DNA of 64,000 nucleotides from Maritimibacter alkaliphilus (GTDB taxonomy: Bacteria; Pseudomonadota; Alphaproteobacteria; Rhodobacterales; Rhodobacteraceae), in contig NZ_JAHVIT010000003.1 of assembly GCF_019801605.1 (NCBI RefSeq), positions 62,001 to 126,000 on the forward strand, read 5' to 3'. Each line of letters starts with the position of its first letter. The stretch's first letter is position 1. Made by a program: the position numbers and the translations under genes. The notes under the pieces were generated by a model. That model ran no database searches and had not been told where the DNA came from. It saw nothing but the letters and a program-made list of their open reading frames with translations. Positions 1 through 64,000 of this stretch are shown piece after piece.

Positions 1-25
1 CGGTCACGCCCGATGATCAGACGTT

Positions 26-41
26 CGGGCGGTCACGCCCG
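26..41. terminator. Short hairpin downstream of the nucleotidase gene
   Basis: A six-base-pair perfect stem (CGGGCG/CGCCCG) with a GTCA loop lies 41 bases beyond the stop codon of the leftward nucleotidase gene. There is no T-run, so an intrinsic terminator role is only possible. The 12-mer CGGTCACGCCCG occurs twice here (from base 1 and from base 30). Confidence 0.3.
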
Positions 42-81
42 GGAGGGTTGCCCCCGGAACGCCGCCGCCCGATTTGCCGGC

Positions 82-1638
82 TCACTTCGTCTTGATGCGG
101 CCGTCGGTGTAGGGCTGGTAAGGCGCGTTCACCGCCAGATACTCGGCCGTTACATCGGCCAGGTCGGGGCCGAAGTCGTAGACGTTCATCGCGTTGATGA
201 ACATCTTGTAGCCGTCACCGCCGCCCCGCATGTAGTTGTTCGACACCACGCCGTAGACCTTCTCGGGGTCCAGCGCCTCGCCACCCACGGTCACTTCGAC
301 CACGCGGCTGCCCGGCTCGGCGGCGGGATCATAGGTGAAGGCCATCCCCGCGATCTGCGGGAAGCGGCCTGCGCCTTCCTCGATCTGGCTGACGCCGTTC
401 TCCAGCGCCTCCTTCAGGGTCATGCCCTTCACCTGGAAGGTCGCCAGCGTGTTCTGGAACGGCAGCACCGTCAGAACCTCGCCCATGGTGACCTCACCGG
501 CATCGATGGAGGCCCGCAGGCCGCCGCCGTTGGCAATCGCCACGTCGATGCCCTGATCCTTCACCCGGTCCAGCATGGCGTCGGCCACGAGGTTGCCCAT
601 GGTGCATTCCTGCGCCCGGCAGGAGCCGCGCTCGCCGTCGATGGCCTCGGCGGCCTCGGCGACGACCTTGTTGCGGATTTCCTCCAGCGGGGCTGCGGCC
701 TCGGCGATGCGCGACTTGACCGCCTCGTCCTCGGTCACGGCGGCATCCATGATCAGCGGCTGGCCCGAGGCCTCGATGAGCGTGCCCTCGTCGTCGAAGG
801 TGACGTTCAGCTCGCCCAGGAACTTGCCGTAGGCATAGGCCGAGACGATGGCCGTATCACCCACCATGGTCGGATAGGGGCCCTCGGCGCCATCCATGTC
901 ACCCAGCAGGGTGTTGGTGTGGCCGCCCACGATCACGTCCACGCCGGTAGTCTTCTCGGCCACGGTCTTGTCGACGCCATAGCCCGAGTGGCTGAGCACG
1001 ATGATCTTGTTCACGCCCTCGGCGGTGAGCTTGTCGACCTCGTGCTGCACGGCATCGGAGGGATCGGTGAAGATCACGTTCTTGCCGGGGCTGGCCAGTT
1101 CGTCGGTGTCCTGCGGCGTCAGGCCGATGAGGCCGATCTTCTCGCCCGCCTTCTCGATGACGGTGGATTTCATCAGCACGTCGGCCAGCAGCGGCTCGCC
1201 CGAGACATCGGCGTTGGACATCAGCACGGGGAAATCGACGGCATCCATGAAGCCGCGCAGAACCTCGGGGCCGTCGTCGAATTCGTGGTTGCCCACGGTC
1301 ATCGCGTCATAGCCCATCTTGTTCATCATCTCGGCGGCGAGCTTGCCCTTGTAGTAGGTGTAGAACAGCGTGCCCTGGAACTGGTCGCCGCCATCCACGA
1401 GGATCGAATTGTCGGAGCCGGCGCGCGCCGCCTCGATCGCGGTCATCAGGCGGGCCGAGCCACCGAAGCATTTGCCCTCGGTGTTGTCCTCGGCCGAGCA
1501 GCCCGAGTCATATTTGGAAATCGGTTCGAAACGGGCGTGGAAATCGTTCGTGTGCAGAATGGTCAGGTTGTAATCTGCCATTGCTGCGCCGGCGCTGAGA
1601 GCCAGCACGGCGGCGCTCGTCAAAAGACGGACAGGCAT
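82..1638 (-). CDS. Secreted 5'-nucleotidase / 2',3'-cyclic phosphodiesterase (UshA family)
   Basis: A 518-residue periplasmic metallophosphoesterase that would release phosphate and nucleosides from external nucleotides. Residues 1-21 form a clear signal peptide ending AGAAMA, then the mature protein begins with the family block LTILHTNDFHARF (metal-binding D and H). Further metallophosphatase blocks are visible: VDGGDQFQG, VGNHEFDDG and VGGHTNT. The C-terminal half (ANGGGLRASI, NNYMRGGGDGY) is the 5'-nucleotidase substrate domain. The ATG start was chosen because it opens the signal peptide and follows GAAGGGA; a longer frame upstream has no signal. It is a single gene, with a three-repeat PHO box about 125 bases upstream, which fits phosphate-starvation control. 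Family assignment is firm; the exact substrate is not. Confidence 0.9.
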   Translation of the reverse strand: MPVRLLTSAAVLALSAGAAMADYNLTILHTNDFHARFEPISKYDSGCSAEDNTEGKCFGGSARLMTAIEAARAGSDNSILVDGGDQFQGTLFYTYYKGKLAAEMMNKMGYDAMTVGNHEFDDGPEVLRGFMDAVDFPVLMSNADVSGEPLLADVLMKSTVIEKAGEKIGLIGLTPQDTDELASPGKNVIFTDPSDAVQHEVDKLTAEGVNKIIVLSHSGYGVDKTVAEKTTGVDVIVGGHTNTLLGDMDGAEGPYPTMVGDTAIVSAYAYGKFLGELNVTFDDEGTLIEASGQPLIMDAAVTEDEAVKSRIAEAAAPLEEIRNKVVAEAAEAIDGERGSCRAQECTMGNLVADAMLDRVKDQGIDVAIANGGGLRASIDAGEVTMGEVLTVLPFQNTLATFQVKGMTLKEALENGVSQIEEGAGRFPQIAGMAFTYDPAAEPGSRVVEVTVGGEALDPEKVYGVVSNNYMRGGGDGYKMFINAMNVYDFGPDLADVTAEYLAVNAPYQPYTDGRIKTK

Positions 1639-1760
1639 CACTATATCCCTTCGATAACGGTATGATGTGCCGGAATGCTGCCCCGGCCCCGGGCATGAGT
1701 CAAAACCGATCTCTGAGTCACCTTCATGACGAAGCGGCAGGCTGCTCACCGCCGCTTAAG

Positions 1761-1789
1761 CTGTCATCAAACTGTCACACACCTGTTAC
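1761..1789. promoter_or_regulatory. PHO box with three direct repeats
   Basis: Three direct repeats at exact 11-base spacing: CTGTCAT (1761), CTGTCAC (1772) and CTGTTAC (1783). The first 18 bases match the PhoB box consensus of two CTGTCA-type heptamers separated by four A/T-rich bases. The site sits 123-151 bases upstream of the nucleotidase start and overlaps the last codons and stop of the tetR gene. The repeats read on the plus strand, opposite to the nucleotidase gene, which is unusual; phosphate control of that gene is inferred. Confidence 0.7.
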
Positions 1790-2437
1790 ATTCGGGTCGC
1801 GGATCCAGCCCTGCAGCAGGCCACGCGCCATGACATGGCCGTCCTGCCCCACCCGCCCGGTCAGCAGGCGCACCCACATGAGCGAGATGATCGCGTCGCT
1901 CAGCGCCTCGGCCTCGGCCCCTGCGCGCAGTTCGCCACGTCCGATGGCACGTTCGACCACCTTGATCAGCTGTACCTGCCGCTCCCGACGATAGGTGTTC
2001 AGCGCCTCGGCCACGCCCGGGTCGCCCTGCGCCTCGGCGATGATCTGGGCAAAGACGATGCCGCCGCTGGCCTGCCAGTGGCGCTGCACGAGGTCGTAGA
2101 AGATGCCGATGTCGTCGAGCAGGCTGCCGGTGTCGGGATAGTCGATCTCGCCCTTCATCCGGTTGTAGACCGCCAGCAGCAGCGCGCCCCGGCTGGGCCA
2201 CCAGCGGTAGAGCGTCGCCTTGGAGGCCCGGGCCCGTTTCGCCACCGCCTCCATCGTCAGGCCGCGCGCGCCCTTTTCCCGCAGCAGGACCTCCGCCGCC
2301 GCAAGCACCGCCGCCTCCGTCTCGGGATTGCGGCGCGCGCCGATGGAATGCCGGCTGGTCTTACGCCGCGCCCCGCCTGTGCCTCCGCCTGTGCCTCCGC
2401 CTTCGCTTTCGCTTTCGCCTTTTTCGCTGTCGGACAT
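1775..2437 (-). CDS. TetR/AcrR family transcriptional regulator
   Basis: A 220-residue regulator. Residues about 2-35 are a low-complexity, Gly/Ser/Glu-rich then basic tail (GESESEGGG, then ARRKTSRHS) that is not typical of the family. The TetR helix-turn-helix follows at about 38-85 (AVLAAAEVLL ... LTMEAVAKRARASKATLYRWW), then an all-helical ligand domain. The ATG was chosen for its AAAGGGGGG ribosome site; the frame extends further upstream only across the divergent promoter. It is divergent from a small membrane-protein gene 72 bases away, with a dyad in the gap, so it probably represses that gene and itself. The ligand is unknown. Its 3' end carries a PHO box. Confidence 0.88.
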   Translation of the reverse strand: MSDSEKGESESEGGGTGGGTGGARRKTSRHSIGARRNPETEAAVLAAAEVLLREKGARGLTMEAVAKRARASKATLYRWWPSRGALLLAVYNRMKGEIDYPDTGSLLDDIGIFYDLVQRHWQASGGIVFAQIIAEAQGDPGVAEALNTYRRERQVQLIKVVERAIGRGELRAGAEAEALSDAIISLMWVRLLTGRVGQDGHVMARGLLQGWIRDPNVTGV

Positions 2438-2456
2438 CGTCCCCCCCTTTACAAAA

Positions 2457-2495
2457 CGAAACGCATCGTACATATAACCTGTACGCCCCGTTTCG
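2457..2495. promoter_or_regulatory. Probable TetR operator, two nested inverted repeats
   Basis: A 39-bp dyad centred at 2476 between the divergent tetR and small membrane-protein genes. The outer arms are CGAAACG (2457-2463) and CGTTTCG (2489-2495). The inner arms are CGTAC (2467-2471) and GTACG (2481-2485), separated by nine A/T-rich bases. Both pairs are perfect and share one centre. Operator function is inferred from position and symmetry. Confidence 0.6.
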
Positions 2496-2509
2496 ATAGG
2501 AGTTTTCGC

Positions 2510-2731
2510 ATGTCCTCCCCCACCGGTAAAGCCCCTTCCCGCATCCGCCTCTCGCTCTTTGTCTTCCTTGTCGTCTACCCGCTGGTGACGACGCTGCTCT
2601 ACGTTGCCGGGCCCCTGACGCCCGACTGGCAGATGTGGCAGCGCACGCTGATCATCGTGCCGATGGTCGTGCTCTCGATGGTCTACGTGATCATCCCGCG
2701 CATTCACCGCCACTGCCACCGCTGGCTGTAA
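2510..2731 (+). CDS. Small two-helix membrane protein
   Basis: A 73-residue protein with a basic N-terminus and two predicted membrane helices (about 13-36 and 45-64), ending IHRHCHRWL. The ribosome site TAGGAG lies eight bases before the ATG. The pattern (PLVTTLLY, then IIVPMVVLSMVYVIIPR) resembles the C-terminal membrane pair of some antibiotic-biosynthesis-monooxygenase (ABM) domain proteins, but here there is no ABM domain. It is transcribed away from tetR across a strong dyad, so it is the likely TetR target. Function is unknown. Confidence 0.75.
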   Translation: MSSPTGKAPSRIRLSLFVFLVVYPLVTTLLYVAGPLTPDWQMWQRTLIIVPMVVLSMVYVIIPRIHRHCHRWL

Positions 2732-2740
2732 CACCCTGTT

Positions 2741-2777
2741 CGGGTGCCCGTTTTCCGGATCAGAAAACGGGCACCCG
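2741..2777. terminator. Strong 15-bp hairpin after the small membrane-protein gene
   Basis: A perfect 15-base-pair stem (2741-2755 with 2763-2777) around a seven-base loop, ten bases past the stop of the small membrane-protein gene. The apex of the stem holds T4/A4 but no free T-run follows. It probably separates the two transcription units on the plus strand. Confidence 0.6.
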
Positions 2778-2834
2778 CCCTCGCCTTGCGCCCCCGCCGC
2801 GCAAGGTGGATTGACCTCGCGGCGGGGGGCTGGC

Positions 2835-3185
2835 ATGGCTCGCCTCATGCTGATCTACAAGATTTTCCGTGCCGCCGAATGGCAGGCGCTCGAAGCTGCG
2901 GGAGAGACCGAGGGCGCGCCCGTCGACCTCGCCGACGGCTTCATCCACTTTTCCACCGCCACGCAGGCCGCCGAGACCGCGGCCAAGCATTTCGCCGGGG
3001 CCGAGGGGCTGATCCTCGCCGCGGTGGAAGCCGATGCGCTTGGCGACGCGCTGAAGTGGGAGGTCTCGCGCGGCGGGGCCGATTTCCCGCATCTCTACCG
3101 CAGGCTGAAGCTGTCGGACGTCGCGTGGCACGCGCCGCTGCCGCTGATCGACGGCGCGCATGTCTTTCCGGAGGCGATGGAATGA
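2835..3185 (+). CDS. DUF952 family protein
   Basis: A 116-residue cytoplasmic protein of the DUF952 family, recognisable by the opening LIYKIF, the block [23 protein letters not shown] and the closing HVFPEAME. No enzymatic role is established for the family. The ATG follows a G-rich stretch; a second ATG four codons later (opening MLIYKIF) is also plausible and closer to the usual family start. Its stop overlaps the pyrD start by four bases (ATGA), so it is translationally coupled to pyrD. Confidence 0.85.
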
Positions 3186-4240
3186 ACCCGCTGGAAAGCC
3201 TCGGCCTTGGCGTCATGCAACGGATGGATCCGGAACGCGCGCACAGGCTGGCCCTGCTGGCCCTGCGCACCGGGGCCGTGCCGCTTTCCGGCCTCGTGAC
3301 CTCGCCGCGCCTGCGCACACAGGTGGCGGGGCTGAGCCTCGCCAATCCCGTGGGCCTCGCCGCCGGGTTCGACAAGAACGCCGAGGCGCTCTCGCCCCTG
3401 TCCCGCGCAGCCTTCGGCTTCCTCGAGGTCGGCGCCGTGACGCCCCGGCCCCAGCCCGGCAACCCCAAGCCCCGGCTCTTCCGCCTGACCGAGGACAACG
3501 CGGTCATCAACCGCTTCGGCTTCAACAACGAGGGCATGGAGGTGGTCGGTACCCGTCTGGCACAGCGCCCCCGCGATGCGGTGATCGGCCTGAACCTCGG
3601 CGCGAACAAGGACAGCGAGGACCGGCCCGGTGACTTCGTGAAGGTGCTGGAGCATTGCGCGGCGCATCTCGACTTCGCCACGGTCAACGTCTCCTCGCCC
3701 AACACCGAGAAGCTGCGCGACCTTCAGGGCAAGGCCGCCCTCTCCGCCCTGCTGGCCCGTGTGCTGGAGGCGCGAGATGCCCTGCCCCGACCGATCCCGA
3801 TCTTCCTGAAGATCGCCCCCGATCTAAGCACCGAGGAACTGGCCGACGTGGCCGAGGTCGCCCTGAGCGCGCCGGTGGACGCGGTGATCGCCACCAACAC
3901 CACCCTGCGCCGCGACGGGCTGATGAGCCGCCACAAGGATCAGGCCGGTGGCCTCTCCGGCGCGCCGCTCTTCGACCTTTCGACCCGACAACTGGCCCGT
4001 CTGGCCAAGCTGACCGAGGGCCGTGTGCCCCTGATCGGCGTCGGCGGCATCAGCTCGGCTGGCGAGGCCTATGCCAAGATCCGCGCGGGCGCCTCGGCGG
4101 TGCAGCTCTACTCGGCGCTGGCCTATCGCGGCCTATCGCTGGCGGGTGACATCGCCCGGGGCCTCGACCGGCTGCTGGAACAGGACGGCTTTGCCACCGT
4201 GGCCGAGGCCGTGGGCACCGGCATCGAGGACTGGCTGTGA
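3182..4240 (+). CDS. pyrD: Dihydroorotate dehydrogenase (quinone), class 2
   Basis: A 352-residue FMN enzyme that oxidises dihydroorotate to orotate in pyrimidine synthesis and passes electrons to quinone at the inner membrane. The N-terminal helical region (about 1-45) typical of class 2 enzymes is present. It is followed by [34 protein letters not shown] and the block TVNVSSPNT, which carries the class 2 catalytic serine. FMN phosphate binding is at LIGVGGISS and [13 protein letters not shown]. Length matches the family. It overlaps the DUF952 gene upstream and the arsC-like gene downstream by four bases each. Confidence 0.97.
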
Positions 4241-4578
4241 CGGTCATCTGGCACAACCCGCGCTGCACCAAGTCGCGCGAGACGCTGGCCCTGCTGGAGG
4301 CGCGCGGCATCACCCCCGAGGTGCGCCGCTACCTCGACGACCCGCCCACGCTCGACGAGCTGAGGGCGGCACGGGAGGCGCTTGGCCTGCCGGCGGAACA
4401 GATGATCCGCCGCAAGGAGGCGCTTTTCAAGGAACTCAACCTGGCCGGTGCCGATGAGGAGGCGCTGCTGGCTGCAATGGCGGAACACCCCAAGCTGATC
4501 GAACGGCCGGTGGTGTTCCAGAATGGACGGGCCGCCCTCGGGCGCCCGCCGGAAGAGGTGCTGCGCCTCTTCGATTGA
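4237..4578 (+). CDS. ArsC family protein (glutaredoxin-dependent arsenate reductase-like)
   Basis: A 113-residue thioredoxin-fold protein. The catalytic loop [14 protein letters not shown] carries Cys10, and the conserved C-terminal block [20 protein letters not shown] supplies the arginines of the family. This is the ArsC/YfgD type that couples arsenate reduction to glutaredoxin. There is no ars operon here, so a detoxification role is unproven and a general redox role is possible. The start is GTG, overlapping the pyrD stop by four bases (GTGA). Confidence 0.87.
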
Positions 4579-4617
4579 CCGGCCCCACGCTACCGGGCCT
4601 GACGGAGCCTCCTCGCC

Positions 4618-5550
4618 GTGATCGACATCCTGCTGCTTATCGTTCCCCTCTACGCCTTGATCGTGCTGGGGTTTGGGATCGTGAAGACCAACTATTTCCC
4701 CGGCGAACACATGGGCGCGGTCAGCCAGTTCGTCGTCCGCGTCAGCCTGCCGGTGCTGATCTTCTCAGCCGTGGTCAAGGGCGCCAGCGGCGGCGGCATG
4801 AGCCCGGTCTTCATCCTTGCCTACGCCATCGGCTCGCTGATCTCGATGGCGGTGCTGTTCACGGTCATGCGGCTGTGGCTCAAGCAGCCCCCGAACCAGG
4901 CGATGATCATGACACTGGGGGCCGCTGTCTCGAACACGTCCTTCCTTGGCATCCCGATCTCGTCGGCGGTCTTTGGGGATGCGGCCGCCCCGGTCGTCGC
5001 CTCGATCCTCATCGTCGAGAACCTCGTGGTGCTGCCCGTGGCGCTGATCGTGTCGGACTACCTGCATTCCCACGGCTCGGGCTTTGCGGCTGCCGCGGCC
5101 CAGATCGGCAAGGGGCTGGCGACCAACCCGCTGGTGATCGCCCTCGCCAGCGGCCTGCTGGTCGTGGCGCTTGGGGTCCGGATCCCGACGCCGCTCCAGA
5201 CCTCGATCGACATGCTGGCCTCTGTCGCGCCCGGTGCGGCACTGGTAATCGTGGGCGGGACCATCGCCATGTACGAGGTCCATGGCGTCTGGCGGCGGGT
5301 GTCGGTGCTGACGCTGGTCAAGCTGGTGGTGCACCCCGCAGCCGCCGCCCTGATGCTGGGCCTGCTGCCCGGCATCGACCCCGAGATGCGGCGCATCGGC
5401 ATCGTCTTTGCCGCCCTGCCGATGCTGACGATCTTTCCGATCCTCGCCCGGCGCCATGGGGCCGAGATGCCCGCCGCCTCGGCCGTGGTGGTGGCCACCG
5501 CGCTGTCTTTCATCACGGTCAGCGCCGTGATCTGGATGGTGACGCATTGA
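4618..5550 (+). CDS. AEC (auxin efflux carrier) family transporter
   Basis: A 310-residue inner-membrane protein with about ten hydrophobic helices and the AEC hallmarks: an N-terminal LLIVPLYALIVLGFGIVKT helix, RVSLPVLIF, and the conserved NTSFLGIP motif in helix 4. Bacterial members export or import organic anions such as malate or malonate; the substrate here cannot be told. The GTG start follows GGAG. It lies 39 bases after the arsC-like gene, so it may be read from the same transcript, and it is convergent with the aldolase gene downstream. Confidence 0.88.
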   Translation: MIDILLLIVPLYALIVLGFGIVKTNYFPGEHMGAVSQFVVRVSLPVLIFSAVVKGASGGGMSPVFILAYAIGSLISMAVLFTVMRLWLKQPPNQAMIMTLGAAVSNTSFLGIPISSAVFGDAAAPVVASILIVENLVVLPVALIVSDYLHSHGSGFAAAAAQIGKGLATNPLVIALASGLLVVALGVRIPTPLQTSIDMLASVAPGAALVIVGGTIAMYEVHGVWRRVSVLTLVKLVVHPAAAALMLGLLPGIDPEMRRIGIVFAALPMLTIFPILARRHGAEMPAASAVVVATALSFITVSAVIWMVTH

Positions 5551-5563
5551 CGCCGGAACCACC

Positions 5564-5588
5564 CGCGCCGTGGCATCGTGACGGCGCG
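5564..5588. terminator. Hairpin between convergent genes
   Basis: A perfect eight-base-pair stem (CGCGCCGT/ACGGCGCG) with a nine-base loop, between the converging AEC transporter and aldolase genes. It could end transcription from both sides. There is no T-run. Confidence 0.45.
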
Positions 5589-5631
5589 CCCCGACAGTCG
5601 CCTTCGTCGCACGCCCTTTGTCAGGCCCGTC

Positions 5632-6384
5632 TCAGCCGCGAAAGGCCGTCACCGCCCCGCGCGCGGCCTGCATCAGGAATCCCTGATCGGTGCCGAGGAT
5701 GAAGAGGCTGGCCCCGATCTCGCGCCATTGCCCGGCCTGCGACGGCTGGCCGAGGAACAGCCCTGTCGCCGCCCCCTGCGCCGAGATCACCCTGCGGCAC
5801 ATCTCCTGAACGGCGGGCGCGGCGGGATCGGTCTCCCCCGCGGAGACGGCCAGGTCCACCGGCCCCACCAGCAGCGCATCGACGCCGGGGACCGAGGCGA
5901 TCCAGCCTGCGTTCTCCACCGCCGCCGGATCCTCGATCTGGCAGATCAGCACCGCTTCCTTCTGCTGCTGCGCATGGTGGCGCGCGATCCCGCGCGCGCC
6001 GTACCCCGCCCCCGCCGTGGAGGGCGAGAAGCCGAGCTCGCCTTCGGGCGCAAAGCGCATCGCCCGCACGAGGGCCCGCGCGTGATCCGCGTCGCGCACC
6101 TGCGGCACCATCACGCCCGCCGCGCCCGCATCCAGCGCGGTGGCGATCCACGGCACCTCGCAGGGCACCCGCACCAGCGCCGCGATGCCGGCCGCCCGCG
6201 CGGCCATCAGCATCAGCGCCAGCGTGCCCCGGTCATAGGGCGCGTGTTCGGCATCCAGGATCAGGCAGTCGAAGCCCGCCTGCCCCAGAATTTCCACCGT
6301 GGCCGGGTCCTGCGATTTCACGAAGGTCCCGGTCAGCGGATCGCCTGCGCGCAGGCGGCGGGCAAAGGCCTCACGCGGGTCCAT
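5632..6384 (-). CDS. HpcH/HpaI family aldolase
   Basis: A 250-residue class II (metal-dependent) aldolase/lyase of the HpcH/HpaI-citrate lyase family, which cleaves or forms 2-keto-hydroxy acids. Residues expected at the active site are visible: DAEHAPYD (His47), VRVP (Arg72), CQIED (metal-binding Glu151) and GPVDLAVS (metal-binding Asp177). It is the last gene of the TRAP-hydantoinase operon and overlaps hyuB by 14 bases. It probably cleaves a keto acid produced further up that pathway to pyruvate or glyoxylate, which is inference. Confidence 0.88.
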   Translation of the reverse strand: MDPREAFARRLRAGDPLTGTFVKSQDPATVEILGQAGFDCLILDAEHAPYDRGTLALMLMAARAAGIAALVRVPCEVPWIATALDAGAAGVMVPQVRDADHARALVRAMRFAPEGELGFSPSTAGAGYGARGIARHHAQQQKEAVLICQIEDPAAVENAGWIASVPGVDALLVGPVDLAVSAGETDPAAPAVQEMCRRVISAQGAATGLFLGQPSQAGQWREIGASLFILGTDQGFLMQAARGAVTAFRG

Positions 6385-7924
6385 AGCCGCCGCCCCCGGG
6401 GGTGATCATGAAGACCTCGTCATCCGGCTGCATCTCGCGCTTGCGGGTGTCCTCGACGCTTTCGCCGTTGATCTGGAACACGCCCGGCTTGCCGTCGCAG
6501 CCCCCGAGCAAGCCCTCGGGCCCCGATTTCAGCCGCGAGGGGATCGTGTTCAGCAACCACGACCGCCCGGTGCGCATCCTGTAGCCGATCCGCTGGCCAT
6601 CGCCGCCGGGCTGCCGCCCTGCCCCGCCCGAGCCATGTTCCAGTTCCTTGCAGGTAAAGGCGATGGGATAGGTCGCCTCCAGCACCTCTACCGGCACGGC
6701 CGAAACGCCGGTGGGATAGCACACCGCCGAGATGCCGGGCTTGGACGCCCGCGCGCCCATGCCGCCCGAATAGTTGAACATGGAGGAGGTGAAGGGCCGC
6801 CCCTCCTTGTCCTTGCCTTGAATCTGCACGGTCCAGACCGCGCCCGAGCCTTCGGCCACCACGCTGTCGGGGATCACCTGCGCGAGCGCCTTGAGGATCG
6901 GGAAGGGCACGTACATGCCGACCACGTGGCGCGCGTTCACCGGCGAGGGGTATTTCGCGTTCACCACGCACTCCTCGGGCAGCTTCAGCCGGATCGGCGC
7001 CAGCGAACCCGCGTTGTTCGGCAGGTCCGGGTTCAGCGAGGAGCGCACGGCAAAGGTGGCATAGGCGTGGGTATAGGCGGGCACGACGTTGATCCCCATG
7101 GAGGACGGCGGCGATGACCCGTCGAAGTCTACCACAATCTCGCCCGCCTCGGCATCCACCGTGACGGCGGTCTTGAGCGTGATCGTCTGCCCGCCCGGCA
7201 CATCAAAGGTCGAGGCGCCGTGATAGGTGCCGCCCGGCAGCTTGCGGATCGCGTCGCGCGTGGCCTTCTCGGACCGGTCGATGATCTCCTCCGACAGCTC
7301 CGCGATATCGTCGAGGCCGTAGCGGTCACAGAGCGCATTCAGCCGGTCCGACGCGATGATGCCCGAGGACACCTGCGCGCCGAGATCGCCCATCAGCGCA
7401 TCGGGCGTGCGCACGTTGCGGCGGATGATCTGGAACAGCGTCTCGTTCGGCTTGCCCGCCTCGTAGAGCCTCATGGTGGGGATCCAGAGCCCCTCCTCGT
7501 GGATGTCCCGCGCGCCGGACCCGATGCCATAGCCGCCGATATCCGCGTGGTGGATGGTGGACCCGGCATAGCCGATGATCCGCTCGCCCCGGAAAATCGG
7601 CGACAGCACGGTGATGTCGAAGAAGTGGCCCGCCGACATCCACGGATCGTTGGTGATCAGCACGTCGCCCGGTTTCAGACTGTCGCGGTCGCAGTTTTCC
7701 AGCAGGTTGCGCGCGGCGGCGGCAAGGGAGTTGATGTGCCCCGGCGTGCCGGTCACGGCCTGCGCCACCATGCGCGCCTGTTCGTCGAAGAGGCCGTTGG
7801 CCAGATCGCCCGCCTCGCGGACGATGGGGGAAAAGGCGATGCGCTGCAACGCGCGGGCCTGTTCGCTGACGATCCCGATCAGGTTGGACCAGAGGATCTG
7901 AAGTTCGACGCCATCCATGCTCAT
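6371..7924 (-). CDS. hyuB: Hydantoinase B/oxoprolinase family protein
   Basis: A 517-residue HyuB subunit, the partner of HyuA in ATP-dependent cyclic amide hydrolases (N-methylhydantoinase, 5-oxoprolinase) or related carboxylases. Family blocks present are FSPIVREAGDLANGLFDEQ near the N-terminus, TGTPGHINSL, PGDVLITNDPWMSAGHFFDI, STIHHADIGGYG, and a Gly-rich C-terminus ending TPGGGGYGPA. Length is normal. Its start overlaps the hyuA stop by four bases (ATGA); the third codon is also an ATG. The acetone/acetophenone carboxylase branch of this superfamily cannot be excluded from the sequence alone. Confidence 0.92.
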   Translation of the reverse strand: MSMDGVELQILWSNLIGIVSEQARALQRIAFSPIVREAGDLANGLFDEQARMVAQAVTGTPGHINSLAAAARNLLENCDRDSLKPGDVLITNDPWMSAGHFFDITVLSPIFRGERIIGYAGSTIHHADIGGYGIGSGARDIHEEGLWIPTMRLYEAGKPNETLFQIIRRNVRTPDALMGDLGAQVSSGIIASDRLNALCDRYGLDDIAELSEEIIDRSEKATRDAIRKLPGGTYHGASTFDVPGGQTITLKTAVTVDAEAGEIVVDFDGSSPPSSMGINVVPAYTHAYATFAVRSSLNPDLPNNAGSLAPIRLKLPEECVVNAKYPSPVNARHVVGMYVPFPILKALAQVIPDSVVAEGSGAVWTVQIQGKDKEGRPFTSSMFNYSGGMGARASKPGISAVCYPTGVSAVPVEVLEATYPIAFTCKELEHGSGGAGRQPGGDGQRIGYRMRTGRSWLLNTIPSRLKSGPEGLLGGCDGKPGVFQINGESVEDTRKREMQPDDEVFMITPGGGGYGPA

Positions 7925-9996
7925 GCTGCTTCTCCCGTCTTCTCGGCCACGAGGCTGCCGCTCTCGTGGCGTGTCACGACCCAGCCGCCGAGGACAAAGA
8001 TCGTCGTTTCGCGTTCTTCGATGATGACCGGACCGGCGATGCGGTCCGTTTCGCTGATGGCGCGGCGCTGCCAGACCGGCACCTCCTGCGCCTCGCCCTT
8101 GATGTGAACGGGGCGCGTCTCCTCGCCCCGGTCCCCGTCAAGGCCCGCCTGGCCGGGATCGCGTTTCGGCTGGCGGCCCGAGGCGGTGACCAGCCAGTTG
8201 ACGATCTCGATCTCCATCCCGTCGAGCTTGAGGCCGTACTGCTTGTCGTATTCTTCTTCGAAGATGTCCTTGATCGCCTGCGCGTCGCGCATCTGGCGCG
8301 GGTCGGCGGGCAGGTCGATGCGCACTTCGGACTGCTGCCCGAGGTAGCGCATCTCGGCCGCGAAGGTGAAAGTGAACTCCTCCTCGCGGATGCCGGCCTC
8401 CGCCAGTGCGGTGGAGCCCTCAAGGATCATGCTGTCCAGCACCCGGTCCACGCCGCACCAGTCGATCGTGTCCAGCGTGGCCACATGGCTGCGCACAAGG
8501 TCGATCTGCGCTGGTGTCACCAGCGTGCCAAAGGCCGACAGGACCGAGGCCAGCGGCGGATAGATCACCTTGAGGCTTTCCGTCAGTTCGGCCACCATGC
8601 AGGCATGCACCGGCCCCGCCCCGCCAAAGGCGAGCAGCGGCTGCCCGCGATAATCGATGCCCCGTTCAGTGGCATGGGTGCGGGTCGCGGCGGCCATCTG
8701 TTCACAGACGACCTCGAAAACACCCCAGGCGGCCTTTTCACGGCTCAGGCCCAGCGTCTCGCCAAGGCGGTCATAGGCGGCCTCGGCCCCCGAGAGGTTC
8801 AGCTGCATATCCCCGCCAAGGAAGCGGTCGGCATTCAGGATGCCCAGCACGAGGTCCGCATCGGTGACGCAGGGGTCTTCGCCGCCGCGGCCATAGCAGA
8901 CCGGCCCGGGCATGGAGCCCGCGGATTCCGGTCCGATCTTCAGCAGGCCCAGGTCGTTCACCCAGGCGATGGAGCCGCCCCCTGCCCCGATCTCGATCAT
9001 GTCGATGGAGGGCACGGTGATCGGCATGCCCGAGCCGGGCTTGAACCGATAGCGGCGGTCGACCTCGAAGGTGCCGGTGACCAGCGGCTCATGGTTCTGC
9101 ACCATGCAGGCCTTGGCCGTGGTGCCCCCCATGTCGAAGCTGATGAGGTCGGGAATCCCGAAGATGCGGCTGAAGTAGCAGGCCACCAGGGCCCCCGCCG
9201 CCGGGCCGCTTTCGATCATCCGAACCGGCATGGTCGAGGCGCGTTCCGCCCCGATCACCCCGCCGTTCGACAGCATGATCAGCGGCTGCTGCTTGAAGCC
9301 CCGGTCCTTCAACTCGGCGATCAGGGCGGTCAGGTAGGGCCGCGTGATCGGCACCGTGTAGGCGTTGATCGCCGTGGTCGAAGCGCGCAGATATTCCCGC
9401 ATCTGCGGCGCGATGACGGAGGAGATCGAGACATAGATGTCCGGCGCTTCCTCCGCGAAGATGCGGCGCACCTCTTCCTCGTTCTTCCCGTTGCGATAGG
9501 CGTTCAGCAGGCAGACCGCGACCGACACGATGCCCTTGGCCCTGCAATCGGCGATGACCTTGAGGACCTCGTCGCGGTCCACGGGCGTGCCCACCGTGCC
9601 GTCGGCAAAGGTGCGTTCCTTCAGGGTAAAGGTCCGCTCCGCCGGGATCAGCGGTTCGGCAAACTCGATCTGCGGATCGTACATGTCATAGCGGTGTTCC
9701 TCGCGGATATAGAGGATGTCGCGGAACCCTTCGGTTAGGATCAGGCCAACGGGTGGGCCCTTGCGCTCGATCAGCGCGTTGGTCACGACGGTCGTGGCAT
9801 GGACCACCACGTCGTCCACGTCGGTGGGTGCGATGCCCGCGTGGCCGGTGACCAGTTCCACCCCGCGGAAGAAACCTTCCAGCAGGTTGTTGTGGGTGGT
9901 CAGGGTCTTGTCCACGAAACTGCGGCCATCGTCGGCCAGCAGGACGGCATCGGTGAAGGTGCCGCCGATGTCGATGGCGAGGGAATATCGGGTCAT
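7921..9996 (-). CDS. hyuA: Hydantoinase A/oxoprolinase family protein
   Basis: A 691-residue HyuA subunit with an actin/sugar-kinase-like ATP-binding fold: the phosphate loop LAIDIGGTFTDAVL at residues 5-18, LISFDMGGTTAK in the middle and LLAFGGAGPVHA towards the C-terminus. It would activate a cyclic amide by ATP hydrolysis together with HyuB. The ATG was chosen because GGAG precedes it at good spacing and because it overlaps the iclR stop by four bases. In some relatives the A and B parts are fused; here they are separate and coupled. Confidence 0.93.
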   Translation of the reverse strand: MTRYSLAIDIGGTFTDAVLLADDGRSFVDKTLTTHNNLLEGFFRGVELVTGHAGIAPTDVDDVVVHATTVVTNALIERKGPPVGLILTEGFRDILYIREEHRYDMYDPQIEFAEPLIPAERTFTLKERTFADGTVGTPVDRDEVLKVIADCRAKGIVSVAVCLLNAYRNGKNEEEVRRIFAEEAPDIYVSISSVIAPQMREYLRASTTAINAYTVPITRPYLTALIAELKDRGFKQQPLIMLSNGGVIGAERASTMPVRMIESGPAAGALVACYFSRIFGIPDLISFDMGGTTAKACMVQNHEPLVTGTFEVDRRYRFKPGSGMPITVPSIDMIEIGAGGGSIAWVNDLGLLKIGPESAGSMPGPVCYGRGGEDPCVTDADLVLGILNADRFLGGDMQLNLSGAEAAYDRLGETLGLSREKAAWGVFEVVCEQMAAATRTHATERGIDYRGQPLLAFGGAGPVHACMVAELTESLKVIYPPLASVLSAFGTLVTPAQIDLVRSHVATLDTIDWCGVDRVLDSMILEGSTALAEAGIREEEFTFTFAAEMRYLGQQSEVRIDLPADPRQMRDAQAIKDIFEEEYDKQYGLKLDGMEIEIVNWLVTASGRQPKRDPGQAGLDGDRGEETRPVHIKGEAQEVPVWQRRAISETDRIAGPVIIEERETTIFVLGGWVVTRHESGSLVAEKTGEAA

Positions 9997-10733
9997 ACGG
10001 GGTACTCCATGCATCCAAGATCGGCCGAGATCTCGCGGGCCGCGCGCGTGACGGCGACCACGAAGGCCTCCGCCGGTTCCGGGGTGAGGTGCTGCACCGA
10101 GCCGACGATGGTCACCGTCGCCACGAAGCGTCCCTCGATGTCGAAGATCGGTGCCGAGACGGCGTTCACGCCCGGCAGGGTTTCCTGAGGGGCCACGGCC
10201 CAGCCGCTGCGCCGCGCCTCGGCCACCTGCGTGGCCAGCGGTTCGGGCAGTTCGCGCCCCGCCACAGCGGACCAGAAGGCGAGCGCCAGCTTGCCCTGCG
10301 CCGAGGTCTCCAGCGGCAGGACCGCGCCGGGCTTGGTGACGATCTGCACCGGCGTCTCGACCCGGAAAATATCGAGGACACGCATGCCGCTGGCCTCGGG
10401 GATCGAGAGGGTGACGGTCTGCTGCACCTGCGTGCGCAGCGCCTGCATGATGGGGCGCGCGGCGGCGGTCAACTGGGTGCCGTCGGCAATCGCCTGCCCG
10501 AGGTGGAAGAGCTTCAGCGTCAGCCGGTAGCGCTCCGTCTCGGGGTCCTGCCGGACATAGCCCAGCGTCACCAGCGTCTGCAGGTAGCGGTAGATCCGCG
10601 CCCGCGGCATCCCGAGGCCGTTGGCAAGGTCCGTCACCCGCGCGGGTTCGGCCACCCGGGCCATCTCCTCGAGGATCGCAAAGGCCGCCACGGTGGACTG
10701 GTTCGTCGTGTTGGAGTTGGAAATATCGCCCAT
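9993..10733 (-). CDS. IclR family transcriptional regulator
   Basis: A 246-residue regulator with an N-terminal winged helix (about 10-75; AFAILEEMARV ... VTDLANGLGMPRARIYRYLQTL) and a C-terminal GAF-like effector domain (LPLETSAQGKLALAF, VNAVSAPIFDIEGRFVATVTIVG). It is embedded in the operon between dctM and hyuA. The very strong AGGAGG ribosome site is made from the last codons of dctM. It probably controls the promoter upstream of dctP, where an inverted repeat of suitable type is seen, with the transported or catabolised compound as effector. Confidence 0.9.
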   Translation of the reverse strand: MGDISNSNTTNQSTVAAFAILEEMARVAEPARVTDLANGLGMPRARIYRYLQTLVTLGYVRQDPETERYRLTLKLFHLGQAIADGTQLTAAARPIMQALRTQVQQTVTLSIPEASGMRVLDIFRVETPVQIVTKPGAVLPLETSAQGKLALAFWSAVAGRELPEPLATQVAEARRSGWAVAPQETLPGVNAVSAPIFDIEGRFVATVTIVGSVQHLTPEPAEAFVVAVTRAAREISADLGCMEYPV

Positions 10734-10734
10734 G

Positions 10735-12012
10735 TTATCCTCCTAGAAGCGCGGGCAGGCTGAGGGTCAGCGCCGGAACGAAGGCCACCAGCAGCAGCGT
10801 GATCAGGCAGATCGCGATCATGGGCAGGATCGCCAGCGCGACCTTCTCCAGCGGCTGTTTCCCGATGGCCGACACGATGAAGAGGCACAGCCCCACCGGC
10901 GGCGTGATCATCCCGATCATCAGGTTCAGCACGACCATGATCCCGAACTGCACCGCGTCGATGCCAAGCAGCGGGAAGATCTCGTTCAGGATCGGCATTG
11001 CCAGCACCAGCGCCGCCAGCGGTTCGAGGAAGAGCCCCAGCACCAGCAGCACGAGGTTCAGCAGCAGGATCAGCACCCAGGGCTCCTCGCTGACGCCGCG
11101 GAGGGCGGCGGCAATGGCGCGCGGGATGTTCTCGATCCCGAGGATGAAGGCCGTCATCGAGGCCATGGCCACGATCAGCATCACCCCCGCCGTCATGGTC
11201 GCCGTGTCATAGAAGGTCTGCGCGATCTTGGCCGCGCTGAGGGTGCGATACAGCAGCCCGCCGATGATCAGCGCATAAAGCGCGGCCACCGCGGCGGCTT
11301 CGGTCGGGGTAAAGACCCCGCTGCGGATGCCGCCCACGATGATCACGGGCAGCAGCAGCGCGGGCAGCGCCTTGATGGCCAGCCCCTTGCGCTCCTCGGC
11401 CGGGATCGCCTCGGGCAGCGGGTGGTCCTCCACCTTGGCGCGCCACAGGGCATAGCAGATCAGCAGGGCGCAGAGCGCGAAGGCCGGCACGATGCCCGCG
11501 AGGAACAGGTCGGAGATCGAGGTGCCCGTAAGCACGCCATAGAGGATCAGCGACAGCGAGGGGGGCACCAGCGGCCCGAGGATCGAGCCCGTTGCGGTCA
11601 GTGCCGCCGCATAGGCCGCCTTGTAGCCGTCGCGCACCATGGCCGGGATCATGATCGAGCCGATGGCCGAGGCCTCGGCCGTGGCCGCCCCCGAAACGCC
11701 CGAGAACATCATCGAGGCGACCACGTTCACCACGGCCAGCCCGCCCTTCACGCGCCCCACCAGCATCTGCGCAAAGCGCACGATCTGGCGCGTCAGTTCT
11801 GCCGAGTTCATCAGGTTGCCCGCGAGGATGAAGAAGGGGATCGTCAGCAGGACGAAATTGTCGATGCCGGCGATCATCTTCTGCGGGAAGCCGATCATCA
11901 GCTGCCAGCGGTCGAAGGCAAAGAGGTAGACCACCGAGGACAGCCCCAGCGAGAAGGCGATGGGAATGCCCAGCACCATCGCGCCCACGAAGATCACGAG
12001 GTAGAGGGTCAT
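10735..12012 (-). CDS. dctM: TRAP transporter large permease subunit (DctM)
   Basis: A 425-residue, highly hydrophobic membrane protein with about twelve helices, the ion-coupled channel subunit of a tripartite TRAP importer. Typical blocks are LGIPIAFSLGLSS near the N-terminus, PFFILAGNLM, SMMFSGVSGAATAEASAIGSIMIP, PLVPPSLSLILYGV and the closing MITPPVGLCLFIV. The ATG overlaps the dctQ stop by four bases. It works with DctQ and the periplasmic DctP of the same operon. The TAA stop is one base before the iclR start. Confidence 0.95.
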   Translation of the reverse strand: MTLYLVIFVGAMVLGIPIAFSLGLSSVVYLFAFDRWQLMIGFPQKMIAGIDNFVLLTIPFFILAGNLMNSAELTRQIVRFAQMLVGRVKGGLAVVNVVASMMFSGVSGAATAEASAIGSIMIPAMVRDGYKAAYAAALTATGSILGPLVPPSLSLILYGVLTGTSISDLFLAGIVPAFALCALLICYALWRAKVEDHPLPEAIPAEERKGLAIKALPALLLPVIIVGGIRSGVFTPTEAAAVAALYALIIGGLLYRTLSAAKIAQTFYDTATMTAGVMLIVAMASMTAFILGIENIPRAIAAALRGVSEEPWVLILLLNLVLLVLGLFLEPLAALVLAMPILNEIFPLLGIDAVQFGIMVVLNLMIGMITPPVGLCLFIVSAIGKQPLEKVALAILPMIAICLITLLLVAFVPALTLSLPALLGG

Positions 12013-12578
12013 TCGACAAGCCCCTCCTGCCCGCGTTCCAGCACCTGGCCCAGCGTCTCGCCCCGCGGGATCGCCGCAAGGCACAGCACCAGATCCCCCA
12101 GCAGCCGCAGCGCCAGCAGCCCCATGCCCACCGGCAGCGCGATATAGACCCAGAAGGTGCCGGGCGCCTGCGGGGCATTCTCGCCGAAGATATCCTCGAG
12201 GATGAAGCGCATCGCGGGGATCACCGCCCGCCCCGCCCGCTCGGCATAGAGCCAGCCGTACCAGACCAGCAGCAGGCACAGCCCCATGGAAAGCGCCGCG
12301 CAGAGTGCGGCCAGCAGGAGCGCGGGCACCCGCGGCAGGGCATTGGCCAGGAAGGTGAGCGAGGCGACCTCGCCCCGCTCGAAGGCCAGCACGGCGGCCA
12401 GGAACGACAGCCAGATCAGCATGTAGCGGCACATCTCCTCGGCCCAGAGGAGCGAGGCATTGAACCCGTAGCGCAGCACGACCTGCACGATCATCAGCGT
12501 CAGCAGCGCGCCGACCAGCGTGACCAGAAGCCAACGCAGGGCCATTCGGAACGGCCTCTGGATGGACATGTGGGTCAT
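12009..12578 (-). CDS. dctQ: TRAP transporter small permease subunit (DctQ)
   Basis: A 189-residue membrane protein with four hydrophobic helices and the DctQ signature LLWAEEMCRYMLIWLSFLAAVLAFERGEV spread over about residues 43-71. It bridges the binding protein and the DctM channel. The ATG lies six bases after AAGGAGGA. A 168-base gap with a strong hairpin separates it from the cupin gene upstream, unlike the other junctions of this operon. Confidence 0.93.
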   Translation of the reverse strand: MTHMSIQRPFRMALRWLLVTLVGALLTLMIVQVVLRYGFNASLLWAEEMCRYMLIWLSFLAAVLAFERGEVASLTFLANALPRVPALLLAALCAALSMGLCLLLVWYGWLYAERAGRAVIPAMRFILEDIFGENAPQAPGTFWVYIALPVGMGLLALRLLGDLVLCLAAIPRGETLGQVLERGQEGLVE

Positions 12579-12644
12579 TCTTCCTCCTTCAGGCGCTCGG
12601 GCGCCGGGTCTTGCAGGCGCGGGGCGCCAGGGTGCAGGGCACCG

Positions 12645-12671
12645 GGGGACAGGCCGCGCGGGCCCGTCCCC
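12645..12671. other. Intercistronic hairpin between cupin and dctQ genes
   Basis: A stem of GGGGAC/GTCCCC and GGCC/GGCC interrupted by one A-C mismatch, with a five-base loop. It lies in the only long gap inside the TRAP operon, after the binding-protein and cupin genes. Such hairpins often stabilise the upstream mRNA so that binding protein exceeds permease; that role is inferred. Confidence 0.5.
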
Positions 12672-12746
12672 GCGCAGCGCTCGCGGGACGGTCTGTTGAA
12701 ACTCTGGATGGCGCGGGCAGCCGGGCCGCCCGCGCGACGGCTCAGG

Positions 12747-13112
12747 TCAGGAGAAGTCCTTCTCCTGGTACGCCGTCAGGTGCAGGTAGTCGGTCCGCGC
12801 GGGCGCGAAGACGTCGAGGTTGATTGCAACCTCCTCGCCAAGCGCCTCGCCGGCATGGACCACGTCGGGGGGGATGCGCACGACCTCGCCCGCCCCCACC
12901 TCGACCACGTCCTCGCCGATCTCGAAGCGCACGCGCCCCTGCAGGATATAGGCGAGCTGCTCGAAGGGGTGGGAATGGGGTTTCTTCTCCATGCCCGGCT
13001 CCAGCCAGTTCATGACCATGATGGCCCCGTCGCCCCGGAACGCGGTCCGGGACACCCCCGGGCGCACGTCCTCGCGGGGCAGTTCGGTCCAGCGGTAGAC
13101 ACTCGTGCTCAT
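12747..13112 (-). CDS. Small cupin-domain protein
   Basis: A 121-residue single-cupin protein. Motif 1 is HSHPFEQLAYILQGRVRF (metal-binding His, His and Glu) and motif 2 is IPPDVVHAGEA (His), so a metal site is intact. It lies ten bases downstream of dctP and upstream of dctQ. The ATG was chosen over a longer frame because the extra codons overlap the end of dctP. In a catabolic operon such proteins may be isomerases, dioxygenase-like enzymes or ligand sensors; I cannot tell which. Confidence 0.85.
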   Translation of the reverse strand: MSTSVYRWTELPREDVRPGVSRTAFRGDGAIMVMNWLEPGMEKKPHSHPFEQLAYILQGRVRFEIGEDVVEVGAGEVVRIPPDVVHAGEALGEEVAINLDVFAPARTDYLHLTAYQEKDFS

Positions 13113-13122
13113 CCCTGCCCCC

Positions 13123-14103
13123 TCACTTCTCGGACCGGAAGGCCGCCACAAACTCGCCGATCAGCGGGTCCTTGGCGGTCCAGTCCTCGACGACAGAGGC
13201 GGTCGCCGCCTGCATCTTGTCGAGGTCCGAGAGCTCCGACACCGTCACGCCGTTCTCCTCCAGGTAGGCGCGGGTATCGGCCTCCTGGCTGGCGGCGAGG
13301 GCATAGGCCTCGGTGGTGGCTTCCTTGCCCGCGGCCTCCACCGCAGTCTTCTGGTCGTCGCTCAGCTTGTCCCAGGTCATGCCGGACAGCATGATCACGC
13401 CCGGCCAGAAGTAATGGCCGGTCATGGTCACGTTCTTGGCCGCGTCATAGAGGCTTTCCGACTGGATCGAGGAGAGGTTGATCTCCACCGCGTCGATGGT
13501 GCCGGTCTCCAGCGCCGAATAGACCTCGCCGTAGGCCATGCCGATCGGGTTGACGCCGATGCCCTCCCAGATCGCCTTGTGCAGCGGGATCGGCACGATC
13601 CGGGTCTTCAGCCCGGCAAAGCCGGCAGTCTCGGTGACCGCCTCGCCCCGGGTCAGGAAGTGCCGCTGCCCCGCCTCGACGAAGCCCAGGCCCTTGATCG
13701 CGCTGTCCTCCAGCGTCGCCAGAAGCGTGTCGCCCAGATCCGAGGTCAGCACCTCCGAAAGCTGCGCGTAGCTGTCCACCACGAAGGGCAATTGCAGCGC
13801 GTCGAAGCCCGCGGTGCCCAGCACCAGCGGCAAGGTCGCCGAGGACACCAGCGCCCCGTCGATGAGCCCGATCTGGAGCCCCTCCAGCAGCTGCTTGTCG
13901 TCGCCCAGCTGGCGGTCGCCATAGACCTCCACCTTGACCGCGCCGTCGGTCTTCTCCGCCACCTTTTCCGCAAAGATTTCCAGACCCTGCTGGAAGATAT
14001 GTTTCGACGAGGCAGCATGCCCCATCTTGATCGTCACCTCCTGCGCCATCCCCGTAACCGGCAAGGCACAGGCAAGCACAGCCGTCAGACTGAACAGTTT
14101 CAT
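13123..14103 (-). CDS. dctP: TRAP transporter substrate-binding protein (DctP family)
   Basis: A 326-residue periplasmic binding protein. The signal peptide MKLFSLTAVLACALPVTGMA is cut before QEVTIKMGHAAS. DctP features follow: FAEKVAEKTDGAVKVEVYGDRQLGDDKQLLEGLQIG, the substrate-clamping arginine region LKTRIVPIPLH, and GEVYSALETGTIDAVE. It is the first gene of the operon; the ATG follows GAGGAGG. The TRAP/hydantoinase context suggests a carboxylate-bearing ligand such as a hydantoin acid or oxoproline-like compound, which is inference. Confidence 0.94.
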   Translation of the reverse strand: MKLFSLTAVLACALPVTGMAQEVTIKMGHAASSKHIFQQGLEIFAEKVAEKTDGAVKVEVYGDRQLGDDKQLLEGLQIGLIDGALVSSATLPLVLGTAGFDALQLPFVVDSYAQLSEVLTSDLGDTLLATLEDSAIKGLGFVEAGQRHFLTRGEAVTETAGFAGLKTRIVPIPLHKAIWEGIGVNPIGMAYGEVYSALETGTIDAVEINLSSIQSESLYDAAKNVTMTGHYFWPGVIMLSGMTWDKLSDDQKTAVEAAGKEATTEAYALAASQEADTRAYLEENGVTVSELSDLDKMQAATASVVEDWTAKDPLIGEFVAAFRSEK

Positions 14104-14129
14104 GAAGGGCCTCCTCCCCTTTATGTCAA

Positions 14130-14175
14130 AGCGTGTTGTTTCACTCCTCAAAACACGCTATACAATAATGAAACA
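14130..14175. promoter_or_regulatory. Two interleaved dyads upstream of dctP, candidate IclR operator
   Basis: A perfect 8-base inverted repeat (AGCGTGTT at 14130-14137, AACACGCT at 14152-14159) is interleaved with a perfect 7-base one (TGTTTCA at 14137-14143, TGAAACA at 14169-14175). They lie 27-72 bases upstream of dctP, in the only A/T-rich stretch of this gap. An IclR regulator is encoded in the operon, so binding by it is a reasonable inference. Confidence 0.5.
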
Positions 14176-14238
14176 CCGCGAATCGGATTCTGTCAACGAT
14201 CCGCTTGTGCCATTTGCACCACCCCTACATCCCATTGA

Positions 14239-14277
14239 TAAAAAACAAAAAAAACCGGCCCACCTGGGTGGCCCGGC
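14239..14277 (-). terminator. Intrinsic terminator of the thiolase-ligase operon
   Basis: Read leftward, a stem of about ten base pairs with one mismatch (CCGG-x-CCACC/GGTGG-x-CCGG at 14255-14276) is followed by eight T residues, a G and more T residues. This is a textbook intrinsic terminator, placed about 150 bases after the acyl-CoA ligase stop and before the dctP promoter. Confidence 0.8.
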
Positions 14278-14294
14278 CACTCTCCATCTCTTGC

Positions 14295-14360
14295 TCGAAA
14301 ATATCCTCGGGGGTGAATTGCGGGTCGCAGACCCGCAAGAGGGGGCAGACAGCCCCCTCT
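14295..14360 (-). repeat. Dispersed two-hairpin intergenic element, copy A
   Basis: Read leftward: hairpin 1 with a nine-base-pair stem (GGGGGC core at 14341-14346 with GCCCCC at 14352-14357, loop TGTCT on the leftward strand), hairpin 2 (GCGGGTC/GACCCGC, loop TGC, 14320-14336), then the tail AATTCACCCCCGAGGATATT. A second copy with the same order lies near 25.8 kb, where hairpin 2 has a different but still paired sequence. It lies between the ligase operon and its terminator. Confidence 0.7.
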
Positions 14361-14365
14361 CCCCG

Positions 14366-14405
14366 CCCGCCGCAGGCGCAATCCCTACCCGCCGCAGGCG
14401 CAATC
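14366..14405. repeat. 18-base direct repeat just past the ligase gene
   Basis: The 18-mer CCCGCCGCAGGCGCAATC occurs at 14366-14383 and 14388-14405, a 22-base period. Each copy contains the small palindrome GCCGCAGGC. No function is evident. Confidence 0.6.
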
Positions 14406-14424
14406 GCGTCCCGCCGAACGCAGC

Positions 14425-15933
14425 TCAGACGCTCTCCGCGTCCCTCACCCTCAGTTCGGTCTTCAGCACCTTGCCGTAGTTGTTCTTCGGCAGGGCAGGC
14501 AGGAACACATAGGCCTTGGGCCGCTTGAACCGCGCGATCCGCTCAAGGCAGAGCGCATCCAGCGCCCCAGGCTCCGCCGCGCCCACCACGTAGGCCACCA
14601 CGACCTCGCCCCACTCCGGATCGGGCCGCCCGATGACCGAGACCTCGGTGACCGCCGGATGCTCCAGCAGCGCCTCCTCGATCTCGCGGGGGTAGATGTT
14701 CGTGCCGCCCGAGATGATCACGTCCTTCGAGCGGTCGTGCAGCGTCAGGTAGCCCGCACCGTCCAGCGCCCCCATGTCCCCGGTCCAGAGCCAGCCGCCC
14801 TTCAGCGTCTCGGCCGAGGCCTCGGCCCGGCGCCAGTAGCCCCGCATCACCGGCGCGCCCTGCACGAGGATCTCGCCCACCTCGCCCGGCGGCAGGTCGC
14901 GCCCCTCGGCATCGGCCACCCGCACCCGCACGGTGCTCTGCGCCCGCCCGACGGAACCCAGCCTTGCACGCCAGTCCGGGCGGCTCCTGTCCGCCACCTC
15001 CTCCCGGCCCAGCACGGTGATCGCCATGGGGCATTCGCCCTGCCCGTAGATCTGCACGAAGCGCGGCCCCATGAGCGCCACCGCCTCGGTGATATCGGCC
15101 ACGTACATCGGCCCGCCGCCGTAGACGATGGTCTTGAGCCCCTCGCCCCGGCTGCCCCGCGTCCGCGCCACATCCACCAGCCGCCGCACCATCGTGGGGG
15201 CTGCGAACATCGAGACATTGCCCAGATCCGCCGCCAGCTCCAGCACCTCGCCCGCGTCGAACCCGCCCGAAGAAGGGATGACATGGCGCGCGCCCATCAT
15301 CACATGCATGAAGTTGTAGAGCCCGGCCCCGTGGGACATCGGCGCGGCATAGAGCGCCGCATCCTCCACCGTCACCGCGTCCACGTCCGCGAAATAGCCC
15401 AAGGCCATCGCCTCCAGATGCCGCGCCTCCAGCATGACGCCCTTGGGCTTGCCGGTGGTGCCGGAGGTGTAGAAGAGCCAGATCAACTCCTCCGCCGCCG
15501 TGGCATGGGGCAGCGCCTGCGGCGGCCCGGCCTCCAGCGCCTGCCACTGCGCCCCGCCGATGGCGACGACCGCGCTGCCCGGGCACAGCGCCTCCAGCCC
15601 CGCCGCATGTCCTGCGTCACAAAGGACCAGCGCCGCGCCCGCATCCTCCACGATGAAGGCCGCCTCGCGCGGGTGCAGCTTGGCATTCACCGGCACCGCC
15701 ACGGCGCCGCGCCACCAGATGCCGTAAAGCGCGATCAGGTACTCGGGACAGTTCTTGGCAAAGACCGCCACCCGGTCACCGGGCCCGATCCCGCGCGCCG
15801 CAAGCCCCCCGGCCACGGCCGCCGCCCGGGCGGCGAAGGCGCCGTAATCCGCGACGACCACCCGCCCCGCCAGCAGCGCCGGGCGCGCGGGATCGCGCGC
15901 GGCACTGCGGGCCAGCCATTCGGCCGGGTTCAT
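14425..15933 (-). CDS. AMP-binding acyl-CoA ligase (class I adenylate-forming)
   Basis: A 502-residue acyl-CoA synthetase. The AMP-binding P-loop is LFYTSGTTGKPKGVMLEARH; QIYGQGECP, GWLWTGDMGALDGAGYL and the hinge RSKDVIISGGTNIYPREIEEALLEHPAV follow, and the catalytic lysine lies in KNNYGKVLK near the C-terminus. It would activate a carboxylic acid to its CoA thioester. The start overlaps the thiolase stop by four bases (ATGA), so ligase and thiolase are one unit, probably for breakdown of a fatty or aromatic acid. The substrate is not apparent. Confidence 0.93.
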   Translation of the reverse strand: MNPAEWLARSAARDPARPALLAGRVVVADYGAFAARAAAVAGGLAARGIGPGDRVAVFAKNCPEYLIALYGIWWRGAVAVPVNAKLHPREAAFIVEDAGAALVLCDAGHAAGLEALCPGSAVVAIGGAQWQALEAGPPQALPHATAAEELIWLFYTSGTTGKPKGVMLEARHLEAMALGYFADVDAVTVEDAALYAAPMSHGAGLYNFMHVMMGARHVIPSSGGFDAGEVLELAADLGNVSMFAAPTMVRRLVDVARTRGSRGEGLKTIVYGGGPMYVADITEAVALMGPRFVQIYGQGECPMAITVLGREEVADRSRPDWRARLGSVGRAQSTVRVRVADAEGRDLPPGEVGEILVQGAPVMRGYWRRAEASAETLKGGWLWTGDMGALDGAGYLTLHDRSKDVIISGGTNIYPREIEEALLEHPAVTEVSVIGRPDPEWGEVVVAYVVGAAEPGALDALCLERIARFKRPKAYVFLPALPKNNYGKVLKTELRVRDAESV

Positions 15934-17105
15934 GCCTTGCCCCCGACCCTTTCGAGGATCGAGACGTAGTTCGCCACGCCCGAGCCGCCCATGTTGAAGA
16001 CGCAGCCCAGCTCGGCCCCGGGCAGCTGCATCTCGCCCGCCTGACCCGCCAGCTGCCGCGCGGCCAGCACATGCATCGAGACCCCGGTGGCCCCCACCGG
16101 GTGGCCCTTGGCCTTCAGCCCGCCCGAGACGTTCACCGGCAGGGCGCCGCCCTTCAGCACGGTGCCCTCCTCGATGGCGCGCGCGCCCTGCCCCTTGGGC
16201 GCCAGCCCCATGGCCTCGTAGCTGAGCAGCTCGGCGATGGTGAAGCAATCATGCACCTCGGCGAAGGAGAGGTCGGTCACGCCCACACCCGCGGCCGCAT
16301 AGGCGCGGCGGAAGGCCTCTGCCGGGCCGGGGAAGTCCAGCAGTTCGCGCCGGGACATGGGCAGGTAGTCGTTCACCTGCACCGCCGCGCGGAAGCCGAT
16401 GGCGTGGTCGAACTCCTCGGCCATGTCGTCGGCCACGAGGATCAGCGCCGCCGCCCCGTCCGAGATCAGGGAGCAGTCGCTCATCCGCAGGGGCGGCGCG
16501 ATCATCGGGTTCTTCTCGCTCACCGTGTTGCAGAACTCCTCGCCCAGGTCCTTGCGCAGATGGGCCAGCGGGTTCGCAAGCGCGTTGCGGTGGTTCTTGG
16601 CGGCGATCCTGGCCAGCGTCGTGGAATGATCGCCGTAGCGCTGGAAATAGCTCTCCGCGAAGCGGGCGAAGATCATCGGGAAGCTCTGGCCGTCATCCTC
16701 CTTGGCATAGCCCGCCTGCATCAGCGCATCGGTCACGCCGGCGGTGTCCAGCGCGGTCATCTTCTCCGCCCCGATCACCAGCGCCACCTTCGCATCACCG
16801 GCCCGGATCGCGTTGCGCGCCCCGTGAAGCGCGGCCGAGCCGCTTGCGCAGGCATTCTCGCAGCGGGTGGCGGGGGTGAAGCGCAACGCGTCATCCACCT
16901 GCAACGCCAGCGAGGAGGCGAAGCCGTCGCGCACCATGCCGGCGTTGAAATGCCCCAGCCAGATTCCGTCGATCTGCGTGGCCTCGATCCCGGCGCTCTC
17001 GATCGCTTCCGTCACGGCGAGGCCGATCAGCCCCTCCAGGTCTTCCTCCCGGCGGCCAAAGGGGGTGTGCCCCCAGCCGACGATGCAGGCGTCCTTGGTG
17101 TCCAT
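15930..17105 (-). CDS. Thiolase family protein (acetyl-CoA acetyltransferase, SCP-x type)
   Basis: A 391-residue thiolase of the SCP-2/lipid-transfer type. The nucleophilic cysteine is in RCENACASGSAALH (Cys86), the His block is EVHDCFTIAE and the C-terminal block is VNVSGGLKAKGHPVGATGVS. The usual second catalytic cysteine of degradative thiolases is not obvious: the C-terminal region reads CVFNMGGSGVANYVSIL. The ATG follows GGAGGAGA. It is divergent from a PAS-LuxR regulator and coupled to an acyl-CoA ligase. Confidence 0.9.
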   Translation of the reverse strand: MDTKDACIVGWGHTPFGRREEDLEGLIGLAVTEAIESAGIEATQIDGIWLGHFNAGMVRDGFASSLALQVDDALRFTPATRCENACASGSAALHGARNAIRAGDAKVALVIGAEKMTALDTAGVTDALMQAGYAKEDDGQSFPMIFARFAESYFQRYGDHSTTLARIAAKNHRNALANPLAHLRKDLGEEFCNTVSEKNPMIAPPLRMSDCSLISDGAAALILVADDMAEEFDHAIGFRAAVQVNDYLPMSRRELLDFPGPAEAFRRAYAAAGVGVTDLSFAEVHDCFTIAELLSYEAMGLAPKGQGARAIEEGTVLKGGALPVNVSGGLKAKGHPVGATGVSMHVLAARQLAGQAGEMQLPGAELGCVFNMGGSGVANYVSILERVGGKA

Positions 17106-17196
17106 CTTGTCTCCTCCACTTGCTGACGGTCATAGTAGACCCGAGGGGCCGCCAAGGCCCATTGGGGAAACTACGCGGTTTCGGAGGAGGTGCTGC

Positions 17197-17766
17197 GTGA
17201 CCGACCGGCTGGAGGCGATGCGCCTCGCCTTCGACCTCGCCCCCGTGGGCCTTGCCGTGACACGGCACCGGGAGATCGAAACCTGCAACGGGGAATTCGC
17301 CGCGATCTTCGGCTATGGGCCCGCCGACCTGGCGGGGAAGTCTCTGTCGCGGCTCTACCCCTCCGCCGAGGAATACCGGCGCATCGGCGAGATCGGCCTG
17401 GCCGAGATGCGCGAGACCGGGCGCTACGGCGACACCCGGATCATGCGCCGCCGCGACGGGAGCCATTTCTGGTGCCGGGTCGAGGGCCGCTCGCTCACGC
17501 CCGGCGATCCCTTCGCCCGCGCGGTCTGGTGCATGACGGATATCTCGGAGAGCCGCCCGCTCGTGCAGCTGACCCGCCGGGAGCGGCAGGTGGCGATGCT
17601 GCTGACCGAGGGGCGGACCTCGAAGGACATCGCCCGGCTGCTGGCGATCTCGCCGCGCACCGTCGAGGCGCACCGGGCGAAGCTGAACGAGAAGATGGGG
17701 ACGAAGAACACCGCCGAATGCGTGGCGCGCCTGAGCGGGCTGCCCGAGATCGGCACCGGAGGCTGA
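17197..17766 (+). CDS. PAS domain-LuxR type transcriptional regulator
   Basis: A 189-residue regulator with an N-terminal PAS sensor domain (about 5-115: FDLAPVGLAVTRHREIETCN, FGYGPADLAGKSLSRLYP, RRRDGSHFWCRVEG) and a C-terminal LuxR helix-turn-helix (about 126-180: LTRRERQVAMLLTEGRTSKDIARLLAISPRTVEAHR). There is no phosphoacceptor domain, so it senses a ligand or redox state directly. The GTG start follows GGAGGAGG at six bases. It is divergent from the thiolase gene with a 91-base gap, so control of thiolase and ligase is likely. Confidence 0.9.
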   Translation: MTDRLEAMRLAFDLAPVGLAVTRHREIETCNGEFAAIFGYGPADLAGKSLSRLYPSAEEYRRIGEIGLAEMRETGRYGDTRIMRRRDGSHFWCRVEGRSLTPGDPFARAVWCMTDISESRPLVQLTRRERQVAMLLTEGRTSKDIARLLAISPRTVEAHRAKLNEKMGTKNTAECVARLSGLPEIGTGG

Positions 17767-17789
17767 GAGATCCTAGCCTCCGGCGGGGA

Positions 17790-17839
17790 TATTTGGGAAA
17801 CGGAAAGGAAGGCCCCGGGGCTTCATCTTTCCCCAAATA
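17790..17839. terminator. Long imperfect hairpin between convergent luxR and purU
   Basis: Outer arms TATTTGGG (17790-17797) and CCCAAATA (17832-17839) are perfect, and inner GAAG-GCCCC/GGGGC-TTC pairing closes the stem. The left arm (GGGGATATTTGGGAAACGGAAA) resembles the tail of the dispersed element seen at 14.3 and 25.8 kb. It probably terminates both converging genes. Confidence 0.55.
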
Positions 17840-17857
17840 CTCACATCCGACGCCGCC

Positions 17858-18742
17858 TCAGCCCATGCGTTCGGAGGCGTAGCCGCCCGGCGACGCCGGG
17901 AAGACGATGGTCTTGTTGCCGTTCAGGAAGACGCGGTGGTGGATGTGCGCGTGGATCGCGCGGGCCAGCACCTGGGCCTCCACGTCGCGGCCGAGGCTGA
18001 CGTAGTCCGAGGGCGATTGCGCATGGGTGACGCGCACGGTGTCCTGTTCGATGATCGGACCCTCGTCGAGGTCGGCGGTCACGTAGTGGGACGTCGCGCC
18101 GATCAGCTTCACGCCGCGCTCGTAGGCCTGCTTGTAGGGGTTGGCGCCCTTGAAGGAAGGCAGGAAGGAGTGGTGGATGTTGATGATCCGCCCCGACATC
18201 TTCTGGCACATCTCGTCCGAGAGGATCTGCATGTAGCGGGCCAGCACGATCAGCTCGGCGCCGGTTTCGCGGACAACGTCCATGATCGCGGATTCGGCCT
18301 GCGGCTTGTTCTCCTTCGTCACCTTGATGCAGTGGAAGGGAATGTCGTGGTTCACCACGACCTTCTGGTAGTCCATGTGGTTCGAGATCACCGCCACGAT
18401 GTCGATCGGCAGTGCCCCGATGCGCCAACGGTAGAGCAGGTCGTTCAGGCAGTGGCCGAAGCGCGAGACCATGATGATGACCTTCATCTTCTCCGACTGG
18501 TCATGGAAGGCGAAGGTCATGCCGAACTCCTGCGCCAGCGGGGCGAAGGCGGCCTCGAGATCGGGCTGGGTGGCGCCGGTCTCGCTGGCGAAGGTGACGC
18601 GCATGAAGAACTGGCCGGTCTCCTGATCGTCGAACTGGTGGCTGTCGGAAATGTTGCAGCCATGTTCGGCGAGGAAGCCCGAGATACCGGCGACGATGCC
18701 GCGGCGGCTTTCGCATTGAACGGTCAGGGCGATGCTGGTCAT
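17858..18742 (-). CDS. purU: Formyltetrahydrofolate deformylase
   Basis: A 294-residue enzyme that hydrolyses 10-formyltetrahydrofolate to formate and tetrahydrofolate, balancing one-carbon pools. Residues about 1-85 form an ACT regulatory domain (LTVQCESRRGIVAGISGFLAEHGCNISDS). The formyltransferase fold follows, with VSRFGHCLNDLLYR, VISNH, and the catalytic Asn-His-Asp set in INIHHSFLPSFKGANPYKQAY and DEGPII. Length matches PurU. The ATG has GAGG seven bases upstream. It is a single gene divergent from the ogt-like gene. Confidence 0.97.
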   Translation of the reverse strand: MTSIALTVQCESRRGIVAGISGFLAEHGCNISDSHQFDDQETGQFFMRVTFASETGATQPDLEAAFAPLAQEFGMTFAFHDQSEKMKVIIMVSRFGHCLNDLLYRWRIGALPIDIVAVISNHMDYQKVVVNHDIPFHCIKVTKENKPQAESAIMDVVRETGAELIVLARYMQILSDEMCQKMSGRIINIHHSFLPSFKGANPYKQAYERGVKLIGATSHYVTADLDEGPIIEQDTVRVTHAQSPSDYVSLGRDVEAQVLARAIHAHIHHRVFLNGNKTIVFPASPGGYASERMG

Positions 18743-18892
18743 GGAGGGGCCTCGTGAGCTGGCGATGATGCAGGCAATGTGCCGGATTGCGGGCCAGCGT
18801 CAGCGCCGGAAACGACATTCCCGGAAGACGTTGCGACCCGCGCCCTTCCCTTGGCCCTTGCCGCCCCCCTGCGCAAGGGGCAGGATGCCCCG

Positions 18893-19357
18893 ATGTTGCG
18901 CGCGCTCGATACTCCCGTCGGCCGTCTCGTGCTGGAGGCACGGGAGGGCGCGATCACCCGGCTGGGCTGGGACAGCCTGCCCGAGAGCGCGGGCGATGAC
19001 GCCGATGCAGCCCTGCTGGAGGAGGCCGCCGGCCAGCTTTCGGCCTACTTCGAGGGCAGGCGGGAGGGCTTCGACCTGCCGCTGAGTGTGGCGGGATCGG
19101 CGCTGCAACAGGCGGTCTGCGCCGAGATGGCGGCGATCCCCTTCGGCGAGACCCGGACCTATGGCGATCTGGCGAAACGGCTGGGACGGCCCGCACAGGC
19201 CATCGGGCAGGCCTGCGGTGGCAACCCGATCCCGGTGATCATCCCCTGCCACAGGGTTCTGGGGGCCAGCGGGTTGGGCGGGTTTTCCGGCGCGGGCGGG
19301 ATCGAGACCAAGGTCGCGCTGCTGCGCCATGAAGGGGCCGCCGGGCTGCTGATCTGA
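18893..19357 (+). CDS. ogt: Methylated-DNA-[protein]-cysteine S-methyltransferase
   Basis: A 154-residue suicide repair protein that takes alkyl groups from O6-alkylguanine onto its own cysteine. The acceptor Cys119 is in IPVIIPCHRVLG; GETRTYGDLAKRLGRP and the arginine-finger region AIGQACGGNP are present. The ATG was chosen because it begins the usual family N-terminus (MLRALDTPVGRLVLEA); a GTG 38 codons upstream would add an unlikely extension. No Ada-type regulatory domain is attached. Confidence 0.92.
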   Translation: MLRALDTPVGRLVLEAREGAITRLGWDSLPESAGDDADAALLEEAAGQLSAYFEGRREGFDLPLSVAGSALQQAVCAEMAAIPFGETRTYGDLAKRLGRPAQAIGQACGGNPIPVIIPCHRVLGASGLGGFSGAGGIETKVALLRHEGAAGLLI

Positions 19358-19386
19358 GGGTGCCCTGCCCCGGGCCGGAACGCGAA

Positions 19387-19410
19387 ACGGCCGCCCCGGG
19401 GGGCGGCCGT
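19387..19410. terminator. Hairpin between convergent ogt and phaZ
   Basis: An 11-base inverted repeat (ACGGCCGCCCC, then GG, then GGGGCGGCCGT) lies between the two converging genes, 29 bases past one stop and 27 past the other. It probably ends both transcripts; the flanks are only weakly T-rich. Confidence 0.6.
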
Positions 19411-19437
19411 CCAAACTTTCAGGCAGGGCCTGCCGCG

Positions 19438-20706
19438 TCACTCGTTGATGACGAGCTGCGGCTTGGAGGCAGGCTTGCGCGCGTTGGCGTCGATGAACTC
19501 CAGCACCAGCGGGCGGATGTTGTTGCGCCACGACGAGCCGGCGAAGATGCCGTAGTGGCCCGCGCCCGGTTCGAGGTGTTCGCTCTTCTTGCTGTCCGGC
19601 ACGCCGGTCATCAGCTTAAGCGCGGCGACGCACTGGCCGGGGGCCGAGATATCGTCCTTCTCGCCCTCGACGGTCTTCACGGCGACGGTGGTGATCGCGC
19701 CGATGTCGACCTTCTTGCCGTTCACGGTGAACTCGTTCTTGGCGATCTCGCAGTTCTTGAAGATCCGCTCCACCGTCGAGAGGTAGAATTCCGCCGTCAT
19801 GTCCATCACCGCGAGATACTCGTCGTAGAAGCGGTTGTGGTGATCGTGGTCCGAGGCCTCGCCGCGGGCGACGCGGAAGATCTGGTCCACGAAGGCCGAG
19901 GCGTGGCGATCCGCGTTCATGGCGATGAAGGACGTCAGCTGAAGCAGGCCCGGATAGACCTTGCGGCCGACGCCGTCATACTTGAAGCCGACCTGCTGGA
20001 TCATCGTCTCTTCGAGCTGGCCCATGGTCACGCGGTTGCCGAAGTCGGTCACCTCGGTCGGGGTGGCGTCCGGGTCGATCGGGCCGCCGATCAGCGTCAT
20101 GGTCGCGGGCTGCGCCTCGGGCGCGTCCTTGGCAAGGTAGGCCACGGCGGCCAGCGTCAGCGGAGCGGGCTGGCAGATCGCGATGACGTTGGTTTCGGGG
20201 CCGAGCTCCTTCATGAAGTCGACGAGGTAGAGGGTGTAATCCTCGACGTCGAACTTGCCCTCGGAGACGGGAATGTCGCGCGCGTTGTGCCAGTCGGTCA
20301 CGTAGAGCTCGCAATCGGGCAGGAGGCTCATCACCGTGGAGCGGCAAAGCGTCGCGTAGTGGCCGGACATCGGCGCGACGAGCAGGATTTTCCGCTTTTT
20401 CTCTTCACGTCCCTGCACCCGGAAATGGATCAGGTCACCGAAGGGCCGCTTGAGCACTGTCTCGACCGAGACGACGTGATCGCGCCCGTCTGCACAGGTT
20501 ACGGTGTAGATGCCCCAGCTCGGCTTGGTCACCATCCGCTTGTAGGATCGTTCCATCACCTCGCCCCACGCCCCGAAGAGTTTCAGCGCCGGGTTCGGGA
20601 TCGCGGCGAAGGCGGGATAGGACGTAATCGAAGAGGCGGAGGAGGCCATCCACTGGTTCGTGTTGCGAATGGTCTCCATAAGGTCGTAGGTTGCCATAAA
20701 GCGCAT
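19438..20706 (-). CDS. phaZ: Intracellular poly(3-hydroxybutyrate) depolymerase
   Basis: A 422-residue alpha/beta hydrolase that degrades stored PHB granules in the cytoplasm. The nucleophile is a cysteine, as in known intracellular PHB depolymerases: Cys178 in AICQPAPLTLA, with Asp351/352 in GEKDDISAPG and His384 in GAGHYGIFAG completing the triad. There is no signal peptide, which separates it from secreted depolymerases. The ATG follows AAGGAGA. It is divergent from phaC; the 108-base gap carries a PhaR-type site close to phaC. Confidence 0.95.
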   Translation of the reverse strand: MRFMATYDLMETIRNTNQWMASSASSITSYPAFAAIPNPALKLFGAWGEVMERSYKRMVTKPSWGIYTVTCADGRDHVVSVETVLKRPFGDLIHFRVQGREEKKRKILLVAPMSGHYATLCRSTVMSLLPDCELYVTDWHNARDIPVSEGKFDVEDYTLYLVDFMKELGPETNVIAICQPAPLTLAAVAYLAKDAPEAQPATMTLIGGPIDPDATPTEVTDFGNRVTMGQLEETMIQQVGFKYDGVGRKVYPGLLQLTSFIAMNADRHASAFVDQIFRVARGEASDHDHHNRFYDEYLAVMDMTAEFYLSTVERIFKNCEIAKNEFTVNGKKVDIGAITTVAVKTVEGEKDDISAPGQCVAALKLMTGVPDSKKSEHLEPGAGHYGIFAGSSWRNNIRPLVLEFIDANARKPASKPQLVINE

Positions 20707-20780
20707 AATGCGTCTCCTTGTTCGGGCAAGCCCCGCGCTGTCAGCGGTGCTCCCCCGAGCTGGCGCCGCGACTGCGTTTG

Positions 20781-20791
20781 CTGCATGGCAG
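20781..20791. promoter_or_regulatory. PhaR-type site in the phaC leader
   Basis: The palindrome CTGC-ATG-GCAG lies 24 bases before the phaC ATG, just upstream of its ribosome site. Read on the minus strand the wider sequence TTCTGC-N3-GCAGCA is identical in pattern to both sites upstream of phaP. PhaR of relatives is known to bind CTGC-N3-GCAG-type sequences; repression of phaC here is inferred. Confidence 0.6.
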
Positions 20792-20814
20792 AAAAATAGG
20801 GGGGATTTGGCACT

Positions 20815-22626
20815 ATGGCAACCGATCACTCGTCCGAGGGTAAAGGCGACGTCCCGTCGGATACCGTTGAACGGATCGACGAAAACCTCGCCAAGGTGGA
20901 GGCGCTTACGCAGCGGCTGTTCACCGCCGTGGCCAATCGCGACCAGCCCAACCCGGGGCTAAACGCCCCGGACACCGCGCTTTTCGCAGATGCAGCAAAC
21001 GCCTATTGGGCCCAGTCGATGGAGAACCCGGCGCGCATCTTCGAGCACCAGCTGGAGTTCTGGGGGCAGTCCGTAAAACATTTTCTTGAGGCCCAGCAAA
21101 CGCTGGCCAAGGGCAAATTCGAGGCTCCGCCCGACTCGACTCCCGAGGATCGGCGGTTTTCCAACCCGCTCTGGAAGACCCATCCCTACTTCAACTTCAT
21201 CAAGCAGCAGTACATGCTGAACGCTCAGGCGATCTCCCGGGCGGTCGAAGACGCCGAGGACCTCGACCCGATCGAGAAGCGCCGCCTGCAGTACTTCGCG
21301 CGCCAGATCATCGACATGATGGCGCCGACCAACTTCCTCGCCACCAACCCCGACGCGCTGGAACGCGCGATCGAGACCGAGGGCGAGTCGCTGGTGAAGG
21401 GGTACGAGAACCTCGTCAGCGACATCGAGGCCAACAAGGGCCAGTTCGTCGTGAAGCTGGCCGACGACAAGGCCTTCAAGATGGGCGAGAACATCGCCTC
21501 CACCAAGGGCGAGGTCGTCTATCGCAACCGGATGATGGAGCTGATCCAGTACACGCCGACCACCGAACAGGTGCATGCGATCCCGCTGGTGATCTTCCCG
21601 CCGTGGATCAACAAGTTCTACATCCTCGACCTGAAGGCGCAGAACAGCCTGATCAAGTACATCACCGATCAGGGCTTCACGCTCTTCGTGGTGTCCTGGA
21701 TCAACCCGGACGAAAGCTACCGGGACGTCGGGATGGAGGAGTATATAGAAGAGGGCTTCCTCACCGCGATCAACGAGGCCAAGGCGATCACCGGGCAGAA
21801 GCAGGTGAACGTGGTGGGCTACTGCATCGCGGGCACGACCACGAGCCTCATGCTGTCGCTGATGAAGAAGCGCGGCGACAAGTCGGTGAAGTCGGCGACC
21901 TTCTTCACCACGCTGACCGACTTCTCGGAACAGGGGGAGTTCACGCCCTTCCTGCAGAACGATTTCGTCGATGCCATCGAGGCGGAAGTCCGGGAGAAAG
22001 GTATCCTGCGCAGCCATATCATGTCGCGCACCTTCTCCTTCCTGCGCTCCAACGACCTGATCTATGGCCCGGCGATCCGCAGCTACATGCTGGGCGAGGC
22101 CCCGCCCGCCTTCGACCTGCTGCACTGGAACGGGGACGGCACCAACCTGCCGGCCAAGATGGCGATCCAGTACCTGCGCCAGCTCTGCCAGGGCAACGAG
22201 TTCACCACCACGGGGATCGAGCTCTTCGGCGAGACGCTGCATATCAGTGACATCTCGGTGCCGACCTTCTCGGTCACCTGCGAGCGCGATCACATCGCGG
22301 CGTGGAAGGACAGCTACCGCGGCTACCGGATGACCAAGTCGCGCGACCGGACCTTCATCGTCTCCGAATCGGGGCATGTCGCGGGAATCGTGAACCCGCC
22401 CTCTAAGAAGAAATACGGCCACTACACCAACGACGACCTCTCGCAGGAGGCCGATGGCTGGCTGGCCGGGGCGACCTACAACGAGGGATCCTGGTGGCCG
22501 CGCTGGTCCGAGTGGCTGGCCAAAAAATCGGGAAAAATGGTTGCCGCAAGGGAACCTGGCGATGAAAACCACCCGCCGATCGGGCCCGCGCCGGGCAAGT
22601 ATGTCACCCTGACGGCGGCGGGCTGA
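20815..22626 (+). CDS. phaC: Class I poly(3-hydroxyalkanoate) synthase
   Basis: A 603-residue PHA polymerase that joins 3-hydroxyacyl-CoA units into storage polyester at the granule surface. The lipase-like box VVGYCIAGTTT carries the nucleophile Cys337; Asp492 (TCERDHIAAW) and His521 (SESGHVAGIVNPP) complete the triad. The N-terminal PhaC domain (PLWKTHPYFNFIKQQY) is complete and length is standard for class I. GGGGGGA precedes the ATG. No phaA or phaB lies in the window, so monomer supply is encoded elsewhere. Confidence 0.97.
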   Translation: MATDHSSEGKGDVPSDTVERIDENLAKVEALTQRLFTAVANRDQPNPGLNAPDTALFADAANAYWAQSMENPARIFEHQLEFWGQSVKHFLEAQQTLAKGKFEAPPDSTPEDRRFSNPLWKTHPYFNFIKQQYMLNAQAISRAVEDAEDLDPIEKRRLQYFARQIIDMMAPTNFLATNPDALERAIETEGESLVKGYENLVSDIEANKGQFVVKLADDKAFKMGENIASTKGEVVYRNRMMELIQYTPTTEQVHAIPLVIFPPWINKFYILDLKAQNSLIKYITDQGFTLFVVSWINPDESYRDVGMEEYIEEGFLTAINEAKAITGQKQVNVVGYCIAGTTTSLMLSLMKKRGDKSVKSATFFTTLTDFSEQGEFTPFLQNDFVDAIEAEVREKGILRSHIMSRTFSFLRSNDLIYGPAIRSYMLGEAPPAFDLLHWNGDGTNLPAKMAIQYLRQLCQGNEFTTTGIELFGETLHISDISVPTFSVTCERDHIAAWKDSYRGYRMTKSRDRTFIVSESGHVAGIVNPPSKKKYGHYTNDDLSQEADGWLAGATYNEGSWWPRWSEWLAKKSGKMVAAREPGDENHPPIGPAPGKYVTLTAAG

Positions 22627-22649
22627 GGCCCCCGGGCCCTGTAAATATT

Positions 22650-22699
22650 CTGCGACGCAGCAAGAAAGACTTGATTTTCTGCGCCGCAGCATTCATATT
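22650..22699 (+). promoter_or_regulatory. phaP promoter with two PhaR-type operators
   Basis: Two palindromes, CTGCGACGCAG (22650-22660) and CTGCGCCGCAG (22679-22689), share the wider pattern TTCTGCG-N-CGCAGCA and have centres 29 bases apart. A candidate promoter TTGATT (22671-22676), 17 bases, CATATT (22694-22699) holds the second palindrome in its spacer, so a bound PhaR would block RNA polymerase. This fits the known release of PhaR from phasin promoters when PHB appears. Confidence 0.65.
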
Positions 22700-22760
22700 C
22701 CTCTCAACAGCGAATGACCCCCGGGACCGCCCGCCCGGACAGCGAAGAGAGGAAAGACCA

Positions 22761-23204
22761 ATGGCTAAGACCCAAGATTTCACCACCATGATGAAAGACA
22801 TGATGGGGGCCTTCCCCGTGGACATGTCGGTCATGGACGACGCCTTCAAAACCCAAGCATCGCTGGGTGAGAAAATGTCGGCAGTGGCTCTGGAAGCCGC
22901 CGACAAGTCGGCCGAAGTTTCGACCAAGTGGACCAAGGACACCCTGACCAAGCTGGCAGACCTGTCCAAGGCCAAGTCGGAGCCCGCAGACTACGCCAAA
23001 GCGATGACCGATTTCGCCTCGGCCCAAGCCGAAGCAACCTCGGAATACATGTCGGCCTTTGCAGAAATCGCAAAGAAGCTGCAGTCGGAAACCGTCGAAC
23101 TGATGATGGCAGCCGGCAAGGACATGACCGAGGAAGCCTCGGCCGCCGTTCAGAAGGCGACCAAGGACGTGACGACCGCAGCCAAGAAAGCGGCAGCGAA
23201 GTAA
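22761..23204 (+). CDS. phaP: Phasin (PHB granule-associated protein)
   Basis: A 147-residue, Ala/Lys-rich, mostly helical phasin that coats PHB granules. It lacks cysteine and signal peptide, has repeated amphipathic helices (VALEAADKSAEVSTKWTKDTL, FASAQAEATSEYMSAFAEIAKKLQ) and a C-terminal Lys/Ala tail (AAKKAAAK) like that of many phasins. GAGAGGAAA precedes the ATG; a longer frame starting in the promoter is unlikely. It has its own promoter with PhaR-type sites and a strong terminator downstream. Confidence 0.93.
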   Translation: MAKTQDFTTMMKDMMGAFPVDMSVMDDAFKTQASLGEKMSAVALEAADKSAEVSTKWTKDTLTKLADLSKAKSEPADYAKAMTDFASAQAEATSEYMSAFAEIAKKLQSETVELMMAAGKDMTEEASAAVQKATKDVTTAAKKAAAK

Positions 23205-23308
23205 GTCGCGACAGCACTCCGGCTTTCCGCTCCATACGGATGCGAAGGGCCGGAACGCTCTCGGCGCCCCGGTAGCTCCTCCCCCTTGATCAGGGGCGCC
23301 AGATGATT

Positions 23309-23339
23309 GGGCGGGCCATGTGCCCGCCCTTTCTTTTTT
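23309..23339 (+). terminator. Intrinsic terminator after phaP
   Basis: A perfect eight-base-pair stem (GGGCGGGC/GCCCGCCC, loop CATGT) is followed by TTTCTTTTTT. This is a strong rightward intrinsic terminator separating the abundant phaP transcript from phaR. Confidence 0.92.
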
Positions 23340-23361
23340 ATCTAAGCTGACTTAAGCTTTG

Positions 23362-23372
23362 CTGCAGTGCTG
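23362..23372. promoter_or_regulatory. Imperfect PhaR-type site upstream of phaR
   Basis: CTGC-AGT-GCTG differs from the CTGC-N3-GCAG pattern at one base, and TTTGCTGC on its left matches the flank of the phaC site. It lies 19 bases before the phaR start, so weak autoregulation is plausible. Confidence 0.4.
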
Positions 23373-23390
23373 CATTTGGGAGGGATTTCC

Positions 23391-23936
23391 GTGGCAGATA
23401 CCAGCAAGCCTCTTTTGATCAAGCGTTACGCCTCGCGCCGTCTCTACAATACGGAGACGTCTGATTACGTCACGCTCGAAGATATCGCGGGCTTCATTCG
23501 CGAGGGCCGCGAAGTCCAGATCGTCGACCTGAAATCCGGCGACGACCTGACCCGGCAATACCTTCTGCAAATCGTGGCCGAGCATGAGAGCCGTGGCGAG
23601 AACGTCCTGCCGCTCGCCGTGCTGACCGATCTCGTGCGCAGCTACACCACCCAGGCGCAATCGGTGGTGCCCCAGTTCCTCGCCGCCTCCTTCGAGATGC
23701 TGCGCGACGGACAGTCCAAGATGATCGAGATGAACCCGATGGCGGCCAAGATGCCCGGGTTCGAGGCCATGCAGGCGCAGCAGGAGGCCTTCCTGAAGGC
23801 CATGACCAGCGGCTTCGCCCAGAACTGGTCCGGCCCCGGCCGCGAGGACGAGAAGACCGAGGAGAAGGACGACCTCTCCGCGATCAAGAAACAGCTCGCC
23901 GAGTTGCAGAAGAAACTGTCCGACATGGACGAGTAA
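23391..23936 (+). CDS. phaR: PHB synthesis repressor PhaR
   Basis: A 181-residue regulator that binds both DNA and nascent PHB. The N-terminal DNA-binding domain (PLLIKRYASRRLYNTETSDYVTLEDIAGF) and the following PHB-accumulation domain (LPLAVLTDLVRSYTTQAQSVVPQFLAASFEML) are both recognisable; the C-terminus is charged and probably coiled-coil (IKKQLAELQKKLSDMDE). The GTG start was chosen for its GGGAGGG six bases upstream; an earlier GTG at 23367 lies inside the putative operator. Three matching sites at phaC and phaP plus one weak site here suggest its regulon. Confidence 0.95.
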   Translation: MADTSKPLLIKRYASRRLYNTETSDYVTLEDIAGFIREGREVQIVDLKSGDDLTRQYLLQIVAEHESRGENVLPLAVLTDLVRSYTTQAQSVVPQFLAASFEMLRDGQSKMIEMNPMAAKMPGFEAMQAQQEAFLKAMTSGFAQNWSGPGREDEKTEEKDDLSAIKKQLAELQKKLSDMDE

Positions 23937-23954
23937 CCCCGAGAGGGATTGCCC

Positions 23955-25025
23955 ATGACCGCGCCCGCCGGACGGATCACCCTGTGGGGGATCGAGGTCT
24001 TCGTGGCCACGGTCGAGGAGCGGTCGATCTCGGTCGCGGCACGACGGCTGGGGGCCAGCCCCTCGGCCGTCAGCCAGCAGCTGACCAACCTCGAGGCCGC
24101 GCTCGGGGTCACGCTGATGATCCGCTCCGCGCGGCCGCTGGAGCTGACCCCCGAGGGCGAGGTCTTTCGCCGACGGGCACAGTCGATCCTGAACGAGGCC
24201 GCTCAGGCCCGCGCGGAACTGGCACAGGCCGGGCGCTTTCGCCTGACCCGGCTGCGGCTGGGGATGATCGAGGACCTCGAGGCCGACGTCACCCCTGCCC
24301 TGCTGACCCGTATGGCCGACCGGCTGACCGGCTGCCAGTTCCTGCTGGAGACCGGGGCCAGCCACTACCTGCATGACCAGATGGAATCCGAGGCGCTCGA
24401 CCTCGTGGTCGCCGCCGAGATGGGCGGGACCGAGGACTGGGCCGAACGGCATCCGCTGCTGACCGAGGGCTTCGTCGTGGCCGCCGCCCGGGGTGCGCTC
24501 GACACGCAGGCGCCGCTGCTGCCGCAGCTTCAGGCGCGCCCGCTCGTGCTCTACACCACGCGGCATTACATGGGGCGGCTGATCCAGACCCATCTGGCGC
24601 AGCAGAACCTCACGCTCTCGCACCGGTTCGAGCTGGACAGCTACCACGCCATCCTCGCCATCGTCTCGCGCGGTGCGGGCTGGACGATCCTGCCGCCGCT
24701 GGCCCTGATGCGCGCCCGACGGCTGATGCCCGATCTCGAGGTCCACCCCCTGCCCTTCGCGCCGCTCTCGCGCCGCATCGTCCTCTCGGCCCGCAAGGGC
24801 GTTCTGGGGGATCTGCCCGCGGAGCTGGCCGCCGAGACCCGCGCCCTGCTGCAGAGCGAGGTTCTGGCCCCCGCGCTTGCCGCCCACCCGGTGCTGGCCG
24901 ACAGCGTGACCCTGCATGGCGCCGCCGAGGGAACGGCTGACGGCGGGGCGAGGATGGACAAAGCCTCCGCGCGCGCCGATGATCCCGCCACCCCGAAGGC
25001 GATCACGGAGAAGAGCCCCTCATGA
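23955..25025 (+). CDS. LysR family transcriptional regulator
   Basis: A 356-residue regulator with the N-terminal winged helix (about 8-66: [39 protein letters not shown]) and a type 2 periplasmic-binding-like effector domain. It is about 50 residues longer than usual because of a C-terminal tail rich in Ala, Asp and Lys (after about residue 305). The ATG follows GAGAGGG. Its stop overlaps deoD by four bases, so it is co-translated with the nucleoside phosphorylase and may govern purine salvage. LysR genes are more often divergent from their targets; here both run the same way. Confidence 0.9.
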
Positions 25026-25726
25026 CCATCCATATCGGCGCAGAACCGCAGGACATCGCCGAAACCGTCCTGATGCCCGGCGACCCCTACCGCGCCCGCT
25101 GGGCCGCGGAGACCTTCCTCGACGACGTGAAGCTGGTGAACGAGGTCCGCGGCATGCTGGGCTACACCGGCACGTGGAAGGGCAACCGGGTGACGATCCA
25201 GGGCTCCGGCATGGGGATGCCCTCGCTCTCGATCTATGCCAACGAGCTGATCCGCGACCTCGGCGCCAAGACCCTGATCCGCATCGGCTCCTGCGGGGCG
25301 ATGCAGGAGGCGGTGCAGCTGCGCGACGTGATCCTCGCCATGACGGCCAGCACGATGTCGACCCCGTCGAAGGGCTTCTTCAAGGAGCTGAACTTCGCCC
25401 CCTGCGCGGATTACGGTCTGTTGCAGGCGGCCTGGGCCGCGGCGCAGGCCAAGGGCACGCGGGTCCACGCGGGCGGGATCTACTCGGCCGATGTCTTCTA
25501 TGACGAACGCCCCGACCTGAACGAGCAGATGACCCGGCATGGCATCCTCGCCGTGGAGATGGAGGCCGCCGAGCTCTACACCGTCGCTGCGCGCTTCGGC
25601 TGCCGGGCGCTTGCCGTGCTGACCGTCTCGGACCACCTGCTGCGCCACGAGGCGCTGCCCTCGGCGGACCGGCAGTCGAGCTTCGGCGAGATGGTGGAAA
25701 TCGCGCTGGAGGCGGCCTTCGCCTGA
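25022..25726 (+). CDS. deoD: Purine-nucleoside phosphorylase, DeoD type
   Basis: A 234-residue hexamer-type enzyme that phosphorolyses purine (deoxy)nucleosides to base and (deoxy)ribose 1-phosphate. Family blocks are [16 protein letters not shown], the phosphate site [26 protein letters not shown], and the active-site region [19 protein letters not shown] followed by VSDHLL. Length matches DeoD. Together with the 5'-nucleotidase at the window start it would support nucleoside use, although the two are unlinked. Confidence 0.96.
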
Positions 25727-25733
25727 GCCCGGC

Positions 25734-25753
25734 GGCGCCGCCTCTGCGGCGCC
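25734..25753 (+). terminator. GC hairpin after deoD
   Basis: A perfect eight-base-pair stem (GGCGCCGC/GCGGCGCC, loop CTCT) starts seven bases past the deoD stop. No T-run follows. Confidence 0.45.
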
Positions 25754-25783
25754 CTGTCTGGGGGCCGGGAAAGGGAGTAGATA

Positions 25784-25845
25784 AGGGGGCTGTCTGCCCC
25801 CCTTGGCCCCTGCGGGGCCAATTCCCCCCGAGGATATTTGCGAAA
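25784..25845 (+). repeat. Dispersed two-hairpin intergenic element, copy B
   Basis: Hairpin 1 is AGGGGGC-TGTCT-GCCCCCC, hairpin 2 is TTGGCCCC-TGC-GGGGCCAA (25803-25821), and the tail AATTCCCCCCGAGGATATTT then GCGAAAC follows. Order, loops and tail match copy A at 14.3 kb, while the hairpin 2 arms differ in both strands and stay paired. It lies between the converging deoD and DUF1989 genes. Confidence 0.7.
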
Positions 25846-25889
25846 CGGAAACCGGAGCGGGCGTCCGTTTGGCAGGCGGTGCAGCTGCG

Positions 25890-26738
25890 TCAGGTGCCGT
25901 GGGTGCCGTCGTAGCCATTGCGCGCGGGGCTGGACCAGCCGGCGAGGCTGGCGGGATCGGGGGTGAAGACCTCGACCAGCAACGGGTGGCAGGGGGCGGT
26001 GTCGGAGGAATGTTCCGCGCTGCAGTCCCCGCCCGGGCAGGCGGAGAGCGCACCCAGCAGGTCGATCTCGGCGAAGAACTCGAGGTAGTCGCCGGGGCGC
26101 ACGGGGCTGGCCTTCATGAAGTAGCGCCCCTCCGGGGTGAAGCCCGTACACATGAAGACATTGAGCACGTCGTGGGTGGTCACCTCGGCCTCCGCAAGGG
26201 GCAGGCCCCGCGCGGCGGCCAGGGCGCGGGTCAGGTTGGACTGGCAGCAGTGGTGGTAGTGCTGGCCGGTCAGCAGGTGGTTGGTATGGGGATCGCAGCG
26301 GGTGCCGATCACGTCGTGCACCCGGCCGCCGTGGGGATCGGTGCCGTACCAGTCCAGCGTGTCGGCGGTGATCGTCGCCATCGGGCGCAGGTGCGGGAAG
26401 CGCGACCAGAGCCGGTCGCCGACCGTCAGGTGGGTGCCATGCAGGGCGCGGGTCTTGCCGGAGTAGAACCCCTCCGAGAGGTCATGGGCGTTCCAGAGGT
26501 TGAGATCGCCCACCTGCGGGCCACCGGTACAGGTGATCCGGAAGAAACTGCCCGCCGGCACCTCGAAGCTGCCGCCGTCGCGGGCGGGCACGAGGGTCTC
26601 GGCCGCCTTCTTGGCCGTGGCGCGGGCCCGGGCATAGAGCGGCAGGTCCGGCTGCGGCAGGCTGTCAGTGGGATAGCAGATCACCGGCGCGATGGCGCGG
26701 CGCAGCTCGGCATCGAGGGGGGCATGGGTCTGGGTCAT
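25890..26738 (-). CDS. DUF1989 (urea carboxylase-associated) family protein
   Basis: A 282-residue cytoplasmic protein of the DUF1989 family. Recognisable blocks are VPAGSFFRITCTGGPQVGDLNLWNA, LWSRFPHLRPMATITADTLDWYG, HDVIGTRCDPHTNHLLTG with a Cys/His-rich HYHHCCQSN, and DVLNVFMCTGF. Conserved Cys and His suggest a metal site. Family members next to urea carboxylase act on guanidine-derived compounds such as carboxyguanidine; here the gene stands alone with no urea carboxylase nearby, so the substrate is open. The ribosome site is weak. Confidence 0.85.
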   Translation of the reverse strand: MTQTHAPLDAELRRAIAPVICYPTDSLPQPDLPLYARARATAKKAAETLVPARDGGSFEVPAGSFFRITCTGGPQVGDLNLWNAHDLSEGFYSGKTRALHGTHLTVGDRLWSRFPHLRPMATITADTLDWYGTDPHGGRVHDVIGTRCDPHTNHLLTGQHYHHCCQSNLTRALAAARGLPLAEAEVTTHDVLNVFMCTGFTPEGRYFMKASPVRPGDYLEFFAEIDLLGALSACPGGDCSAEHSSDTAPCHPLLVEVFTPDPASLAGWSSPARNGYDGTHGT

Positions 26739-26833
26739 GGCGGAAAGATGTCGCGCAACGCCTGTGCGATCAAGCAGATTGCGACATCGGCGCCGGGCGC
26801 GCAGGCTGGGGCCGCGCGATCAGGAGAACGAGC

Positions 26834-27127
26834 ATGGACAGCGGACGGATCGAACTGGAAGAGACCGGCAGCAAGGGGCGCTACCTCTACCGCGACGGCG
26901 GCCACGAGGCGGAGATGACCTATTCCCGCGCCAGCGCGCGGCTGATCATCATCGATCACACCGGGGTGCCCGATGCCTTCCGTGGGCAGGGGGTCGGGCT
27001 GGCCCTCGTGCTGCGGGCCGTAGCGGACGCCCGGGCGGGGGGCTGGAAGATCCTGCCGCTATGCCCCTTCGCGGCGGCGCAGTTCCGGCGTCACCCAGAC
27101 TGGGCGGACGTGCGCGACGGCGGCTGA
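26834..27127 (+). CDS. Small GNAT-like N-acetyltransferase (YjdJ type)
   Basis: A 97-residue minimal acetyltransferase fold. The strand AEMTYSRASARLIIIDHTGVP is followed by the acetyl-CoA loop FRGQGVGLALVLRAVADAR, and the closing ILPLCPFAAAQFRRHPDW matches the small YjdJ/YidJ class, which often has a cysteine in the LCPF block. CAGGAG precedes the ATG. The substrate is unknown. It is divergent from the DUF1989 gene. Confidence 0.82.
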   Translation: MDSGRIELEETGSKGRYLYRDGGHEAEMTYSRASARLIIIDHTGVPDAFRGQGVGLALVLRAVADARAGGWKILPLCPFAAAQFRRHPDWADVRDGG

Positions 27128-27219
27128 CCGCCCGCCCCGTCACGGCAGGCGCGGCGCGCGGGGAAACCTGCTATGCTGGCCCGGCGGCGTGCCTGTCGCG
27201 ACCGGGAGGAGAGCCGGAC

Positions 27220-27810
27220 ATGACCCTGACCCTGCACGAGCCCTACAGGCTCGCCACCGCCGAGGATGCGGCCCAGCTGGCCGACCTCGTGTTCTTTGCC
27301 GGCGAGGGGCTGCCCCTCGTCGTCTGGCAGGGGCTGGCAGGCCCCGGCGAGGACCCCTGGGAGGTCGGCCGGCGCCGGCAGGCCGCCAAGGCCGCGGCGG
27401 GCGAGATCATCGTGGCCGATCACGACGGACATGCGGTGGCGGGCCTCACCGGCTATGTCATTGGCCCCGATCCCGAGCCGATCCCCGACGACATGCCCGC
27501 GCTCTTCCGCCCGTTGCAGGAGTTGGAGAACCTCGCCCCGGACAGCTGGTACGTGAACGTGCTGGCGACCTATCCGGGCCATCGCGGCCGGGGGTTGGGC
27601 AGCGGCCTTCTGGGGGTCGCCGAGGATTGGGCCCGGGCGGAGGGACTGGGGCTGATGAGCCTGATCGTGGCGGACAGCAACACCGGGGCGCGGCGGCTCT
27701 ATGACCGGCACGGATATGGCGAGGTGGCGCGACGGCCCTGCGAGAAAGACGGCTGGGAGAGCGAGGTGGCGGAGTGGATCCTGATCACCAAGCCGCTTGG
27801 CGCGGGATGA
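27220..27810 (+). CDS. GNAT family N-acetyltransferase
   Basis: A 196-residue acetyltransferase. The acetyl-CoA binding motif is VLATYPGHRGRGLGSGLLGVAE (about 113-134), followed by LIVADSNTGARRLYDRHGYGEVARRPC, typical of amino-group acetyltransferases. GGGAGGAGA lies seven bases before the ATG. It follows the smaller acetyltransferase by 92 bases and may share its transcript. The substrate cannot be assigned. Confidence 0.87.
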   Translation: MTLTLHEPYRLATAEDAAQLADLVFFAGEGLPLVVWQGLAGPGEDPWEVGRRRQAAKAAAGEIIVADHDGHAVAGLTGYVIGPDPEPIPDDMPALFRPLQELENLAPDSWYVNVLATYPGHRGRGLGSGLLGVAEDWARAEGLGLMSLIVADSNTGARRLYDRHGYGEVARRPCEKDGWESEVAEWILITKPLGAG

Positions 27811-28037
27811 GGGGACAGGCTGCGGCCTGATGACCCCGCCGGGAAGCCCTCGCCGTGGGAGGCAATGGACCTGCCGGAGGGAGGTCCCTGCCCCCTGAAC
27901 ACGGCGTCTGCGCGCCCCTGCAAGCCCCAGCCCTGAACCCCTGCGTCTGAGCCTGCGCGGCTGGACAGGGCAGAGATCTGGTCGGGGATTTGGACGGTAA
28001 TTTAGACAGGCGCTCTGACGGCGGATCGAGGGGCCGA
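27811..28037. other. Gap between convergent genes with a weak hairpin
   Basis: No gene is supported here. The only structure seen is a six-base-pair stem (GGACCT/AGGTCC, 27867-27887) that might act as a terminator for the acetyltransferase gene. Confidence 0.4.
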
Positions 28038-28811
28038 TCAGGGCGTCGGCGTGGGCCCCTGCGGAAGGAGGTCCTCCAGCGCGACCGGCTGCACCGGCCC
28101 CTCCATCAGCACCTCCCAATACGCGCGGACCAGCGACCAGATCGCCGCGTCGTGGACGAGGTGGTGGGTCAGCAGGCCCAAGGGCTCCTCGGCATCGGCG
28201 CGGCCCGTGCGGCGGTCCTCCAGCAAGCGCAGCGTCTGGGCGGCGAAGGCCTCGGGCGCGACGGCGCTGCGGGTGCCGCGCCAGTCGATCGGGTCGAGAT
28301 GGGTGTTGAGCTGCAACAGGCCGGGCGCCGCCTCGACCGCCGCGCGCGGGCGGAAGGTCGAGAGGCCGCGATAGCCGATCTGCGCCAAACCCGGCGCCAT
28401 GTCCGCCCCGATCCGGTTCCACGGCGGCACGAAGACCGGCAGCAGCCTGCCCCCGAGGCGGGCACGCAGCGTGGCCAGGCCCTGATGCGCCTCGATCAGC
28501 CGGTCGGAGAGCGGGCGGGTGTCGCCGAACTCGGCCTTCTTGCGGTCGGCGGGAGCATGGTTTGCATGGTGCAACCCGTGCACGAGGGCGCGGAACGGCC
28601 CCTCCGCCACGGCGGGGGCCAGCGTCGGTTCCAGCCCGCACGGGATCACGGCGAGATCGACGCGCAGGCCGAAGGCGCGCGCCTCCTGCGCCAGTTGGTC
28701 CAGCTCCGGCGTGGCGGCCACCGCGTCGTCATCGCGCCACCAGACCGGCAGCACGCGGCCCTCCTCGCGCCAGAGCGCCAGTTCGCGACGCACACCGGAC
28801 CAGAGGCTCAT
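28038..28811 (-). CDS. Polysaccharide deacetylase-fold protein of the glycan operon
   Basis: A 257-residue protein with a degenerate NodB-type fold: the acidic block PVWWRDDDAVAAT (Asp27-29), the His cluster ALVHGLHHANHAP (His78, 81, 82, 85) and FVPPWNRIG. These fit a metal site for removal of N-acetyl groups from glycans. There is no signal peptide, so it would act on a cytoplasmic or lipid-linked precursor. It is the last gene of the glycan operon; its ATG shares one base with the preceding stop (TGATG). Confidence 0.78.
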   Translation of the reverse strand: MSLWSGVRRELALWREEGRVLPVWWRDDDAVAATPELDQLAQEARAFGLRVDLAVIPCGLEPTLAPAVAEGPFRALVHGLHHANHAPADRKKAEFGDTRPLSDRLIEAHQGLATLRARLGGRLLPVFVPPWNRIGADMAPGLAQIGYRGLSTFRPRAAVEAAPGLLQLNTHLDPIDWRGTRSAVAPEAFAAQTLRLLEDRRTGRADAEEPLGLLTHHLVHDAAIWSLVRAYWEVLMEGPVQPVALEDLLPQGPTPTP

Positions 28812-29938
28812 CACGTTTCTCCCATCTGCGTGACGATCCGCAGGCTCTCCCCCACCCCGTCGAGGGCGAAGCCGCCGCGCGGGCGGGGCGTATCGGCCAT
28901 CACGCGACGGACGGAGGCGACGAGCGCCGCGGGCGTGACCTCTGCCGCGCGCAGCACCGTGACGCCGGGCAGCTGCGCGAGGCCCTCCGCCCGCAGGCCC
29001 TGCTCGGTTTCGCTGCCCGCGTCGAAGGGCACCAGCACGGCGGGCACGCCGGTCAGGATCAGGTCCATCGCGGTGTTGTAGCCCGCGAGGCTGACGGAGG
29101 CCCCGGCCCGGGCCAGCAGGGTGCGGAAGTCGGGCCGGGCGGGCTCCACCCGCAGGTTTGCCGGGGCGTCCTGCGCGAGGGCCGCGCAGACCTGCCCCGC
29201 ATCCGCGCCACCGACCAGCAGGCGCCAGTCGAGATCGGGGGCAAGGCGCGCGGCGGCGACGGCGGCCTCGAAGACTGGGCGGCCGACGCTGCCGCCACCC
29301 GCGCTCACCAGCACCTCGCGGCCGCGCGCCTGCGGCGCGGGGGCCTCGGCCCCGGCCACGACGAAACCGGTGTAGCGCAGCTTGGCCTCCACCTCGGGCG
29401 TGATGGGCCAGCTGAGCGAGAGCGGCACGATGGCCGGGTCGGAATGCACCAGCACCGCGTCGTAGAGCTCGTCCAGCAGGGCCGCGGTGCGGTCGGCCTT
29501 CTTCTGGCTCGACGGCGGGGCGAGGATGTCCCGGATCGAGCAGAGCACCCGGACCGCCGGATTGGCCTGCCGGGCGGCCGCGATCAGGGCGCGGAATTCC
29601 CCGGCGAGGATGCGGCGGCCGAAGGGGAAGAGTTCGGTAATCACCACGTCCGGGGCAAGGGTACGGGCAGCGTCCGCAATCGCCACCCCGCGGCGCGCGA
29701 GGTAGTCGGCATCGGCAGGGCCGTCGGGCGTCAGCAGACGGGTGAAATCCGTCCCGTCGGAGCGGACGGGCGGCAGCTGCACCACCTCCAGCCCGTCGAG
29801 GGCGATATGGGCCGCGGGCATCCCGCCGCTGACGAGGACCACGCGATGCCCGGCCCCGGCGAAGCCCCGCGCGAGGGCGGCAGCGCGGGTCAGATGCCCG
29901 GCGCCGAGCAGGTGGGTGACGGCGATCAGCACCTTCAT
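28811..29938 (-). CDS. Glycosyltransferase, GT28/MurG-like
   Basis: A 375-residue GT-B glycosyltransferase. The N-terminal lobe starts MKVLIAVTHLLGAGHLTRAAALARGFAGAGH and the nucleotide-sugar lobe has VLVSAGGGSVGR and LAGYNTAMDLILTGVPAVLVPFDAGSETEQ, both typical of the MurG/GT28 C-terminal family. Donor and acceptor are unknown. It is coupled at both ends by overlaps (ATGA upstream, TGATG downstream). A related but distinct enzyme occurs four genes upstream in the same operon. Confidence 0.87.
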   Translation of the reverse strand: MKVLIAVTHLLGAGHLTRAAALARGFAGAGHRVVLVSGGMPAAHIALDGLEVVQLPPVRSDGTDFTRLLTPDGPADADYLARRGVAIADAARTLAPDVVITELFPFGRRILAGEFRALIAAARQANPAVRVLCSIRDILAPPSSQKKADRTAALLDELYDAVLVHSDPAIVPLSLSWPITPEVEAKLRYTGFVVAGAEAPAPQARGREVLVSAGGGSVGRPVFEAAVAAARLAPDLDWRLLVGGADAGQVCAALAQDAPANLRVEPARPDFRTLLARAGASVSLAGYNTAMDLILTGVPAVLVPFDAGSETEQGLRAEGLAQLPGVTVLRAAEVTPAALVASVRRVMADTPRPRGGFALDGVGESLRIVTQMGET

Positions 29939-30522
29939 GCGCGGGCCTCCAGCCGCACCACCGGCGGCGTTCCGGGGCGCAGCACGCCCGCCTCGTAGTC
30001 CACCACGAAGAGCCGGTTGCGCTTCACCGCGAAGGGTGCTGCGCCGGAGAAGTCCCAGCCGTGCGCAAGCGCCAGCAGCACCCGCATCACGCCGATATGG
30101 GTGACGAGCACCGCGTCTCCGGTCAGCCTGTCCAGCCAGGGCAGCAGGCGCGCACGCAGGTCGGCGGGGCTCTCCCCGGCGGGCGGGCGATAGTCCCAGC
30201 CCCAGTCCTCGATATGGCGATAACGCGGGGTGGTCGCGGCCTCCAGCAGGTCTGCGCCGCGCTGTCCTTCCCACTCGCCCCAACTCATCTCGCGCAGCGC
30301 GGGGGCGATCTGCGGCGCATGACCCGCGACCAGTTCCGCGGTCTCGACCGCGCGGTGCAGCGGGCTGGCGTAGAGCGTCGCAGCATCCCATCCGGCGGGC
30401 AGGCGTTGGGCCGCCAGTTGCGCCCGCGCGTCCGGGTCGAGCGGGATGTCGGACGCGCCCTGTATCCGCCCGGCGCGGTTCCACTCCGTATGCCCGTGAC
30501 GCAGCAGGCCGAGCCGGATCAT
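29935..30522 (-). CDS. Histidine phosphatase family protein (phosphoglycerate mutase-like)
   Basis: A 195-residue phosphatase with the catalytic RHG motif LGLLRHGHTEWNRAG (His9), YASPLHRAVETAELV, the catalytic Glu in MSWGEWEGQ and the second His in VLVTHIGVMRVLLALAHG. It sits between glycosyltransferase genes with four-base overlaps on both sides, so it probably dephosphorylates a sugar phosphate or glycan intermediate rather than a glycolytic one; this is inferred from context. Confidence 0.88.
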   Translation of the reverse strand: MIRLGLLRHGHTEWNRAGRIQGASDIPLDPDARAQLAAQRLPAGWDAATLYASPLHRAVETAELVAGHAPQIAPALREMSWGEWEGQRGADLLEAATTPRYRHIEDWGWDYRPPAGESPADLRARLLPWLDRLTGDAVLVTHIGVMRVLLALAHGWDFSGAAPFAVKRNRLFVVDYEAGVLRPGTPPVVRLEARA

Positions 30523-31604
30523 GCGCCCGCCTCCCCTTGCATCGCGGGCAGCGCCGCGCGGATCGCCGCGCGGGCGGCAGGCAGCAGATGGCGGGCGGCG
30601 ACTTCATCACGGGCTGCCTCGGCCAGTGCGGCGCGGTCGGGTGCGCAGGCCAGCCATGCGGCGATGCGCCCGGCAAAGGCGGCGGCATCACCTGCGGGCA
30701 CCAGACCCGCCTCGGGCACGATTTCCCGCAGGCCGGGGCGGTCCTCTGCGATCACCGGGACCCCCGCCGCCATGGCTTCGAGATAGGCCATGCCGAAGGC
30801 CTCGTTCACCCCCGGCCAGACGTAGATTGCAGCTTCGGAGAGCGCCGCGGCAACACCCTCGGGCGGCAGGGCGCCAAGGAACCGCACCCGCGCGCCGAAG
30901 GGGGCGAGCAGCGCCCGCACCTCCGCCTCTGCCGCGCCGCTGCCGATCACGTCGAGGCTCCAGTCCCCGGGCACAAAGGCAAGCGCCGCGGCCAGCTGGC
31001 GATAGGAGGCCAGCTTGTCGCCCGCACGCATCATCGCCACGGTGATCAGCCGCCCCGGCACCGGGCGGGCCGCCGGTGGCAGCGCCTCGCGGTTCAGGAA
31101 GGGCGGCAGCAGCACCAGCGCCTGCCCTGGGGGCTGCGCCGCGGCGAGCGCCTCGCGATCCCGGGCCGTCAGGCAGTAGATCACCTGCGCCCGGTCGCAG
31201 GCCCTGCCCGCCGCCCGTTCGAAGCCCGCCCAGGGTCCCGCCAGCCGCTTGTCGGCGCGGCTCGCCTCGAAGAGGACATAGGGAATGCCGAGCGCCTCGG
31301 AGACGACGGGGCCCAGCAGGTCGGGCGCCTTGTAGTAGTTGTGATAGGTGGCCCAGAGACGCCAGCCCTCCGCCCGGCCCCGCTGGATCAGGCGGGCGGC
31401 CTCTGCCTCCGCCTCCACCCGCAGCCGGTCCTGCGCGGCGGGATCGCCCTGCCCTTCGTAGCTGCGGAATTCCGACACCAGCGTCGCCTCGCCCTGCCCC
31501 AGCCCCGCAAGCGCCGCCAGCAGACCGCGCGCCATTTCCCGGTCGCCCGAGGGCACCGGATGGCGCGGCGATTTCATCGGCGCATAGAAGGCGATCGCAG
31601 TCAT
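30519..31604 (-). CDS. Glycosyltransferase family 4 protein
   Basis: A 361-residue GT-B enzyme. The C-terminal donor lobe is typical of GT4: LITVAMMRAGDKLASYRQL, LDVIGSGAAEAEVRALL, VRFLGALPPEGVA and the E-x7-E region YVWPGVNEAFGMAYLEAMAAGVPVIAEDRPGL. The N-terminus opens with YAPMKSPRHPVPSGDREMARGL. Overlaps of four bases link it to the phosphatase gene and to the preceding GT4 gene. Confidence 0.9.
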   Translation of the reverse strand: MTAIAFYAPMKSPRHPVPSGDREMARGLLAALAGLGQGEATLVSEFRSYEGQGDPAAQDRLRVEAEAEAARLIQRGRAEGWRLWATYHNYYKAPDLLGPVVSEALGIPYVLFEASRADKRLAGPWAGFERAAGRACDRAQVIYCLTARDREALAAAQPPGQALVLLPPFLNREALPPAARPVPGRLITVAMMRAGDKLASYRQLAAALAFVPGDWSLDVIGSGAAEAEVRALLAPFGARVRFLGALPPEGVAAALSEAAIYVWPGVNEAFGMAYLEAMAAGVPVIAEDRPGLREIVPEAGLVPAGDAAAFAGRIAAWLACAPDRAALAEAARDEVAARHLLPAARAAIRAALPAMQGEAGA

Positions 31605-32926
31605 GGGCGGCGGTCCGGCGCGGCCTCCCGCACCGCCGCTGCATGGCCTTGCCCTCGCTCCTGCCCCGTCATGGCGGCGAGGCGCGTGTAGAGATCCGCG
31701 ATCCCCGGCGCCATGGAGAACTCTGCCTTGAGCCGCGCATAGGCGGCCTCTGCATAGGCCCGGCGCTTGTCGGGGTGGGCGATCATCTCCTGCAGCGCGG
31801 CGGCGAGCGCCTCGGGCGCGTCATCGCTGAGCACCCCATGGACGCCGGTATCGATGAACTCAGGGATGGCGGAGACGGGCGTCGAGAGGATCGGCAGCAT
31901 CTGCGAGGCCGCCTCCATCAGCACGTTGGGCAGCCCGTCGCGGTCGCCGTCCTCGGCAATCCGGCTCGGCAGGGCAAAGATGTCGGCCTGCCGCATCGCC
32001 TCGATCACGAAGGGCTGGTTCTGCGCCCCGTGCCAGACGATCCGGTCGCCGATCCCGGCGGCCTCGGCCTGCGCCTGCAACGTCTCCTTCAGCGCACCGC
32101 CGCCGATGTGGTGCCACTCCCACTGAGCGTCCTTCAGCAACGCAAGCGCGGCAATCAGCCGGTCGAAGCCCTTCTTCTCCACCAACCGCCCGACGGAGAG
32201 GATGCGGCAGGGGCCGGTCGCGGCCCAGTCCCGCTCCGGCGGCGCGGGGAAGCGCGCGAAGTCGAGCCCGTGGTAGATCAGCCGCACGCGGGCCGGATCG
32301 TCGGCCAGCCCGGCGAGGTGCTCTGCCCCCACGCCGGTGCAGGTGGCGAGGAACTCCGCCCCCGCCGTGTCGGCGGTCAACTTCTCGCGTTTCTCCCACT
32401 CGGGTGAGGTCCAGATGTCCTTGGCATGGGCCGACACGGCCCAGGGCAGCCCGCGCATCACCGCCGCGTAGCGGGTGACAGAGGCGGGCGTATGAAGGAA
32501 ATGGGCATAGAGCGCCCGGGTCCCCGGCGGCAGTTCCCGCGCCATGACGCAGGCCTGCCCGAAACGACGCACCCGGTTGCGGGTGGGATCGCGGCGCAGG
32601 TCCGCCAGCCACAGCCGCAAAGCCCGGCCGAAGCCCGGCATGACCAGCGCCGCGCCAAGCCCGCGCAGCACGCGCCCGGGTTCCTGATGCAGGTATTCCG
32701 GCAGGTAGCGCAGCGCGCCGGTGATCCGGTCATGCAGCGGGTGGGTCTTGGTGTCCGTCGGGTGGCGCAGCGACCAGATGTCGAAGGCCAGCCCGGCCTC
32801 CTGCAACGCCACCAGTTCCTGCGCGATGAAGGTCTCGGACAGGCGCGGCCAGCCCTTCACGACAACGGCGAGGCGCGGCCCCTCCGGCGTCGTGCCGCGG
32901 GCCTCTTCGTGGGTCGTATCCTTCAT
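31601..32926 (-). CDS. Glycosyltransferase family 4 protein
   Basis: A 441-residue GT4 enzyme. The N-terminal acceptor lobe contains VVKGWPRLSETFIAQELVALQEAG, a block common in exopolysaccharide colanic-acid-type transferases, then PWAVSAHAKDIWTS. The donor lobe shows CRILSVGRLVEKKGFDRLIAAL, RIVWHGAQNQPFV and ALPSRIAEDGDRDGLPNVLMEAASQMLPILST. It is coupled by ATGA overlaps to its neighbours on both sides. Confidence 0.92.
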   Translation of the reverse strand: MKDTTHEEARGTTPEGPRLAVVVKGWPRLSETFIAQELVALQEAGLAFDIWSLRHPTDTKTHPLHDRITGALRYLPEYLHQEPGRVLRGLGAALVMPGFGRALRLWLADLRRDPTRNRVRRFGQACVMARELPPGTRALYAHFLHTPASVTRYAAVMRGLPWAVSAHAKDIWTSPEWEKREKLTADTAGAEFLATCTGVGAEHLAGLADDPARVRLIYHGLDFARFPAPPERDWAATGPCRILSVGRLVEKKGFDRLIAALALLKDAQWEWHHIGGGALKETLQAQAEAAGIGDRIVWHGAQNQPFVIEAMRQADIFALPSRIAEDGDRDGLPNVLMEAASQMLPILSTPVSAIPEFIDTGVHGVLSDDAPEALAAALQEMIAHPDKRRAYAEAAYARLKAEFSMAPGIADLYTRLAAMTGQERGQGHAAAVREAAPDRRP

Positions 32927-34176
32927 GGCGCCGCCTTTGCCAGTTGCGGCAGCAGCACGCCGGTGCGCCGCGTCACTTCTTCCAGCCCGCCGAGCAGGCC
33001 CTCGTAATGCCCCGCCGAGGGCGGCGGCTGGGTCGCCAGCCCGCGGATCGCCGCGATCATCGCCTCGGGCGTGAAACCGTCGCGGTGCTCGTCCAGCATC
33101 CGGATCAGCGAGAGCGCCTCGGCCCGGCTGGCGCGGATGTACTGCTCCATCCGGGGGAAGGTGCGCGGCACGACGACCGCCGGTTTGTCAAAGGACAGGA
33201 TCTCGCAGAAGGTGTTGTAGCCGCCCATGGCGATCACCCCCTGCGCCCCGGCATAGAGGCTTTCGATCTGGCTCTCGAAGCCGACCGTACGCACCCGTCC
33301 GTCAAGCCGCGCGATGCGCCGCTCGAAATCCTCGCGCACGGGACCGGACAGGAACGGCCCGTAGACCAGAGCCGCGCGGGGTTCCAGCGTCGGGTCCTGC
33401 TCATAGGCCGAGATCACCATGTCCACGAGGTTCGCGCCATCGCCGCCCCCGCCGGTGGTGACGAGGATGTAGGGATCGCCCTCCTGCGCGGCCACCGGCA
33501 CGGTGTCGCGGCGCAGGTAGCCGGTCCAGTGCATCCGCGCCCGGCAGGCGGGCGAGAGCGGCAGCGCCTCGGTCGGGTCGTAGATGTCCTGCAGCCCGTA
33601 GATCCAGATCTCGTGGTAGAACTTTTCCGTCGCCTCGGTCGCGCCCTTGCGGGCCCATTCGGCGCGCAGCGTCTCGGGGCTGTCGAGGACATCGCGCAGC
33701 CCGAGCACGAGCTTGCACTGGGTGTTCTCCTGCAGCCACTCGAGCGCGGGCAGAAGCTCGCCGCGGAAGCCCGTGGGCTCCTTGTCGACGATCAGCAGGT
33801 CGGGGCGATAATTCTCCGTCACCGAGCGGATGATGCCCGAGCGCAGCTCCGTCGCCTGATCGATGTCGAGGCCCGCGGTCTGCGAGACATATTGCCCCGC
33901 GCTGTTCTTGGTCACGCCGGGCAGGCGCACGTGATCGACCCCGGCCGGGAAGGTGAACCGCCCCGCCACCGGCGACCCCGTCAGGATGATCGAGGAAATC
34001 GAGGGATAGGTCTCGGTGATCGCCGTCGCCAGCGCCCGCGAACGCCGCAGGTGGCCGAGGCCGAAGGTGTCATGGCTGTAGAACAACACGCGCGGCGCCT
34101 CGCCCGCACCCTCGGCAAAGGCAGTCAGGCGGTCCGCGATCTTCAAGTCCCTCAATACCAACGCCGCTGTCCTCAA
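32923..34176 (-). CDS. Predicted glycosyltransferase (COG4671-like, MurG fold)
   Basis: A 417-residue protein. The N-terminal lobe has VLFYSHDTFGLGHLRRSRALATAITE, then DLLIVDKEPTGFRGELLPAL; the C-terminal lobe has PYILVTTGGGGDGANLVDM and GVIAMGGYNTFCEILSFDKPAVVVPR. No ATG lies near the N-terminus: the likely start is TTG at 34176, overlapping the preceding stop by four bases (TTGA), or a second TTG five codons on with GAGG before it. The family is predicted to transfer sugars, with unknown substrates. Confidence 0.84.
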   Translation of the reverse strand: MRTAALVLRDLKIADRLTAFAEGAGEAPRVLFYSHDTFGLGHLRRSRALATAITETYPSISSIILTGSPVAGRFTFPAGVDHVRLPGVTKNSAGQYVSQTAGLDIDQATELRSGIIRSVTENYRPDLLIVDKEPTGFRGELLPALEWLQENTQCKLVLGLRDVLDSPETLRAEWARKGATEATEKFYHEIWIYGLQDIYDPTEALPLSPACRARMHWTGYLRRDTVPVAAQEGDPYILVTTGGGGDGANLVDMVISAYEQDPTLEPRAALVYGPFLSGPVREDFERRIARLDGRVRTVGFESQIESLYAGAQGVIAMGGYNTFCEILSFDKPAVVVPRTFPRMEQYIRASRAEALSLIRMLDEHRDGFTPEAMIAAIRGLATQPPPSAGHYEGLLGGLEEVTRRTGVLLPQLAKAAP

Positions 34177-35450
34177 AGTCGGAGTTCTGCCTCGGACCTA
34201 TCAAAAAGGCCCTTTACGTCGTACACAAGCCCCTTGTCGCCGAGCAGCGCCCGCACGCCCTGCGACCCGAGCGCGCGGAACTCGGAATGGGCAACCGCGA
34301 GTACAACCGCGTCGAACGGCCCCTCGGGCAGCGCGTCGAGCGCCTCGATCCCGTAGGACTCGCGGATCGCCTCGACACTGGCGCGGGGGTCATAGACCTC
34401 CGCGGTGACCGAGAACTCCTGCAACTCGTCGACGATGTCCGCCACGCGGGTGTTGCGGATGTCGGCGCAGTCTTCCTTGAAGGTGAAGCCCAGCACCAGC
34501 ACCCGGGCCTCCCCCGGGCGCATCCCGCGCGCCAGCATCTCCTTCACGAGGCTGCGCGCCACGTGACGGCCCATGCGGTCGTTGATGCGCCGCCCCGAGA
34601 GGATCACCTCCGGGTGGTAGCCGAGGCTTTCCGCGGCATAGGTCAGGTAATAGGGATCGACGCCGATGCAGTGCCCGCCCACGAGGCCGGGCCGGAACGG
34701 CAGGAAGTTCCACTTCGTCCCCGCCGCCTCCAGCACCTCCAGCGTGTCGAGCCCCATGCGCGAGAAGATCAGCGAGAATTCGTTGACCAGCGCGATGTTC
34801 AGATCGCGCTGCGTGTTCTCGATGATCTTGGCCGCCTCGGCGGTGCGGATCGAGGAGGCCCGGTAGAGCCCGCCGCGCGCGACGGGGGTATAGAGCGCCT
34901 CCATCCGGTCGAGGGTCGGGGCATCCTGCGCGGCGATGATCTTGACGACCTTCTCCAGCGAATGTTCCGCGTCGCCCGGGTTGATCCGTTCGGGCGAATA
35001 GCCCAGCACGAAATCGGTGCCGCTGCGCAGGCCCGAGCCCGCCTCCAGCTCGGCGCCGCAGACATCCTCGGTCACGCCCGGGTAGACGGTGCTTTCCACC
35101 ACCACCAGATCGCCCCGCGACAGGTTCGGCGCGATCGCGGCGCAGGCGGCGCGGATCGGGCCCAAATCGGGCACCTTGGCCTCGGTCACCGGGGTCGGCA
35201 CGGCGATGATGTAGATGCTGGCCGCGGACAGGTCCGCCGCATCGTCGGTGAACCGCATGGCGGCGGCCTTCAGCGTGGCGCTGCTGACCTCGCCATTGGG
35301 ATCGATGCCCTCCCGGAGGCTGTCGATATGGCTGCGTTTCACGTCGAAGCCCACGACAGGCGCGCCGGCCCGGGCCAGAGCCGCCGCAAGCGGCAGACCG
35401 ACATACCCCATGCCGATCACTGCGATTGTATCACTCACACTGACCATCAT
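34173..35450 (-). CDS. UDP-N-acetylhexosamine 6-dehydrogenase (WbpO/TviB type)
   Basis: A 425-residue NAD-dependent nucleotide-sugar dehydrogenase that oxidises C6 of a UDP-sugar to the uronic acid. The NAD site is IAVIGMGYVGLPLAAALA, the middle block is TVYPGVTEDVCG, and the catalytic Cys261 is in GLVGGHCIGVDPYYLTY. The NFLPFRPGLVGGHC form is typical of UDP-GalNAc/GlcNAc dehydrogenases rather than UDP-glucose dehydrogenase. It is the first gene of the glycan operon and gives the pathway an aminouronic acid precursor. Two adjacent ATG codons are possible starts; the ribosome site is weak. Confidence 0.9.
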   Translation of the reverse strand: MMVSVSDTIAVIGMGYVGLPLAAALARAGAPVVGFDVKRSHIDSLREGIDPNGEVSSATLKAAAMRFTDDAADLSAASIYIIAVPTPVTEAKVPDLGPIRAACAAIAPNLSRGDLVVVESTVYPGVTEDVCGAELEAGSGLRSGTDFVLGYSPERINPGDAEHSLEKVVKIIAAQDAPTLDRMEALYTPVARGGLYRASSIRTAEAAKIIENTQRDLNIALVNEFSLIFSRMGLDTLEVLEAAGTKWNFLPFRPGLVGGHCIGVDPYYLTYAAESLGYHPEVILSGRRINDRMGRHVARSLVKEMLARGMRPGEARVLVLGFTFKEDCADIRNTRVADIVDELQEFSVTAEVYDPRASVEAIRESYGIEALDALPEGPFDAVVLAVAHSEFRALGSQGVRALLGDKGLVYDVKGLFDRSEAELRL

Positions 35451-35573
35451 TCATTGCTTCGTTTGTCTGTGTCACCGGCCGCATCTGGCACGACCATTTG
35501 TCCCCGGCTGCGTCCCGCGCAGCCTCTCTGTCCCGGCCACGTCCAAGGCGGCGGGGCCGCGCGTCAGGCCCTG

Positions 35574-36065
35574 TCAGGCCGGGCGCCGGTAGAGAAAACT
35601 GCGATCCCGGATCGCGCCCTCGGGCAGCGGAAGCGGCTCGAGGGTGTCGAAATACATCGGGTCGTTCGCGATCACGATCCCGCCCGGCGCCACCAGCGGC
35701 TCGATCAGCGGAGAGATCGCACGCGAGAACTTGAGGTTCTCCTGTGCGTTGCCCGCGCCGAGGTCGGAATGCACCAGCCGCGCTGTCGCCCCGAAGCGCG
35801 CGAAGGCCTGCGGCAGCGTCTCCGTCACCTCGCCGAGGATCAGCATCTCGTCCTCGGGGATCGACAGGGGATTGGCCGCAACGGCGCGCTCGAAGACATA
35901 GATCGTCTCGGGCCCGGCCTTCTCGCGCAGGTGATCGTAGGTGCGCCCGTTGCCGAGGCCAAGCTCGAGGATCGGGCCGCCCAGACCGGCGGTTTCCGCG
36001 AGGGCGAAGTCGATGCTGGCCCGCTGGGACACCATCCGTTCGATAAATCTGTCCAGACGGCTCAT
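35574..36065 (-). CDS. Class I SAM-dependent methyltransferase
   Basis: A 163-residue Rossmann methyltransferase. The SAM-binding motif I is GPILELGLGNGRTYDHLRE, followed by YVFERAVAANP, ATARLVHSDLGAG and VAPGGIVIANDPM. The N-terminus MSRLDRFIERMVSQRASIDFA precedes the fold. The ATG was chosen for GAAGGA upstream. It lies 123 bases upstream of the glycan operon in the same direction and may be its leading gene, but the gap could hold a separate promoter. The target is unknown. Confidence 0.85.
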   Translation of the reverse strand: MSRLDRFIERMVSQRASIDFALAETAGLGGPILELGLGNGRTYDHLREKAGPETIYVFERAVAANPLSIPEDEMLILGEVTETLPQAFARFGATARLVHSDLGAGNAQENLKFSRAISPLIEPLVAPGGIVIANDPMYFDTLEPLPLPEGAIRDRSFLYRRPA

Positions 36066-36398
36066 GGCATGTCCTTCTCGCCCTGTCACAACTGGCGCAT
36101 CCTATGCACTTTCTGCAGGGGCAGAAAACCCCCGCCCCCCGGCATTTTCTGCCCTGCGGCAGGCACGCCCCCGCTTTCGCCGCGTCAAGTGGCCTGCGCG
36201 CATCAGGTTGCGGGCCCCGCGCCCGCCCCCGCGGGGAGGGCCGCGTGGTTTCCCGGGAAACACGGCGCGGACGGGTCCGAATGCCGCGGCAGCAGCATTA
36301 TGAAGGCCCCCGCGGCAGGGCGCATAGCGGCCACGCGTCCCCCCGGAAAGGCCGTGATTCATCTTGCCAGTGCGCGGAAAACCTGCTCCGCTTCTACC
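36066..36398. other. Divergent gap between methyltransferase and ABC importer genes
   Basis: No gene is supported. The methyltransferase side holds two sites resembling the PhaR pattern: TTTCTGC-AGGG-GCAGAAA (36110-36127, perfect dyad with a four-base spacer) and TTCTGC-CCT-GCGGCA (36147-36161). The middle holds a 14-base perfect palindrome (36248-36261). The rest is GC-rich without a clear promoter. Confidence 0.5.
36248..36261. promoter_or_regulatory. 14-base palindrome resembling a parS site
   Basis: GTTTCCCGGGAAAC is a perfect palindrome. It differs from the common chromosomal parS core GTTTCACGTGAAAC by one symmetric change per half. No parAB genes are in the window, so ParB binding is only a possibility; it could equally be an operator for the flanking genes. 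Confidence 0.3.
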
Positions 36399-38207
36399 AT
36401 GATGACCGCCATTCCGGACGCCCCCCAGACCGCCCCGATCCTCGAGGTCAGGGAGCTTACAATCGGCTTCGCGCCGGGCAAGAACGTGCTGCATGACGTC
36501 AGCTTCTCGGTCCAGCCTGGACGTACGCTGGCGCTGGTGGGGGAAAGCGGGTCCGGCAAGACGCTGTCCTGCCGCGCGATCCTCAAGTTGCTGCCCGGGG
36601 CGGCCCAGGTGCGCTCCGGCACGATCGTCTACCGGGATGGCCGGGACGAGGTCGAGCCGCTGAAGCTGACACAGCGGGCCCTGCGGGCGTTCCGCGGCAA
36701 TGATGTCTCGATGATCTTCCAGCAGCCGATGCACGCCTTCTCGATGATGCATACCGCCGGCAATCAGGTGGGGGAGGTCCTGCGCCTGCACAGCGACCTG
36801 TCCCCGCGCGAGGTCCGCGCCAAGGTGCTGGAAACCTTCGAAACCGTAGGGTTCACCGATCCCGAGCGGGTCTACCGGTCCTACCCGTTCGAACTGTCGG
36901 GCGGGATGCGCCAGCGGGCGATGATCGCCATGGCGACGATCAACAGGCCCAGGCTGATCATCGCGGACGAGCCGACCACCGCGCTCGACGTGACGACGCA
37001 GGCGATGGTGCTCGGCCTGCTGAAGCGGCTTCAGGCCGAAACCGGCGCGGCGCTGGTCCTCGTCACCCATGACCTTGGCGTCGTCGCCAACATGGCCGAT
37101 GACGTGACCGTCATGAAGCAGGGCCGCGTGGTGGAGAGCGGGCCTGCCGCCCTCGTCCTCGGCAGCCCGTGGCATTCCTACACCCGGCGCCTGATCTCGG
37201 CCGCCCCCGAGATCCCGTCCGAACCGGAGGCGCCCGCGGAGATCGCCGTTCCGACTCAGGACACCCCGCTGCTGGAGATGCGCAACGTCTCGCGCAGCTT
37301 CATGCTGCGCAGCAAGCTGCCCTGGGCCCGCAAGGAGACCTTCGCGGCGGTGAGTGATTTCAACCTGACCGTGCCGCGCGGCACCACCGTCGCCATCGCG
37401 GGCGAAAGCGGATCGGGCAAGACCACCTGCGCCCGGATCGCCCTCGGCGCCCTGGCGCCCGATCCCGGCGGCACCGTGACCTACCGCCCCCGCACCGGCG
37501 ATCCGATCGCCGTGCATACCCTGACGGCCGAGAACCGGATGCCCTTCCAGCGGCTGGCGCAGATGGTCTTCCAGGACCCCTATTCCACCCTCAACCCCCG
37601 GATGCGCATCCGCGAGGCACTCTGCGAACCGATGGAGATCCACGGCCTCGGCACCCCGGCCGAGCGGCTGGCGCGGGCCGAGGAGGTCCTCGGCTGGGTC
37701 GGCCTGTCCGGCGACATGCTGGGGCGCTATCCGCACGCCTTCTCCGGCGGTCAGCGGCAGCGGCTGTCGATTGCCCGCGCCCTGATGATCGGCCCCGAGT
37801 TCCTCGTCTGTGACGAGCCGACCTCGGCGCTCGACGTCTCGGTGCAGGCGCAGGTGCTGGACCTGCTGGCGAACCTGCAGCAGAGACTGGGGCTGTCCTA
37901 TCTCTTCATCTCCCATGACCTCGCGGTGATCGCGCAGATCGCGGACGAGGTGGCGGTGATGCGGCAGGGGGTGATCGTGGAACAGGGGCCGCCGGCGATG
38001 CTGTTCAACAATCCCCGCCATCCCTATACCCGCGCCCTGATCGCCGCCCAGCCGGAGCCCGACCTGCAGCGCCCCATCGACCTTGCCGCCGTGGCGCGCG
38101 GTGCCGGCGATCCGGCCAATTGGCCAGCGGCCTATCGCCTCGACAACAACGCCCTGCCGCCGCTGCGTGCGGTGGAGGGCCCCCACCGGGTCCGAGCCCA
38201 TGCCTGA
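36399..38207 (+). CDS. Oligopeptide-type ABC transporter ATPase, two fused ATP-binding domains
   Basis: A 602-residue fusion of the two ATPases (DppD and DppF-like) that drive a peptide/nickel-class ABC importer. Domain 1: Walker A GESGSGKT at 48-55, signature LSGGMRQR (166-173), Walker B LIIADEP. Domain 2: Walker A GESGSGKT at 335-342, FSGGQRQRLS, FLVCDEPTSALD. Each is followed by an oligopeptide-ABC C-terminal segment (PWHSYTRRLISAAP, PRHPYTRALIAAQP). It overlaps the binding-protein gene by eight bases. No ribosome site precedes ATG 36399 (or the adjacent 36402), so the start is uncertain. Confidence 0.93.
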   Translation: MMTAIPDAPQTAPILEVRELTIGFAPGKNVLHDVSFSVQPGRTLALVGESGSGKTLSCRAILKLLPGAAQVRSGTIVYRDGRDEVEPLKLTQRALRAFRGNDVSMIFQQPMHAFSMMHTAGNQVGEVLRLHSDLSPREVRAKVLETFETVGFTDPERVYRSYPFELSGGMRQRAMIAMATINRPRLIIADEPTTALDVTTQAMVLGLLKRLQAETGAALVLVTHDLGVVANMADDVTVMKQGRVVESGPAALVLGSPWHSYTRRLISAAPEIPSEPEAPAEIAVPTQDTPLLEMRNVSRSFMLRSKLPWARKETFAAVSDFNLTVPRGTTVAIAGESGSGKTTCARIALGALAPDPGGTVTYRPRTGDPIAVHTLTAENRMPFQRLAQMVFQDPYSTLNPRMRIREALCEPMEIHGLGTPAERLARAEEVLGWVGLSGDMLGRYPHAFSGGQRQRLSIARALMIGPEFLVCDEPTSALDVSVQAQVLDLLANLQQRLGLSYLFISHDLAVIAQIADEVAVMRQGVIVEQGPPAMLFNNPRHPYTRALIAAQPEPDLQRPIDLAAVARGAGDPANWPAAYRLDNNALPPLRAVEGPHRVRAHA

Positions 38208-40197
38208 CGTCCATCTCTCCCAGCCTGCCCTGACGCGTCCTCTTTCTCCGGCCGGATCGCTTCGCGCCACGCTGCGCGCCGCGGCCCTTGCCCTGCTGGC
38301 GGGCCTGCCGCTTCCCGCCACCGCCCAGTCCGGCCTGCCCGCGCGGCTGGTGCCGGTGCCCGCCTTCGCCGAGAAGGTCGCCGACGGCAGCCTGCCCCCG
38401 CTGGCGGAGCGCCTGCCCGCAGAGCCGCTGGTGGTCGACCTGCCCGCCATGGGCAAGGAGACCGGCCAGTACGGCGGGACGCTCACCACGCTGATCGGGC
38501 GCCGCAAGGACACCCGGCAGATGACGGTCTACGGCTATGCCCGGCTGATGGGCTATGACGAAAACTACGAGCTTCAGCCCGACATCCTGAAAAGCGTCGA
38601 TGTGGAGGACGGCCGCCGCTTCACCCTGCACCTGCGCAAGGGGCACAAGTGGTCGGACGGGGCGCCCTTCACCTCCGAGGATTTCCGCTATTACTGGGAA
38701 GACGTGGTCAACAACCCCGACCTGACGCCCGCGGGACCGGAGCCCTTCCTGCGCCCGCAGGGCGAGTTGCCCACCGTCACCTTCCCGGATGCCGAAACGG
38801 TCGTCTACGACTGGCCGGTGCGCAATCCGCGCTTCCTCCAGACGCTGGCGCAGGCCCGTCCGCCGTTCATCTATCGCCCGGCGCACTACCTGAAGACCTA
38901 CCACGCCCGCTACACCGATCCCGCCTCGCTGCAGGCGGAGATGGCCACCTACAAGGTCGCCAGCTGGGCCGCGCTGCACAACAAGTTCGACAACATGTAC
39001 GAATGCGACAACCCGGGCCTGCCCAGCCTTCAGCCCTGGGTGCTGGCAACCGAGGGCGGCAAGTCGCGCTTCGTCTTCGAGAGGAACCCCTACTACCACC
39101 GGGTCGACGCCACCGGGCAGCAACTGCCCTACCTCGACGCGGTCGAGATGCTGGTGGCGAGCGGTGGCCTCGTGGCGACCAAGGCCAACGCGGGGGAAAC
39201 CCAGCTGCAGGCCCGCGGGCTGTCGTTCAAGGACATCGCCGTCCTCAAGAAGGGCGAGATGGACGGCGGCAACTACGCCACCCGCCTGTGGGAGAACGGC
39301 ACCGCCTCGCAAATCGCGATCCATCCGAACCTGAACTACGCCGATCCGGCCTTCCGGAACCTGTTCCGGGACGTGCGCTTCCGCCGGGCGCTGTCGCTCG
39401 GGATCGACCGGCACATGGTCAACCGGGCGCTCTACTTCGGTCTCGCCGCCGAGGGCGGGATGACCGTGCTGCCGCAGAGCCCCTTCTACCGGCCCGAGAA
39501 CCTGACCAAGTGGGCGACCTACGATCCGGCGGAGGCCAACGCCCTGCTGGACGAGATCGGCCTGACCGACCGCACGCCCTATGGCATCCGCCTGCTGCCC
39601 GACGGCCGCCCGCTGCGCATCGTGATCGAGACCGCGGGCGAGCGCTCCGAGGTGGAGGACGCGCTCCAGATCCTGACGGACACCTGGCGCGACATCGGGG
39701 TGGAACTGGTGCAGCGCCCGCTGGACCGGGACATCCTGCGTAACCGTGTCTTCGCCGGGCTGACCATGGCCGCCGTCTGGTACGGCTGGGACAACGGGCT
39801 GCCGCAGCCCGATACGCCCCCGGATTTCGCCGTGCCACAGCAGCAGGAATTCTTCAGCTGGCCGATGTGGGGCCAGTACTTCCAGACCCATGGCGAGGCC
39901 GGAGAAGCCCCCGACCTGCCCGCGGCGCAGCGCCTGATGGAGCTGGCCGACATCTGGGAGGCCGCGTCCACCCGCGAGGCCCGGGCCGCCGCCTGGCAGG
40001 AGATCGTCGACATCCATGCCGACCAGCTCTTCGCCATCGGGCTGATCACCCGGGCGCCGCAGCCCATCGTGGTGAACCAGGACCTGCACAACGTGCCGGT
40101 CGATGGTCTCTGGGCCTGGGACCCGGGGGCGCATTTCGGCGTCTACCATCCCGACAGCTTCTTCTTCGCACCCGGCGCCGCGGGGGCAATGAATTGA
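38200..40197 (+). CDS. ABC transporter substrate-binding protein, family 5
   Basis: A 665-residue periplasmic binding protein of the peptide/nickel class (SBP_bac_5). A signal peptide is visible at about 22-43 (LRATLRAAALALLAGLPLPATAQ). The fold is marked by YGYARLMGYDENYELQPDILKS, RFTLHLRKGHKWSDGAPFTSEDFRYYWED and DVRFRRALSLGIDRHMVNR. It is about 100 residues longer than typical DppA, like the subgroup that imports longer or unusual ligands. The ligand is unknown. It is placed between the ATPase gene and the two permease genes of the same operon. Confidence 0.93.
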   Translation: MPDVHLSQPALTRPLSPAGSLRATLRAAALALLAGLPLPATAQSGLPARLVPVPAFAEKVADGSLPPLAERLPAEPLVVDLPAMGKETGQYGGTLTTLIGRRKDTRQMTVYGYARLMGYDENYELQPDILKSVDVEDGRRFTLHLRKGHKWSDGAPFTSEDFRYYWEDVVNNPDLTPAGPEPFLRPQGELPTVTFPDAETVVYDWPVRNPRFLQTLAQARPPFIYRPAHYLKTYHARYTDPASLQAEMATYKVASWAALHNKFDNMYECDNPGLPSLQPWVLATEGGKSRFVFERNPYYHRVDATGQQLPYLDAVEMLVASGGLVATKANAGETQLQARGLSFKDIAVLKKGEMDGGNYATRLWENGTASQIAIHPNLNYADPAFRNLFRDVRFRRALSLGIDRHMVNRALYFGLAAEGGMTVLPQSPFYRPENLTKWATYDPAEANALLDEIGLTDRTPYGIRLLPDGRPLRIVIETAGERSEVEDALQILTDTWRDIGVELVQRPLDRDILRNRVFAGLTMAAVWYGWDNGLPQPDTPPDFAVPQQQEFFSWPMWGQYFQTHGEAGEAPDLPAAQRLMELADIWEAASTREARAAAWQEIVDIHADQLFAIGLITRAPQPIVVNQDLHNVPVDGLWAWDPGAHFGVYHPDSFFFAPGAAGAMN

Positions 40198-41222
40198 AAC
40201 TGCTGCTCTACATCGGGTCGCGTACGGCCTCCATGCTGATGACGCTCCTGGTGGTCTCGGCGCTGATCTTCCTGATCATCAACCTGCCGCCGGGCGACTA
40301 CCTGACCAACCAGCTGGCGGAGCTGCGCGCCACCGGCCAGGAGGCCGGCATCGCCAAGGCCGAGTTCCTGCGCCACGAATACGCACTCGACCAGCCGCTG
40401 TGGCGGCAATACCTGATCTGGCTCGGAGCGGCGCCCGGCCCGCATGGGTTCAACGGGCTGTTGCAGGGCCAGTTCGGCTGGTCCTTCGAATTCTCCGCCC
40501 CGGTCAGCGAGATCGTCGGCGAGGCGCTCTGGCTGACCATCCTGCTGAACGTCGCGACCCTCGTCTTCGTCTACGTGATGGCGCTGACCCTCGGCGTCAT
40601 TGCCGCGGTGAAGGCCCGGTCGTGGATCGACTACTCCACCGCCTTCATCGGCTACCTCGGGCTGGCCACGCCGAACTTCCTGCTGGCGCTGATCCTGTTC
40701 TACTACGGCCACAAGTACCTCGACCTGCCGATCGGCGGGTTGATGGCGCCCGAGTTCGAGAACGAACCCATGAGCGTCGAGAAGGCCCGCTCGATTCTGG
40801 TCCACCTGATCATCCCGACCTTCGTGGTGGGCACCTCCGGGGCGGCGGCGATGATGCAGAGGCTGCGCGCCTCGCTCCTCGATGAACTGTCCCGGCCCTA
40901 CGTGGAGACGGCGATCGCCAAGGGGATGCCGCCGGCGCGGATGCTGGTGAAATACCCGCTGCGCGCCGCGCTCAATCCCTTCGTCGCGGATATCGGCACG
41001 CTGCTGCCGGCGATGATCTCCGGCTCGGTCCTCGTGTCGGTCGTCCTCGGCCTGCAGACCATCGGCCCGGCCCTGCTGACCGCGCTCAAGACGCAGGACC
41101 TGTTCCTCTCGGCCTTCATCCTCGTCTTCGTGGCCTTCCTGACGCTGGTGGGCACGCTGATCTCGGACGTGCTGCTGGCCCTGCTGGACCCGCGCATCCG
41201 CATCGGGGAGAAACGCAAGTGA
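40194..41222 (+). CDS. ABC transporter permease (DppB-like)
   Basis: A 342-residue inner-membrane permease with six helices. The N-terminal TM block LLLYIGSRTASMLMTLLVVSALIFLIINLPPGDY is typical of the DppB/OppB branch, and the coupling motif YVETAIAKGMPPARMLVKYPLRAALNP contacts the ATPase. The start is TTG, overlapping the binding-protein stop by four bases (TTGA), with G-rich sequence before it. The periplasmic insert between helices 1 and 2 is longer than in E. coli DppB. Confidence 0.9.
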   Translation: MKLLLYIGSRTASMLMTLLVVSALIFLIINLPPGDYLTNQLAELRATGQEAGIAKAEFLRHEYALDQPLWRQYLIWLGAAPGPHGFNGLLQGQFGWSFEFSAPVSEIVGEALWLTILLNVATLVFVYVMALTLGVIAAVKARSWIDYSTAFIGYLGLATPNFLLALILFYYGHKYLDLPIGGLMAPEFENEPMSVEKARSILVHLIIPTFVVGTSGAAAMMQRLRASLLDELSRPYVETAIAKGMPPARMLVKYPLRAALNPFVADIGTLLPAMISGSVLVSVVLGLQTIGPALLTALKTQDLFLSAFILVFVAFLTLVGTLISDVLLALLDPRIRIGEKRK

Positions 41223-42373
41223 TCCGCCTCGAAGACGGCCGCTACGTCGCGCCCGAAGACGACAGCCCCGAGGAAACGGCCACCCTCGCCGACACGCCGG
41301 AGGCCCGCCTCTCGCTCAGCCGCCTGACACTGCGCCGGTTCGCGCAGCACCGTCTGGGGCTGATCTCGGCGCTGTTCCTGTTGACCTGCTACCTGCTGCT
41401 GCCGCTGGTGGGCTTCATCGCCCCCTATGGCCCGAACACCCGCGACGCGGAGCACATCTTTGCCCCGCCGCAGCTGGTCCGGGTCTTCGACGAGGGCGGG
41501 CTCACTGCGCCCTATATCTACCCGCTGCGCGGCGAGGCCAACCTGGCCGAGTATCGCTGGGACTACACCCCCGACCGTGCGGCGCCCCAGACACTGCAGT
41601 GGTTCTGCCCCGGCGATCCCTACAGCCTTGCCGGGCTGATCCCCTCGACGACCCACCTCTTCTGCGCCCCCGAGGGCGAGACCGTCTTCCTCTGGGGCTC
41701 CGACCGGCTGGGGCGCGATGTCTTCTCGCGCATCCTCTACGGGGCGCAGCTCTCGCTGACCGTGGGCCTCGTGGGCATCGCGATCTCCATGGGGCTCGGC
41801 ATCTTCTTCGGCTCCATCGCGGGCTATTTCGGCGGCGGCCTCGACTACGCGATCCAGCGCCTGATCGAGATCCTGCGCTCGATCCCGGAACTGCCGCTCT
41901 GGCTGGCGCTCTCGGCGGCGGTGCCCTCGCACTGGGGGCCGGTCTCGGTCTTCTTCGCGATCTCGATCATCCTCGGGCTGCTGGACTGGCCGGGGCTGGC
42001 GCGGGCCGTGCGGGCCAAGTTCTTCTCGCTGCGCGAGGAGGACTTCGTGCAGGCCGCGGAGATGATGGGCGCCAAGCCCTCCCGCATCATCCGGCGCCAC
42101 CTGCTGCCGAACTTCCGCAGCCATCTGATCGCCTCCGCGGCGCTGTCGATCCCCTCGATGATCCTGGGCGAAACCGCGCTCTCCTTCCTCGGCCTCGGCC
42201 TGCGCGCCCCCGCGGTCAGCTGGGGCGTGATGCTGAACGACGCGCAGCACCTCTCCTCGATCGAGATCTACCCGTGGACCGCGCTGCCGATGCTGCCGAT
42301 CATCATCGTCGTCCTCGCCTTCTCCTTCATGGGGGACGGTCTGCGCGACGCGCTCGACCCGCACCGGAGCTGA
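41219..42373 (+). CDS. ABC transporter permease (DppC-like)
   Basis: A 384-residue permease of the DppC/OppC branch: an N-terminal cytoplasmic segment, helix FAQHRLGLISALFLLTCYLLLPLVGF, a long periplasmic insert (about 75-155), then GSDRLGRDVFSRILYGAQLSLTVGLVG and the coupling motif EDFVQAAEMMGAKPSRIIRRHLLPN, ending ALSFLGLGLRAPAVSWGVML. The GTG start overlaps the preceding stop (GTGA). It completes the importer with the ATPase fusion, binding protein and first permease. Confidence 0.92.
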   Translation: MIRLEDGRYVAPEDDSPEETATLADTPEARLSLSRLTLRRFAQHRLGLISALFLLTCYLLLPLVGFIAPYGPNTRDAEHIFAPPQLVRVFDEGGLTAPYIYPLRGEANLAEYRWDYTPDRAAPQTLQWFCPGDPYSLAGLIPSTTHLFCAPEGETVFLWGSDRLGRDVFSRILYGAQLSLTVGLVGIAISMGLGIFFGSIAGYFGGGLDYAIQRLIEILRSIPELPLWLALSAAVPSHWGPVSVFFAISIILGLLDWPGLARAVRAKFFSLREEDFVQAAEMMGAKPSRIIRRHLLPNFRSHLIASAALSIPSMILGETALSFLGLGLRAPAVSWGVMLNDAQHLSSIEIYPWTALPMLPIIIVVLAFSFMGDGLRDALDPHRS

Positions 42374-42397
42374 GGCCCCGGGGCGTCACGGCCCCGG

Positions 42398-42478
42398 CAT
42401 CACCCCGGCATCGGCCCCAGCATCACCCCCGGCATCGGCCGCAGCATCACCCCCGGCATCGGCCGCAGCATCGCCCCC
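42398..42478. repeat. 24-base tandem repeat, about 3.4 copies
   Basis: Two identical 24-base units (42421-42444, 42445-42468; CATCACCCCCGGCATCGGCC then GCAG) are preceded by a 23-base variant (42398-42420) and followed by ten bases of a fourth. It lies between the ABC importer and the epimerase gene. No start codon or ribosome site is linked to it. Confidence 0.85.
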
Positions 42479-42560
42479 TGCCCCTGCCCCGCAGGCGCTT
42501 CGCCTTGCATCCCCCGAGCGCAGCGTATAGCCCGATGGCCGTCAGTCGTCCGGAGGTCTC

Positions 42561-43571
42561 ATGCGCACTGTCCTCGTCACCGGGTCCGCCGGCTTCATCG
42601 GCTATCACATCAGCCGCCGCCTGCTCGACGAGGGCTTCCGTGTCGTGGGCGTGGATGCCCATACCGACATGGGCGATGCGGAGCTGAAACGCGACCGCGA
42701 GGCGCAGCTGCTGGCGCATCCCAACTATCGCGGCCTGCGTGCCAAGATCGAGGCGCCGGACCTGCTGCGGGACCTCTTTGCCAGCGAGCGCCCGGAGATC
42801 GTCGTGCACCTTGCCGCGCAGGCGGGCGTGCGCCAGTCGATCGACAACCCGCGCTCCTACCTCGATGCGAACATCATCGGCACCTACGAGCTGCTGGAGG
42901 CCGCCCGGGCCCATCCGCCCAAGCACATGCTGCTGGCCTCCTCCTCCTCGGTCTACGGCGCCAATGCCGCGATCCCCTATACCGAGAGCGAGCGCACGGA
43001 CACGCAGATGTCCTTCTACGCCGCGACCAAGAAGGCGACCGAGAACATGGCGCATTCCTATGCCCATCTCTTCGGCCTGCCGACGACCATGTTCCGCTTC
43101 TTCACCGTCTACGGGCCCTGGGGGCGGCCCAACATGGCGATGTCGATCTTCACCCGGGCGATCCTGCGCGGGGAGCCGATCGACGTGTTCAACAACGGCG
43201 AGATGCGGCGCGACTTCACCTATATCGCGGACCTCTGCGAGGCATTGCGCCGGCTGATCGACCTGCCCCCCGCCGTGCCGCAGGACGCCGCCGAAGCTGA
43301 GGAATTCGGCCTGTCACCCGTGGCGCCCTTCCGGGTGCTGAACATCGGGCATTCGGCCCCGGTGCCGCTGACCGATTTCATTGCCGCGATCGAACGGGCC
43401 ACCGGGCGCACGGCGAAGCGGAACCTGATGCCGATCCAGCCCGGCGACGTGCCGGTGACATGGGCGGATTCGACCCTGCTGCACCGGCTCACCGGCTATC
43501 GCCCCGACACCGACGTGCCAGAGGGCGTCAGCGCCTTCGTCGAATGGTACCGCGGCTACTACGGCCTCTGA
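42561..43571 (+). CDS. NAD-dependent nucleotide-sugar epimerase (UDP-glucuronate 4-epimerase-like)
   Basis: A 336-residue short-chain dehydrogenase-fold epimerase. The NAD site is LVTGSAGFIGYHISRRLL; HLAAQAGVRQSIDNP, the catalytic Ser in LASSSSVYG and Tyr153/Lys157 in SFYAATKKATE follow, with FRFFTVYGPWGRPNMA. This set is typical of UDP-glucuronate 4-epimerases of capsule and LPS loci. CGGAGG precedes the ATG. It is unlinked to the glycan operon at 28-36 kb by the ABC importer but could supply it with a uronic acid. Confidence 0.92.
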   Translation: MRTVLVTGSAGFIGYHISRRLLDEGFRVVGVDAHTDMGDAELKRDREAQLLAHPNYRGLRAKIEAPDLLRDLFASERPEIVVHLAAQAGVRQSIDNPRSYLDANIIGTYELLEAARAHPPKHMLLASSSSVYGANAAIPYTESERTDTQMSFYAATKKATENMAHSYAHLFGLPTTMFRFFTVYGPWGRPNMAMSIFTRAILRGEPIDVFNNGEMRRDFTYIADLCEALRRLIDLPPAVPQDAAEAEEFGLSPVAPFRVLNIGHSAPVPLTDFIAAIERATGRTAKRNLMPIQPGDVPVTWADSTLLHRLTGYRPDTDVPEGVSAFVEWYRGYYGL

Positions 43572-43608
43572 GGCCGCTGATCACGACGTCTGCGCCTGCG
43601 GCCGCCAC

Positions 43609-46023
43609 TCAGCGGTCGTCGCCCGGGGGCATGCCGCCCTCCTCGCCATCCTCGTCCATGTCGAGCGCCGCACCGGCAATCTTGCGCTTCTGCTCCTCGG
43701 TGAGCGGCGCGCTCTTGTCCGAGCGCTCGTCGGCGATATGCACCGTGACCTCGCGGTTGGCGAAGCGGATGCCTTCGCGGGCGAAGAGCTCGCGGATCTC
43801 CTGGTAGACCCGCTTGCGCACGATCCACTGGTCGCCCGGCTTGGTCATGAACTTGACCCGCAGGATCATCGCGGAATCCTGCATCTCGATTACGCCCTGC
43901 GATTTCAGCGGCTGCAGGAAGCAGGGCCCCAGATCCGGATCCTCCAGCAGTTCCAGCCCCAGCTTCTTGACCAGCTTGCGCACCTTCTCGACATCGGTGT
44001 CGTAGGTCAGGCGCAGCTTCAGCTTCATGATCACCCAGTCGCGGGAATAGTTGGTGAGGGACTTGATCTCACCATAGGGGATCGTGTGCAGCGCGCCGAG
44101 GTGATGGCGCAGCTGGAACGACCGGACCGAGACATTCTCGACCGTGCCCTTCACATCGCCCACATCGATGTACTCGCCCTTGCGGAAGGCGTCGTCGATC
44201 AGGAAGAAGGCCCCCGAGAAGATGTCACGGACGAGCGCCTGCGCCCCGAAGCCGACCGCCAGGCCGACGATCCCGGCACCGGCGAAGAGCGGGCTGACGT
44301 TGATCCCCACCTCCATCAGCACGATGAGCAGGATCGACACGGCAATCACGATCAGGATGAAGTTGCGGAACAGCGGCAGAAGCGTGCCCAGACGGCTGGC
44401 GCTGCCATGGCCGCCCTCGTCCCCCAGTTCCGCATCTCCCCCTTCGGGCTGTTCCTCGGCGATCTTGCTGTCGATCCAGACCCGGAAGGTCTGGTAGACG
44501 ATATAGCCGATGAAGAGGATCACCGAGATGTCCATCAGCCGCTCGAACCGCTGCGTCCGGGTGAAATCGGTGTTCACGCCCCAGATCACGAGGCAGGCCC
44601 AGATGCCGCCCACGAGGGCGATGATCCCCGCCACGCGGTAGGCCAGCCCCTCGAAGGTCTGCACGGCATACTGCCGGCGGATGGTCGCGGCGGCGGCGGC
44701 GGCCTCTGCCGGGCCCGTCACCTCGACCTCGACACCGTCAATGACCGTGGTGGTCTTCTCGTCCGCGGCGGCGGCCTCCGCGGCCTCGTTCAGGCGGCGG
44801 ATTTCCCGCGCCCGGGCCGCGTAACGTTCAATGAAATAGGCGAAGGTGGCAAAGACGATCAGCGCCGTCAGCACGGTGGCATAGGCCCCCGACACCAGCG
44901 GCACCGAGGTCGCCTCCCCGCGCACGGAGTAGATCGCCCCCTTCACCAGCGAGAGCACGATGTAGCCAAGGGCCAGCGGCGCCCAGAGGTAGGAGGCCCA
45001 CTTGATGTTCTTGCTGACCGCATGGACCGGCCGCCCGCCGCGGATCGCCTCGGTGATCGGGCGCAGGTTCACGAAGATCAGCACGATGTTGTAGATGCTC
45101 ACGATGCCGGTCGAGATCATCACCATGACAAGGTGGATGTCCTCGTTCAGGCCCAGTTCCAGCACCCAGATCGCCAGCATCTGCGTGAAGATCGTCAGGA
45201 AGGCCCCGATGGTCAGCCAGTAGAACAGCCGCCGGGCATCACGGTCCGAGAAATACGGGATGCGATACTGGCTCAGGAAGGGCGAGAGCACCATCCGCCA
45301 CAGCAACGAGACCATGCGGAACAGGAAATAGGCCACGAAGATGACGGTGACGGTGAACTGCGCCGCCGTATCCTCGGCCCGGCCGAAGAGCAGCACGCCC
45401 GCCACGAAGCCCACGAGCATCGAGACCGCAGTGCCGAGCGCCCCCATGAAGAAGCGGAAGACGAGGAAGGGCATCTTCTCGAGGTAGCCCTCGGGCCGGT
45501 CCCGGACCCGCGACACCACGAGCCGCTTTGCCAGCCGCCGCACGAAGACCCGGTGTTCGAAGATCGTGCCCAGAACCAGCACGATGCTGGACAGCAGGAA
45601 GATCCGCACGAAGGCCCAGAGCGTGCCATCGGGCGAGGAGGCCCGCAGGATGTAGAGCACCTCGTTGTAGGCGACGGGCAGCGCGCCCAGCCGTTCTCCG
45701 ACGGTCTTCCAGAAGGCATTGGCCCCCGCCTGCGCATCCATCAGCATGGAGCCCATCTCGTCCGGGTTGCGGGCACGGCCCATGCCGCCGCCCTGCCCCG
45801 GTACGCGGGTCGTCGGCGTGATCGCCTCGCCCTTCTCCATCACCGAGACCTCGCCGTTCTCGTCGATCAGGATGACCTTGACGCCGCCGGTGCCGCTCTC
45901 GGCGTCGGTTTCCGCGCCGCGCGTGGCATCGAGGATCAGCTGGGCCTGCGCTTCGGCCGGCGTCGGGCCGAGCGCCAAGGCAAGACAAAGGGCCAGCAGG
46001 CCCGCAACACACCGCATGATCAC
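43609..46023 (-). CDS. Large MscS-family mechanosensitive channel protein
   Basis: An 804-residue inner-membrane protein. A signal peptide (LLALCLALALGPTPAEA) leads to a periplasmic segment with a Gly/Arg-rich stretch, then about eleven helices. The MscS pore and beta domain occupy roughly the last 240 residues: GIVGLAVGFGAQALVRDIFSGAF, KGEYIDVGDVKGTVENVSVRSFQLRHH and HTIPYGEIKSLTNYSRDW. The C-terminus is acidic. Such proteins release solutes on osmotic downshock. GTG 46023 was preferred because GGAGGA lies eight bases before it; ATG 46017 is the alternative. It is convergent with the epimerase gene. Confidence 0.9.
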   Translation of the reverse strand: MIMRCVAGLLALCLALALGPTPAEAQAQLILDATRGAETDAESGTGGVKVILIDENGEVSVMEKGEAITPTTRVPGQGGGMGRARNPDEMGSMLMDAQAGANAFWKTVGERLGALPVAYNEVLYILRASSPDGTLWAFVRIFLLSSIVLVLGTIFEHRVFVRRLAKRLVVSRVRDRPEGYLEKMPFLVFRFFMGALGTAVSMLVGFVAGVLLFGRAEDTAAQFTVTVIFVAYFLFRMVSLLWRMVLSPFLSQYRIPYFSDRDARRLFYWLTIGAFLTIFTQMLAIWVLELGLNEDIHLVMVMISTGIVSIYNIVLIFVNLRPITEAIRGGRPVHAVSKNIKWASYLWAPLALGYIVLSLVKGAIYSVRGEATSVPLVSGAYATVLTALIVFATFAYFIERYAARAREIRRLNEAAEAAAADEKTTTVIDGVEVEVTGPAEAAAAAATIRRQYAVQTFEGLAYRVAGIIALVGGIWACLVIWGVNTDFTRTQRFERLMDISVILFIGYIVYQTFRVWIDSKIAEEQPEGGDAELGDEGGHGSASRLGTLLPLFRNFILIVIAVSILLIVLMEVGINVSPLFAGAGIVGLAVGFGAQALVRDIFSGAFFLIDDAFRKGEYIDVGDVKGTVENVSVRSFQLRHHLGALHTIPYGEIKSLTNYSRDWVIMKLKLRLTYDTDVEKVRKLVKKLGLELLEDPDLGPCFLQPLKSQGVIEMQDSAMILRVKFMTKPGDQWIVRKRVYQEIRELFAREGIRFANREVTVHIADERSDKSAPLTEEQKRKIAGAALDMDEDGEEGGMPPGDDR

Positions 46024-46218
46024 TCGACACTTCCTCCGAACCGGACCCGGGACCGGTGGCAAGCCCGCGCCAGAGGCCGGGTTGCGCTACCGTTCCGGCA
46101 GCCTAGCAAGCGTGGTGCGCCGGTCAATCTCCTGAGGTCAGGGAGTTTTCAGTGCGTGTCGTCAGGACACAGGCCCCGCGCGGGCCCCTTGCCGTCTCTG
46201 CACTGCTCACGTCGCGGC

Positions 46219-47151
46219 CTAGCGGATTGGCTGCGTGGCCCGGGACGGTCCCATCAGCGAATGCAGCAGGTCGAACTTCACCCGGTTCACGCTCAGCTGC
46301 CGGAAGAAGGTGATCAGCACGCTGGTCGGCCCCTGAAGACGGCCAAGCGCGGCCACCGCGGCCACCAGCGTGCCCACGTCGCTGCGCCCCTCCAGCACCA
46401 GCCAGCCCCCCAGCAGGATCACCGTCACCGTGGCGACGCCGCTGATGGTGCTCAGCAGGAACTTGGTCGAGAGCTTCCAGACGAAGATCTTCTGCCGGAA
46501 GCCATAGATCCGGTCGAAATCCGCCGTCACCGCCTCCTCGACATCCTCCAGCAGCTCCGCCGTCAGCTTGTCGGTAGCCCCGCGCAGGGTGCAGACCCGC
46601 TCGCCCACCAGCCGGTTCACCTGCCGCTGGGTGAAGACCACGATCAGCACCTGCGGCAGCACCATGGCCAGCGCCACCAGACCCAGCCGGGGCTGGGTCG
46701 CCGTGACGAAGCCGATCACGCTGACCAGCGTACCGATCTGCATCACCGGTTCCGAGAAGGCGCCGCCGATGAAACTGCCCAGTTCCTCCGCCTCCGCCGA
46801 GATCGCGGTGGACAGCGTGCCGGCCGAGACATGGTGCGGATCGGCCTCGTGCTCGCTGGCGGAATGCAGCAGGCGCTTGCGGATCGTGCGGATCACGTCC
46901 TCGCCCAGAATGCCGGAGCTGTAGCCCAGCACCCACTTGAGCCCGAGGCTGAGCAGGATCACCGACATCATCCCGGCACCGTTCAGCAGCAGCCGGTCCA
47001 CCGTGCCGGTGCCGTCGGTCAGCATGTTGATGATGTCCTGCTGGAACTTCAGCGGCGCCGCCGCGAGGCCCGCGATCAGGAAGGAGACGATGATCAGGAA
47101 TATCTGGCGCGGGCCGGTCAGCCGCCAGATCAGGGAATAAAGCCGAAGCAT
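46219..47151 (-). CDS. ABC transporter six-helix membrane domain protein without ATPase
   Basis: A 310-residue protein resembling only the membrane half of an ABC exporter: six hydrophobic helices with LSLGLKWVLGYSSGILGEDVIRTIRKRLL and GTLSTAISAEAEELGSFIGGAFSEPVMQIGTLVS. No Walker A, signature or Walker B is present and the reading frame ends after helix six (LDLLHSLMG), so it is not an obvious truncation by frameshift. It matches the stand-alone six-TM ABC membrane family. No lone ATPase is adjacent, so its partner is unknown. AGGAC precedes the ATG. Confidence 0.82.
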   Translation of the reverse strand: MLRLYSLIWRLTGPRQIFLIIVSFLIAGLAAAPLKFQQDIINMLTDGTGTVDRLLLNGAGMMSVILLSLGLKWVLGYSSGILGEDVIRTIRKRLLHSASEHEADPHHVSAGTLSTAISAEAEELGSFIGGAFSEPVMQIGTLVSVIGFVTATQPRLGLVALAMVLPQVLIVVFTQRQVNRLVGERVCTLRGATDKLTAELLEDVEEAVTADFDRIYGFRQKIFVWKLSTKFLLSTISGVATVTVILLGGWLVLEGRSDVGTLVAAVAALGRLQGPTSVLITFFRQLSVNRVKFDLLHSLMGPSRATQPIR

Positions 47152-47283
47152 CGCGCCGTCCTGCTGCCCCGCGGGCAATCATCATGTCTGAGTGCAGGAC
47201 AATCTGGCGGGTGTTCCCGCCCGCGTAAAGGCCTGTCGTGACGCGGGCGGGCGCAGTCGCCCCTCGCCCGCGGAAATGCAAAT

Positions 47284-47315
47284 CGGGCGCGGAGGCCCCT
47301 CAACCTCCGCGCCCG
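47284..47315 (-). terminator. Terminator of the decarboxylase gene
   Basis: A perfect 12-base-pair stem (CGGGCGCGGAGG/CCTCCGCGCCCG, eight-base loop) lies about 95 bases beyond the stop of the leftward decarboxylase gene. Read leftward it is followed by ATTTGCATTTCC, a weak T-rich tail. Confidence 0.65.
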
Positions 47316-47410
47316 GCCTGCTAGGTCTGGTCGCATCCCAGGGTCGGACCGTGTGAGCGCGGCCCGGGCCCCGGCGATTGGTCCCGCCGGGGCGCCCTGT
47401 CCTGTTGTTG

Positions 47411-48580
47411 TCAGATGACGACCACGTCCAGCGGCGGGAAGCCGTTGAAGCCGACCGAGGCATAGGAGGACGTGTAGGCCCCGCAGTTGCGGATGAGGAA
47501 GCGATCCCCGGCCTTCAGCGTCATCGGCAGTTCCACCGGGCGCTTCTCGTAAAGCACGTCGGCGCTGTCGCAGGAGGGACCGGCAAGGATGCAGGCCCCC
47601 ATCGGGTCGCCGTCGCGATCCGTGGTGAACTGGTAGCGGATCGCCTCTTCCATCGTCTCGGCGAGACCCGAGAACTTGCCGATGTCGAGGTAGACCCAGC
47701 GGTGCAGGTCGTTGTCCGACTTGCGCGAGACGAGCAGCACCTCGGCGGCGATCATGCCGGCCTCGGCCACGAGGCCACGGCCCGGCTCTGCCATCACGTC
47801 GGGCACGTCGCCGAAGCGTTCGGTGATGAGCGACATCACCTTGGCGGCATAGGGCGTCGGGCCTTCGATCTCCTCGCCGTAGTAGGCGGGGAAACCGCCG
47901 CCGATGTTCAGCAGCGTGAGGTCATGACCGGCGTCGCGGGCGGCGTGCCAGACAGCGGCCACCTGGTCGAGCGTGGTGGTCCACATGGTGGCGCGCTTGG
48001 TCTGCGAGCCGACGTGGAACGACAGGCCGACCGGCTTGAGGCCGAGGCCGCGCGCCATGTCCATCAGGCCGATGGCCTTCTCGCGGGTGCAGCCGAACTT
48101 GCGCGACAGCGGCCAGTCGGCCTCCGACGCGTCGACGATCAGGCGGATGTAGACCGAGGCGCCGGGCGCATGGGCCGCGATCTTCTCCAGCTCCTCTTCG
48201 GCGTCCGCGGCGAAGAGGCTCACACCGGCGTGGAAGGCGAATTCGATGTCGCGCGGCTTCTTCACGGTGTTGCCGAAGGAGATGTGGTCCGGACGGGCGC
48301 CGAGCGACAGGCAGAGCTCGATCTCGGCACGCGAGGCGGCATCGAAGCCCGAGCCGACCTCGACCAGACGCTCCACGATCTCGCGGGTCGGGTTGGCCTT
48401 CACGGCGTAGTGGATGCGGGCACGGCCGAGGCCTGCCTTGAGCGCGTGATACTGATCGGCCACGCGATCCACGTCGAGCACCAGCGTCGGGCGGTCGAAG
48501 GTGGTCGAACGGATGAAGGTTTCGACGCGCGATGCGTGCACGGGGGTGCGGGCCGAGAATTCGGCGACGTAAGCGTTCAT
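47411..48580 (-). CDS. Ornithine/lysine decarboxylase, fold III PLP type
   Basis: A 389-residue PLP decarboxylase making putrescine (or cadaverine) for polyamine synthesis. The Schiff-base lysine is Lys61 in IHYAVKANPT; LSFHVGSQ, the PLP phosphate site LLNIGGGFPAYYG, EPGRGLVAEAG and the catalytic Cys337 in GPSCDSADVLYE are present. This is the eukaryote-like class common in alphaproteobacteria. The ATG at 48580 was chosen since GGAG lies six bases before it; an ATG two codons earlier abuts the GGAG. A structured leader of about 105 bases precedes it. Confidence 0.93.
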   Translation of the reverse strand: MNAYVAEFSARTPVHASRVETFIRSTTFDRPTLVLDVDRVADQYHALKAGLGRARIHYAVKANPTREIVERLVEVGSGFDAASRAEIELCLSLGARPDHISFGNTVKKPRDIEFAFHAGVSLFAADAEEELEKIAAHAPGASVYIRLIVDASEADWPLSRKFGCTREKAIGLMDMARGLGLKPVGLSFHVGSQTKRATMWTTTLDQVAAVWHAARDAGHDLTLLNIGGGFPAYYGEEIEGPTPYAAKVMSLITERFGDVPDVMAEPGRGLVAEAGMIAAEVLLVSRKSDNDLHRWVYLDIGKFSGLAETMEEAIRYQFTTDRDGDPMGACILAGPSCDSADVLYEKRPVELPMTLKAGDRFLIRNCGAYTSSYASVGFNGFPPLDVVVI

Positions 48581-48605
48581 GGTCATCTCCAATAGACCCG
48601 GCCAT

Positions 48606-48710
48606 ATATGACCGCTCAGTTCCAAGGGAGACGTTACCGTCGCTACGTAAACCGCAGGGCTGAAGCCCTCTCGCCAGAGGCGCGTGCGTTGGCGTCTTGA
48701 GCGGCCATAT
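48606..48710 (-). ncRNA. Structured 5' leader of the decarboxylase, candidate speF-type element
   Basis: Read leftward, ATATGGCCGCTCA (48710-48698) can pair along 13 bases, with one G-U, with TGAGCGGTCATAT (48618-48606). This closing stem encloses CCTCT-GGCG-AGAGG, GGGCT-TC-AGCCC and a weaker TTAC/GTAA hairpin, and ends 15 bases before the ribosome site. A conserved speF RNA motif is known upstream of ornithine decarboxylase genes in alphaproteobacteria; whether this is a member is not established here. Confidence 0.5.
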
Positions 48711-48834
48711 CGGGCTTTAGCCGATTCACTTCAAGAGGGTATTTTCATCCGAGATACGATTTTTTTCGCCCCCGACCTGCCGCAGGGGCACCCCTTTTAG
48801 CACAGGGCCGTTATCGCTCACATTCCAGCCTGCC

Positions 48835-49035
48835 TCAGGCCTCGGGCTGGCTGCAGACCTTTGGCGGTTTTCCATCCGTGGTCCGCATCTCCGCCCCGCA
48901 GTGGATGCAGTGGAAAAGCGCGCCTTCGTCGGTGTCGCGGGTGCGGTCGGCGCGCCAGCGGCAATCGCGGGTCTCACGCTTGGCGTAGATGGCCAGCAGC
49001 ACGAAAACCACGGGGATGAGGATCACGAAGAGCAT
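48835..49035 (-). CDS. Small membrane-anchored protein with zinc-ribbon-like cysteines
   Basis: A 66-residue protein: one membrane helix (about 2-17, LFVILIPVVFVLLAIY), then a basic stretch and a Cys-rich tail with Cys25, Cys43 and Cys46 in FHCIHCGAEM and Cys61 in PPKVCSQ. The C-x2-C knuckle and later Cys could bind zinc. AAGGGGGC precedes the ATG. I do not recognise a named family; it may be a conserved Rhodobacteraceae hypothetical. Confidence 0.72.
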   Translation of the reverse strand: MLFVILIPVVFVLLAIYAKRETRDCRWRADRTRDTDEGALFHCIHCGAEMRTTDGKPPKVCSQPEA

Positions 49036-49152
49036 CGCGCCCCCTTTCCGGCAGCGTCCCCGGAGCGATCCGGGTGCGGGCAGGCGAGATCATGTGGGGG
49101 CAGCGTCGTCATGCCCCGGATCTGACATGCTGCATTGCAGCGGGCAAGGCGC

Positions 49153-49899
49153 TCAGGCGAGGATTCTGCCCCAGCCCGGACAACTCGGCGTGAAGCCCGC
49201 GACGCGGCACGCCTCGAGGAAGGTCACGGCGATCGAGTCGACGATGGGCAGGCCCAGCTCGTCCTCCATCTCCGCCACCAGTGCCGTGGCTGGGAAGTTG
49301 GTGCAGACAACCGCGATGCAGTCGCCCCCCTTCTCGGCCGCGTCGCGCAGCAGCGCGCGCATCCGGTCGGCGGGCGTGTTGCCGATCTCGACGTTGCGGG
49401 CGATGCCGAGGTAGGCCGCCTTGGGCACGCTGTAGCCCTGCCGCTGGTACTCGGCCACGATCTGCTCCGACACGTCGGCGGTATAGGGCAGCGCAAGGGC
49501 GATGTCCTTGAAGCCGAAGCGGCGGTAGGTCTCGTAGAAGCCCAGCGTCGCGGTGGTGGCGGGCACGCCCGTTGCCTCGGTCAGCGCCTCGCAGAGCAGC
49601 TGATCCGTCTCCAGCCCACGCCAGCTGGCCGAGGTGCCGTTCCAGACCAGAGCGTTCAACGGCGCATCCGCCAGCAGCCGGGCCGCCGCCACCATGGGCG
49701 CATTCTGGAAATGCGCGTTGGAGGCCTCGTTCAGGGCCAGCGTCTGCACCTCCGTCCGGCTGAAATGCTGCGAGACGCGATCCGCCACCGGCATGTTCAT
49801 CGCGTAGGTCAGCGGCTCGGCCCAGGTGTTCGAGGAGGGCATGATATGGCCCACGCGCAGCAGCGTGGCAGGATCGGGATAGGGATAGGGAAGCGTCAT
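49153..49899 (-). CDS. Asp/Glu racemase superfamily protein, arylmalonate decarboxylase-like
   Basis: A 248-residue protein of the maleate isomerase/Asp-Glu racemase superfamily. The first catalytic loop reads ALVWNGTSASWRG, with Gly88-Thr89-Ser90 where racemases and maleate isomerases have a cysteine. The second loop AVVCTNFPATAL keeps Cys199. Gly plus one Cys, with the GTSxSxxRG pattern and a Tyr in TLGFYETY, is the arrangement of arylmalonate decarboxylase. It is the last gene of the HpaB-type operon, 18 bases after the flavin reductase. Decarboxylation of a malonate-like intermediate is inferred; annotation as maleate isomerase would be a weaker choice. Confidence 0.8.
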   Translation of the reverse strand: MTLPYPYPDPATLLRVGHIMPSSNTWAEPLTYAMNMPVADRVSQHFSRTEVQTLALNEASNAHFQNAPMVAAARLLADAPLNALVWNGTSASWRGLETDQLLCEALTEATGVPATTATLGFYETYRRFGFKDIALALPYTADVSEQIVAEYQRQGYSVPKAAYLGIARNVEIGNTPADRMRALLRDAAEKGGDCIAVVCTNFPATALVAEMEDELGLPIVDSIAVTFLEACRVAGFTPSCPGWGRILA

Positions 49900-49917
49900 G
49901 GGGGGCTCTCTGGCTGG

Positions 49918-50442
49918 TCAGGCGCCGGGTTCGGGCTGACAGAGGGCGGGGGCACCGTCGGCCATGCCGCCCGCGTAGAAGAGAAGCGGTGCGCCGGGCC
50001 GCTGGGTGAGCGCCTCGACCTCGCCGATGAAGATCAGGTGATCGCCCGCCGTCACGATCTGGTCCGTCCGGCAGGTGAGCTGCGCAAGGGCACCGGGGAT
50101 CAGCGGCAGCTGCGCCGCATCCCCCGCGATGGCCCGGGCCGGACCTTCGAGGGCGAGGCCATGGAACGGATCGTCGTGACCGCGCGCGAAGTGGCGGGCG
50201 AGGTGCTCCTGCTCCGCCGCCAGCACGTTGACGGCGAAACGCCCGGCCCGTTCGAAGACGGCCCGGGCGCGGGAGCGCAGGCGCAACGACCAGAGCACCA
50301 GCGGCGGCTCCACCGAGACGGAAGAGAAGCTGTTCGCGGTCAGCCCCGCGCGGGTGGTCCCGTCGGTGGTGGTGATGATCGTCACGCCGGTGGCAAAGCG
50401 CGAACAGGCGGTGCGGAACTCCTTCGGGGCGATCGCGCTCAT
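49918..50442 (-). CDS. Flavin reductase of a two-component monooxygenase (HpaC-like)
   Basis: A 174-residue flavin reductase-like protein that would supply reduced FAD or FMN to the HpaB-like oxygenase of the same operon. The signature is FATGVTIITTTDGTTRAGLTANSFSSVSVEPPLVLWSL, followed by FAVNVLAAEQEHLARHFA and the His/flavin block HLIFIGEVEAL. The ATG overlaps the amidohydrolase stop (ATGA). Confidence 0.9.
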   Translation of the reverse strand: MSAIAPKEFRTACSRFATGVTIITTTDGTTRAGLTANSFSSVSVEPPLVLWSLRLRSRARAVFERAGRFAVNVLAAEQEHLARHFARGHDDPFHGLALEGPARAIAGDAAQLPLIPGALAQLTCRTDQIVTAGDHLIFIGEVEALTQRPGAPLLFYAGGMADGAPALCQPEPGA

Positions 50443-51917
50443 CGCGGCCCCTCCCCCACCATGCGGGTAAAGCCGAGGTCGGGCTGGTCGCGCCCCTCCA
50501 CATGGGCCACGATCAGCGGCTCCATCCGGGCAGAGAGCGCCCGGGCCTCGGCAGTGGCCGCATGCCACGCGGGCAGCTTGTCCTCGATCCGGGCGCGCAG
50601 GTCGGCCATGTCGATCGTCGTCAGCCGGCCCTCGCGCATCACCACGCGGCCCGCCGCGATCACGTCGGTCACAGAGGCGCCGTTCTCGGCCGTCACCAGC
50701 TGCGCCACCGGGTCGGTCAGCGGTAGGAAGTTCACCGAGCCGAGGTCGAGCAGAACGAGGTCCGCATCCTCTCCGGCGGCGATCCGGCCCGCGTTGGTCA
50801 GGCCCAGCACATCGGCCCCGCCCTCGGTGCCCAGCCGGAAGGCCTCGGCACAGGAGAGCCAGTCGGCACGTGGCGTACCCCAGACCCGCGAGGCGTCGGA
50901 GGCAAGGCGCATCGCCTCGAACATGTTGAGCGCGTCGGAGGAGTTGGCCCCGTCCGTCGCCAGCCCCACCCGCATCTCGCGGTCCAGCATCTGCCCCAGC
51001 GGCGCGATGCCGGTGCCCAGCCGGAAATTCGAGGCCGGGATATGGGCCACCGCCGCCCCGGCCCCAGCCAGCCGGTCGAGGTCATCGCCGTCGAGCCAGA
51101 TGGCATGGGCCGCCACGAAGGACGGCCCCAACACGCCGAGGTCGTCGAGATACGCAATGGGCGAGACGCCGTAGACCTGCCGCGCGACCTCGGCCTGAAA
51201 GCGCGATTCCGCGATATGCATGTGCAGCGGGATGTCATGGCCCGCCGCAAGCTCGGCGCAGCCGGTGATCAGCCGGTCGGAACACTGGTGCGGGATCGTG
51301 GGCGCCACGGCACAGGAAATCCCCCCCGGCAGGGGCTCGGCGAATAGCGCCTTCAGCCGGGCCAACATGTCCTCGGCCTGCGGCGGCGGGCCGGTGAGTT
51401 CGGCCTGAAGGTCGGCAGGCAGCGCCTGCATCAGGCCGGGAATGGACTCGACGAAGCTGCGGTCGGCCACCATGGGCGCCAGCACCGCGCGCATGCCCGC
51501 ATCGGCATAGGCCCGCGCCACGGCCGCCAGATGCGCGGGCTCCAGCCCCGGCAGCAGGTAGACGAGGTCGAAACAGGCGGTGCAGCCCTTCGACAGCATG
51601 TCCGCCGCGCCGAGCAGCGTGGAGAGATAGACCGTCTCCTCGTCCCGCGCGCCGCCCATCCACGGGCCGTTCGTCAGCGAGGCCTCCAGCGTCCAGCGGT
51701 CCGCCGCGCCCTTGGCGAGGTTGGCATGGCCGTGGGTGTGGCTGTTCACGAGGCCGGGCATGACGATCCGGTCGCTGGCATCGATCACCTGCGCCTCGGG
51801 CGCGTCGATATCGGGGGCCACCCGCAGGATGCGGCCATGGGCGATCAGGATGTCGGCACGGCGCGGGGCCTCGCCCGCCGTGCAGACCAGCCCGCCCCGG
51901 ACAAGAAGCGCGCTCAT
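50439..51917 (-). CDS. Amidohydrolase/deaminase, Atz/Trz family
   Basis: A 492-residue metal-dependent hydrolase of the cytosine deaminase/AtzA-TrzN class. Metal ligands are visible: His60 and His62 in MPGLVNSHTHGHANL, the third His in PLHMHIAESR, then FVAAHAIWLD and the catalytic Asp in VGLATDGANSSDALNMFEAMRLA. Relatives remove amino, chloro or thiomethyl groups from purines, pyrimidines and triazines. In this operon it probably deaminates or opens a nitrogen ring. It overlaps both neighbours by four bases. Confidence 0.9.
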   Translation of the reverse strand: MSALLVRGGLVCTAGEAPRRADILIAHGRILRVAPDIDAPEAQVIDASDRIVMPGLVNSHTHGHANLAKGAADRWTLEASLTNGPWMGGARDEETVYLSTLLGAADMLSKGCTACFDLVYLLPGLEPAHLAAVARAYADAGMRAVLAPMVADRSFVESIPGLMQALPADLQAELTGPPPQAEDMLARLKALFAEPLPGGISCAVAPTIPHQCSDRLITGCAELAAGHDIPLHMHIAESRFQAEVARQVYGVSPIAYLDDLGVLGPSFVAAHAIWLDGDDLDRLAGAGAAVAHIPASNFRLGTGIAPLGQMLDREMRVGLATDGANSSDALNMFEAMRLASDASRVWGTPRADWLSCAEAFRLGTEGGADVLGLTNAGRIAAGEDADLVLLDLGSVNFLPLTDPVAQLVTAENGASVTDVIAAGRVVMREGRLTTIDMADLRARIEDKLPAWHAATAEARALSARMEPLIVAHVEGRDQPDLGFTRMVGEGPR

Positions 51918-52828
51918 GGCGCGCCCTCCGGCGGGTGATGCGCGGCCCAGTGGCGGGCGACCTCCCCGCGCGAGGCGAACCAGACGTCCTCGTGCGAGAG
52001 CGCGTGGTCGAGGAACCGCCGGATCGCGTCGAAGCGCGCGGGCTGGCCGCTGATCCGGTTGTGCAGGCTGATCGTCATCAGGCGCGGGATGCGTGCGCTT
52101 TCCGCGTGCAGCACCCGGAAGGCGGCCGAGAGGTGGTCGAGGAAATCCTCCGCCGTGCCCAGCTTGCCGGACGGCAGGCGGTTGTCGTTGAGCGTGAAGG
52201 TATGGGGCACCACCAGCCGGTCCGTGCCGTCGCAGTCCACCCAGTAGGGCAGATCGTCGGCATAGCTGTCCGCATCGTAGAGGATCGAGGGATGCCCCAT
52301 CAGCAGGCGGCGGGTGTGGATCGAGGGGGCATAGCGGCTCTGCCAGCCGGAAGGCGCGCGGCCCATGATCTCCGTCAGCCCGTCAATGGCACGGGCGATG
52401 GTGGCGGCCTCCTCGGCCTCCTCCATCAGGAAGTGACGGGCGAACCGGTCGCCGTGGCAGCAGATGTCATAGCCCGCCTCGGCGATGGCCTCCGCCGCCT
52501 CCGGGTTGCGGCGCATGGCCTGCGCACAGAGCCCCATGGTCGGCGGCACGCCGGTCTCGCGGAACATCTCGTAGAGCCGCCAGAACCCCACGCGGGAGCC
52601 GTATTCGAAGAGGCTTTCCGCCACGAGGTCGCGGGTGCCGGCGGGCACCTCGCCGGGGATGCCATCGGTCAGGGCCAGCTCGGTGGCCGGGTCGCCGTCG
52701 GGGATCGAGGGCTCTGCCCCCTCCTCGAAGTTCACCACCACCACCAGCGCCAGTTTCTTAGCCCCGGGCCAATGGGTCACCGGCGGGTGCTGCCCGTAGC
52801 CCGCGAAGTCGCGCACGGGCCCGCTCAT
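51914..52828 (-). CDS. PuuE-type polysaccharide deacetylase family hydrolase
   Basis: A 304-residue NodB-fold protein of the PuuE branch, which includes a cofactor-independent allantoinase. The family opening LVVVVNFEEGAEPSIPDGDP, GFWRLYEMFRETGVPPTMGL, GYDICCHGDRFARHF (His125) and PSGWQSRYAPSIHTRRLL are seen. It probably hydrolyses a cyclic amide rather than a polysaccharide, given the neighbouring amidase and amidohydrolase and the lack of a signal peptide. Overlaps of four bases join it to both. Confidence 0.85.
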   Translation of the reverse strand: MSGPVRDFAGYGQHPPVTHWPGAKKLALVVVVNFEEGAEPSIPDGDPATELALTDGIPGEVPAGTRDLVAESLFEYGSRVGFWRLYEMFRETGVPPTMGLCAQAMRRNPEAAEAIAEAGYDICCHGDRFARHFLMEEAEEAATIARAIDGLTEIMGRAPSGWQSRYAPSIHTRRLLMGHPSILYDADSYADDLPYWVDCDGTDRLVVPHTFTLNDNRLPSGKLGTAEDFLDHLSAAFRVLHAESARIPRLMTISLHNRISGQPARFDAIRRFLDHALSHEDVWFASRGEVARHWAAHHPPEGAP

Positions 52829-54000
52829 GCGGCGAGGCCCTCGGCCCAATGTGCTGCCATGGCCAGCAGGCGTTCGTCCCCGCGCGGCCCGGCGATGAAG
52901 CTGAGGCCCACGGGCACGCCCTCCACCGTGGTGGCGGGCAGGTTCAGCTGCGGCAGGCGGCAGAGGCTGGCGACGCAGGTCAGGGCCAGCGTCTTCTCGC
53001 GGAACTCGATCAGCGCCTCCAGCGGGGCCTGCCGCACCGGGGGCAGGTCATGGGCGGTGGGGATCATGATCACGCCATCCTCGCCCAGTAGGTCGGTCAG
53101 GTAGGCGGTCAGCGCCTCGCGCTGCGGGATCGCGGCGGCGATCGCCTCGGCGGGGATGGATTTCGCCAGCGCCATGCGCTCGGCGATGCTTTCGCTCACC
53201 CGGCGGCCCGGCACCTCGGACCAGTCGCCAAGGGTCGCCCAGAGGTCGCCCAGTTGCAGCGGTCGGAAGGTCGCCAGCCAGTGCTGGATGCCCTGTTGGT
53301 AGAGCGTCACCTCCGCCTCGGGCCCCAGTGCGCGCGCCTTGGGCAGCAGGGCCGCGCCAATGTCGGCGCGGGGAATGTCGAAGGCATCGCGCGCCAGCAG
53401 CAGACGGGTGCCCGTCGCCTCGGCGATCTCTCCGAAATAGGCGGTGCCCACGCGTTTGAGCACCTCTGCGTCGCGAGCGAACCAGCCCACGGTGTCGAAG
53501 CTGGGCGCCATGGCCATGACGCCCGCCGTACTGATCCGGCCATGGGTCGTGCGCAGGCCCATGACCCCGCAGAAGCTGGCCGGCACGCGCACCGACCCGC
53601 CCGTGTCGGAGCCCAGCGCGAAATCGCACAGCCCCGCCGCAACCGCCGAGACGGAGCCCGAGGAGGAGCCCCCGGGCACCCGGTCGGGCGCGGCTGGGTT
53701 CACGGGCGTGCCGAAGAATTCATTGGTGCCGAACATGCCGCAGGCGACCTCGTCGGTGTGGGTCTTGCCGATGCACTCTGCCCCCTGCGCCAGCATGGCG
53801 AGGACCGAGGGCGCGGTGGCCACCGCGGGCGTGCCCTCCAGCCGGTCGGGATTGCCGCAGGCGGTAACGGTGCCCGCGATGTCGAAGAGATCCTTCACCG
53901 CGAAGCTGAGGTCAGAGAGGGTCCCGCTCTGCGTCATGCGGAAGGGCGCGGGCCCATGGTCGACGAAGGCCTGCTGGCGGATGTGGTCGATGTCCTTCAT
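52825..54000 (-). CDS. Amidase signature family enzyme
   Basis: A 391-residue amidase. The Ser-cisSer-Lys triad is visible: Lys36 in LSFAVKDLFD, the GGSSSGS loop at 110-116 and the nucleophile Ser136 in LGSDTGGSVRVPASFCG. It is shorter than GatA-type members, close to indoleacetamide/AtzF-like small amidases. It lies four bases after the HpaB-like gene and overlaps the PuuE-like gene, so it probably hydrolyses a linear amide formed after ring opening. Confidence 0.92.
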   Translation of the reverse strand: MKDIDHIRQQAFVDHGPAPFRMTQSGTLSDLSFAVKDLFDIAGTVTACGNPDRLEGTPAVATAPSVLAMLAQGAECIGKTHTDEVACGMFGTNEFFGTPVNPAAPDRVPGGSSSGSVSAVAAGLCDFALGSDTGGSVRVPASFCGVMGLRTTHGRISTAGVMAMAPSFDTVGWFARDAEVLKRVGTAYFGEIAEATGTRLLLARDAFDIPRADIGAALLPKARALGPEAEVTLYQQGIQHWLATFRPLQLGDLWATLGDWSEVPGRRVSESIAERMALAKSIPAEAIAAAIPQREALTAYLTDLLGEDGVIMIPTAHDLPPVRQAPLEALIEFREKTLALTCVASLCRLPQLNLPATTVEGVPVGLSFIAGPRGDERLLAMAAHWAEGLAA

Positions 54001-54004
54001 GGCC

Positions 54005-55486
54005 TCACTCCGCCGCGGAACTCAGGGCATTCTCGCCCGGCAGCCCATAGGTGCCCATGAAGCCGTCGACGAAATCCTTCACCTCGCCCCAGTCGAAGAA
54101 GCGGTAGGAATTGCCCCGGGTCACGAAGGTCGCGCCGGAATAGAACATTTCGTACTGCAGATGGCGCGAGCCGAATTCGGAGCCGACCGCGTCCCAGGCC
54201 AGTTTCATCAGCTTCACCCGCTCCTCGCTGTTGGCGATGGGGGAACGCTGGGTCTTGCCGATGATCGCCGCCGTCTCGGGGTTCTCGAAGTCGGCATAGG
54301 ACGACGGCACCATGATCATGCCCCCGCCCGAGAGCACGCGGATCTGCTCCACCACCTCCGGGTAGGTCGTCTGGGCGATCACCTGCGCGGTGCACAGGAT
54401 CGACCGGTCGGGCACGTAATAGCCGTTGTAGTGCTCGCCCTGCGCCTCCATGGCGATGATCAGCGCGTCGATGTTGGAGACCTTGGCCGCCAGATGCCCC
54501 ATCGTCTCGCGCACCTGCGGGAAGTTGATGATGTTGTTCAGTTCCGCGATCTTGCGCGCAAGGCCGAGGAGGAACTTCAGCTTCACCTTGAGGCGGATCA
54601 TGCACTGGTAGTTCTGCATGACGTGGGCGCGGGTGTCATGCCACTGCGCCTGCGCCATCTTCAGGTCCTTGTGCACGAAGACCCGGTCCCACGGCACCTT
54701 CACATCGTCGAAATGCACCACCGCGTCATTCTCGTCGAAGCGTGAGGACAGCGGGTAGTCGAAGGTCGATGTCGCCTCGGCCTCGTAGGAGCGGCGGGAC
54801 AGCATGCGCAGGCCCTTGGTGCCGATCGGCAGGGCGCAGGTGAAGGCATAGGCCTCGTCCCCAGCCTGGATCGCCTGGAAGCCCGAGACCATGATCTCGT
54901 TCGCCAGCACGCCCGAGGTGGCCAGCATCTTGGCGCCGCGGATGGTGATGCCCTCGCTGTCCTCGTCCACGATGGAGGCCACGAGATGCGGATCGGCCTG
55001 TCCGCCGGCGGTCTTGTTCTTGTCCGCCTGCGGATTGATGATCACGTAGGACAGGAAGTGATCGTTGTCGCGGATGTAGTCGAAGTAGCTTTCCAGCGCG
55101 CCTGCCCGCTTCGGATCGTTCTCCCTGTAGACGTTCAGCCCCATGCGGAAGCCCACGAAGGTCGAGGCGACGTGATCGGGCGAGCGGCCCAGCATGCCGC
55201 AGGTCTGGGCAGACCAGAGCTCGATGGACTTGCGCCGCTCGACCAGCTCCGCATGGCTGCGCGGCAGCATCCACGACTTGTTCACCCGCTCGCCGGTCTT
55301 GGGCGAGGCAAAGGTCATCGCCTCGATATTCTCGGGCGCGGCCTGGTAGTCGTAGAGCTGCGCGGCCGAGGCGCAGGCATTGCGGAAGGCGGGCGAGGTG
55401 GTGACGTCCTCCACCTTCTTCCCGTCGATGAAGATGCTCCGCCCGTCGCGCAGCGAGGCAAGGTGGGACGCGCCGTCCTTCGTCAT
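54005..55486 (-). CDS. 4-hydroxyphenylacetate 3-monooxygenase (HpaB) family oxygenase
   Basis: A 493-residue reduced-flavin-dependent monooxygenase, the large component of a two-component system. HpaB-family blocks include YDYQAAPENIEAMTFASPKTGERV, RSPDHVASTFVGFRMG, FLSYVIINPQADKNKTAG, VHFDDVKVPWDRVFVH and HYNGYYVPDRSILCTAQV. Members hydroxylate phenols, and others attack N-heterocycles such as pyrrole-2-carboxylate or pyridine derivatives. With amide hydrolases downstream, a heterocycle is favoured over 4-hydroxyphenylacetate. It is the first gene of the operon; GGAG lies nine bases before the ATG. Confidence 0.93.
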   Translation of the reverse strand: MTKDGASHLASLRDGRSIFIDGKKVEDVTTSPAFRNACASAAQLYDYQAAPENIEAMTFASPKTGERVNKSWMLPRSHAELVERRKSIELWSAQTCGMLGRSPDHVASTFVGFRMGLNVYRENDPKRAGALESYFDYIRDNDHFLSYVIINPQADKNKTAGGQADPHLVASIVDEDSEGITIRGAKMLATSGVLANEIMVSGFQAIQAGDEAYAFTCALPIGTKGLRMLSRRSYEAEATSTFDYPLSSRFDENDAVVHFDDVKVPWDRVFVHKDLKMAQAQWHDTRAHVMQNYQCMIRLKVKLKFLLGLARKIAELNNIINFPQVRETMGHLAAKVSNIDALIIAMEAQGEHYNGYYVPDRSILCTAQVIAQTTYPEVVEQIRVLSGGGMIMVPSSYADFENPETAAIIGKTQRSPIANSEERVKLMKLAWDAVGSEFGSRHLQYEMFYSGATFVTRGNSYRFFDWGEVKDFVDGFMGTYGLPGENALSSAAE

Positions 55487-55687
55487 GTCGGATACTCCGA
55501 GAGCTGGGTCTGAGACCGGCGCCGGATCCGATGACCCCTTGCAGCCTGCCGTCACGTATCTGTCTGAAACCCGGTGGCCGGCGGCTGCCCATCTTAGGGT
55601 CAGACCTGTGCCGGTCCCGTCTCTTGCGCTCACGCTATCGGCGGGGCGCGGCGGAGGTCAAGGCAGCGCCATCCCCGCCCCGGAACG

Positions 55688-55720
55688 GAAAAAGGCGCCG
55701 CCCAAGGAATGGGCAGCGCC
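55688..55720 (-). terminator. Intrinsic terminator of the asparaginase operon
   Basis: Read leftward, GGCGC-T-GCCCA pairs with TGGGC-G-GCGCC (one mismatch, loop of five or six) and is followed by TTTTT. It lies 29 bases beyond the asparaginase stop and upstream of the HpaB-like gene, so it separates the two leftward operons. Confidence 0.85.
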
Positions 55721-55748
55721 TGTTGTGACGTCAAACGGCGGCGCGGCC

Positions 55749-56738
55749 TTACTGGTAGGCGCCGATGGCCTGTTCGATCTCGATCTTCGTGGCGCCGCGG
55801 CCCAGCAGCGCCGAGAGCAGCAGCCGCGTCTTCACGCCCGACAGGGCGCCCGCGAGGATCGCCCCGTTCTTGACGAAGGTCACGGCGCCGCCGTCCTCGC
55901 CATAGATCGCGCCGGTCTGGCCTTCGGCGCAGCGCGAGCAGATCAGCACGGGCACGCCCTTCTCGGTCAGACGCTTGACGGCCGCGCCCCAGCCCCGCGG
56001 GCCATTGCCGCGACCGAAGGCGTCGATCACCACGCCCCGGGTGCCGCGTTCCGCGAACCAGTCGAGGATGTCGGGCGTCATGCCGAGCGCGAGGCGCACG
56101 TAATCCACGCGCTCCTCCGGCTGCTGGTCGGCGGCCAGTGCCACCCGGTGACGATGGGCGGGCTTGCGGTAGATGTGCACGCGGCCCTGATCCACCTCGC
56201 CCAGCTTGCCGAGGCCCGGCGAGCGGAAGGTATCGGTGCGCGAGGCGTGGACCTTGGTCACCGTGGCGGCGGCGTGGATGTCGCCCTCGAAGAGGATCAC
56301 CGCCCCCAGCCCCATGGCGCGCTCGCTGGCGGCCACCCGCAGGGCGTCGGCGATGTTGCGCGGCCCGTCGGTGTCGGGATCGCCCGCGTGGCGCTGCGCC
56401 CCCGTGAAGACCACCGGCTTTTCGCCCCCCACCAGCGTCTCGGCGAGGAAGACGCTTTCCTCCATCGTGTCGGTGCCATGGGTGACGATCACCCCGTGCA
56501 CCTCCGAGCGTCCGACCGCCTCCGAGATCGCGCGGCAGATCGCGGTCACGTCGGGGATCGTCAGCGCGCCGGAGCCGACGGAGGGGAAGTTCACCAGCTC
56601 CACCTCGATGCCCTCGGGGCGTTCGTGCAGCATCTCCATCAGGGCGGCGCCGTCCATCGCCGCGGACACGGGACCGCCGGGGGATTGGGCCTTGCTGGCG
56701 ATGGTGCCGCCGGTCGAAATCCAGACCACGCGTTTCAT
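55749..56738 (-). CDS. Asparaginase family protein
   Basis: A 329-residue type I/II L-asparaginase-fold enzyme that would release ammonia from asparagine or a similar amide. The two catalytic threonine blocks are VVWISTGGTIASK and GVIVTHGTDTMEESVF, and VFTGAQR completes the site. There is no signal peptide, so it is cytoplasmic. It is the last gene of the ABC-CobW operon, overlapping cobW-like by four bases and ending at a terminator. The operon context suggests the true substrate may be a pathway intermediate. Confidence 0.92.
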   Translation of the reverse strand: MKRVVWISTGGTIASKAQSPGGPVSAAMDGAALMEMLHERPEGIEVELVNFPSVGSGALTIPDVTAICRAISEAVGRSEVHGVIVTHGTDTMEESVFLAETLVGGEKPVVFTGAQRHAGDPDTDGPRNIADALRVAASERAMGLGAVILFEGDIHAAATVTKVHASRTDTFRSPGLGKLGEVDQGRVHIYRKPAHRHRVALAADQQPEERVDYVRLALGMTPDILDWFAERGTRGVVIDAFGRGNGPRGWGAAVKRLTEKGVPVLICSRCAEGQTGAIYGEDGGAVTFVKNGAILAGALSGVKTRLLLSALLGRGATKIEIEQAIGAYQ

Positions 56739-57694
56739 GATGTCGTCTCCTGTCTTTGGCCGATCTTCTGGAACAGATCGAAGGATCGGCGCAAGAGGGA
56801 AGGCTCGATCCCCTCCATGATGAAAACAAGGCGCGAACGGCGGTCCTGATCGGGCCAGTCTGTCATGTGGTGCGGCGGGTGGACCAGCCGCTGTACCCCG
56901 TGGATGGCGACCGGGCGCTCTTCGCCCTTCAGGTTCAGGATACCCTTCACCCGCAGGATGCGGTCCCCGTGCCGATTGAGCAAGAGGGTCAGCCAGACAC
57001 CGAAGGCGGTCCAGTCGATCTCCTCCTCGAAGACCATGGTGGTGGAGGTCAAGCCCGCGCCATGGTCATGGTGCGTCTCCAGCGGCGGCACCTGCCGGCC
57101 CTCGCGGGCGGCCAACGCGATCTCGGCCACCGGATCGGTGCGGGCATCCAGCATCCGGGCCGTGGGGTTCAGCGCGGCCAGTTGCAGCGGCAGGCCGGGC
57201 GCGGGGGCGAGGTCCGTCTTGGTCAGCGCCAGCACATCCGCCGCCGCGATCTGGCGCAGCGCCTCGCGCCGGGTGGCGCCCGAAAGCATGGCAGGCGCGT
57301 TCACCGCGTCCACGGTGGTGATGACGCCCCCGGCCCGGACCTGGCTCTGCAGCACCGGATGGGCGCGCAGGGTCGAGAGCACGGGCCAGGGGTCCGCCAG
57401 CCCCGTCGTCTCGATCACGATCCGGTCGAAGGCGGCCCGCCCCTGCCCCCGCAGCGCGATCAGGTCGAGGATGGATTGCGCCACCTCGCCCCGCACCGTG
57501 CAGCAGATGCAGCCGGACTTCATCAGCATCACGGTCTCGTCGATCCGCTCCAGCAGGTGATGATCCAGCGCCACCTCGCCGTATTCGTTGATCAGCACGG
57601 CGGTGCCCGCCATGGCGGGATCGCCCAGCATCCGCTGCAACAGCGTCGTCTTGCCGGAGCCGAGGAAACCGGTCAGCAGGGTGACGGGGATCAT
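56735..57694 (-). CDS. CobW/COG0523 family GTPase (putative metallochaperone)
   Basis: A 319-residue G3E GTPase. Walker A is LLTGFLGSGKTTLLQ (residues 9-17 core), the metal-binding CxCC motif is SGCICCTVRGE (61-65), IVIETTGLADP follows and the nucleotide base motif is ALTKTDL. A His-rich stretch ETHHDHGAG and a CobW C-terminal domain (TLLLNRHGDRILRVKGILNLKG) are present. Family members insert zinc, cobalt or iron into partner enzymes. The adjacent deacetylase-fold hydrolase and Cys-rich protein are candidate clients. Confidence 0.92.
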   Translation of the reverse strand: MIPVTLLTGFLGSGKTTLLQRMLGDPAMAGTAVLINEYGEVALDHHLLERIDETVMLMKSGCICCTVRGEVAQSILDLIALRGQGRAAFDRIVIETTGLADPWPVLSTLRAHPVLQSQVRAGGVITTVDAVNAPAMLSGATRREALRQIAAADVLALTKTDLAPAPGLPLQLAALNPTARMLDARTDPVAEIALAAREGRQVPPLETHHDHGAGLTSTTMVFEEEIDWTAFGVWLTLLLNRHGDRILRVKGILNLKGEERPVAIHGVQRLVHPPHHMTDWPDQDRRSRLVFIMEGIEPSLLRRSFDLFQKIGQRQETTS

Positions 57695-57701
57695 CGGAAG
57701 A

Positions 57702-58022
57702 TCAGCCTTCGAGGCGGTCGAGATAGGCGGGATCGAGCGGGTCTATCTCGCGCCCGGCCAGCGCCTCCGCCTCGGCCCAGAGGTGATTGAGCCCCTCGAA
57801 GATCGCCGTCTTGCCGGTGGGCCCGCGCAGCACGTAGGAGCGTTTCTGCCAGTCCCCGAAGGTGATCCTCAAAGGCGCCAGCGCCCGGTTCACGACCCGC
57901 GCGCGGGCGGCGGCCTCGGCCCGGTGGGCCTGTGGCGAGGTCAGGCGCGAATAGACGCCCTCCCGCGCCACGGCGGCCGTCCAGTGGTCGTCACAGCCGA
58001 GGATGCCGCAGAGCGCGCACAT
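57702..58022 (-). CDS. Small Cys-rich protein next to the CobW GTPase
   Basis: A 106-residue protein opening [14 protein letters not shown], with Cys2, Cys5, Cys10 and His13 as a possible metal knuckle at the extreme N-terminus. The rest is basic then acidic, with WQKRSYVLRGPTGKTAIFEGLNHLW as its clearest segment, which resembles a nucleic-acid or partner-binding module only loosely. The ATG shares one base with the preceding stop (TGATG). I do not recognise a characterised family. Its place between a metal hydrolase and a metallochaperone GTPase suggests a role in metal transfer. Confidence 0.75.
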   Translation of the reverse strand: MCALCGILGCDDHWTAAVAREGVYSRLTSPQAHRAEAAARARVVNRALAPLRITFGDWQKRSYVLRGPTGKTAIFEGLNHLWAEAEALAGREIDPLDPAYLDRLEG

Positions 58023-58903
58023 CAGGCCTTCCGCGGACAGCGCTTGGCGAAATCGTCGGCCATCTCTTCCATGGTGACGAAGCGCACGCCCTCGTGGCTC
58101 TTGATGTGCTTGATCAGCCGTTCCAGCATCATCAGCACCTGCGGCCGCCCCGCGACATCCGGGTGGATGGTGATCGGGAAGACGGCATAATCCATCTCGC
58201 GGTAGACCCAGTCGAACTGGTCGGTCCAGAGCTGCTCGATATCGCGCGGATTGACGAAGCCGTGGCTGTTGGGCGAGCCCTTGATGAACATCATCGGCGG
58301 CAGGTCGTCGAGGTACCACGAGGCCGGGATCTCGATCAGGTCGGTCTCCTCGCCGCGCTCCAGCGGTTTCATCCAGGTTTCGGGCTGCGCGGTGTAGTCG
58401 ATCTTGGTCCATTTGTCGCCGACCCGCACGTAGTAGGGCGTGTGGTCGTCATGCATCAGCGAGTGGTCGTACTTGATGCCCTTCTTCAGCAGCAGTTCGT
58501 TGGTGACGTTCGAGAACTCCCACCATGGCGCAACGTAGCCGCGCGGCGACTTGCCCGAGACCTCGGTGATTAGGGCGATGCACTTGTCGAGGACGGCCTC
58601 TTCCTGCTCGGGCGTCATGGCGATCGGGTTCTCGTGGCTGTAGCCATGCATCCCGATCTCGTGGCCCGCGGCGACCACGGCGGCGGTCTGCTCCGGGAAG
58701 GTCTCGACCGAATGGCCGGGGATGAACCAGGTGGTCTTGATCCCCTCGCGCTCGAAGAGCTTCAGCAGGCGCGGCACGCCCACCTCACCGGCAAAGAGCC
58801 CGCGCGAGATGTCGTCCGGGCTGTCCTCGCCGCCGTAGGAGCCGAGCCAGCCCGCCACCGCGTCGACGTCGACGCCGAACCCTACCAGTATCTCCTTCGC
58901 CAT
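58022..58903 (-). CDS. Polysaccharide deacetylase-fold hydrolase
   Basis: A 293-residue NodB-fold enzyme without signal peptide. The metal site is visible as Asp12/Asp14 in [15 protein letters not shown] and His86/His90 in [23 protein letters not shown] is the acidic-aromatic wall and [14 protein letters not shown] carries the C-terminal His. This HpPgdA-like branch commonly sits beside ABC importers and hydantoinase-type genes, where it acts on small amides. GGGGAG precedes the ATG. The client substrate is unknown. Confidence 0.88.
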
Positions 58904-58934
58904 TGGTCGTTCTCCCCTTTCAGGTGTCTCTGTT

Positions 58935-59909
58935 TCAGGTGTCAGCCATATCCGTGTCGAAGAGGTCCGCCGCGCTGAAGGCGCCCTCGATCAGCCCGTC
59001 CTCACGCGTGTAGCGGATGATCGTGTCCAGCGTGTCGCGGTTCCGGGCCAGCCCGGTGGACCAGTAATCCTTGCCCAGCTTGCGCTCGGTCATGGTCAGA
59101 TGCTCCAGCGCCCAGGGCAGCATGACGCTGAGCGCGGCACTGTCATAGAGCCGCGCACGGGCCTCCTCCTGCGCCTTGGTGAAGGCATCGAAGAGCGCGC
59201 GGGTCAGGCCTGCGTTGGCCTCGGCGATCTCGCGTTTCACGCAGAGCACATGCATCGGGGGATAGATGCCCGTCATCTCGTAATAGGCCATGTCGGCAGA
59301 CATGGGATCGTCGAAGAGCCGGGTCACGCTGCCCCCCTCGACATAGGTCGAGGGCGCGCGGGCGGTGTAGAGCGCGTCGATCTCGCCCCGCGCCAGCATC
59401 CCGGCCAGGCCGCCCTCGGCATGGGAATGCTCGATCTGGAAGCCTTCGGGATAGAACTGCGGATGTTCGTCCCCGGTGCGGGCCTCTTCCAGCCCGTTGG
59501 TGACATAGATCGGCGCTGTGCGCGGCAAGTCGTAGTAATCTTGGAACATCCCGCGCAGCCAGACGGCGGCGGCCATGTCCCAGACGGGGATGCCGATGCG
59601 CTTGCCCGCGAGGTCCGCAGGCTTGGTGATCCCGGCATCGCGGTGGGTGAAGACGCAGGACAGGCGGAAATGGCGCGAGGGGAAGACCGGCACGGCGAGA
59701 TAGCGCCGCGCTCCTTCCATGTCGCGCAGGTAGGTGCCCAGCGGGAATTCGCAGGCGTCGTATGCGTGGTCCGACAGCTGCTTGTTGAAGAGCGCCTGCA
59801 CCCCGTGGACGTTCCACGTGGCCTCGACCCCCTCGATGGGCACGGTGCCATCCACGAGAGGGCCCATGCGGTCGCTTTCACTGACGCCGAAGGTGAGTTT
59901 GATCGTCAT
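58935..59909 (-). CDS. 4,5-dihydroxyphthalate decarboxylase-like / ABC binding-protein-fold protein
   Basis: A 324-residue protein with a type 2 periplasmic-binding fold but no signal peptide. [68 protein letters not shown] and [15 protein letters not shown] match the family annotated as 4,5-dihydroxyphthalate decarboxylase. It could be an enzyme decarboxylating a cyclic acid or a lipoprotein-free binding protein; the cytoplasmic location favours an enzyme. AGGGAA precedes the ATG; the ABC permease gene ends nine bases upstream. Confidence 0.82.
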
Positions 59910-59918
59910 GTCATTCCC

Positions 59919-60689
59919 TTAGTTCGAGAAGCCCGAGCGGTGGGCCCAGCCGGTCATCCGCTTCTCGATCCAGGCCATCACGAGGTACATCGCGATGCCC
60001 ATGAACCCGAGGACGAAGAGACCGGCAAAGATCAGCGGCACCTGGAACTGTGCCTGCGCCATCATCATGAACTTGCCGATACCATGGTTCGAGGCGACGC
60101 TTTCCGACAGGACCGATCCCACGAAGGCCAGCGTGATGGCGATCTTCAGCGAGCCGAAGAAATAGGGCAGCGCGCGCGGGATGCCGACCTTGCGCATGAT
60201 GTCCAGCTTGGAGGCGCCCAGCGCCTTGAGCACGTCTTCCAGCTCGCTCTCGATGGTGGCGAGGCCGGTGGCCACGTTCACCACGATCGGGAAGAAGGAG
60301 ATCAGGAAGGCCGTCAGTGCCGCCGGCACCGCGCCGATGCCGAACCACAGCACGAGGATCGGCACCACCGCGACCTTGGGGATGGCGTTGAAGGCCACCA
60401 TCAGCGGATAAAGCCCGGCATAGATCGTGGCCGAGTAGCCCACCAGCAGCCCCAGCGCGAGGCCGAAGACCACCGCGAGGCCGAAGCCCACCATCGTGGT
60501 GACCAGCGTGTAGGTGCTCTCGCGCAGGATCGCGGGCCAGTATTCCACGATGGCCGCGAAGATGGTCGACGGCTTTGGCAGCAGGTAGCCGGGGATGTTG
60601 AAGACGATGACGGTGAGTTCCCAGAGCGCCAGCACGATGATCAGCGAGGCAATGGGCGAGATGCGGAGAAAGAGGCTCTGTCGGTTCAT
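59919..60689 (-). CDS. ABC transporter permease (SsuC/TauC/ThiX class)
   Basis: A 256-residue inner-membrane permease with about six helices. Typical blocks are LLPKPSTIFAAIVEYWPAILRESTYTLVTTMVGFGLAVVFG, the coupling motif LEDVLKALGASKLDIMRKVGIPRALPYFFGSLKIA and ASNHGIGKFMM. It forms one importer with the ATPase gene it overlaps by four bases and with the NMT1-type binding protein upstream. Confidence 0.93.
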   Translation of the reverse strand: MNRQSLFLRISPIASLIIVLALWELTVIVFNIPGYLLPKPSTIFAAIVEYWPAILRESTYTLVTTMVGFGLAVVFGLALGLLVGYSATIYAGLYPLMVAFNAIPKVAVVPILVLWFGIGAVPAALTAFLISFFPIVVNVATGLATIESELEDVLKALGASKLDIMRKVGIPRALPYFFGSLKIAITLAFVGSVLSESVASNHGIGKFMMMAQAQFQVPLIFAGLFVLGFMGIAMYLVMAWIEKRMTGWAHRSGFSN

Positions 60690-61465
60690 TTGCGCGCCGT
60701 CACGATATGTTCGCGCAGCTCGTGCACGAGGGACTGGAACTCTGCCGTGTAGGTCAGTTCGAGGTCGCGCGGGCGCTCCAGCTCGATCCGCCGCTCGGCG
60801 AGGATGCGGCCGGGACGGGCCGACATGGCAAAGACGCGGTCGGCGAGAAAGACCGCCTCGCGCAGGTCATGGGTGACGAGGATCACGGTCACGCCGGTCT
60901 CGGCATGAAGGTCGCGGATCACGCACCACAGTTCCTCGCGGGTGAAGGCATCAAGCGCGCCGAAGGGTTCGTCCAGCATCAGCAGCTTGGGCTGGTGGAT
61001 CAGCGCGCGGCACAAGGCGGCGCGCATCTGCATCCCGCCCGACAGTTCCCACGGATGCTTGTCGCCCGCACCCTTCAGGCCCACCCGCTCCAGCAGGGCC
61101 TCGGCCCGCTCGCGGTATTCCTTCTTCTTGGCGCGGAACTGCTGCCGGTGCGGGGGCACGATTTCCAGCGGCAGAAGGATATTCTCGATCGTTGTGCGCC
61201 ACGGCAGCAGGTTCGGCGCCTGGAACGCCATACCCGCCATGCGCACTGGTTTCGTCACGCGCTCGCCTGCCACGGTGATCGTGCCGGCGCGGGGGAACTG
61301 AAGCCCGGTGGTCAGTTTCATGAAGGTGGACTTGCCACAGCCCGAAGGCCCCACGACGGCGGCGAACTCCCCTTCGCCGATGGAGACATGCAGGTCCTGG
61401 ACCGCCAGCGGCCCCTCGGCGCCATAGCCGTGATCCACACCGTCGAATTCGATAAATGGTTGCAC
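60686..61465 (-). CDS. ABC transporter ATPase (SsuB/TauB/ThiZ class)
   Basis: A 259-residue nitrate/sulfonate/pyrimidine-class ABC ATPase. Walker A is VVGPSGCGKSTFMKL, the Q-loop MAFQAPNLLPW, signature LSGGMQMRAALCRAL, Walker B LLMLDEPFGALDAFT and the H-loop VTHDLREAV. GTG 61465 was chosen because AGAGGGGG lies about six bases before it; an ATG 11 codons further upstream sits against a strong hairpin and has no ribosome site. Confidence 0.94.
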   Translation of the reverse strand: MQPFIEFDGVDHGYGAEGPLAVQDLHVSIGEGEFAAVVGPSGCGKSTFMKLTTGLQFPRAGTITVAGERVTKPVRMAGMAFQAPNLLPWRTTIENILLPLEIVPPHRQQFRAKKKEYRERAEALLERVGLKGAGDKHPWELSGGMQMRAALCRALIHQPKLLMLDEPFGALDAFTREELWCVIRDLHAETGVTVILVTHDLREAVFLADRVFAMSARPGRILAERRIELERPRDLELTYTAEFQSLVHELREHIVTARK

Positions 61466-61499
61466 CCTGTCCCCCTCTAGTCGGTGCCGGTCTTGCATC

Positions 61500-61522
61500 G
61501 GGGGGCCGACATGCGGCCCCCC
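61500..61522. other. Intercistronic hairpin between binding protein and ATPase genes
   Basis: A perfect nine-base-pair stem (GGGGGGCCG/CGGCCCCCC, loop ACATG) lies 26 bases beyond the binding-protein stop; a smaller CCCGC/GCGGG hairpin follows at 61537-61547. No T-run is present. This is the usual place for a hairpin that raises binding-protein mRNA above the membrane components. Confidence 0.6.
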
Positions 61523-61548
61523 GAGAGGTCTTGCGTCCCGCTGCGGGA

Positions 61549-62586
61549 TTATTCGACGGCCAGGTCCTCGTCCGAGGGCAGGAAGGAGCTGTCGAAGATC
61601 GCTGCCGCCTCCGGGGTGGCCTGGAAGTCGTAGGTCAGGCCCAGCTGTTCGATGGAATGCGTCAGGCGGTCCATGTCGACCTTGCCAAAGCCGTTGGCCT
61701 TCACTTCATCGGTGACGATGTTGTTTTCCAGCGCATAGGTCAGGCGCTCCAGTTCCATGTCCTTCTTGGCGACCGGGTTGCGCGACAGCACGGATTCGAG
61801 CGAGGCCTCGGGATCGGCCACCACGTCCTTCAGACCCTTGGTGAAGGCGCGCAGGAAGCCCTTCACCGCGTCCGGGTTCTCCTCGGCAAAGGCCGGGGTG
61901 ACCATGATGGTGTTGCCGTAGAGATCGACACCGTAGTCCGACATCAAGAAGACGCTCACGTCCTCGGGGTCTTCCACGTTGCGGCGCACCGAGAGGTAGG
62001 TCGAGAAGGCGAAGCCGGTGATCGCGTCCACCTGGCCCGAGACCAGCATCGGCTCACGCACCGGGAAGCCGACGTTCTCGATGGTGACCTTGGAGGCGTC
62101 GATGTCGTTCTCGGCCACGAAGATCGGCCACTGGGCATAGGCCCCGTCCGGGGCGGGTGCGCCCAGCGTCTTGCCCTCGAGGTCCTTGGGCGTGGTCACG
62201 CCAAGGCTCTTGCGACCCACCACCGAGAAGGGCGGGTTGTTGTAGAGCATGTAGACCGCCTTGATCGGGGTCGCCGGGTTGGCATCGAGGAACTTGATCA
62301 GCGAGTTGATGTCGCCGAAGGCCATGTCATAGGTGCCCGAGGCCAGACGGTTCAGCGGCTCGACCGAGCCAGCGCCGGTGTCGATGGTGACGTCGAGGCC
62401 CTCTTCCTTGAAGTAGCCCTTGTCCAGTGCGACGAGGAAGGGCGCGGCAGGTCCTTCGAAGTTCCAGTCCAGCGAGAACTTGATCGGCGTCTGGGCCGAG
62501 GCCATTCCGGCACTCAGGGCAAGCCCAAGGCCAACCGCCGCACCGGCAGCGGTGCGAACGGCGCGGGAAAGGCGCGAAATCATCAT
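61549..62586 (-). CDS. ABC transporter substrate-binding protein, NMT1/THI5-like
   Basis: A 345-residue periplasmic protein. The signal peptide MMISRLSRAVRTAAGAAVGL (ending ASA before QTPIKF) precedes FSLDWNFEGPAAPFLVALDKGYFKEEGLDV, the opening typical of the ThiY/SsuA/TauA class, then YDMAFGDINSLIKFL and DLEGKTLGAPAPDGAYAQW. Such proteins bind sulfonates, nitrate, pyrimidines or other small ring compounds. ATG 62586 has GGAG nine bases upstream; an ATG five codons earlier is also possible. It leads the importer genes. Confidence 0.92.
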   Translation of the reverse strand: MMISRLSRAVRTAAGAAVGLGLALSAGMASAQTPIKFSLDWNFEGPAAPFLVALDKGYFKEEGLDVTIDTGAGSVEPLNRLASGTYDMAFGDINSLIKFLDANPATPIKAVYMLYNNPPFSVVGRKSLGVTTPKDLEGKTLGAPAPDGAYAQWPIFVAENDIDASKVTIENVGFPVREPMLVSGQVDAITGFAFSTYLSVRRNVEDPEDVSVFLMSDYGVDLYGNTIMVTPAFAEENPDAVKGFLRAFTKGLKDVVADPEASLESVLSRNPVAKKDMELERLTYALENNIVTDEVKANGFGKVDMDRLTHSIEQLGLTYDFQATPEAAAIFDSSFLPSDEDLAVE

Positions 62587-62653
62587 CTTGTTTGTCTCCA
62601 TGTTGTCTTTGACATCAGTCGTTTGCCGTCCGGGATTGTGCCCCCCGGTCCGG

Positions 62654-62683
62654 ATGCAGGCGAGGACATCCCCGCCCCTGCAT
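62654..62683. other. Hairpin between the binding-protein and DUF5591-like genes
   Basis: A perfect seven-base-pair outer stem (ATGCAGG/CCTGCAT) with partly paired G/C-rich inner sequence, in the gap just after the DUF5591-like stop. It could attenuate transcription into the importer genes or protect an mRNA end. Confidence 0.4.
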
Positions 62684-62686
62684 GAA

Positions 62687-63709
62687 TCAACCAGACACGC
62701 GCGAGACGAGAACGTCCAGCAATTCCGGTAGGGCAAGCGGCGTGGCATTGGCTCCGCCGCGCGAATAGACACCACCGACCTTCGACTCGTCCGTTCCCAG
62801 CCGCTCCGCCAGCCGGCGGATCGCGTCCTTGCACTGGTCGGTGGTGGGCAGCGCCTCGATCTTGAGCCCCTCGGGCAGGTGGTCGTTCGCCCCCACGAGG
62901 TCGAGCCGCGCGTCGCCCACCTTGCGATAGGCGGGCACGTTGTGGGCGCTGCGCTCCTCGCGGCCCAGCACGAAGGACCGGTGCGTCAGCCCCGGCGCGA
63001 CCCAGGCGATCCGGTCGGTGTAACAGCCGCCGATGCGCTTCAGGCTGTCGGCGAGGATCCGCGCCATTTCGTTGTGCATCAGCACATAGGCCCGCTTCTC
63101 CTCCTCGCCCCATTTCCAGCGCGTGGCCGAAACCCGCGTCGCGGTCGAATCGGCCCGCCAGGGCGCCACCGCGTTGCCGCGTTTCTCGAACAGGCCGGGA
63201 TCGTCATAGGCGGTCGCGGGCGACGGGCGATCCTCGTACTCCGCGATGTTCTCGTAGGGTACCAGCGCCATCGGCTCCGAGATCACGGCGCGGTGGATCA
63301 CCGTCCCCTTGCCGTTCGACAGGACCGAGAGGTTCAGCACGTCGCGCGGAAACGGCGGCTCCAGCCGGTCCTGCAGTTCCTCGGGCAGATAGCTCTGCCC
63401 CACCGGCGCGAAGCCTTCGGCCAGCAGGCGGCTGTTGATCGCCTGGTGCTCGGAGGAGAAGGGATAGGGCTTGGTCTTGGTGCAGGGCATCATCAGCAGC
63501 ACCCGCTTCTCGGCCTGCGGCAGCGCGGGCTCGTAACGGTGCAGGATGTAGTCGATCCACTGGGCGATGCGCGGATGTTCGAGGCTGTCGACATTGTCCT
63601 GCGGCGAGTAGAGGCACAGCGTCGGGTCGAGCTCGAAGGGCTTCTGGATCTTCTCGCGGCTCTCGGTGATCCGGGTCTCGCGGTCATCGGTGGTGACGGT
63701 GTTCAGCAT
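62687..63709 (-). CDS. Protein with an archaeosine-synthase-like PCxxxKPY motif (DUF5591-like)
   Basis: A 340-residue cytoplasmic protein. The clearest block is VLLMMPCTKTKPYPFSSEHQ (about 71-90), which resembles the PCSxxKPYSxSxSH motif of the DUF5591 domain in archaeosine synthase and tRNA-guanine transglycosylase-related proteins. Other blocks (RVSATRWKWGEEEKRAY, YTDRIAWVAPGLTHRSFVLG, GGVYSRGGANATPLALPELL) I cannot assign. It overlaps the gene upstream by seven bases and precedes an importer for a small ring compound, so handling of a purine- or deazapurine-like base is conceivable. Function is not established. Confidence 0.6.
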   Translation of the reverse strand: MLNTVTTDDRETRITESREKIQKPFELDPTLCLYSPQDNVDSLEHPRIAQWIDYILHRYEPALPQAEKRVLLMMPCTKTKPYPFSSEHQAINSRLLAEGFAPVGQSYLPEELQDRLEPPFPRDVLNLSVLSNGKGTVIHRAVISEPMALVPYENIAEYEDRPSPATAYDDPGLFEKRGNAVAPWRADSTATRVSATRWKWGEEEKRAYVLMHNEMARILADSLKRIGGCYTDRIAWVAPGLTHRSFVLGREERSAHNVPAYRKVGDARLDLVGANDHLPEGLKIEALPTTDQCKDAIRRLAERLGTDESKVGGVYSRGGANATPLALPELLDVLVSRVSG

Positions 63710-64000
63710 CTGCGGTCCTCCCCGGCCAGCGCGCGGGTCTCGCCCCGGGCCGCGGCCTCGTTCAGTTCGGGTTCATCATAGGCCTCGAGCGCGGCAAGAT
63801 GGGCCTCCGCATCCTCGAGGAACAATCGCTCGGTCAGGCCGCGCACCAGTCGCTCGGCCCCGAATTTCAGCGCCGAGATCCCGGCAGAGCCCGCCAGGCT
63901 CGGCATGGCGGCGAAGGTGTAGCAATGCACCCGGCTGACCCAGGGCGCGCTGCCCGGCACCTTCTCCTGCAGGGCGAAATCGCGGCCCAGGTAGGGGAAG
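63703..64000 (-). CDS. C-terminal part of a protein cut by the window edge, possibly an FAD-dependent oxidoreductase
   Basis: The frame is open from the window end to a TGA, giving the last 98 residues (starting FPYLGRDFALQEK). Blocks PWVSRVHCYTFAAMPSLAGSAGISALKFGAERLV and GLTERLFLEDAEAHLAALEAYDEPEL recall the C-terminal tail of NAD(P)/FAD-dependent monooxygenase-like flavoproteins, but the nucleotide-binding parts lie outside the window and the call is tentative. A GTG within this stretch should not be taken as the start. It overlaps the DUF5591-like gene by seven bases, so it belongs to the same operon. Confidence 0.55.
   Translation of the reverse strand, partial: FPYLGRDFALQEKVPGSAPWVSRVHCYTFAAMPSLAGSAGISALKFGAERLVRGLTERLFLEDAEAHLAALEAYDEPELNEAAARGETRALAGEDRRC

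Follow-up and report, generated by a model that had tools for sequence, protein, structure and literature searches.

The six genes at positions 49153-55486 of the window (the whole 64,000-nucleotide stretch of Maritimibacter alkaliphilus DNA that was analysed) are only part of a larger co-inherited system, which this genome carries at two loci. With a probability of roughly 40%, this system is predicted to mediate the catabolism of a guanine-like fused N-heterocycle, most likely a 7-deazaguanine (queuosine, queuine, preQ1, preQ0 or archaeosine base). The proposed link of the enzymes to a 7-deazaguanine is drawn from homology.

Organization of the gene cluster

Inspection of the reading frames recovered all six open frames of the interval on the minus strand, in the order HpaB, amidase, PuuE-like, ATZ-like, flavin reductase and AMDase-like, and the profile scores broadly agreed with the family names given in the original prediction (Table 1). 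The description of the genes as nearly all coupled by 4-base overlaps was overstated, since only three of the five junctions overlap by 4 bases, whereas the HpaB/amidase and flavin reductase/AMDase-like junctions are gaps of 4 and 18 bases, respectively. The grouping is not a matter of chance, because the same genes recur side by side in several genera. The interval represents one of two neighbouring runs. The other, comprising ten genes upstream, carries DHPD, G63 and FMO, which rank among the most constant partners of HPAB. The hairpin between the two runs has a stem of 12 pairs (55721-55693), the longest of the 10 hairpins found (shuffles average 5.0), and a simple scan of the region gave no promoter-like site. 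The start codon of SBP1 is uncertain, its longest frame overlapping the end of G63, and SMALL has weak relatives in two other neighbourhoods (L007 and L016). A role of DHPD as a transporter protein was considered and rejected: its NMT1 match is weak (24.0 bits, yet above the cut-off of 20.5), its match to 9jp7 is strong, and no signal peptide was seen by eye.

Table 1. Features of the two neighbouring gene runs, with coordinates given as positions in the window.
Feature	Description	Coordinates	Strand	Evidence or remark
ISO	arylmalonate-decarboxylase-like, single-Cys member of Asp/Glu racemase superfamily	49153..49899	-	Amdase
HPAC	flavin reductase	49918..50442	-	Flavin_Reduct 133.6 bits; 9/25 neighbourhoods
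ATZ	ATZ/TRZ-type aminohydrolase (deaminase superfamily)	50439..51917	-	Amidohydro_1
PUUE	PuuE-allantoinase-like hydrolase without second metal His	51914..52828	-	PDB 3cl6 3e-79; motifs NxEEG, CHGDRF
AMD	amidase-signature amidase, PRK08310 type	52825..54000	-	PRK08310 438.2 bits, cut-off 391; 25/25 neighbourhoods
HPAB	HpaB-type oxygenase of two-component flavin monooxygenase, own subfamily	54005..55486	-	Pfam HpaB_N + HpaB
Hairpin	terminator-like, with T-run	55693..55721	-	between upstream ten-gene run and HPAB
ASN	asparaginase-family amidohydrolase	55749..56738	-	Asparaginase 179.8 bits; 4/25 neighbourhoods
COBW	CobW-family GTPase	56735..57694	-	cobW 140.6 bits
SMALL	106 residues, starts MCALCG, between PUUE2 and COBW	57702..58022	-	no family match
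PUUE2	metal-type polysaccharide-deacetylase-fold hydrolase close to cyclic-imidase group	58022..58903	-	PDB 3qbu 1.1e-156
DHPD	4,5-dihydroxyphthalate decarboxylase homologue	58935..59909	-	PDB 9jp7 1.3e-50, query residues 3-319
PERM	ABC permease	59919..60689	-	BPD_transp_1 94.9 bits
ABC	ABC ATPase	60686..61498	-	ABC_tran 102.6 bits
SBP1	NMT1/THI5-type substrate-binding protein	61549..62775	-	NMT1 151 bits
G63	DUF5591 protein related to ArcS core domain, motif PCTxTKPYxxSxEH	62687..63709	-	DUF5591 28.6 bits
FMO	N-hydroxylase-like flavoprotein, 3' part	63703..64000	-	gene continues to about 65157 past the window (L086:1703-3157)

Co-inheritance and the second locus

Carrier genomes were identified with peptide patterns derived from the HPAB of the window itself; of 126 matches, the 80 best were kept, and distant carriers may be missing. 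Of 33 rows, 25 were chosen, all of them long neighbourhoods whose HPAB has an identity of 62% or more. The rows omitted were L001-L003, which are extracts of 4.5 kb from the window genome and from two others, as well as L008, L020, L021 and L024 (shorter than 10 kb), and L027 (14 kb), where HPAB (63% identity) is not accompanied by AMD, G63 or the other core genes. AMD and G63 were present in all 25 neighbourhoods, DHPD in 24 (one was not followed) and FMO in 24, or in all 25 with longer flanks. G63 is partial in L007, L009 and L010, and DHPD in L012, L016 and L022, where the locus ends. Co-inheritance of the gene set is well shown, and on this point the original prediction is supported. The boundaries then drawn around the enzyme set were wrong: FMO, DHPD and G63 are constant yet lie outside the interval, and its flavin reductase and AMDase-like genes accompany HPAB in only 9/25 and 10/25 neighbourhoods, respectively. 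Among the best 80 of the 126 matches, carriers of the gene set belong, by their record titles, to the Rhodobacteraceae, Kaistia, rhizobia, Parvibaculum and the Acetobacteraceae, and one neighbourhood (L029) contains a compact core with the order FMO-HPAB-AMD-ATZ-DHPD-G63 and overlaps of 4-7 bases. At an identity of at least 50%, PUUE and ATZ are both missing from 5 of the 11 Acetobacteraceae carriers. Mirror correlations between the core proteins amounted to 0.62-0.84, values obtained without a null model that may reflect species phylogeny.

The second locus, situated about 165 kb away in the same genome, consists of the ten genes that directly follow the cluster in Kaistia; parts of it adjoin the cluster in Parvibaculum, Ciceribacter, Rhizobium, Actibacterium and P. 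marinus. It encodes a predicted 8-oxoguanine deaminase homologue that passes the equivalog PRK08203 (612.7 vs 532), together with a class-III aminotransferase and an aldehyde dehydrogenase. With the identity line for this deaminase subtype set at 74% after the data had been seen, the subtype occurs in this genome and in all 14 non-Acetobacteraceae carriers (74-100% identity, one being the source of the query), in none of the 11 Acetobacteraceae carriers (one has a homologue at 62%) and in 1 of 191 genomes of a class sample, which is this genome (none in the other 190). The extended set further includes OYE and AKR, the latter annotated as pyridoxal 4-dehydrogenase in one record and scoring 89.5, where the best curated model requires 550. 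The suspicion that AKR is a broken gene was dismissed, as its two reported stops fall at the C-terminal end and the gene is intact.

Candidate substrates

HPAB scores below both HpaB equivalog cut-offs (336.4 vs 480.2 bits for HpaB-1 and 280.3 vs 885.2 bits for the second) and is therefore not the named enzyme HpaB. Two sets were aligned, one of 30 sequences including the window's own and one of 58 others including L027. At the positions that we take to be the phenol-binding residues of HpaB (Thermus numbering), Arg100 is kept, Tyr104 is replaced by His and His142 by Tyr in 88/88 proteins (30/30 and 58/58). Because two pocket residues are swapped throughout, HPAB is unlikely to be a plain 4-hydroxyphenylacetate hydroxylase. 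An ordinary phenol hydroxylase of this type with unrelated neighbours would agree with the Pfam HpaB family and with the PDB relatives of HPAB, which are mostly 4-hydroxyphenylacetate, nitrophenol and chlorophenol monooxygenases; the cut-offs, the pocket and the constant gene partners make it hardly credible. A plain phenol pathway was rejected on the grounds of the cut-offs and the exchanged residues. HPAB homologues at 54-60% identity have other partners (DUF2848, cupin, amidase). Pyrrole-2-carboxylate was also considered as a substrate and rejected, the literature search having yielded no matching gene set in the available texts.

An N-heterocycle is favoured over a phenol because of the exchanged pocket residues, the intact motifs of the PuuE-type and ATZ-type hydrolases, the 8-oxoguanine-deaminase partner and the ArcS-related G63. 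PUUE stays under the PuuE equivalog TIGR03212 (301.8 vs 424.6) and keeps the PuuE motif pattern. ATZ scores best against PRK06038 (256 bits) and 8-oxoguanine deaminase (252 bits), in either case far under the cut-off, and its motifs HxH, HxHxxE, H and D are invariant in 20/20 sequences. ISO matches the broad Pfam family Amdase (74.8 bits vs a cut-off of 25.9), fails the arylmalonate decarboxylase equivalog NF052327 (66.6 vs 225) and scores slightly better against EutA (79.9), likewise under the cut-off. Maleate isomerases (NicE type) use two active-site cysteines. In ISO, the second alone is present: all 9 of 9 sequences have Cys199, and a Gly takes the place of the first cysteine. Because ISO has one cysteine instead of two, a maleamate/maleate ending of the nicotinate type is not implied, and this candidate was weakened. 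The N-heterocycle breakdown envisaged originally fits better than a phenol route and is partly supported.

PUUE2 is a candidate cyclic imide hydrolase, judged by its closeness to 3qbu, which in the available part of PMC9304392 is structurally similar to the cyclic imidase HxnM of A. nidulans; its residues D12, D14, H86 and H90 are invariant in 9/9 sequences. This match, together with OYE and AKR, would suit the degradation of a pyridine of the hydroxynicotinate, pyridoxal or pyridoxate type along the lines of the hxn route of Aspergillus, in which OYE would partly saturate a hydroxypyridine, PUUE2 open the cyclic imide and the amidase finish. Such a substrate appears unlikely, given that it leaves two aminohydrolases of the ATZ/guanine-deaminase kind and DUF5591 without a role, that PUUE2 occurs in only 8/25 neighbourhoods, and that AKR lies far under its curated cut-off.

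G63 exceeds the DUF5591 cut-off (28.6 vs 26) over 47 residues (48-94) only, and the whole protein is far under the ArcS equivalogs (26.7 vs 440 and 25.5 vs 600). Foldseek alone gave nothing usable for the G63 model (best E 0.16); a second comparison returned AF0587 (2q07) with Z 11.1, an rmsd of 2.3 Å and 136 aligned residues, the next rows lying at Z ~5. DNA-glycosylase structures are among the rows at Z ~5, too low to build on. The predicted FMO model is closest to the ornithine N-hydroxylases PvdA and KtzI (Z 28.8-28.0), in a series of nearby scores in which the SidA N-hydroxylases (25.6-24.5) rank under bacterial FMOs (27.2-26.4). A rival substrate is another 2-amino-4-oxo fused pyrimidine, for example a pterin (such as pterin-6-carboxylate or isoxanthopterin) or an oxidised purine. 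The deaminases would then strip the 2-amino group and DHPD would take off the ring carboxyl, while HPAB would carry out a hydroxylation and PUUE the ring opening. The 8-oxoguanine-deaminase equivalog and ATZ, the shared operon of DHPD and HPAB, and a very weak match of the ECF S component in Kaistia to a folate-family ECF model (21.3 bits vs 60) agree with this scheme. It is nevertheless doubtful, leaving unexplained both the ArcS-related G63 and an amine N-hydroxylase-like FMO accompanied by aminotransferase and aldehyde dehydrogenase.

This genome contains TGT and has no match to TIGR00364, which we take to be QueC, and thus looks as a salvager of Q precursors would. Together with the cluster transporters and DUF5591, this pattern would also suit the salvage or remodelling of a modified base (e.g. 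queuine to preQ1) for tRNA, with no degradation. Salvage would presumably have no need of hydrolases of the ring-opening type, of a homologue of a decarboxylase or of two oxygenases, which renders this reading highly improbable.

Breakdown of a 7-deazaguanine, the reading we prefer, is favoured by the co-inherited core, the G63 fold, the rarity of DUF5591 (in 1 of 199 genomes of a phylum sample, namely this genome, and in 3 archaea among 14 controls), the distribution of the deaminase subtype and the second locus. Further points in its favour are the nucleoside hydrolase and ECF S component of the Kaistia cluster, the BMP-type transporter of Bradyrhizobium, the proximity of the FMO model to amine N-hydroxylases, the HPAB pocket changes and the TIGR00364-negative, TGT-positive genome. 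Against it stand the low ArcS scores and short DUF5591 match of G63, the closeness of the N-hydroxylase and FMO fold scores, the Acetobacteraceae, which are without the deaminase subtype as delimited post hoc and in part without PUUE and ATZ, the resemblance of OYE, imidase and amidase to a pyridine route, and the HPAB of L027 without the core. In addition, no Rfam riboswitch (preQ1 or other) was matched at gathering score in six loci, the S component was not identified as QrtT, this genome lacks a conserved counterpart of the nucleoside hydrolase (matches of 32-36% identity), and ArcS of T. kodakarensis was inactive on the free preQ0 base according to the available part of PMC11298593.

Proposed route and comparison with known systems

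A complete aerobic route, using queuosine or another 7-deazaguanine as a source of nitrogen and carbon by side-chain stripping, decarboxylation, 8-oxo formation, deamination and ring dismantling, is put forward tentatively, and we infer its individual steps as follows. Uptake of the base or nucleoside would fall to ABC importers, of which one has a binding protein of the NMT1 type. The C7 side chain would then be trimmed, with FMO attacking the side-chain amine, the class-III aminotransferase and aldehyde dehydrogenase of the second locus converting the aminomethyl group to a carboxyl, and G63 and the amidase handling nitrile, amidine or amide forms. DHPD may take off the ring carboxyl to yield 7-deazaguanine, whose five-membered ring HPAB and the flavin reductase would hydroxylate to the 8-oxo form. 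The exocyclic amino group could be stripped by the 8-oxoguanine-deaminase homologue and/or ATZ. Finally, the PuuE-like enzyme would open the cyclic ureide and amidases release nitrogen, while PUUE2, where present, may open the remaining cyclic imide to a C4 half-amide.

Although the making and salvage of 7-deazaguanines have been studied, the literature search found no breakdown route in the available texts; a queuosine figure legend in the accessible part of PMC11130926 has dashed arrows for possible degradation and phosphorylation pathways. The original prediction knew of no described pathway with this combination, and the search turned up no description of the proposed route in those texts. 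If the substrate is indeed a 7-deazaguanine, the cluster would be a sink for a micronutrient with studied synthesis and salvage, and the ArcS catalytic domain would gain a second job outside archaeal tRNA. With another N-heterocycle, the genes would still form an uncharacterised catabolic set, clearly marked by a core of five genes.

HPAB shares HpaB_N and HpaB with the HpaBC/TftD family, with a flavin reductase alongside in nine of the 25 neighbourhoods, but differs in its sub-threshold equivalog scores and in the His/Tyr pair at Tyr104/His142 in 88/88 proteins. Purine catabolism (8-oxoguanine/urate, allantoin) is matched by the 8-oxoguanine-deaminase equivalog of the extended set and by the PuuE-type motifs of PUUE. 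Differences are the score of PUUE, which reaches 302 against a cut-off of 425, and the additional presence of oxygenases and of a homologue of a ring decarboxylase. The hxn nicotinate pathway of A. nidulans has imidase, amidase, alkene reductase and monooxygenase roles for which candidates exist here, but the available part of PMC9304392 names neither an aminohydrolase nor a homologue of the decarboxylase nor DUF5591. The Kaistia cluster resembles QueK-QrtT-QueL queuosine salvage of Clostridioides difficile (available part of PMC11477304) in its nucleoside hydrolase and ECF S component; the latter is, however, nearest to CD3073 (128 and 125 vs 180) and the former to RihA, both under the cut-off. 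G63 has in common with ArcS a DUF5591 match above the gathering score, AF0587 as best fold and the motif PCTxxKPYxxSxxH shared with AF0587, but it is a stand-alone bacterial protein of 340 residues, encoded in a catabolic-looking cluster and scoring far under the ArcS equivalog cut-offs.

Extent and conservation of the cluster

The genes from HPAB to ISO, predicted originally to be coupled almost throughout by 4-base overlaps, show such overlaps at three of five junctions; the other two are gaps of 4 and 18 bases. The upstream run on the same strand comprises ten genes: FMO (N-hydroxylase-like flavoprotein), G63 (DUF5591 protein), three genes of an NMT1-type ABC transporter, DHPD (4,5-dihydroxyphthalate decarboxylase homologue), PUUE2, SMALL, COBW and ASN (asparaginase-family amidohydrolase). 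Since ASN and HPAB are separated by a hairpin with a 12-pair stem and a T-run, the genes were treated as two adjoining runs. A Pseudooceanicola nanhaiensis record shares the region (93-100% protein identity), and on this ground the window was assigned to Rhodobacteraceae. The decarboxylase-type gene just 3' of ISO was listed, among 85 loci, only in that species.

Coordinates of the features discussed (window positions, unless a homologous locus, L, is named)
Feature	Position	Strand	Description
Six-gene run	55486 to 49153	-	HPAB-AMD-PUUE-ATZ-HPAC-ISO
HPAB		-	HpaB-type oxygenase, first gene of run
AMD		-	amidase, second
PUUE		-	PuuE-like, third
ATZ		-	ATZ-like, fourth
HPAC		-	flavin reductase, fifth
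ISO		-	AMDase-like protein, last
SMALL + COBW	56735-58022	-	106-residue protein and CobW GTPase
PUUE2	58022-58903	-	metal-type hydrolase
FMO	L086:1703-3157	-	5' part outside the window; strand as in the window
PLP-dependent gene	47411-48625	-	ornithine/diaminopimelate-decarboxylase type
ECF S component	L010:6836-7408		Kaistia
ECF S component	L106:15903-16508		record titled Mesorhizobium sp. BR1-1-16
Second operon	L029:2120-8402		Falsiroseomonas

Genomes were scanned with HPAB patterns, the best 80 of 126 loci being kept, and partners were counted in the 25 long neighbourhoods with partners out of 33 rows with HPAB at 62% identity or more. AMD and G63 were present in all 25 and FMO in 24 as fetched, the 25th (Parvibaculum) having a same-family member farther downstream. 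DHPD was found in 22, and also just beyond the locus end in L007 and L009; L010 was read to its locus end. ATZ (at least 50% identity) followed with 19, PUUE (at least 54%) with 16, ISO with 10, HPAC with 9, PUUE2 with 8 and ASN with 4. In Falsiroseomonas, the core genes FMO-HPAB-AMD-ATZ-DHPD-G63 are packed tightly into one operon: four junctions overlap, by 7, 4, 4 and 4 bases, and one is a 3-base gap. Because constant partners lie outside it, the six-gene interval cuts the system mid-way: AMD stands as a constant member, whereas FMO, DHPD and G63 were left out and HPAC and ISO are variable. One locus (L027, HPAB 63%) is a counter-example: its 14 kb contain no other core gene. Falsiroseomonas and, at the corresponding position, three loci of its relatives (L030, L031, L033) also carry a second operon, in which an FMO paralogue stands with hydrolases resembling PuuE and ATZ and with an ABC permease of the polar-amino-acid type.

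A second locus with a predicted 8-oxoguanine deaminase

In Kaistia soli, DHPD is followed on the same strand by genes for AraC, a class-III aminotransferase, a histone-deacetylase-family protein, an aldehyde dehydrogenase (ALDH) and 8-oxoguanine deaminase, and further on by an ABC transporter with an SsuA-like binding protein, a VOC protein, OYE, AKR, a nucleoside hydrolase and an ECF S component. Ten of 13 Kaistia genes (AraC, deaminase, aminotransferase, ALDH, ABC, permease, VOC, binding protein, OYE and AKR) lie together at 53-78% identity in a second locus of the window genome, L119, about 165 kb away on the same contig. No counterpart of the histone-deacetylase-family protein, the nucleoside hydrolase or the S component was found in L119 at 45% identity or above, and the genome's best nucleoside hydrolases reach 32-36%. 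Parts of the set adjoin the cluster in Parvibaculum, Ciceribacter, Rhizobium plasmid pRACO34Ac, Actibacterium and P. marinus.

The deaminase passed its equivalog cut-off of 532 (scores 606, 616 and 613). The subtype, defined as proteins 74-100% identical to the query from Kaistia soli (itself one carrier) by a line set after the data had been seen, occurred in all 14 carriers outside the Acetobacteraceae and in the window genome. Among 191 class genomes, the window genome included, it alone had it; five others reached 56-63%. None of the 11 carriers assigned to Acetobacteraceae by record title had a deaminase at 74% or above (one at 62%). Some carriers have further copies at 58-71%. Both ECF S components beside the cluster were nearest the CD3073 model, below its cut-off; a nucleoside hydrolase stands next to one of them, a hint that the ligand may be a nucleoside or nucleobase.

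Possible substrate of the proposed pathway

HPAB fell under both HpaB equivalog cut-offs. Relative to Thermus HpaB, Arg100 is kept, Tyr104 is replaced by His and His142 by Tyr; these residues have roles in 4-hydroxyphenylacetate binding. The exchanges are invariant in 30/30 cluster sequences and in 58/58 sequences from a related group (54-60% identical), and a plain phenol as the oxygenase substrate is disfavoured. HpaB relatives at 54-60% (L039, L042, L044, L046, L092) have DUF2848 and cupin-like proteins as partners, along with an amidase and a flavin reductase, which is another uncharacterised gene set; the exchanges recur in the first four, L092 lying outside the alignment. In Bradyrhizobium elkanii WSM2783, a single contig (NZ_AXAP01000002.1) encodes an HPAB of the cluster type (74%) as well as one of the other type (56%).

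FMO passed the gathering scores of Lys_Orn_oxgnase (42.8 vs 21.3) and Pyr_redox_3 (52.7 vs 30). The ornithine N-hydroxylases PvdA and KtzI resemble its model most closely (Z 28.8-28.0); bacterial FMOs score slightly lower (27.2-26.4) and SidA N-hydroxylases lower still (25.6-24.5). DHPD matched 4,5-dihydroxyphthalate decarboxylase (PDB 9jp7) at 1.3e-50. G63 matched DUF5591 (28.6 bits, cut-off 26), has the motif PCTxTKPYxxSxEH and gave a confident model (pLDDT 88.6), whose best structural match was AF0587 (2q07; Z 11.1, rmsd 2.3, 136 aligned), the next rows being at Z ~5. DUF5591 matched 1/199 phylum-sample genomes, the window genome, and three archaea among 14 controls; the G63 family occurred in 3/386 class and 1/397 phylum-sample genomes, the window genome counted in both. 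According to PMC11298593, T. kodakarensis ArcS does not act on the free preQ0 base, which would favour a nucleoside substrate or a changed activity for G63; for some phage ArcS, an amidohydrolase reaction was considered possible in PMC6884629.

Several parts point to a nucleobase-like substrate: two ATZ/guanine-deaminase-type aminohydrolases, an allantoinase-like enzyme, the ArcS-related protein and, in certain genera, a nucleoside hydrolase, ECF S component or BMP-type transporter. A pterin or other 2-amino-4-oxo fused pyrimidine would suit the deaminases and leave G63 unexplained, and is unlikely. Equally improbable is a pyridine route, in which OYE, imidase and amidase would have roles as in PMC9304392, and the aminohydrolases would have none. 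Salvage of the base rather than breakdown is very improbable, as it needs no ring-opening enzymes. Among nucleobase-like compounds, a 7-deazaguanine would explain most parts at once: FMO, aminotransferase and ALDH could process its amine side chain, G63 a nitrile or amidine, DHPD the ring carboxyl and HPAB the electron-rich five-membered ring, with an 8-oxoguanine-like intermediate passing to the deaminase and a four-carbon imide to PUUE2. The window genome has TGT and no match to TIGR00364, presumably QueC (the control matched 10/14 known genomes); queuosine precursors would therefore need import. That the genes constitute a complete aerobic pathway for queuosine or another 7-deazaguanine as nitrogen and carbon source has a chance of about one in three. 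The gene set is probably a catabolic cluster for an N-heterocycle, of which no description was found in a search of open-access papers.

Relation to characterised hydrolases

ISO has one catalytic-type Cys, not two, as does arylmalonate decarboxylase. PUUE retains the PuuE pattern and lacks the second metal His; PUUE2 is of the metal type, with Asp and two His. SMALL, situated between PUUE2 and COBW, begins with MCALCG and has a weak relative in Kaistia dalseonensis starting MCGFCG; SMALL may serve in metal loading into PUUE2. H. pylori HP0310 (3qbu), called a peptidoglycan deacetylase, is very close to PUUE2 (1e-156), and PMC9304392 groups 3qbu with cyclic imidases; the similarity suggests placing HP0310 with PUUE2 in one group of small-molecule hydrolases.
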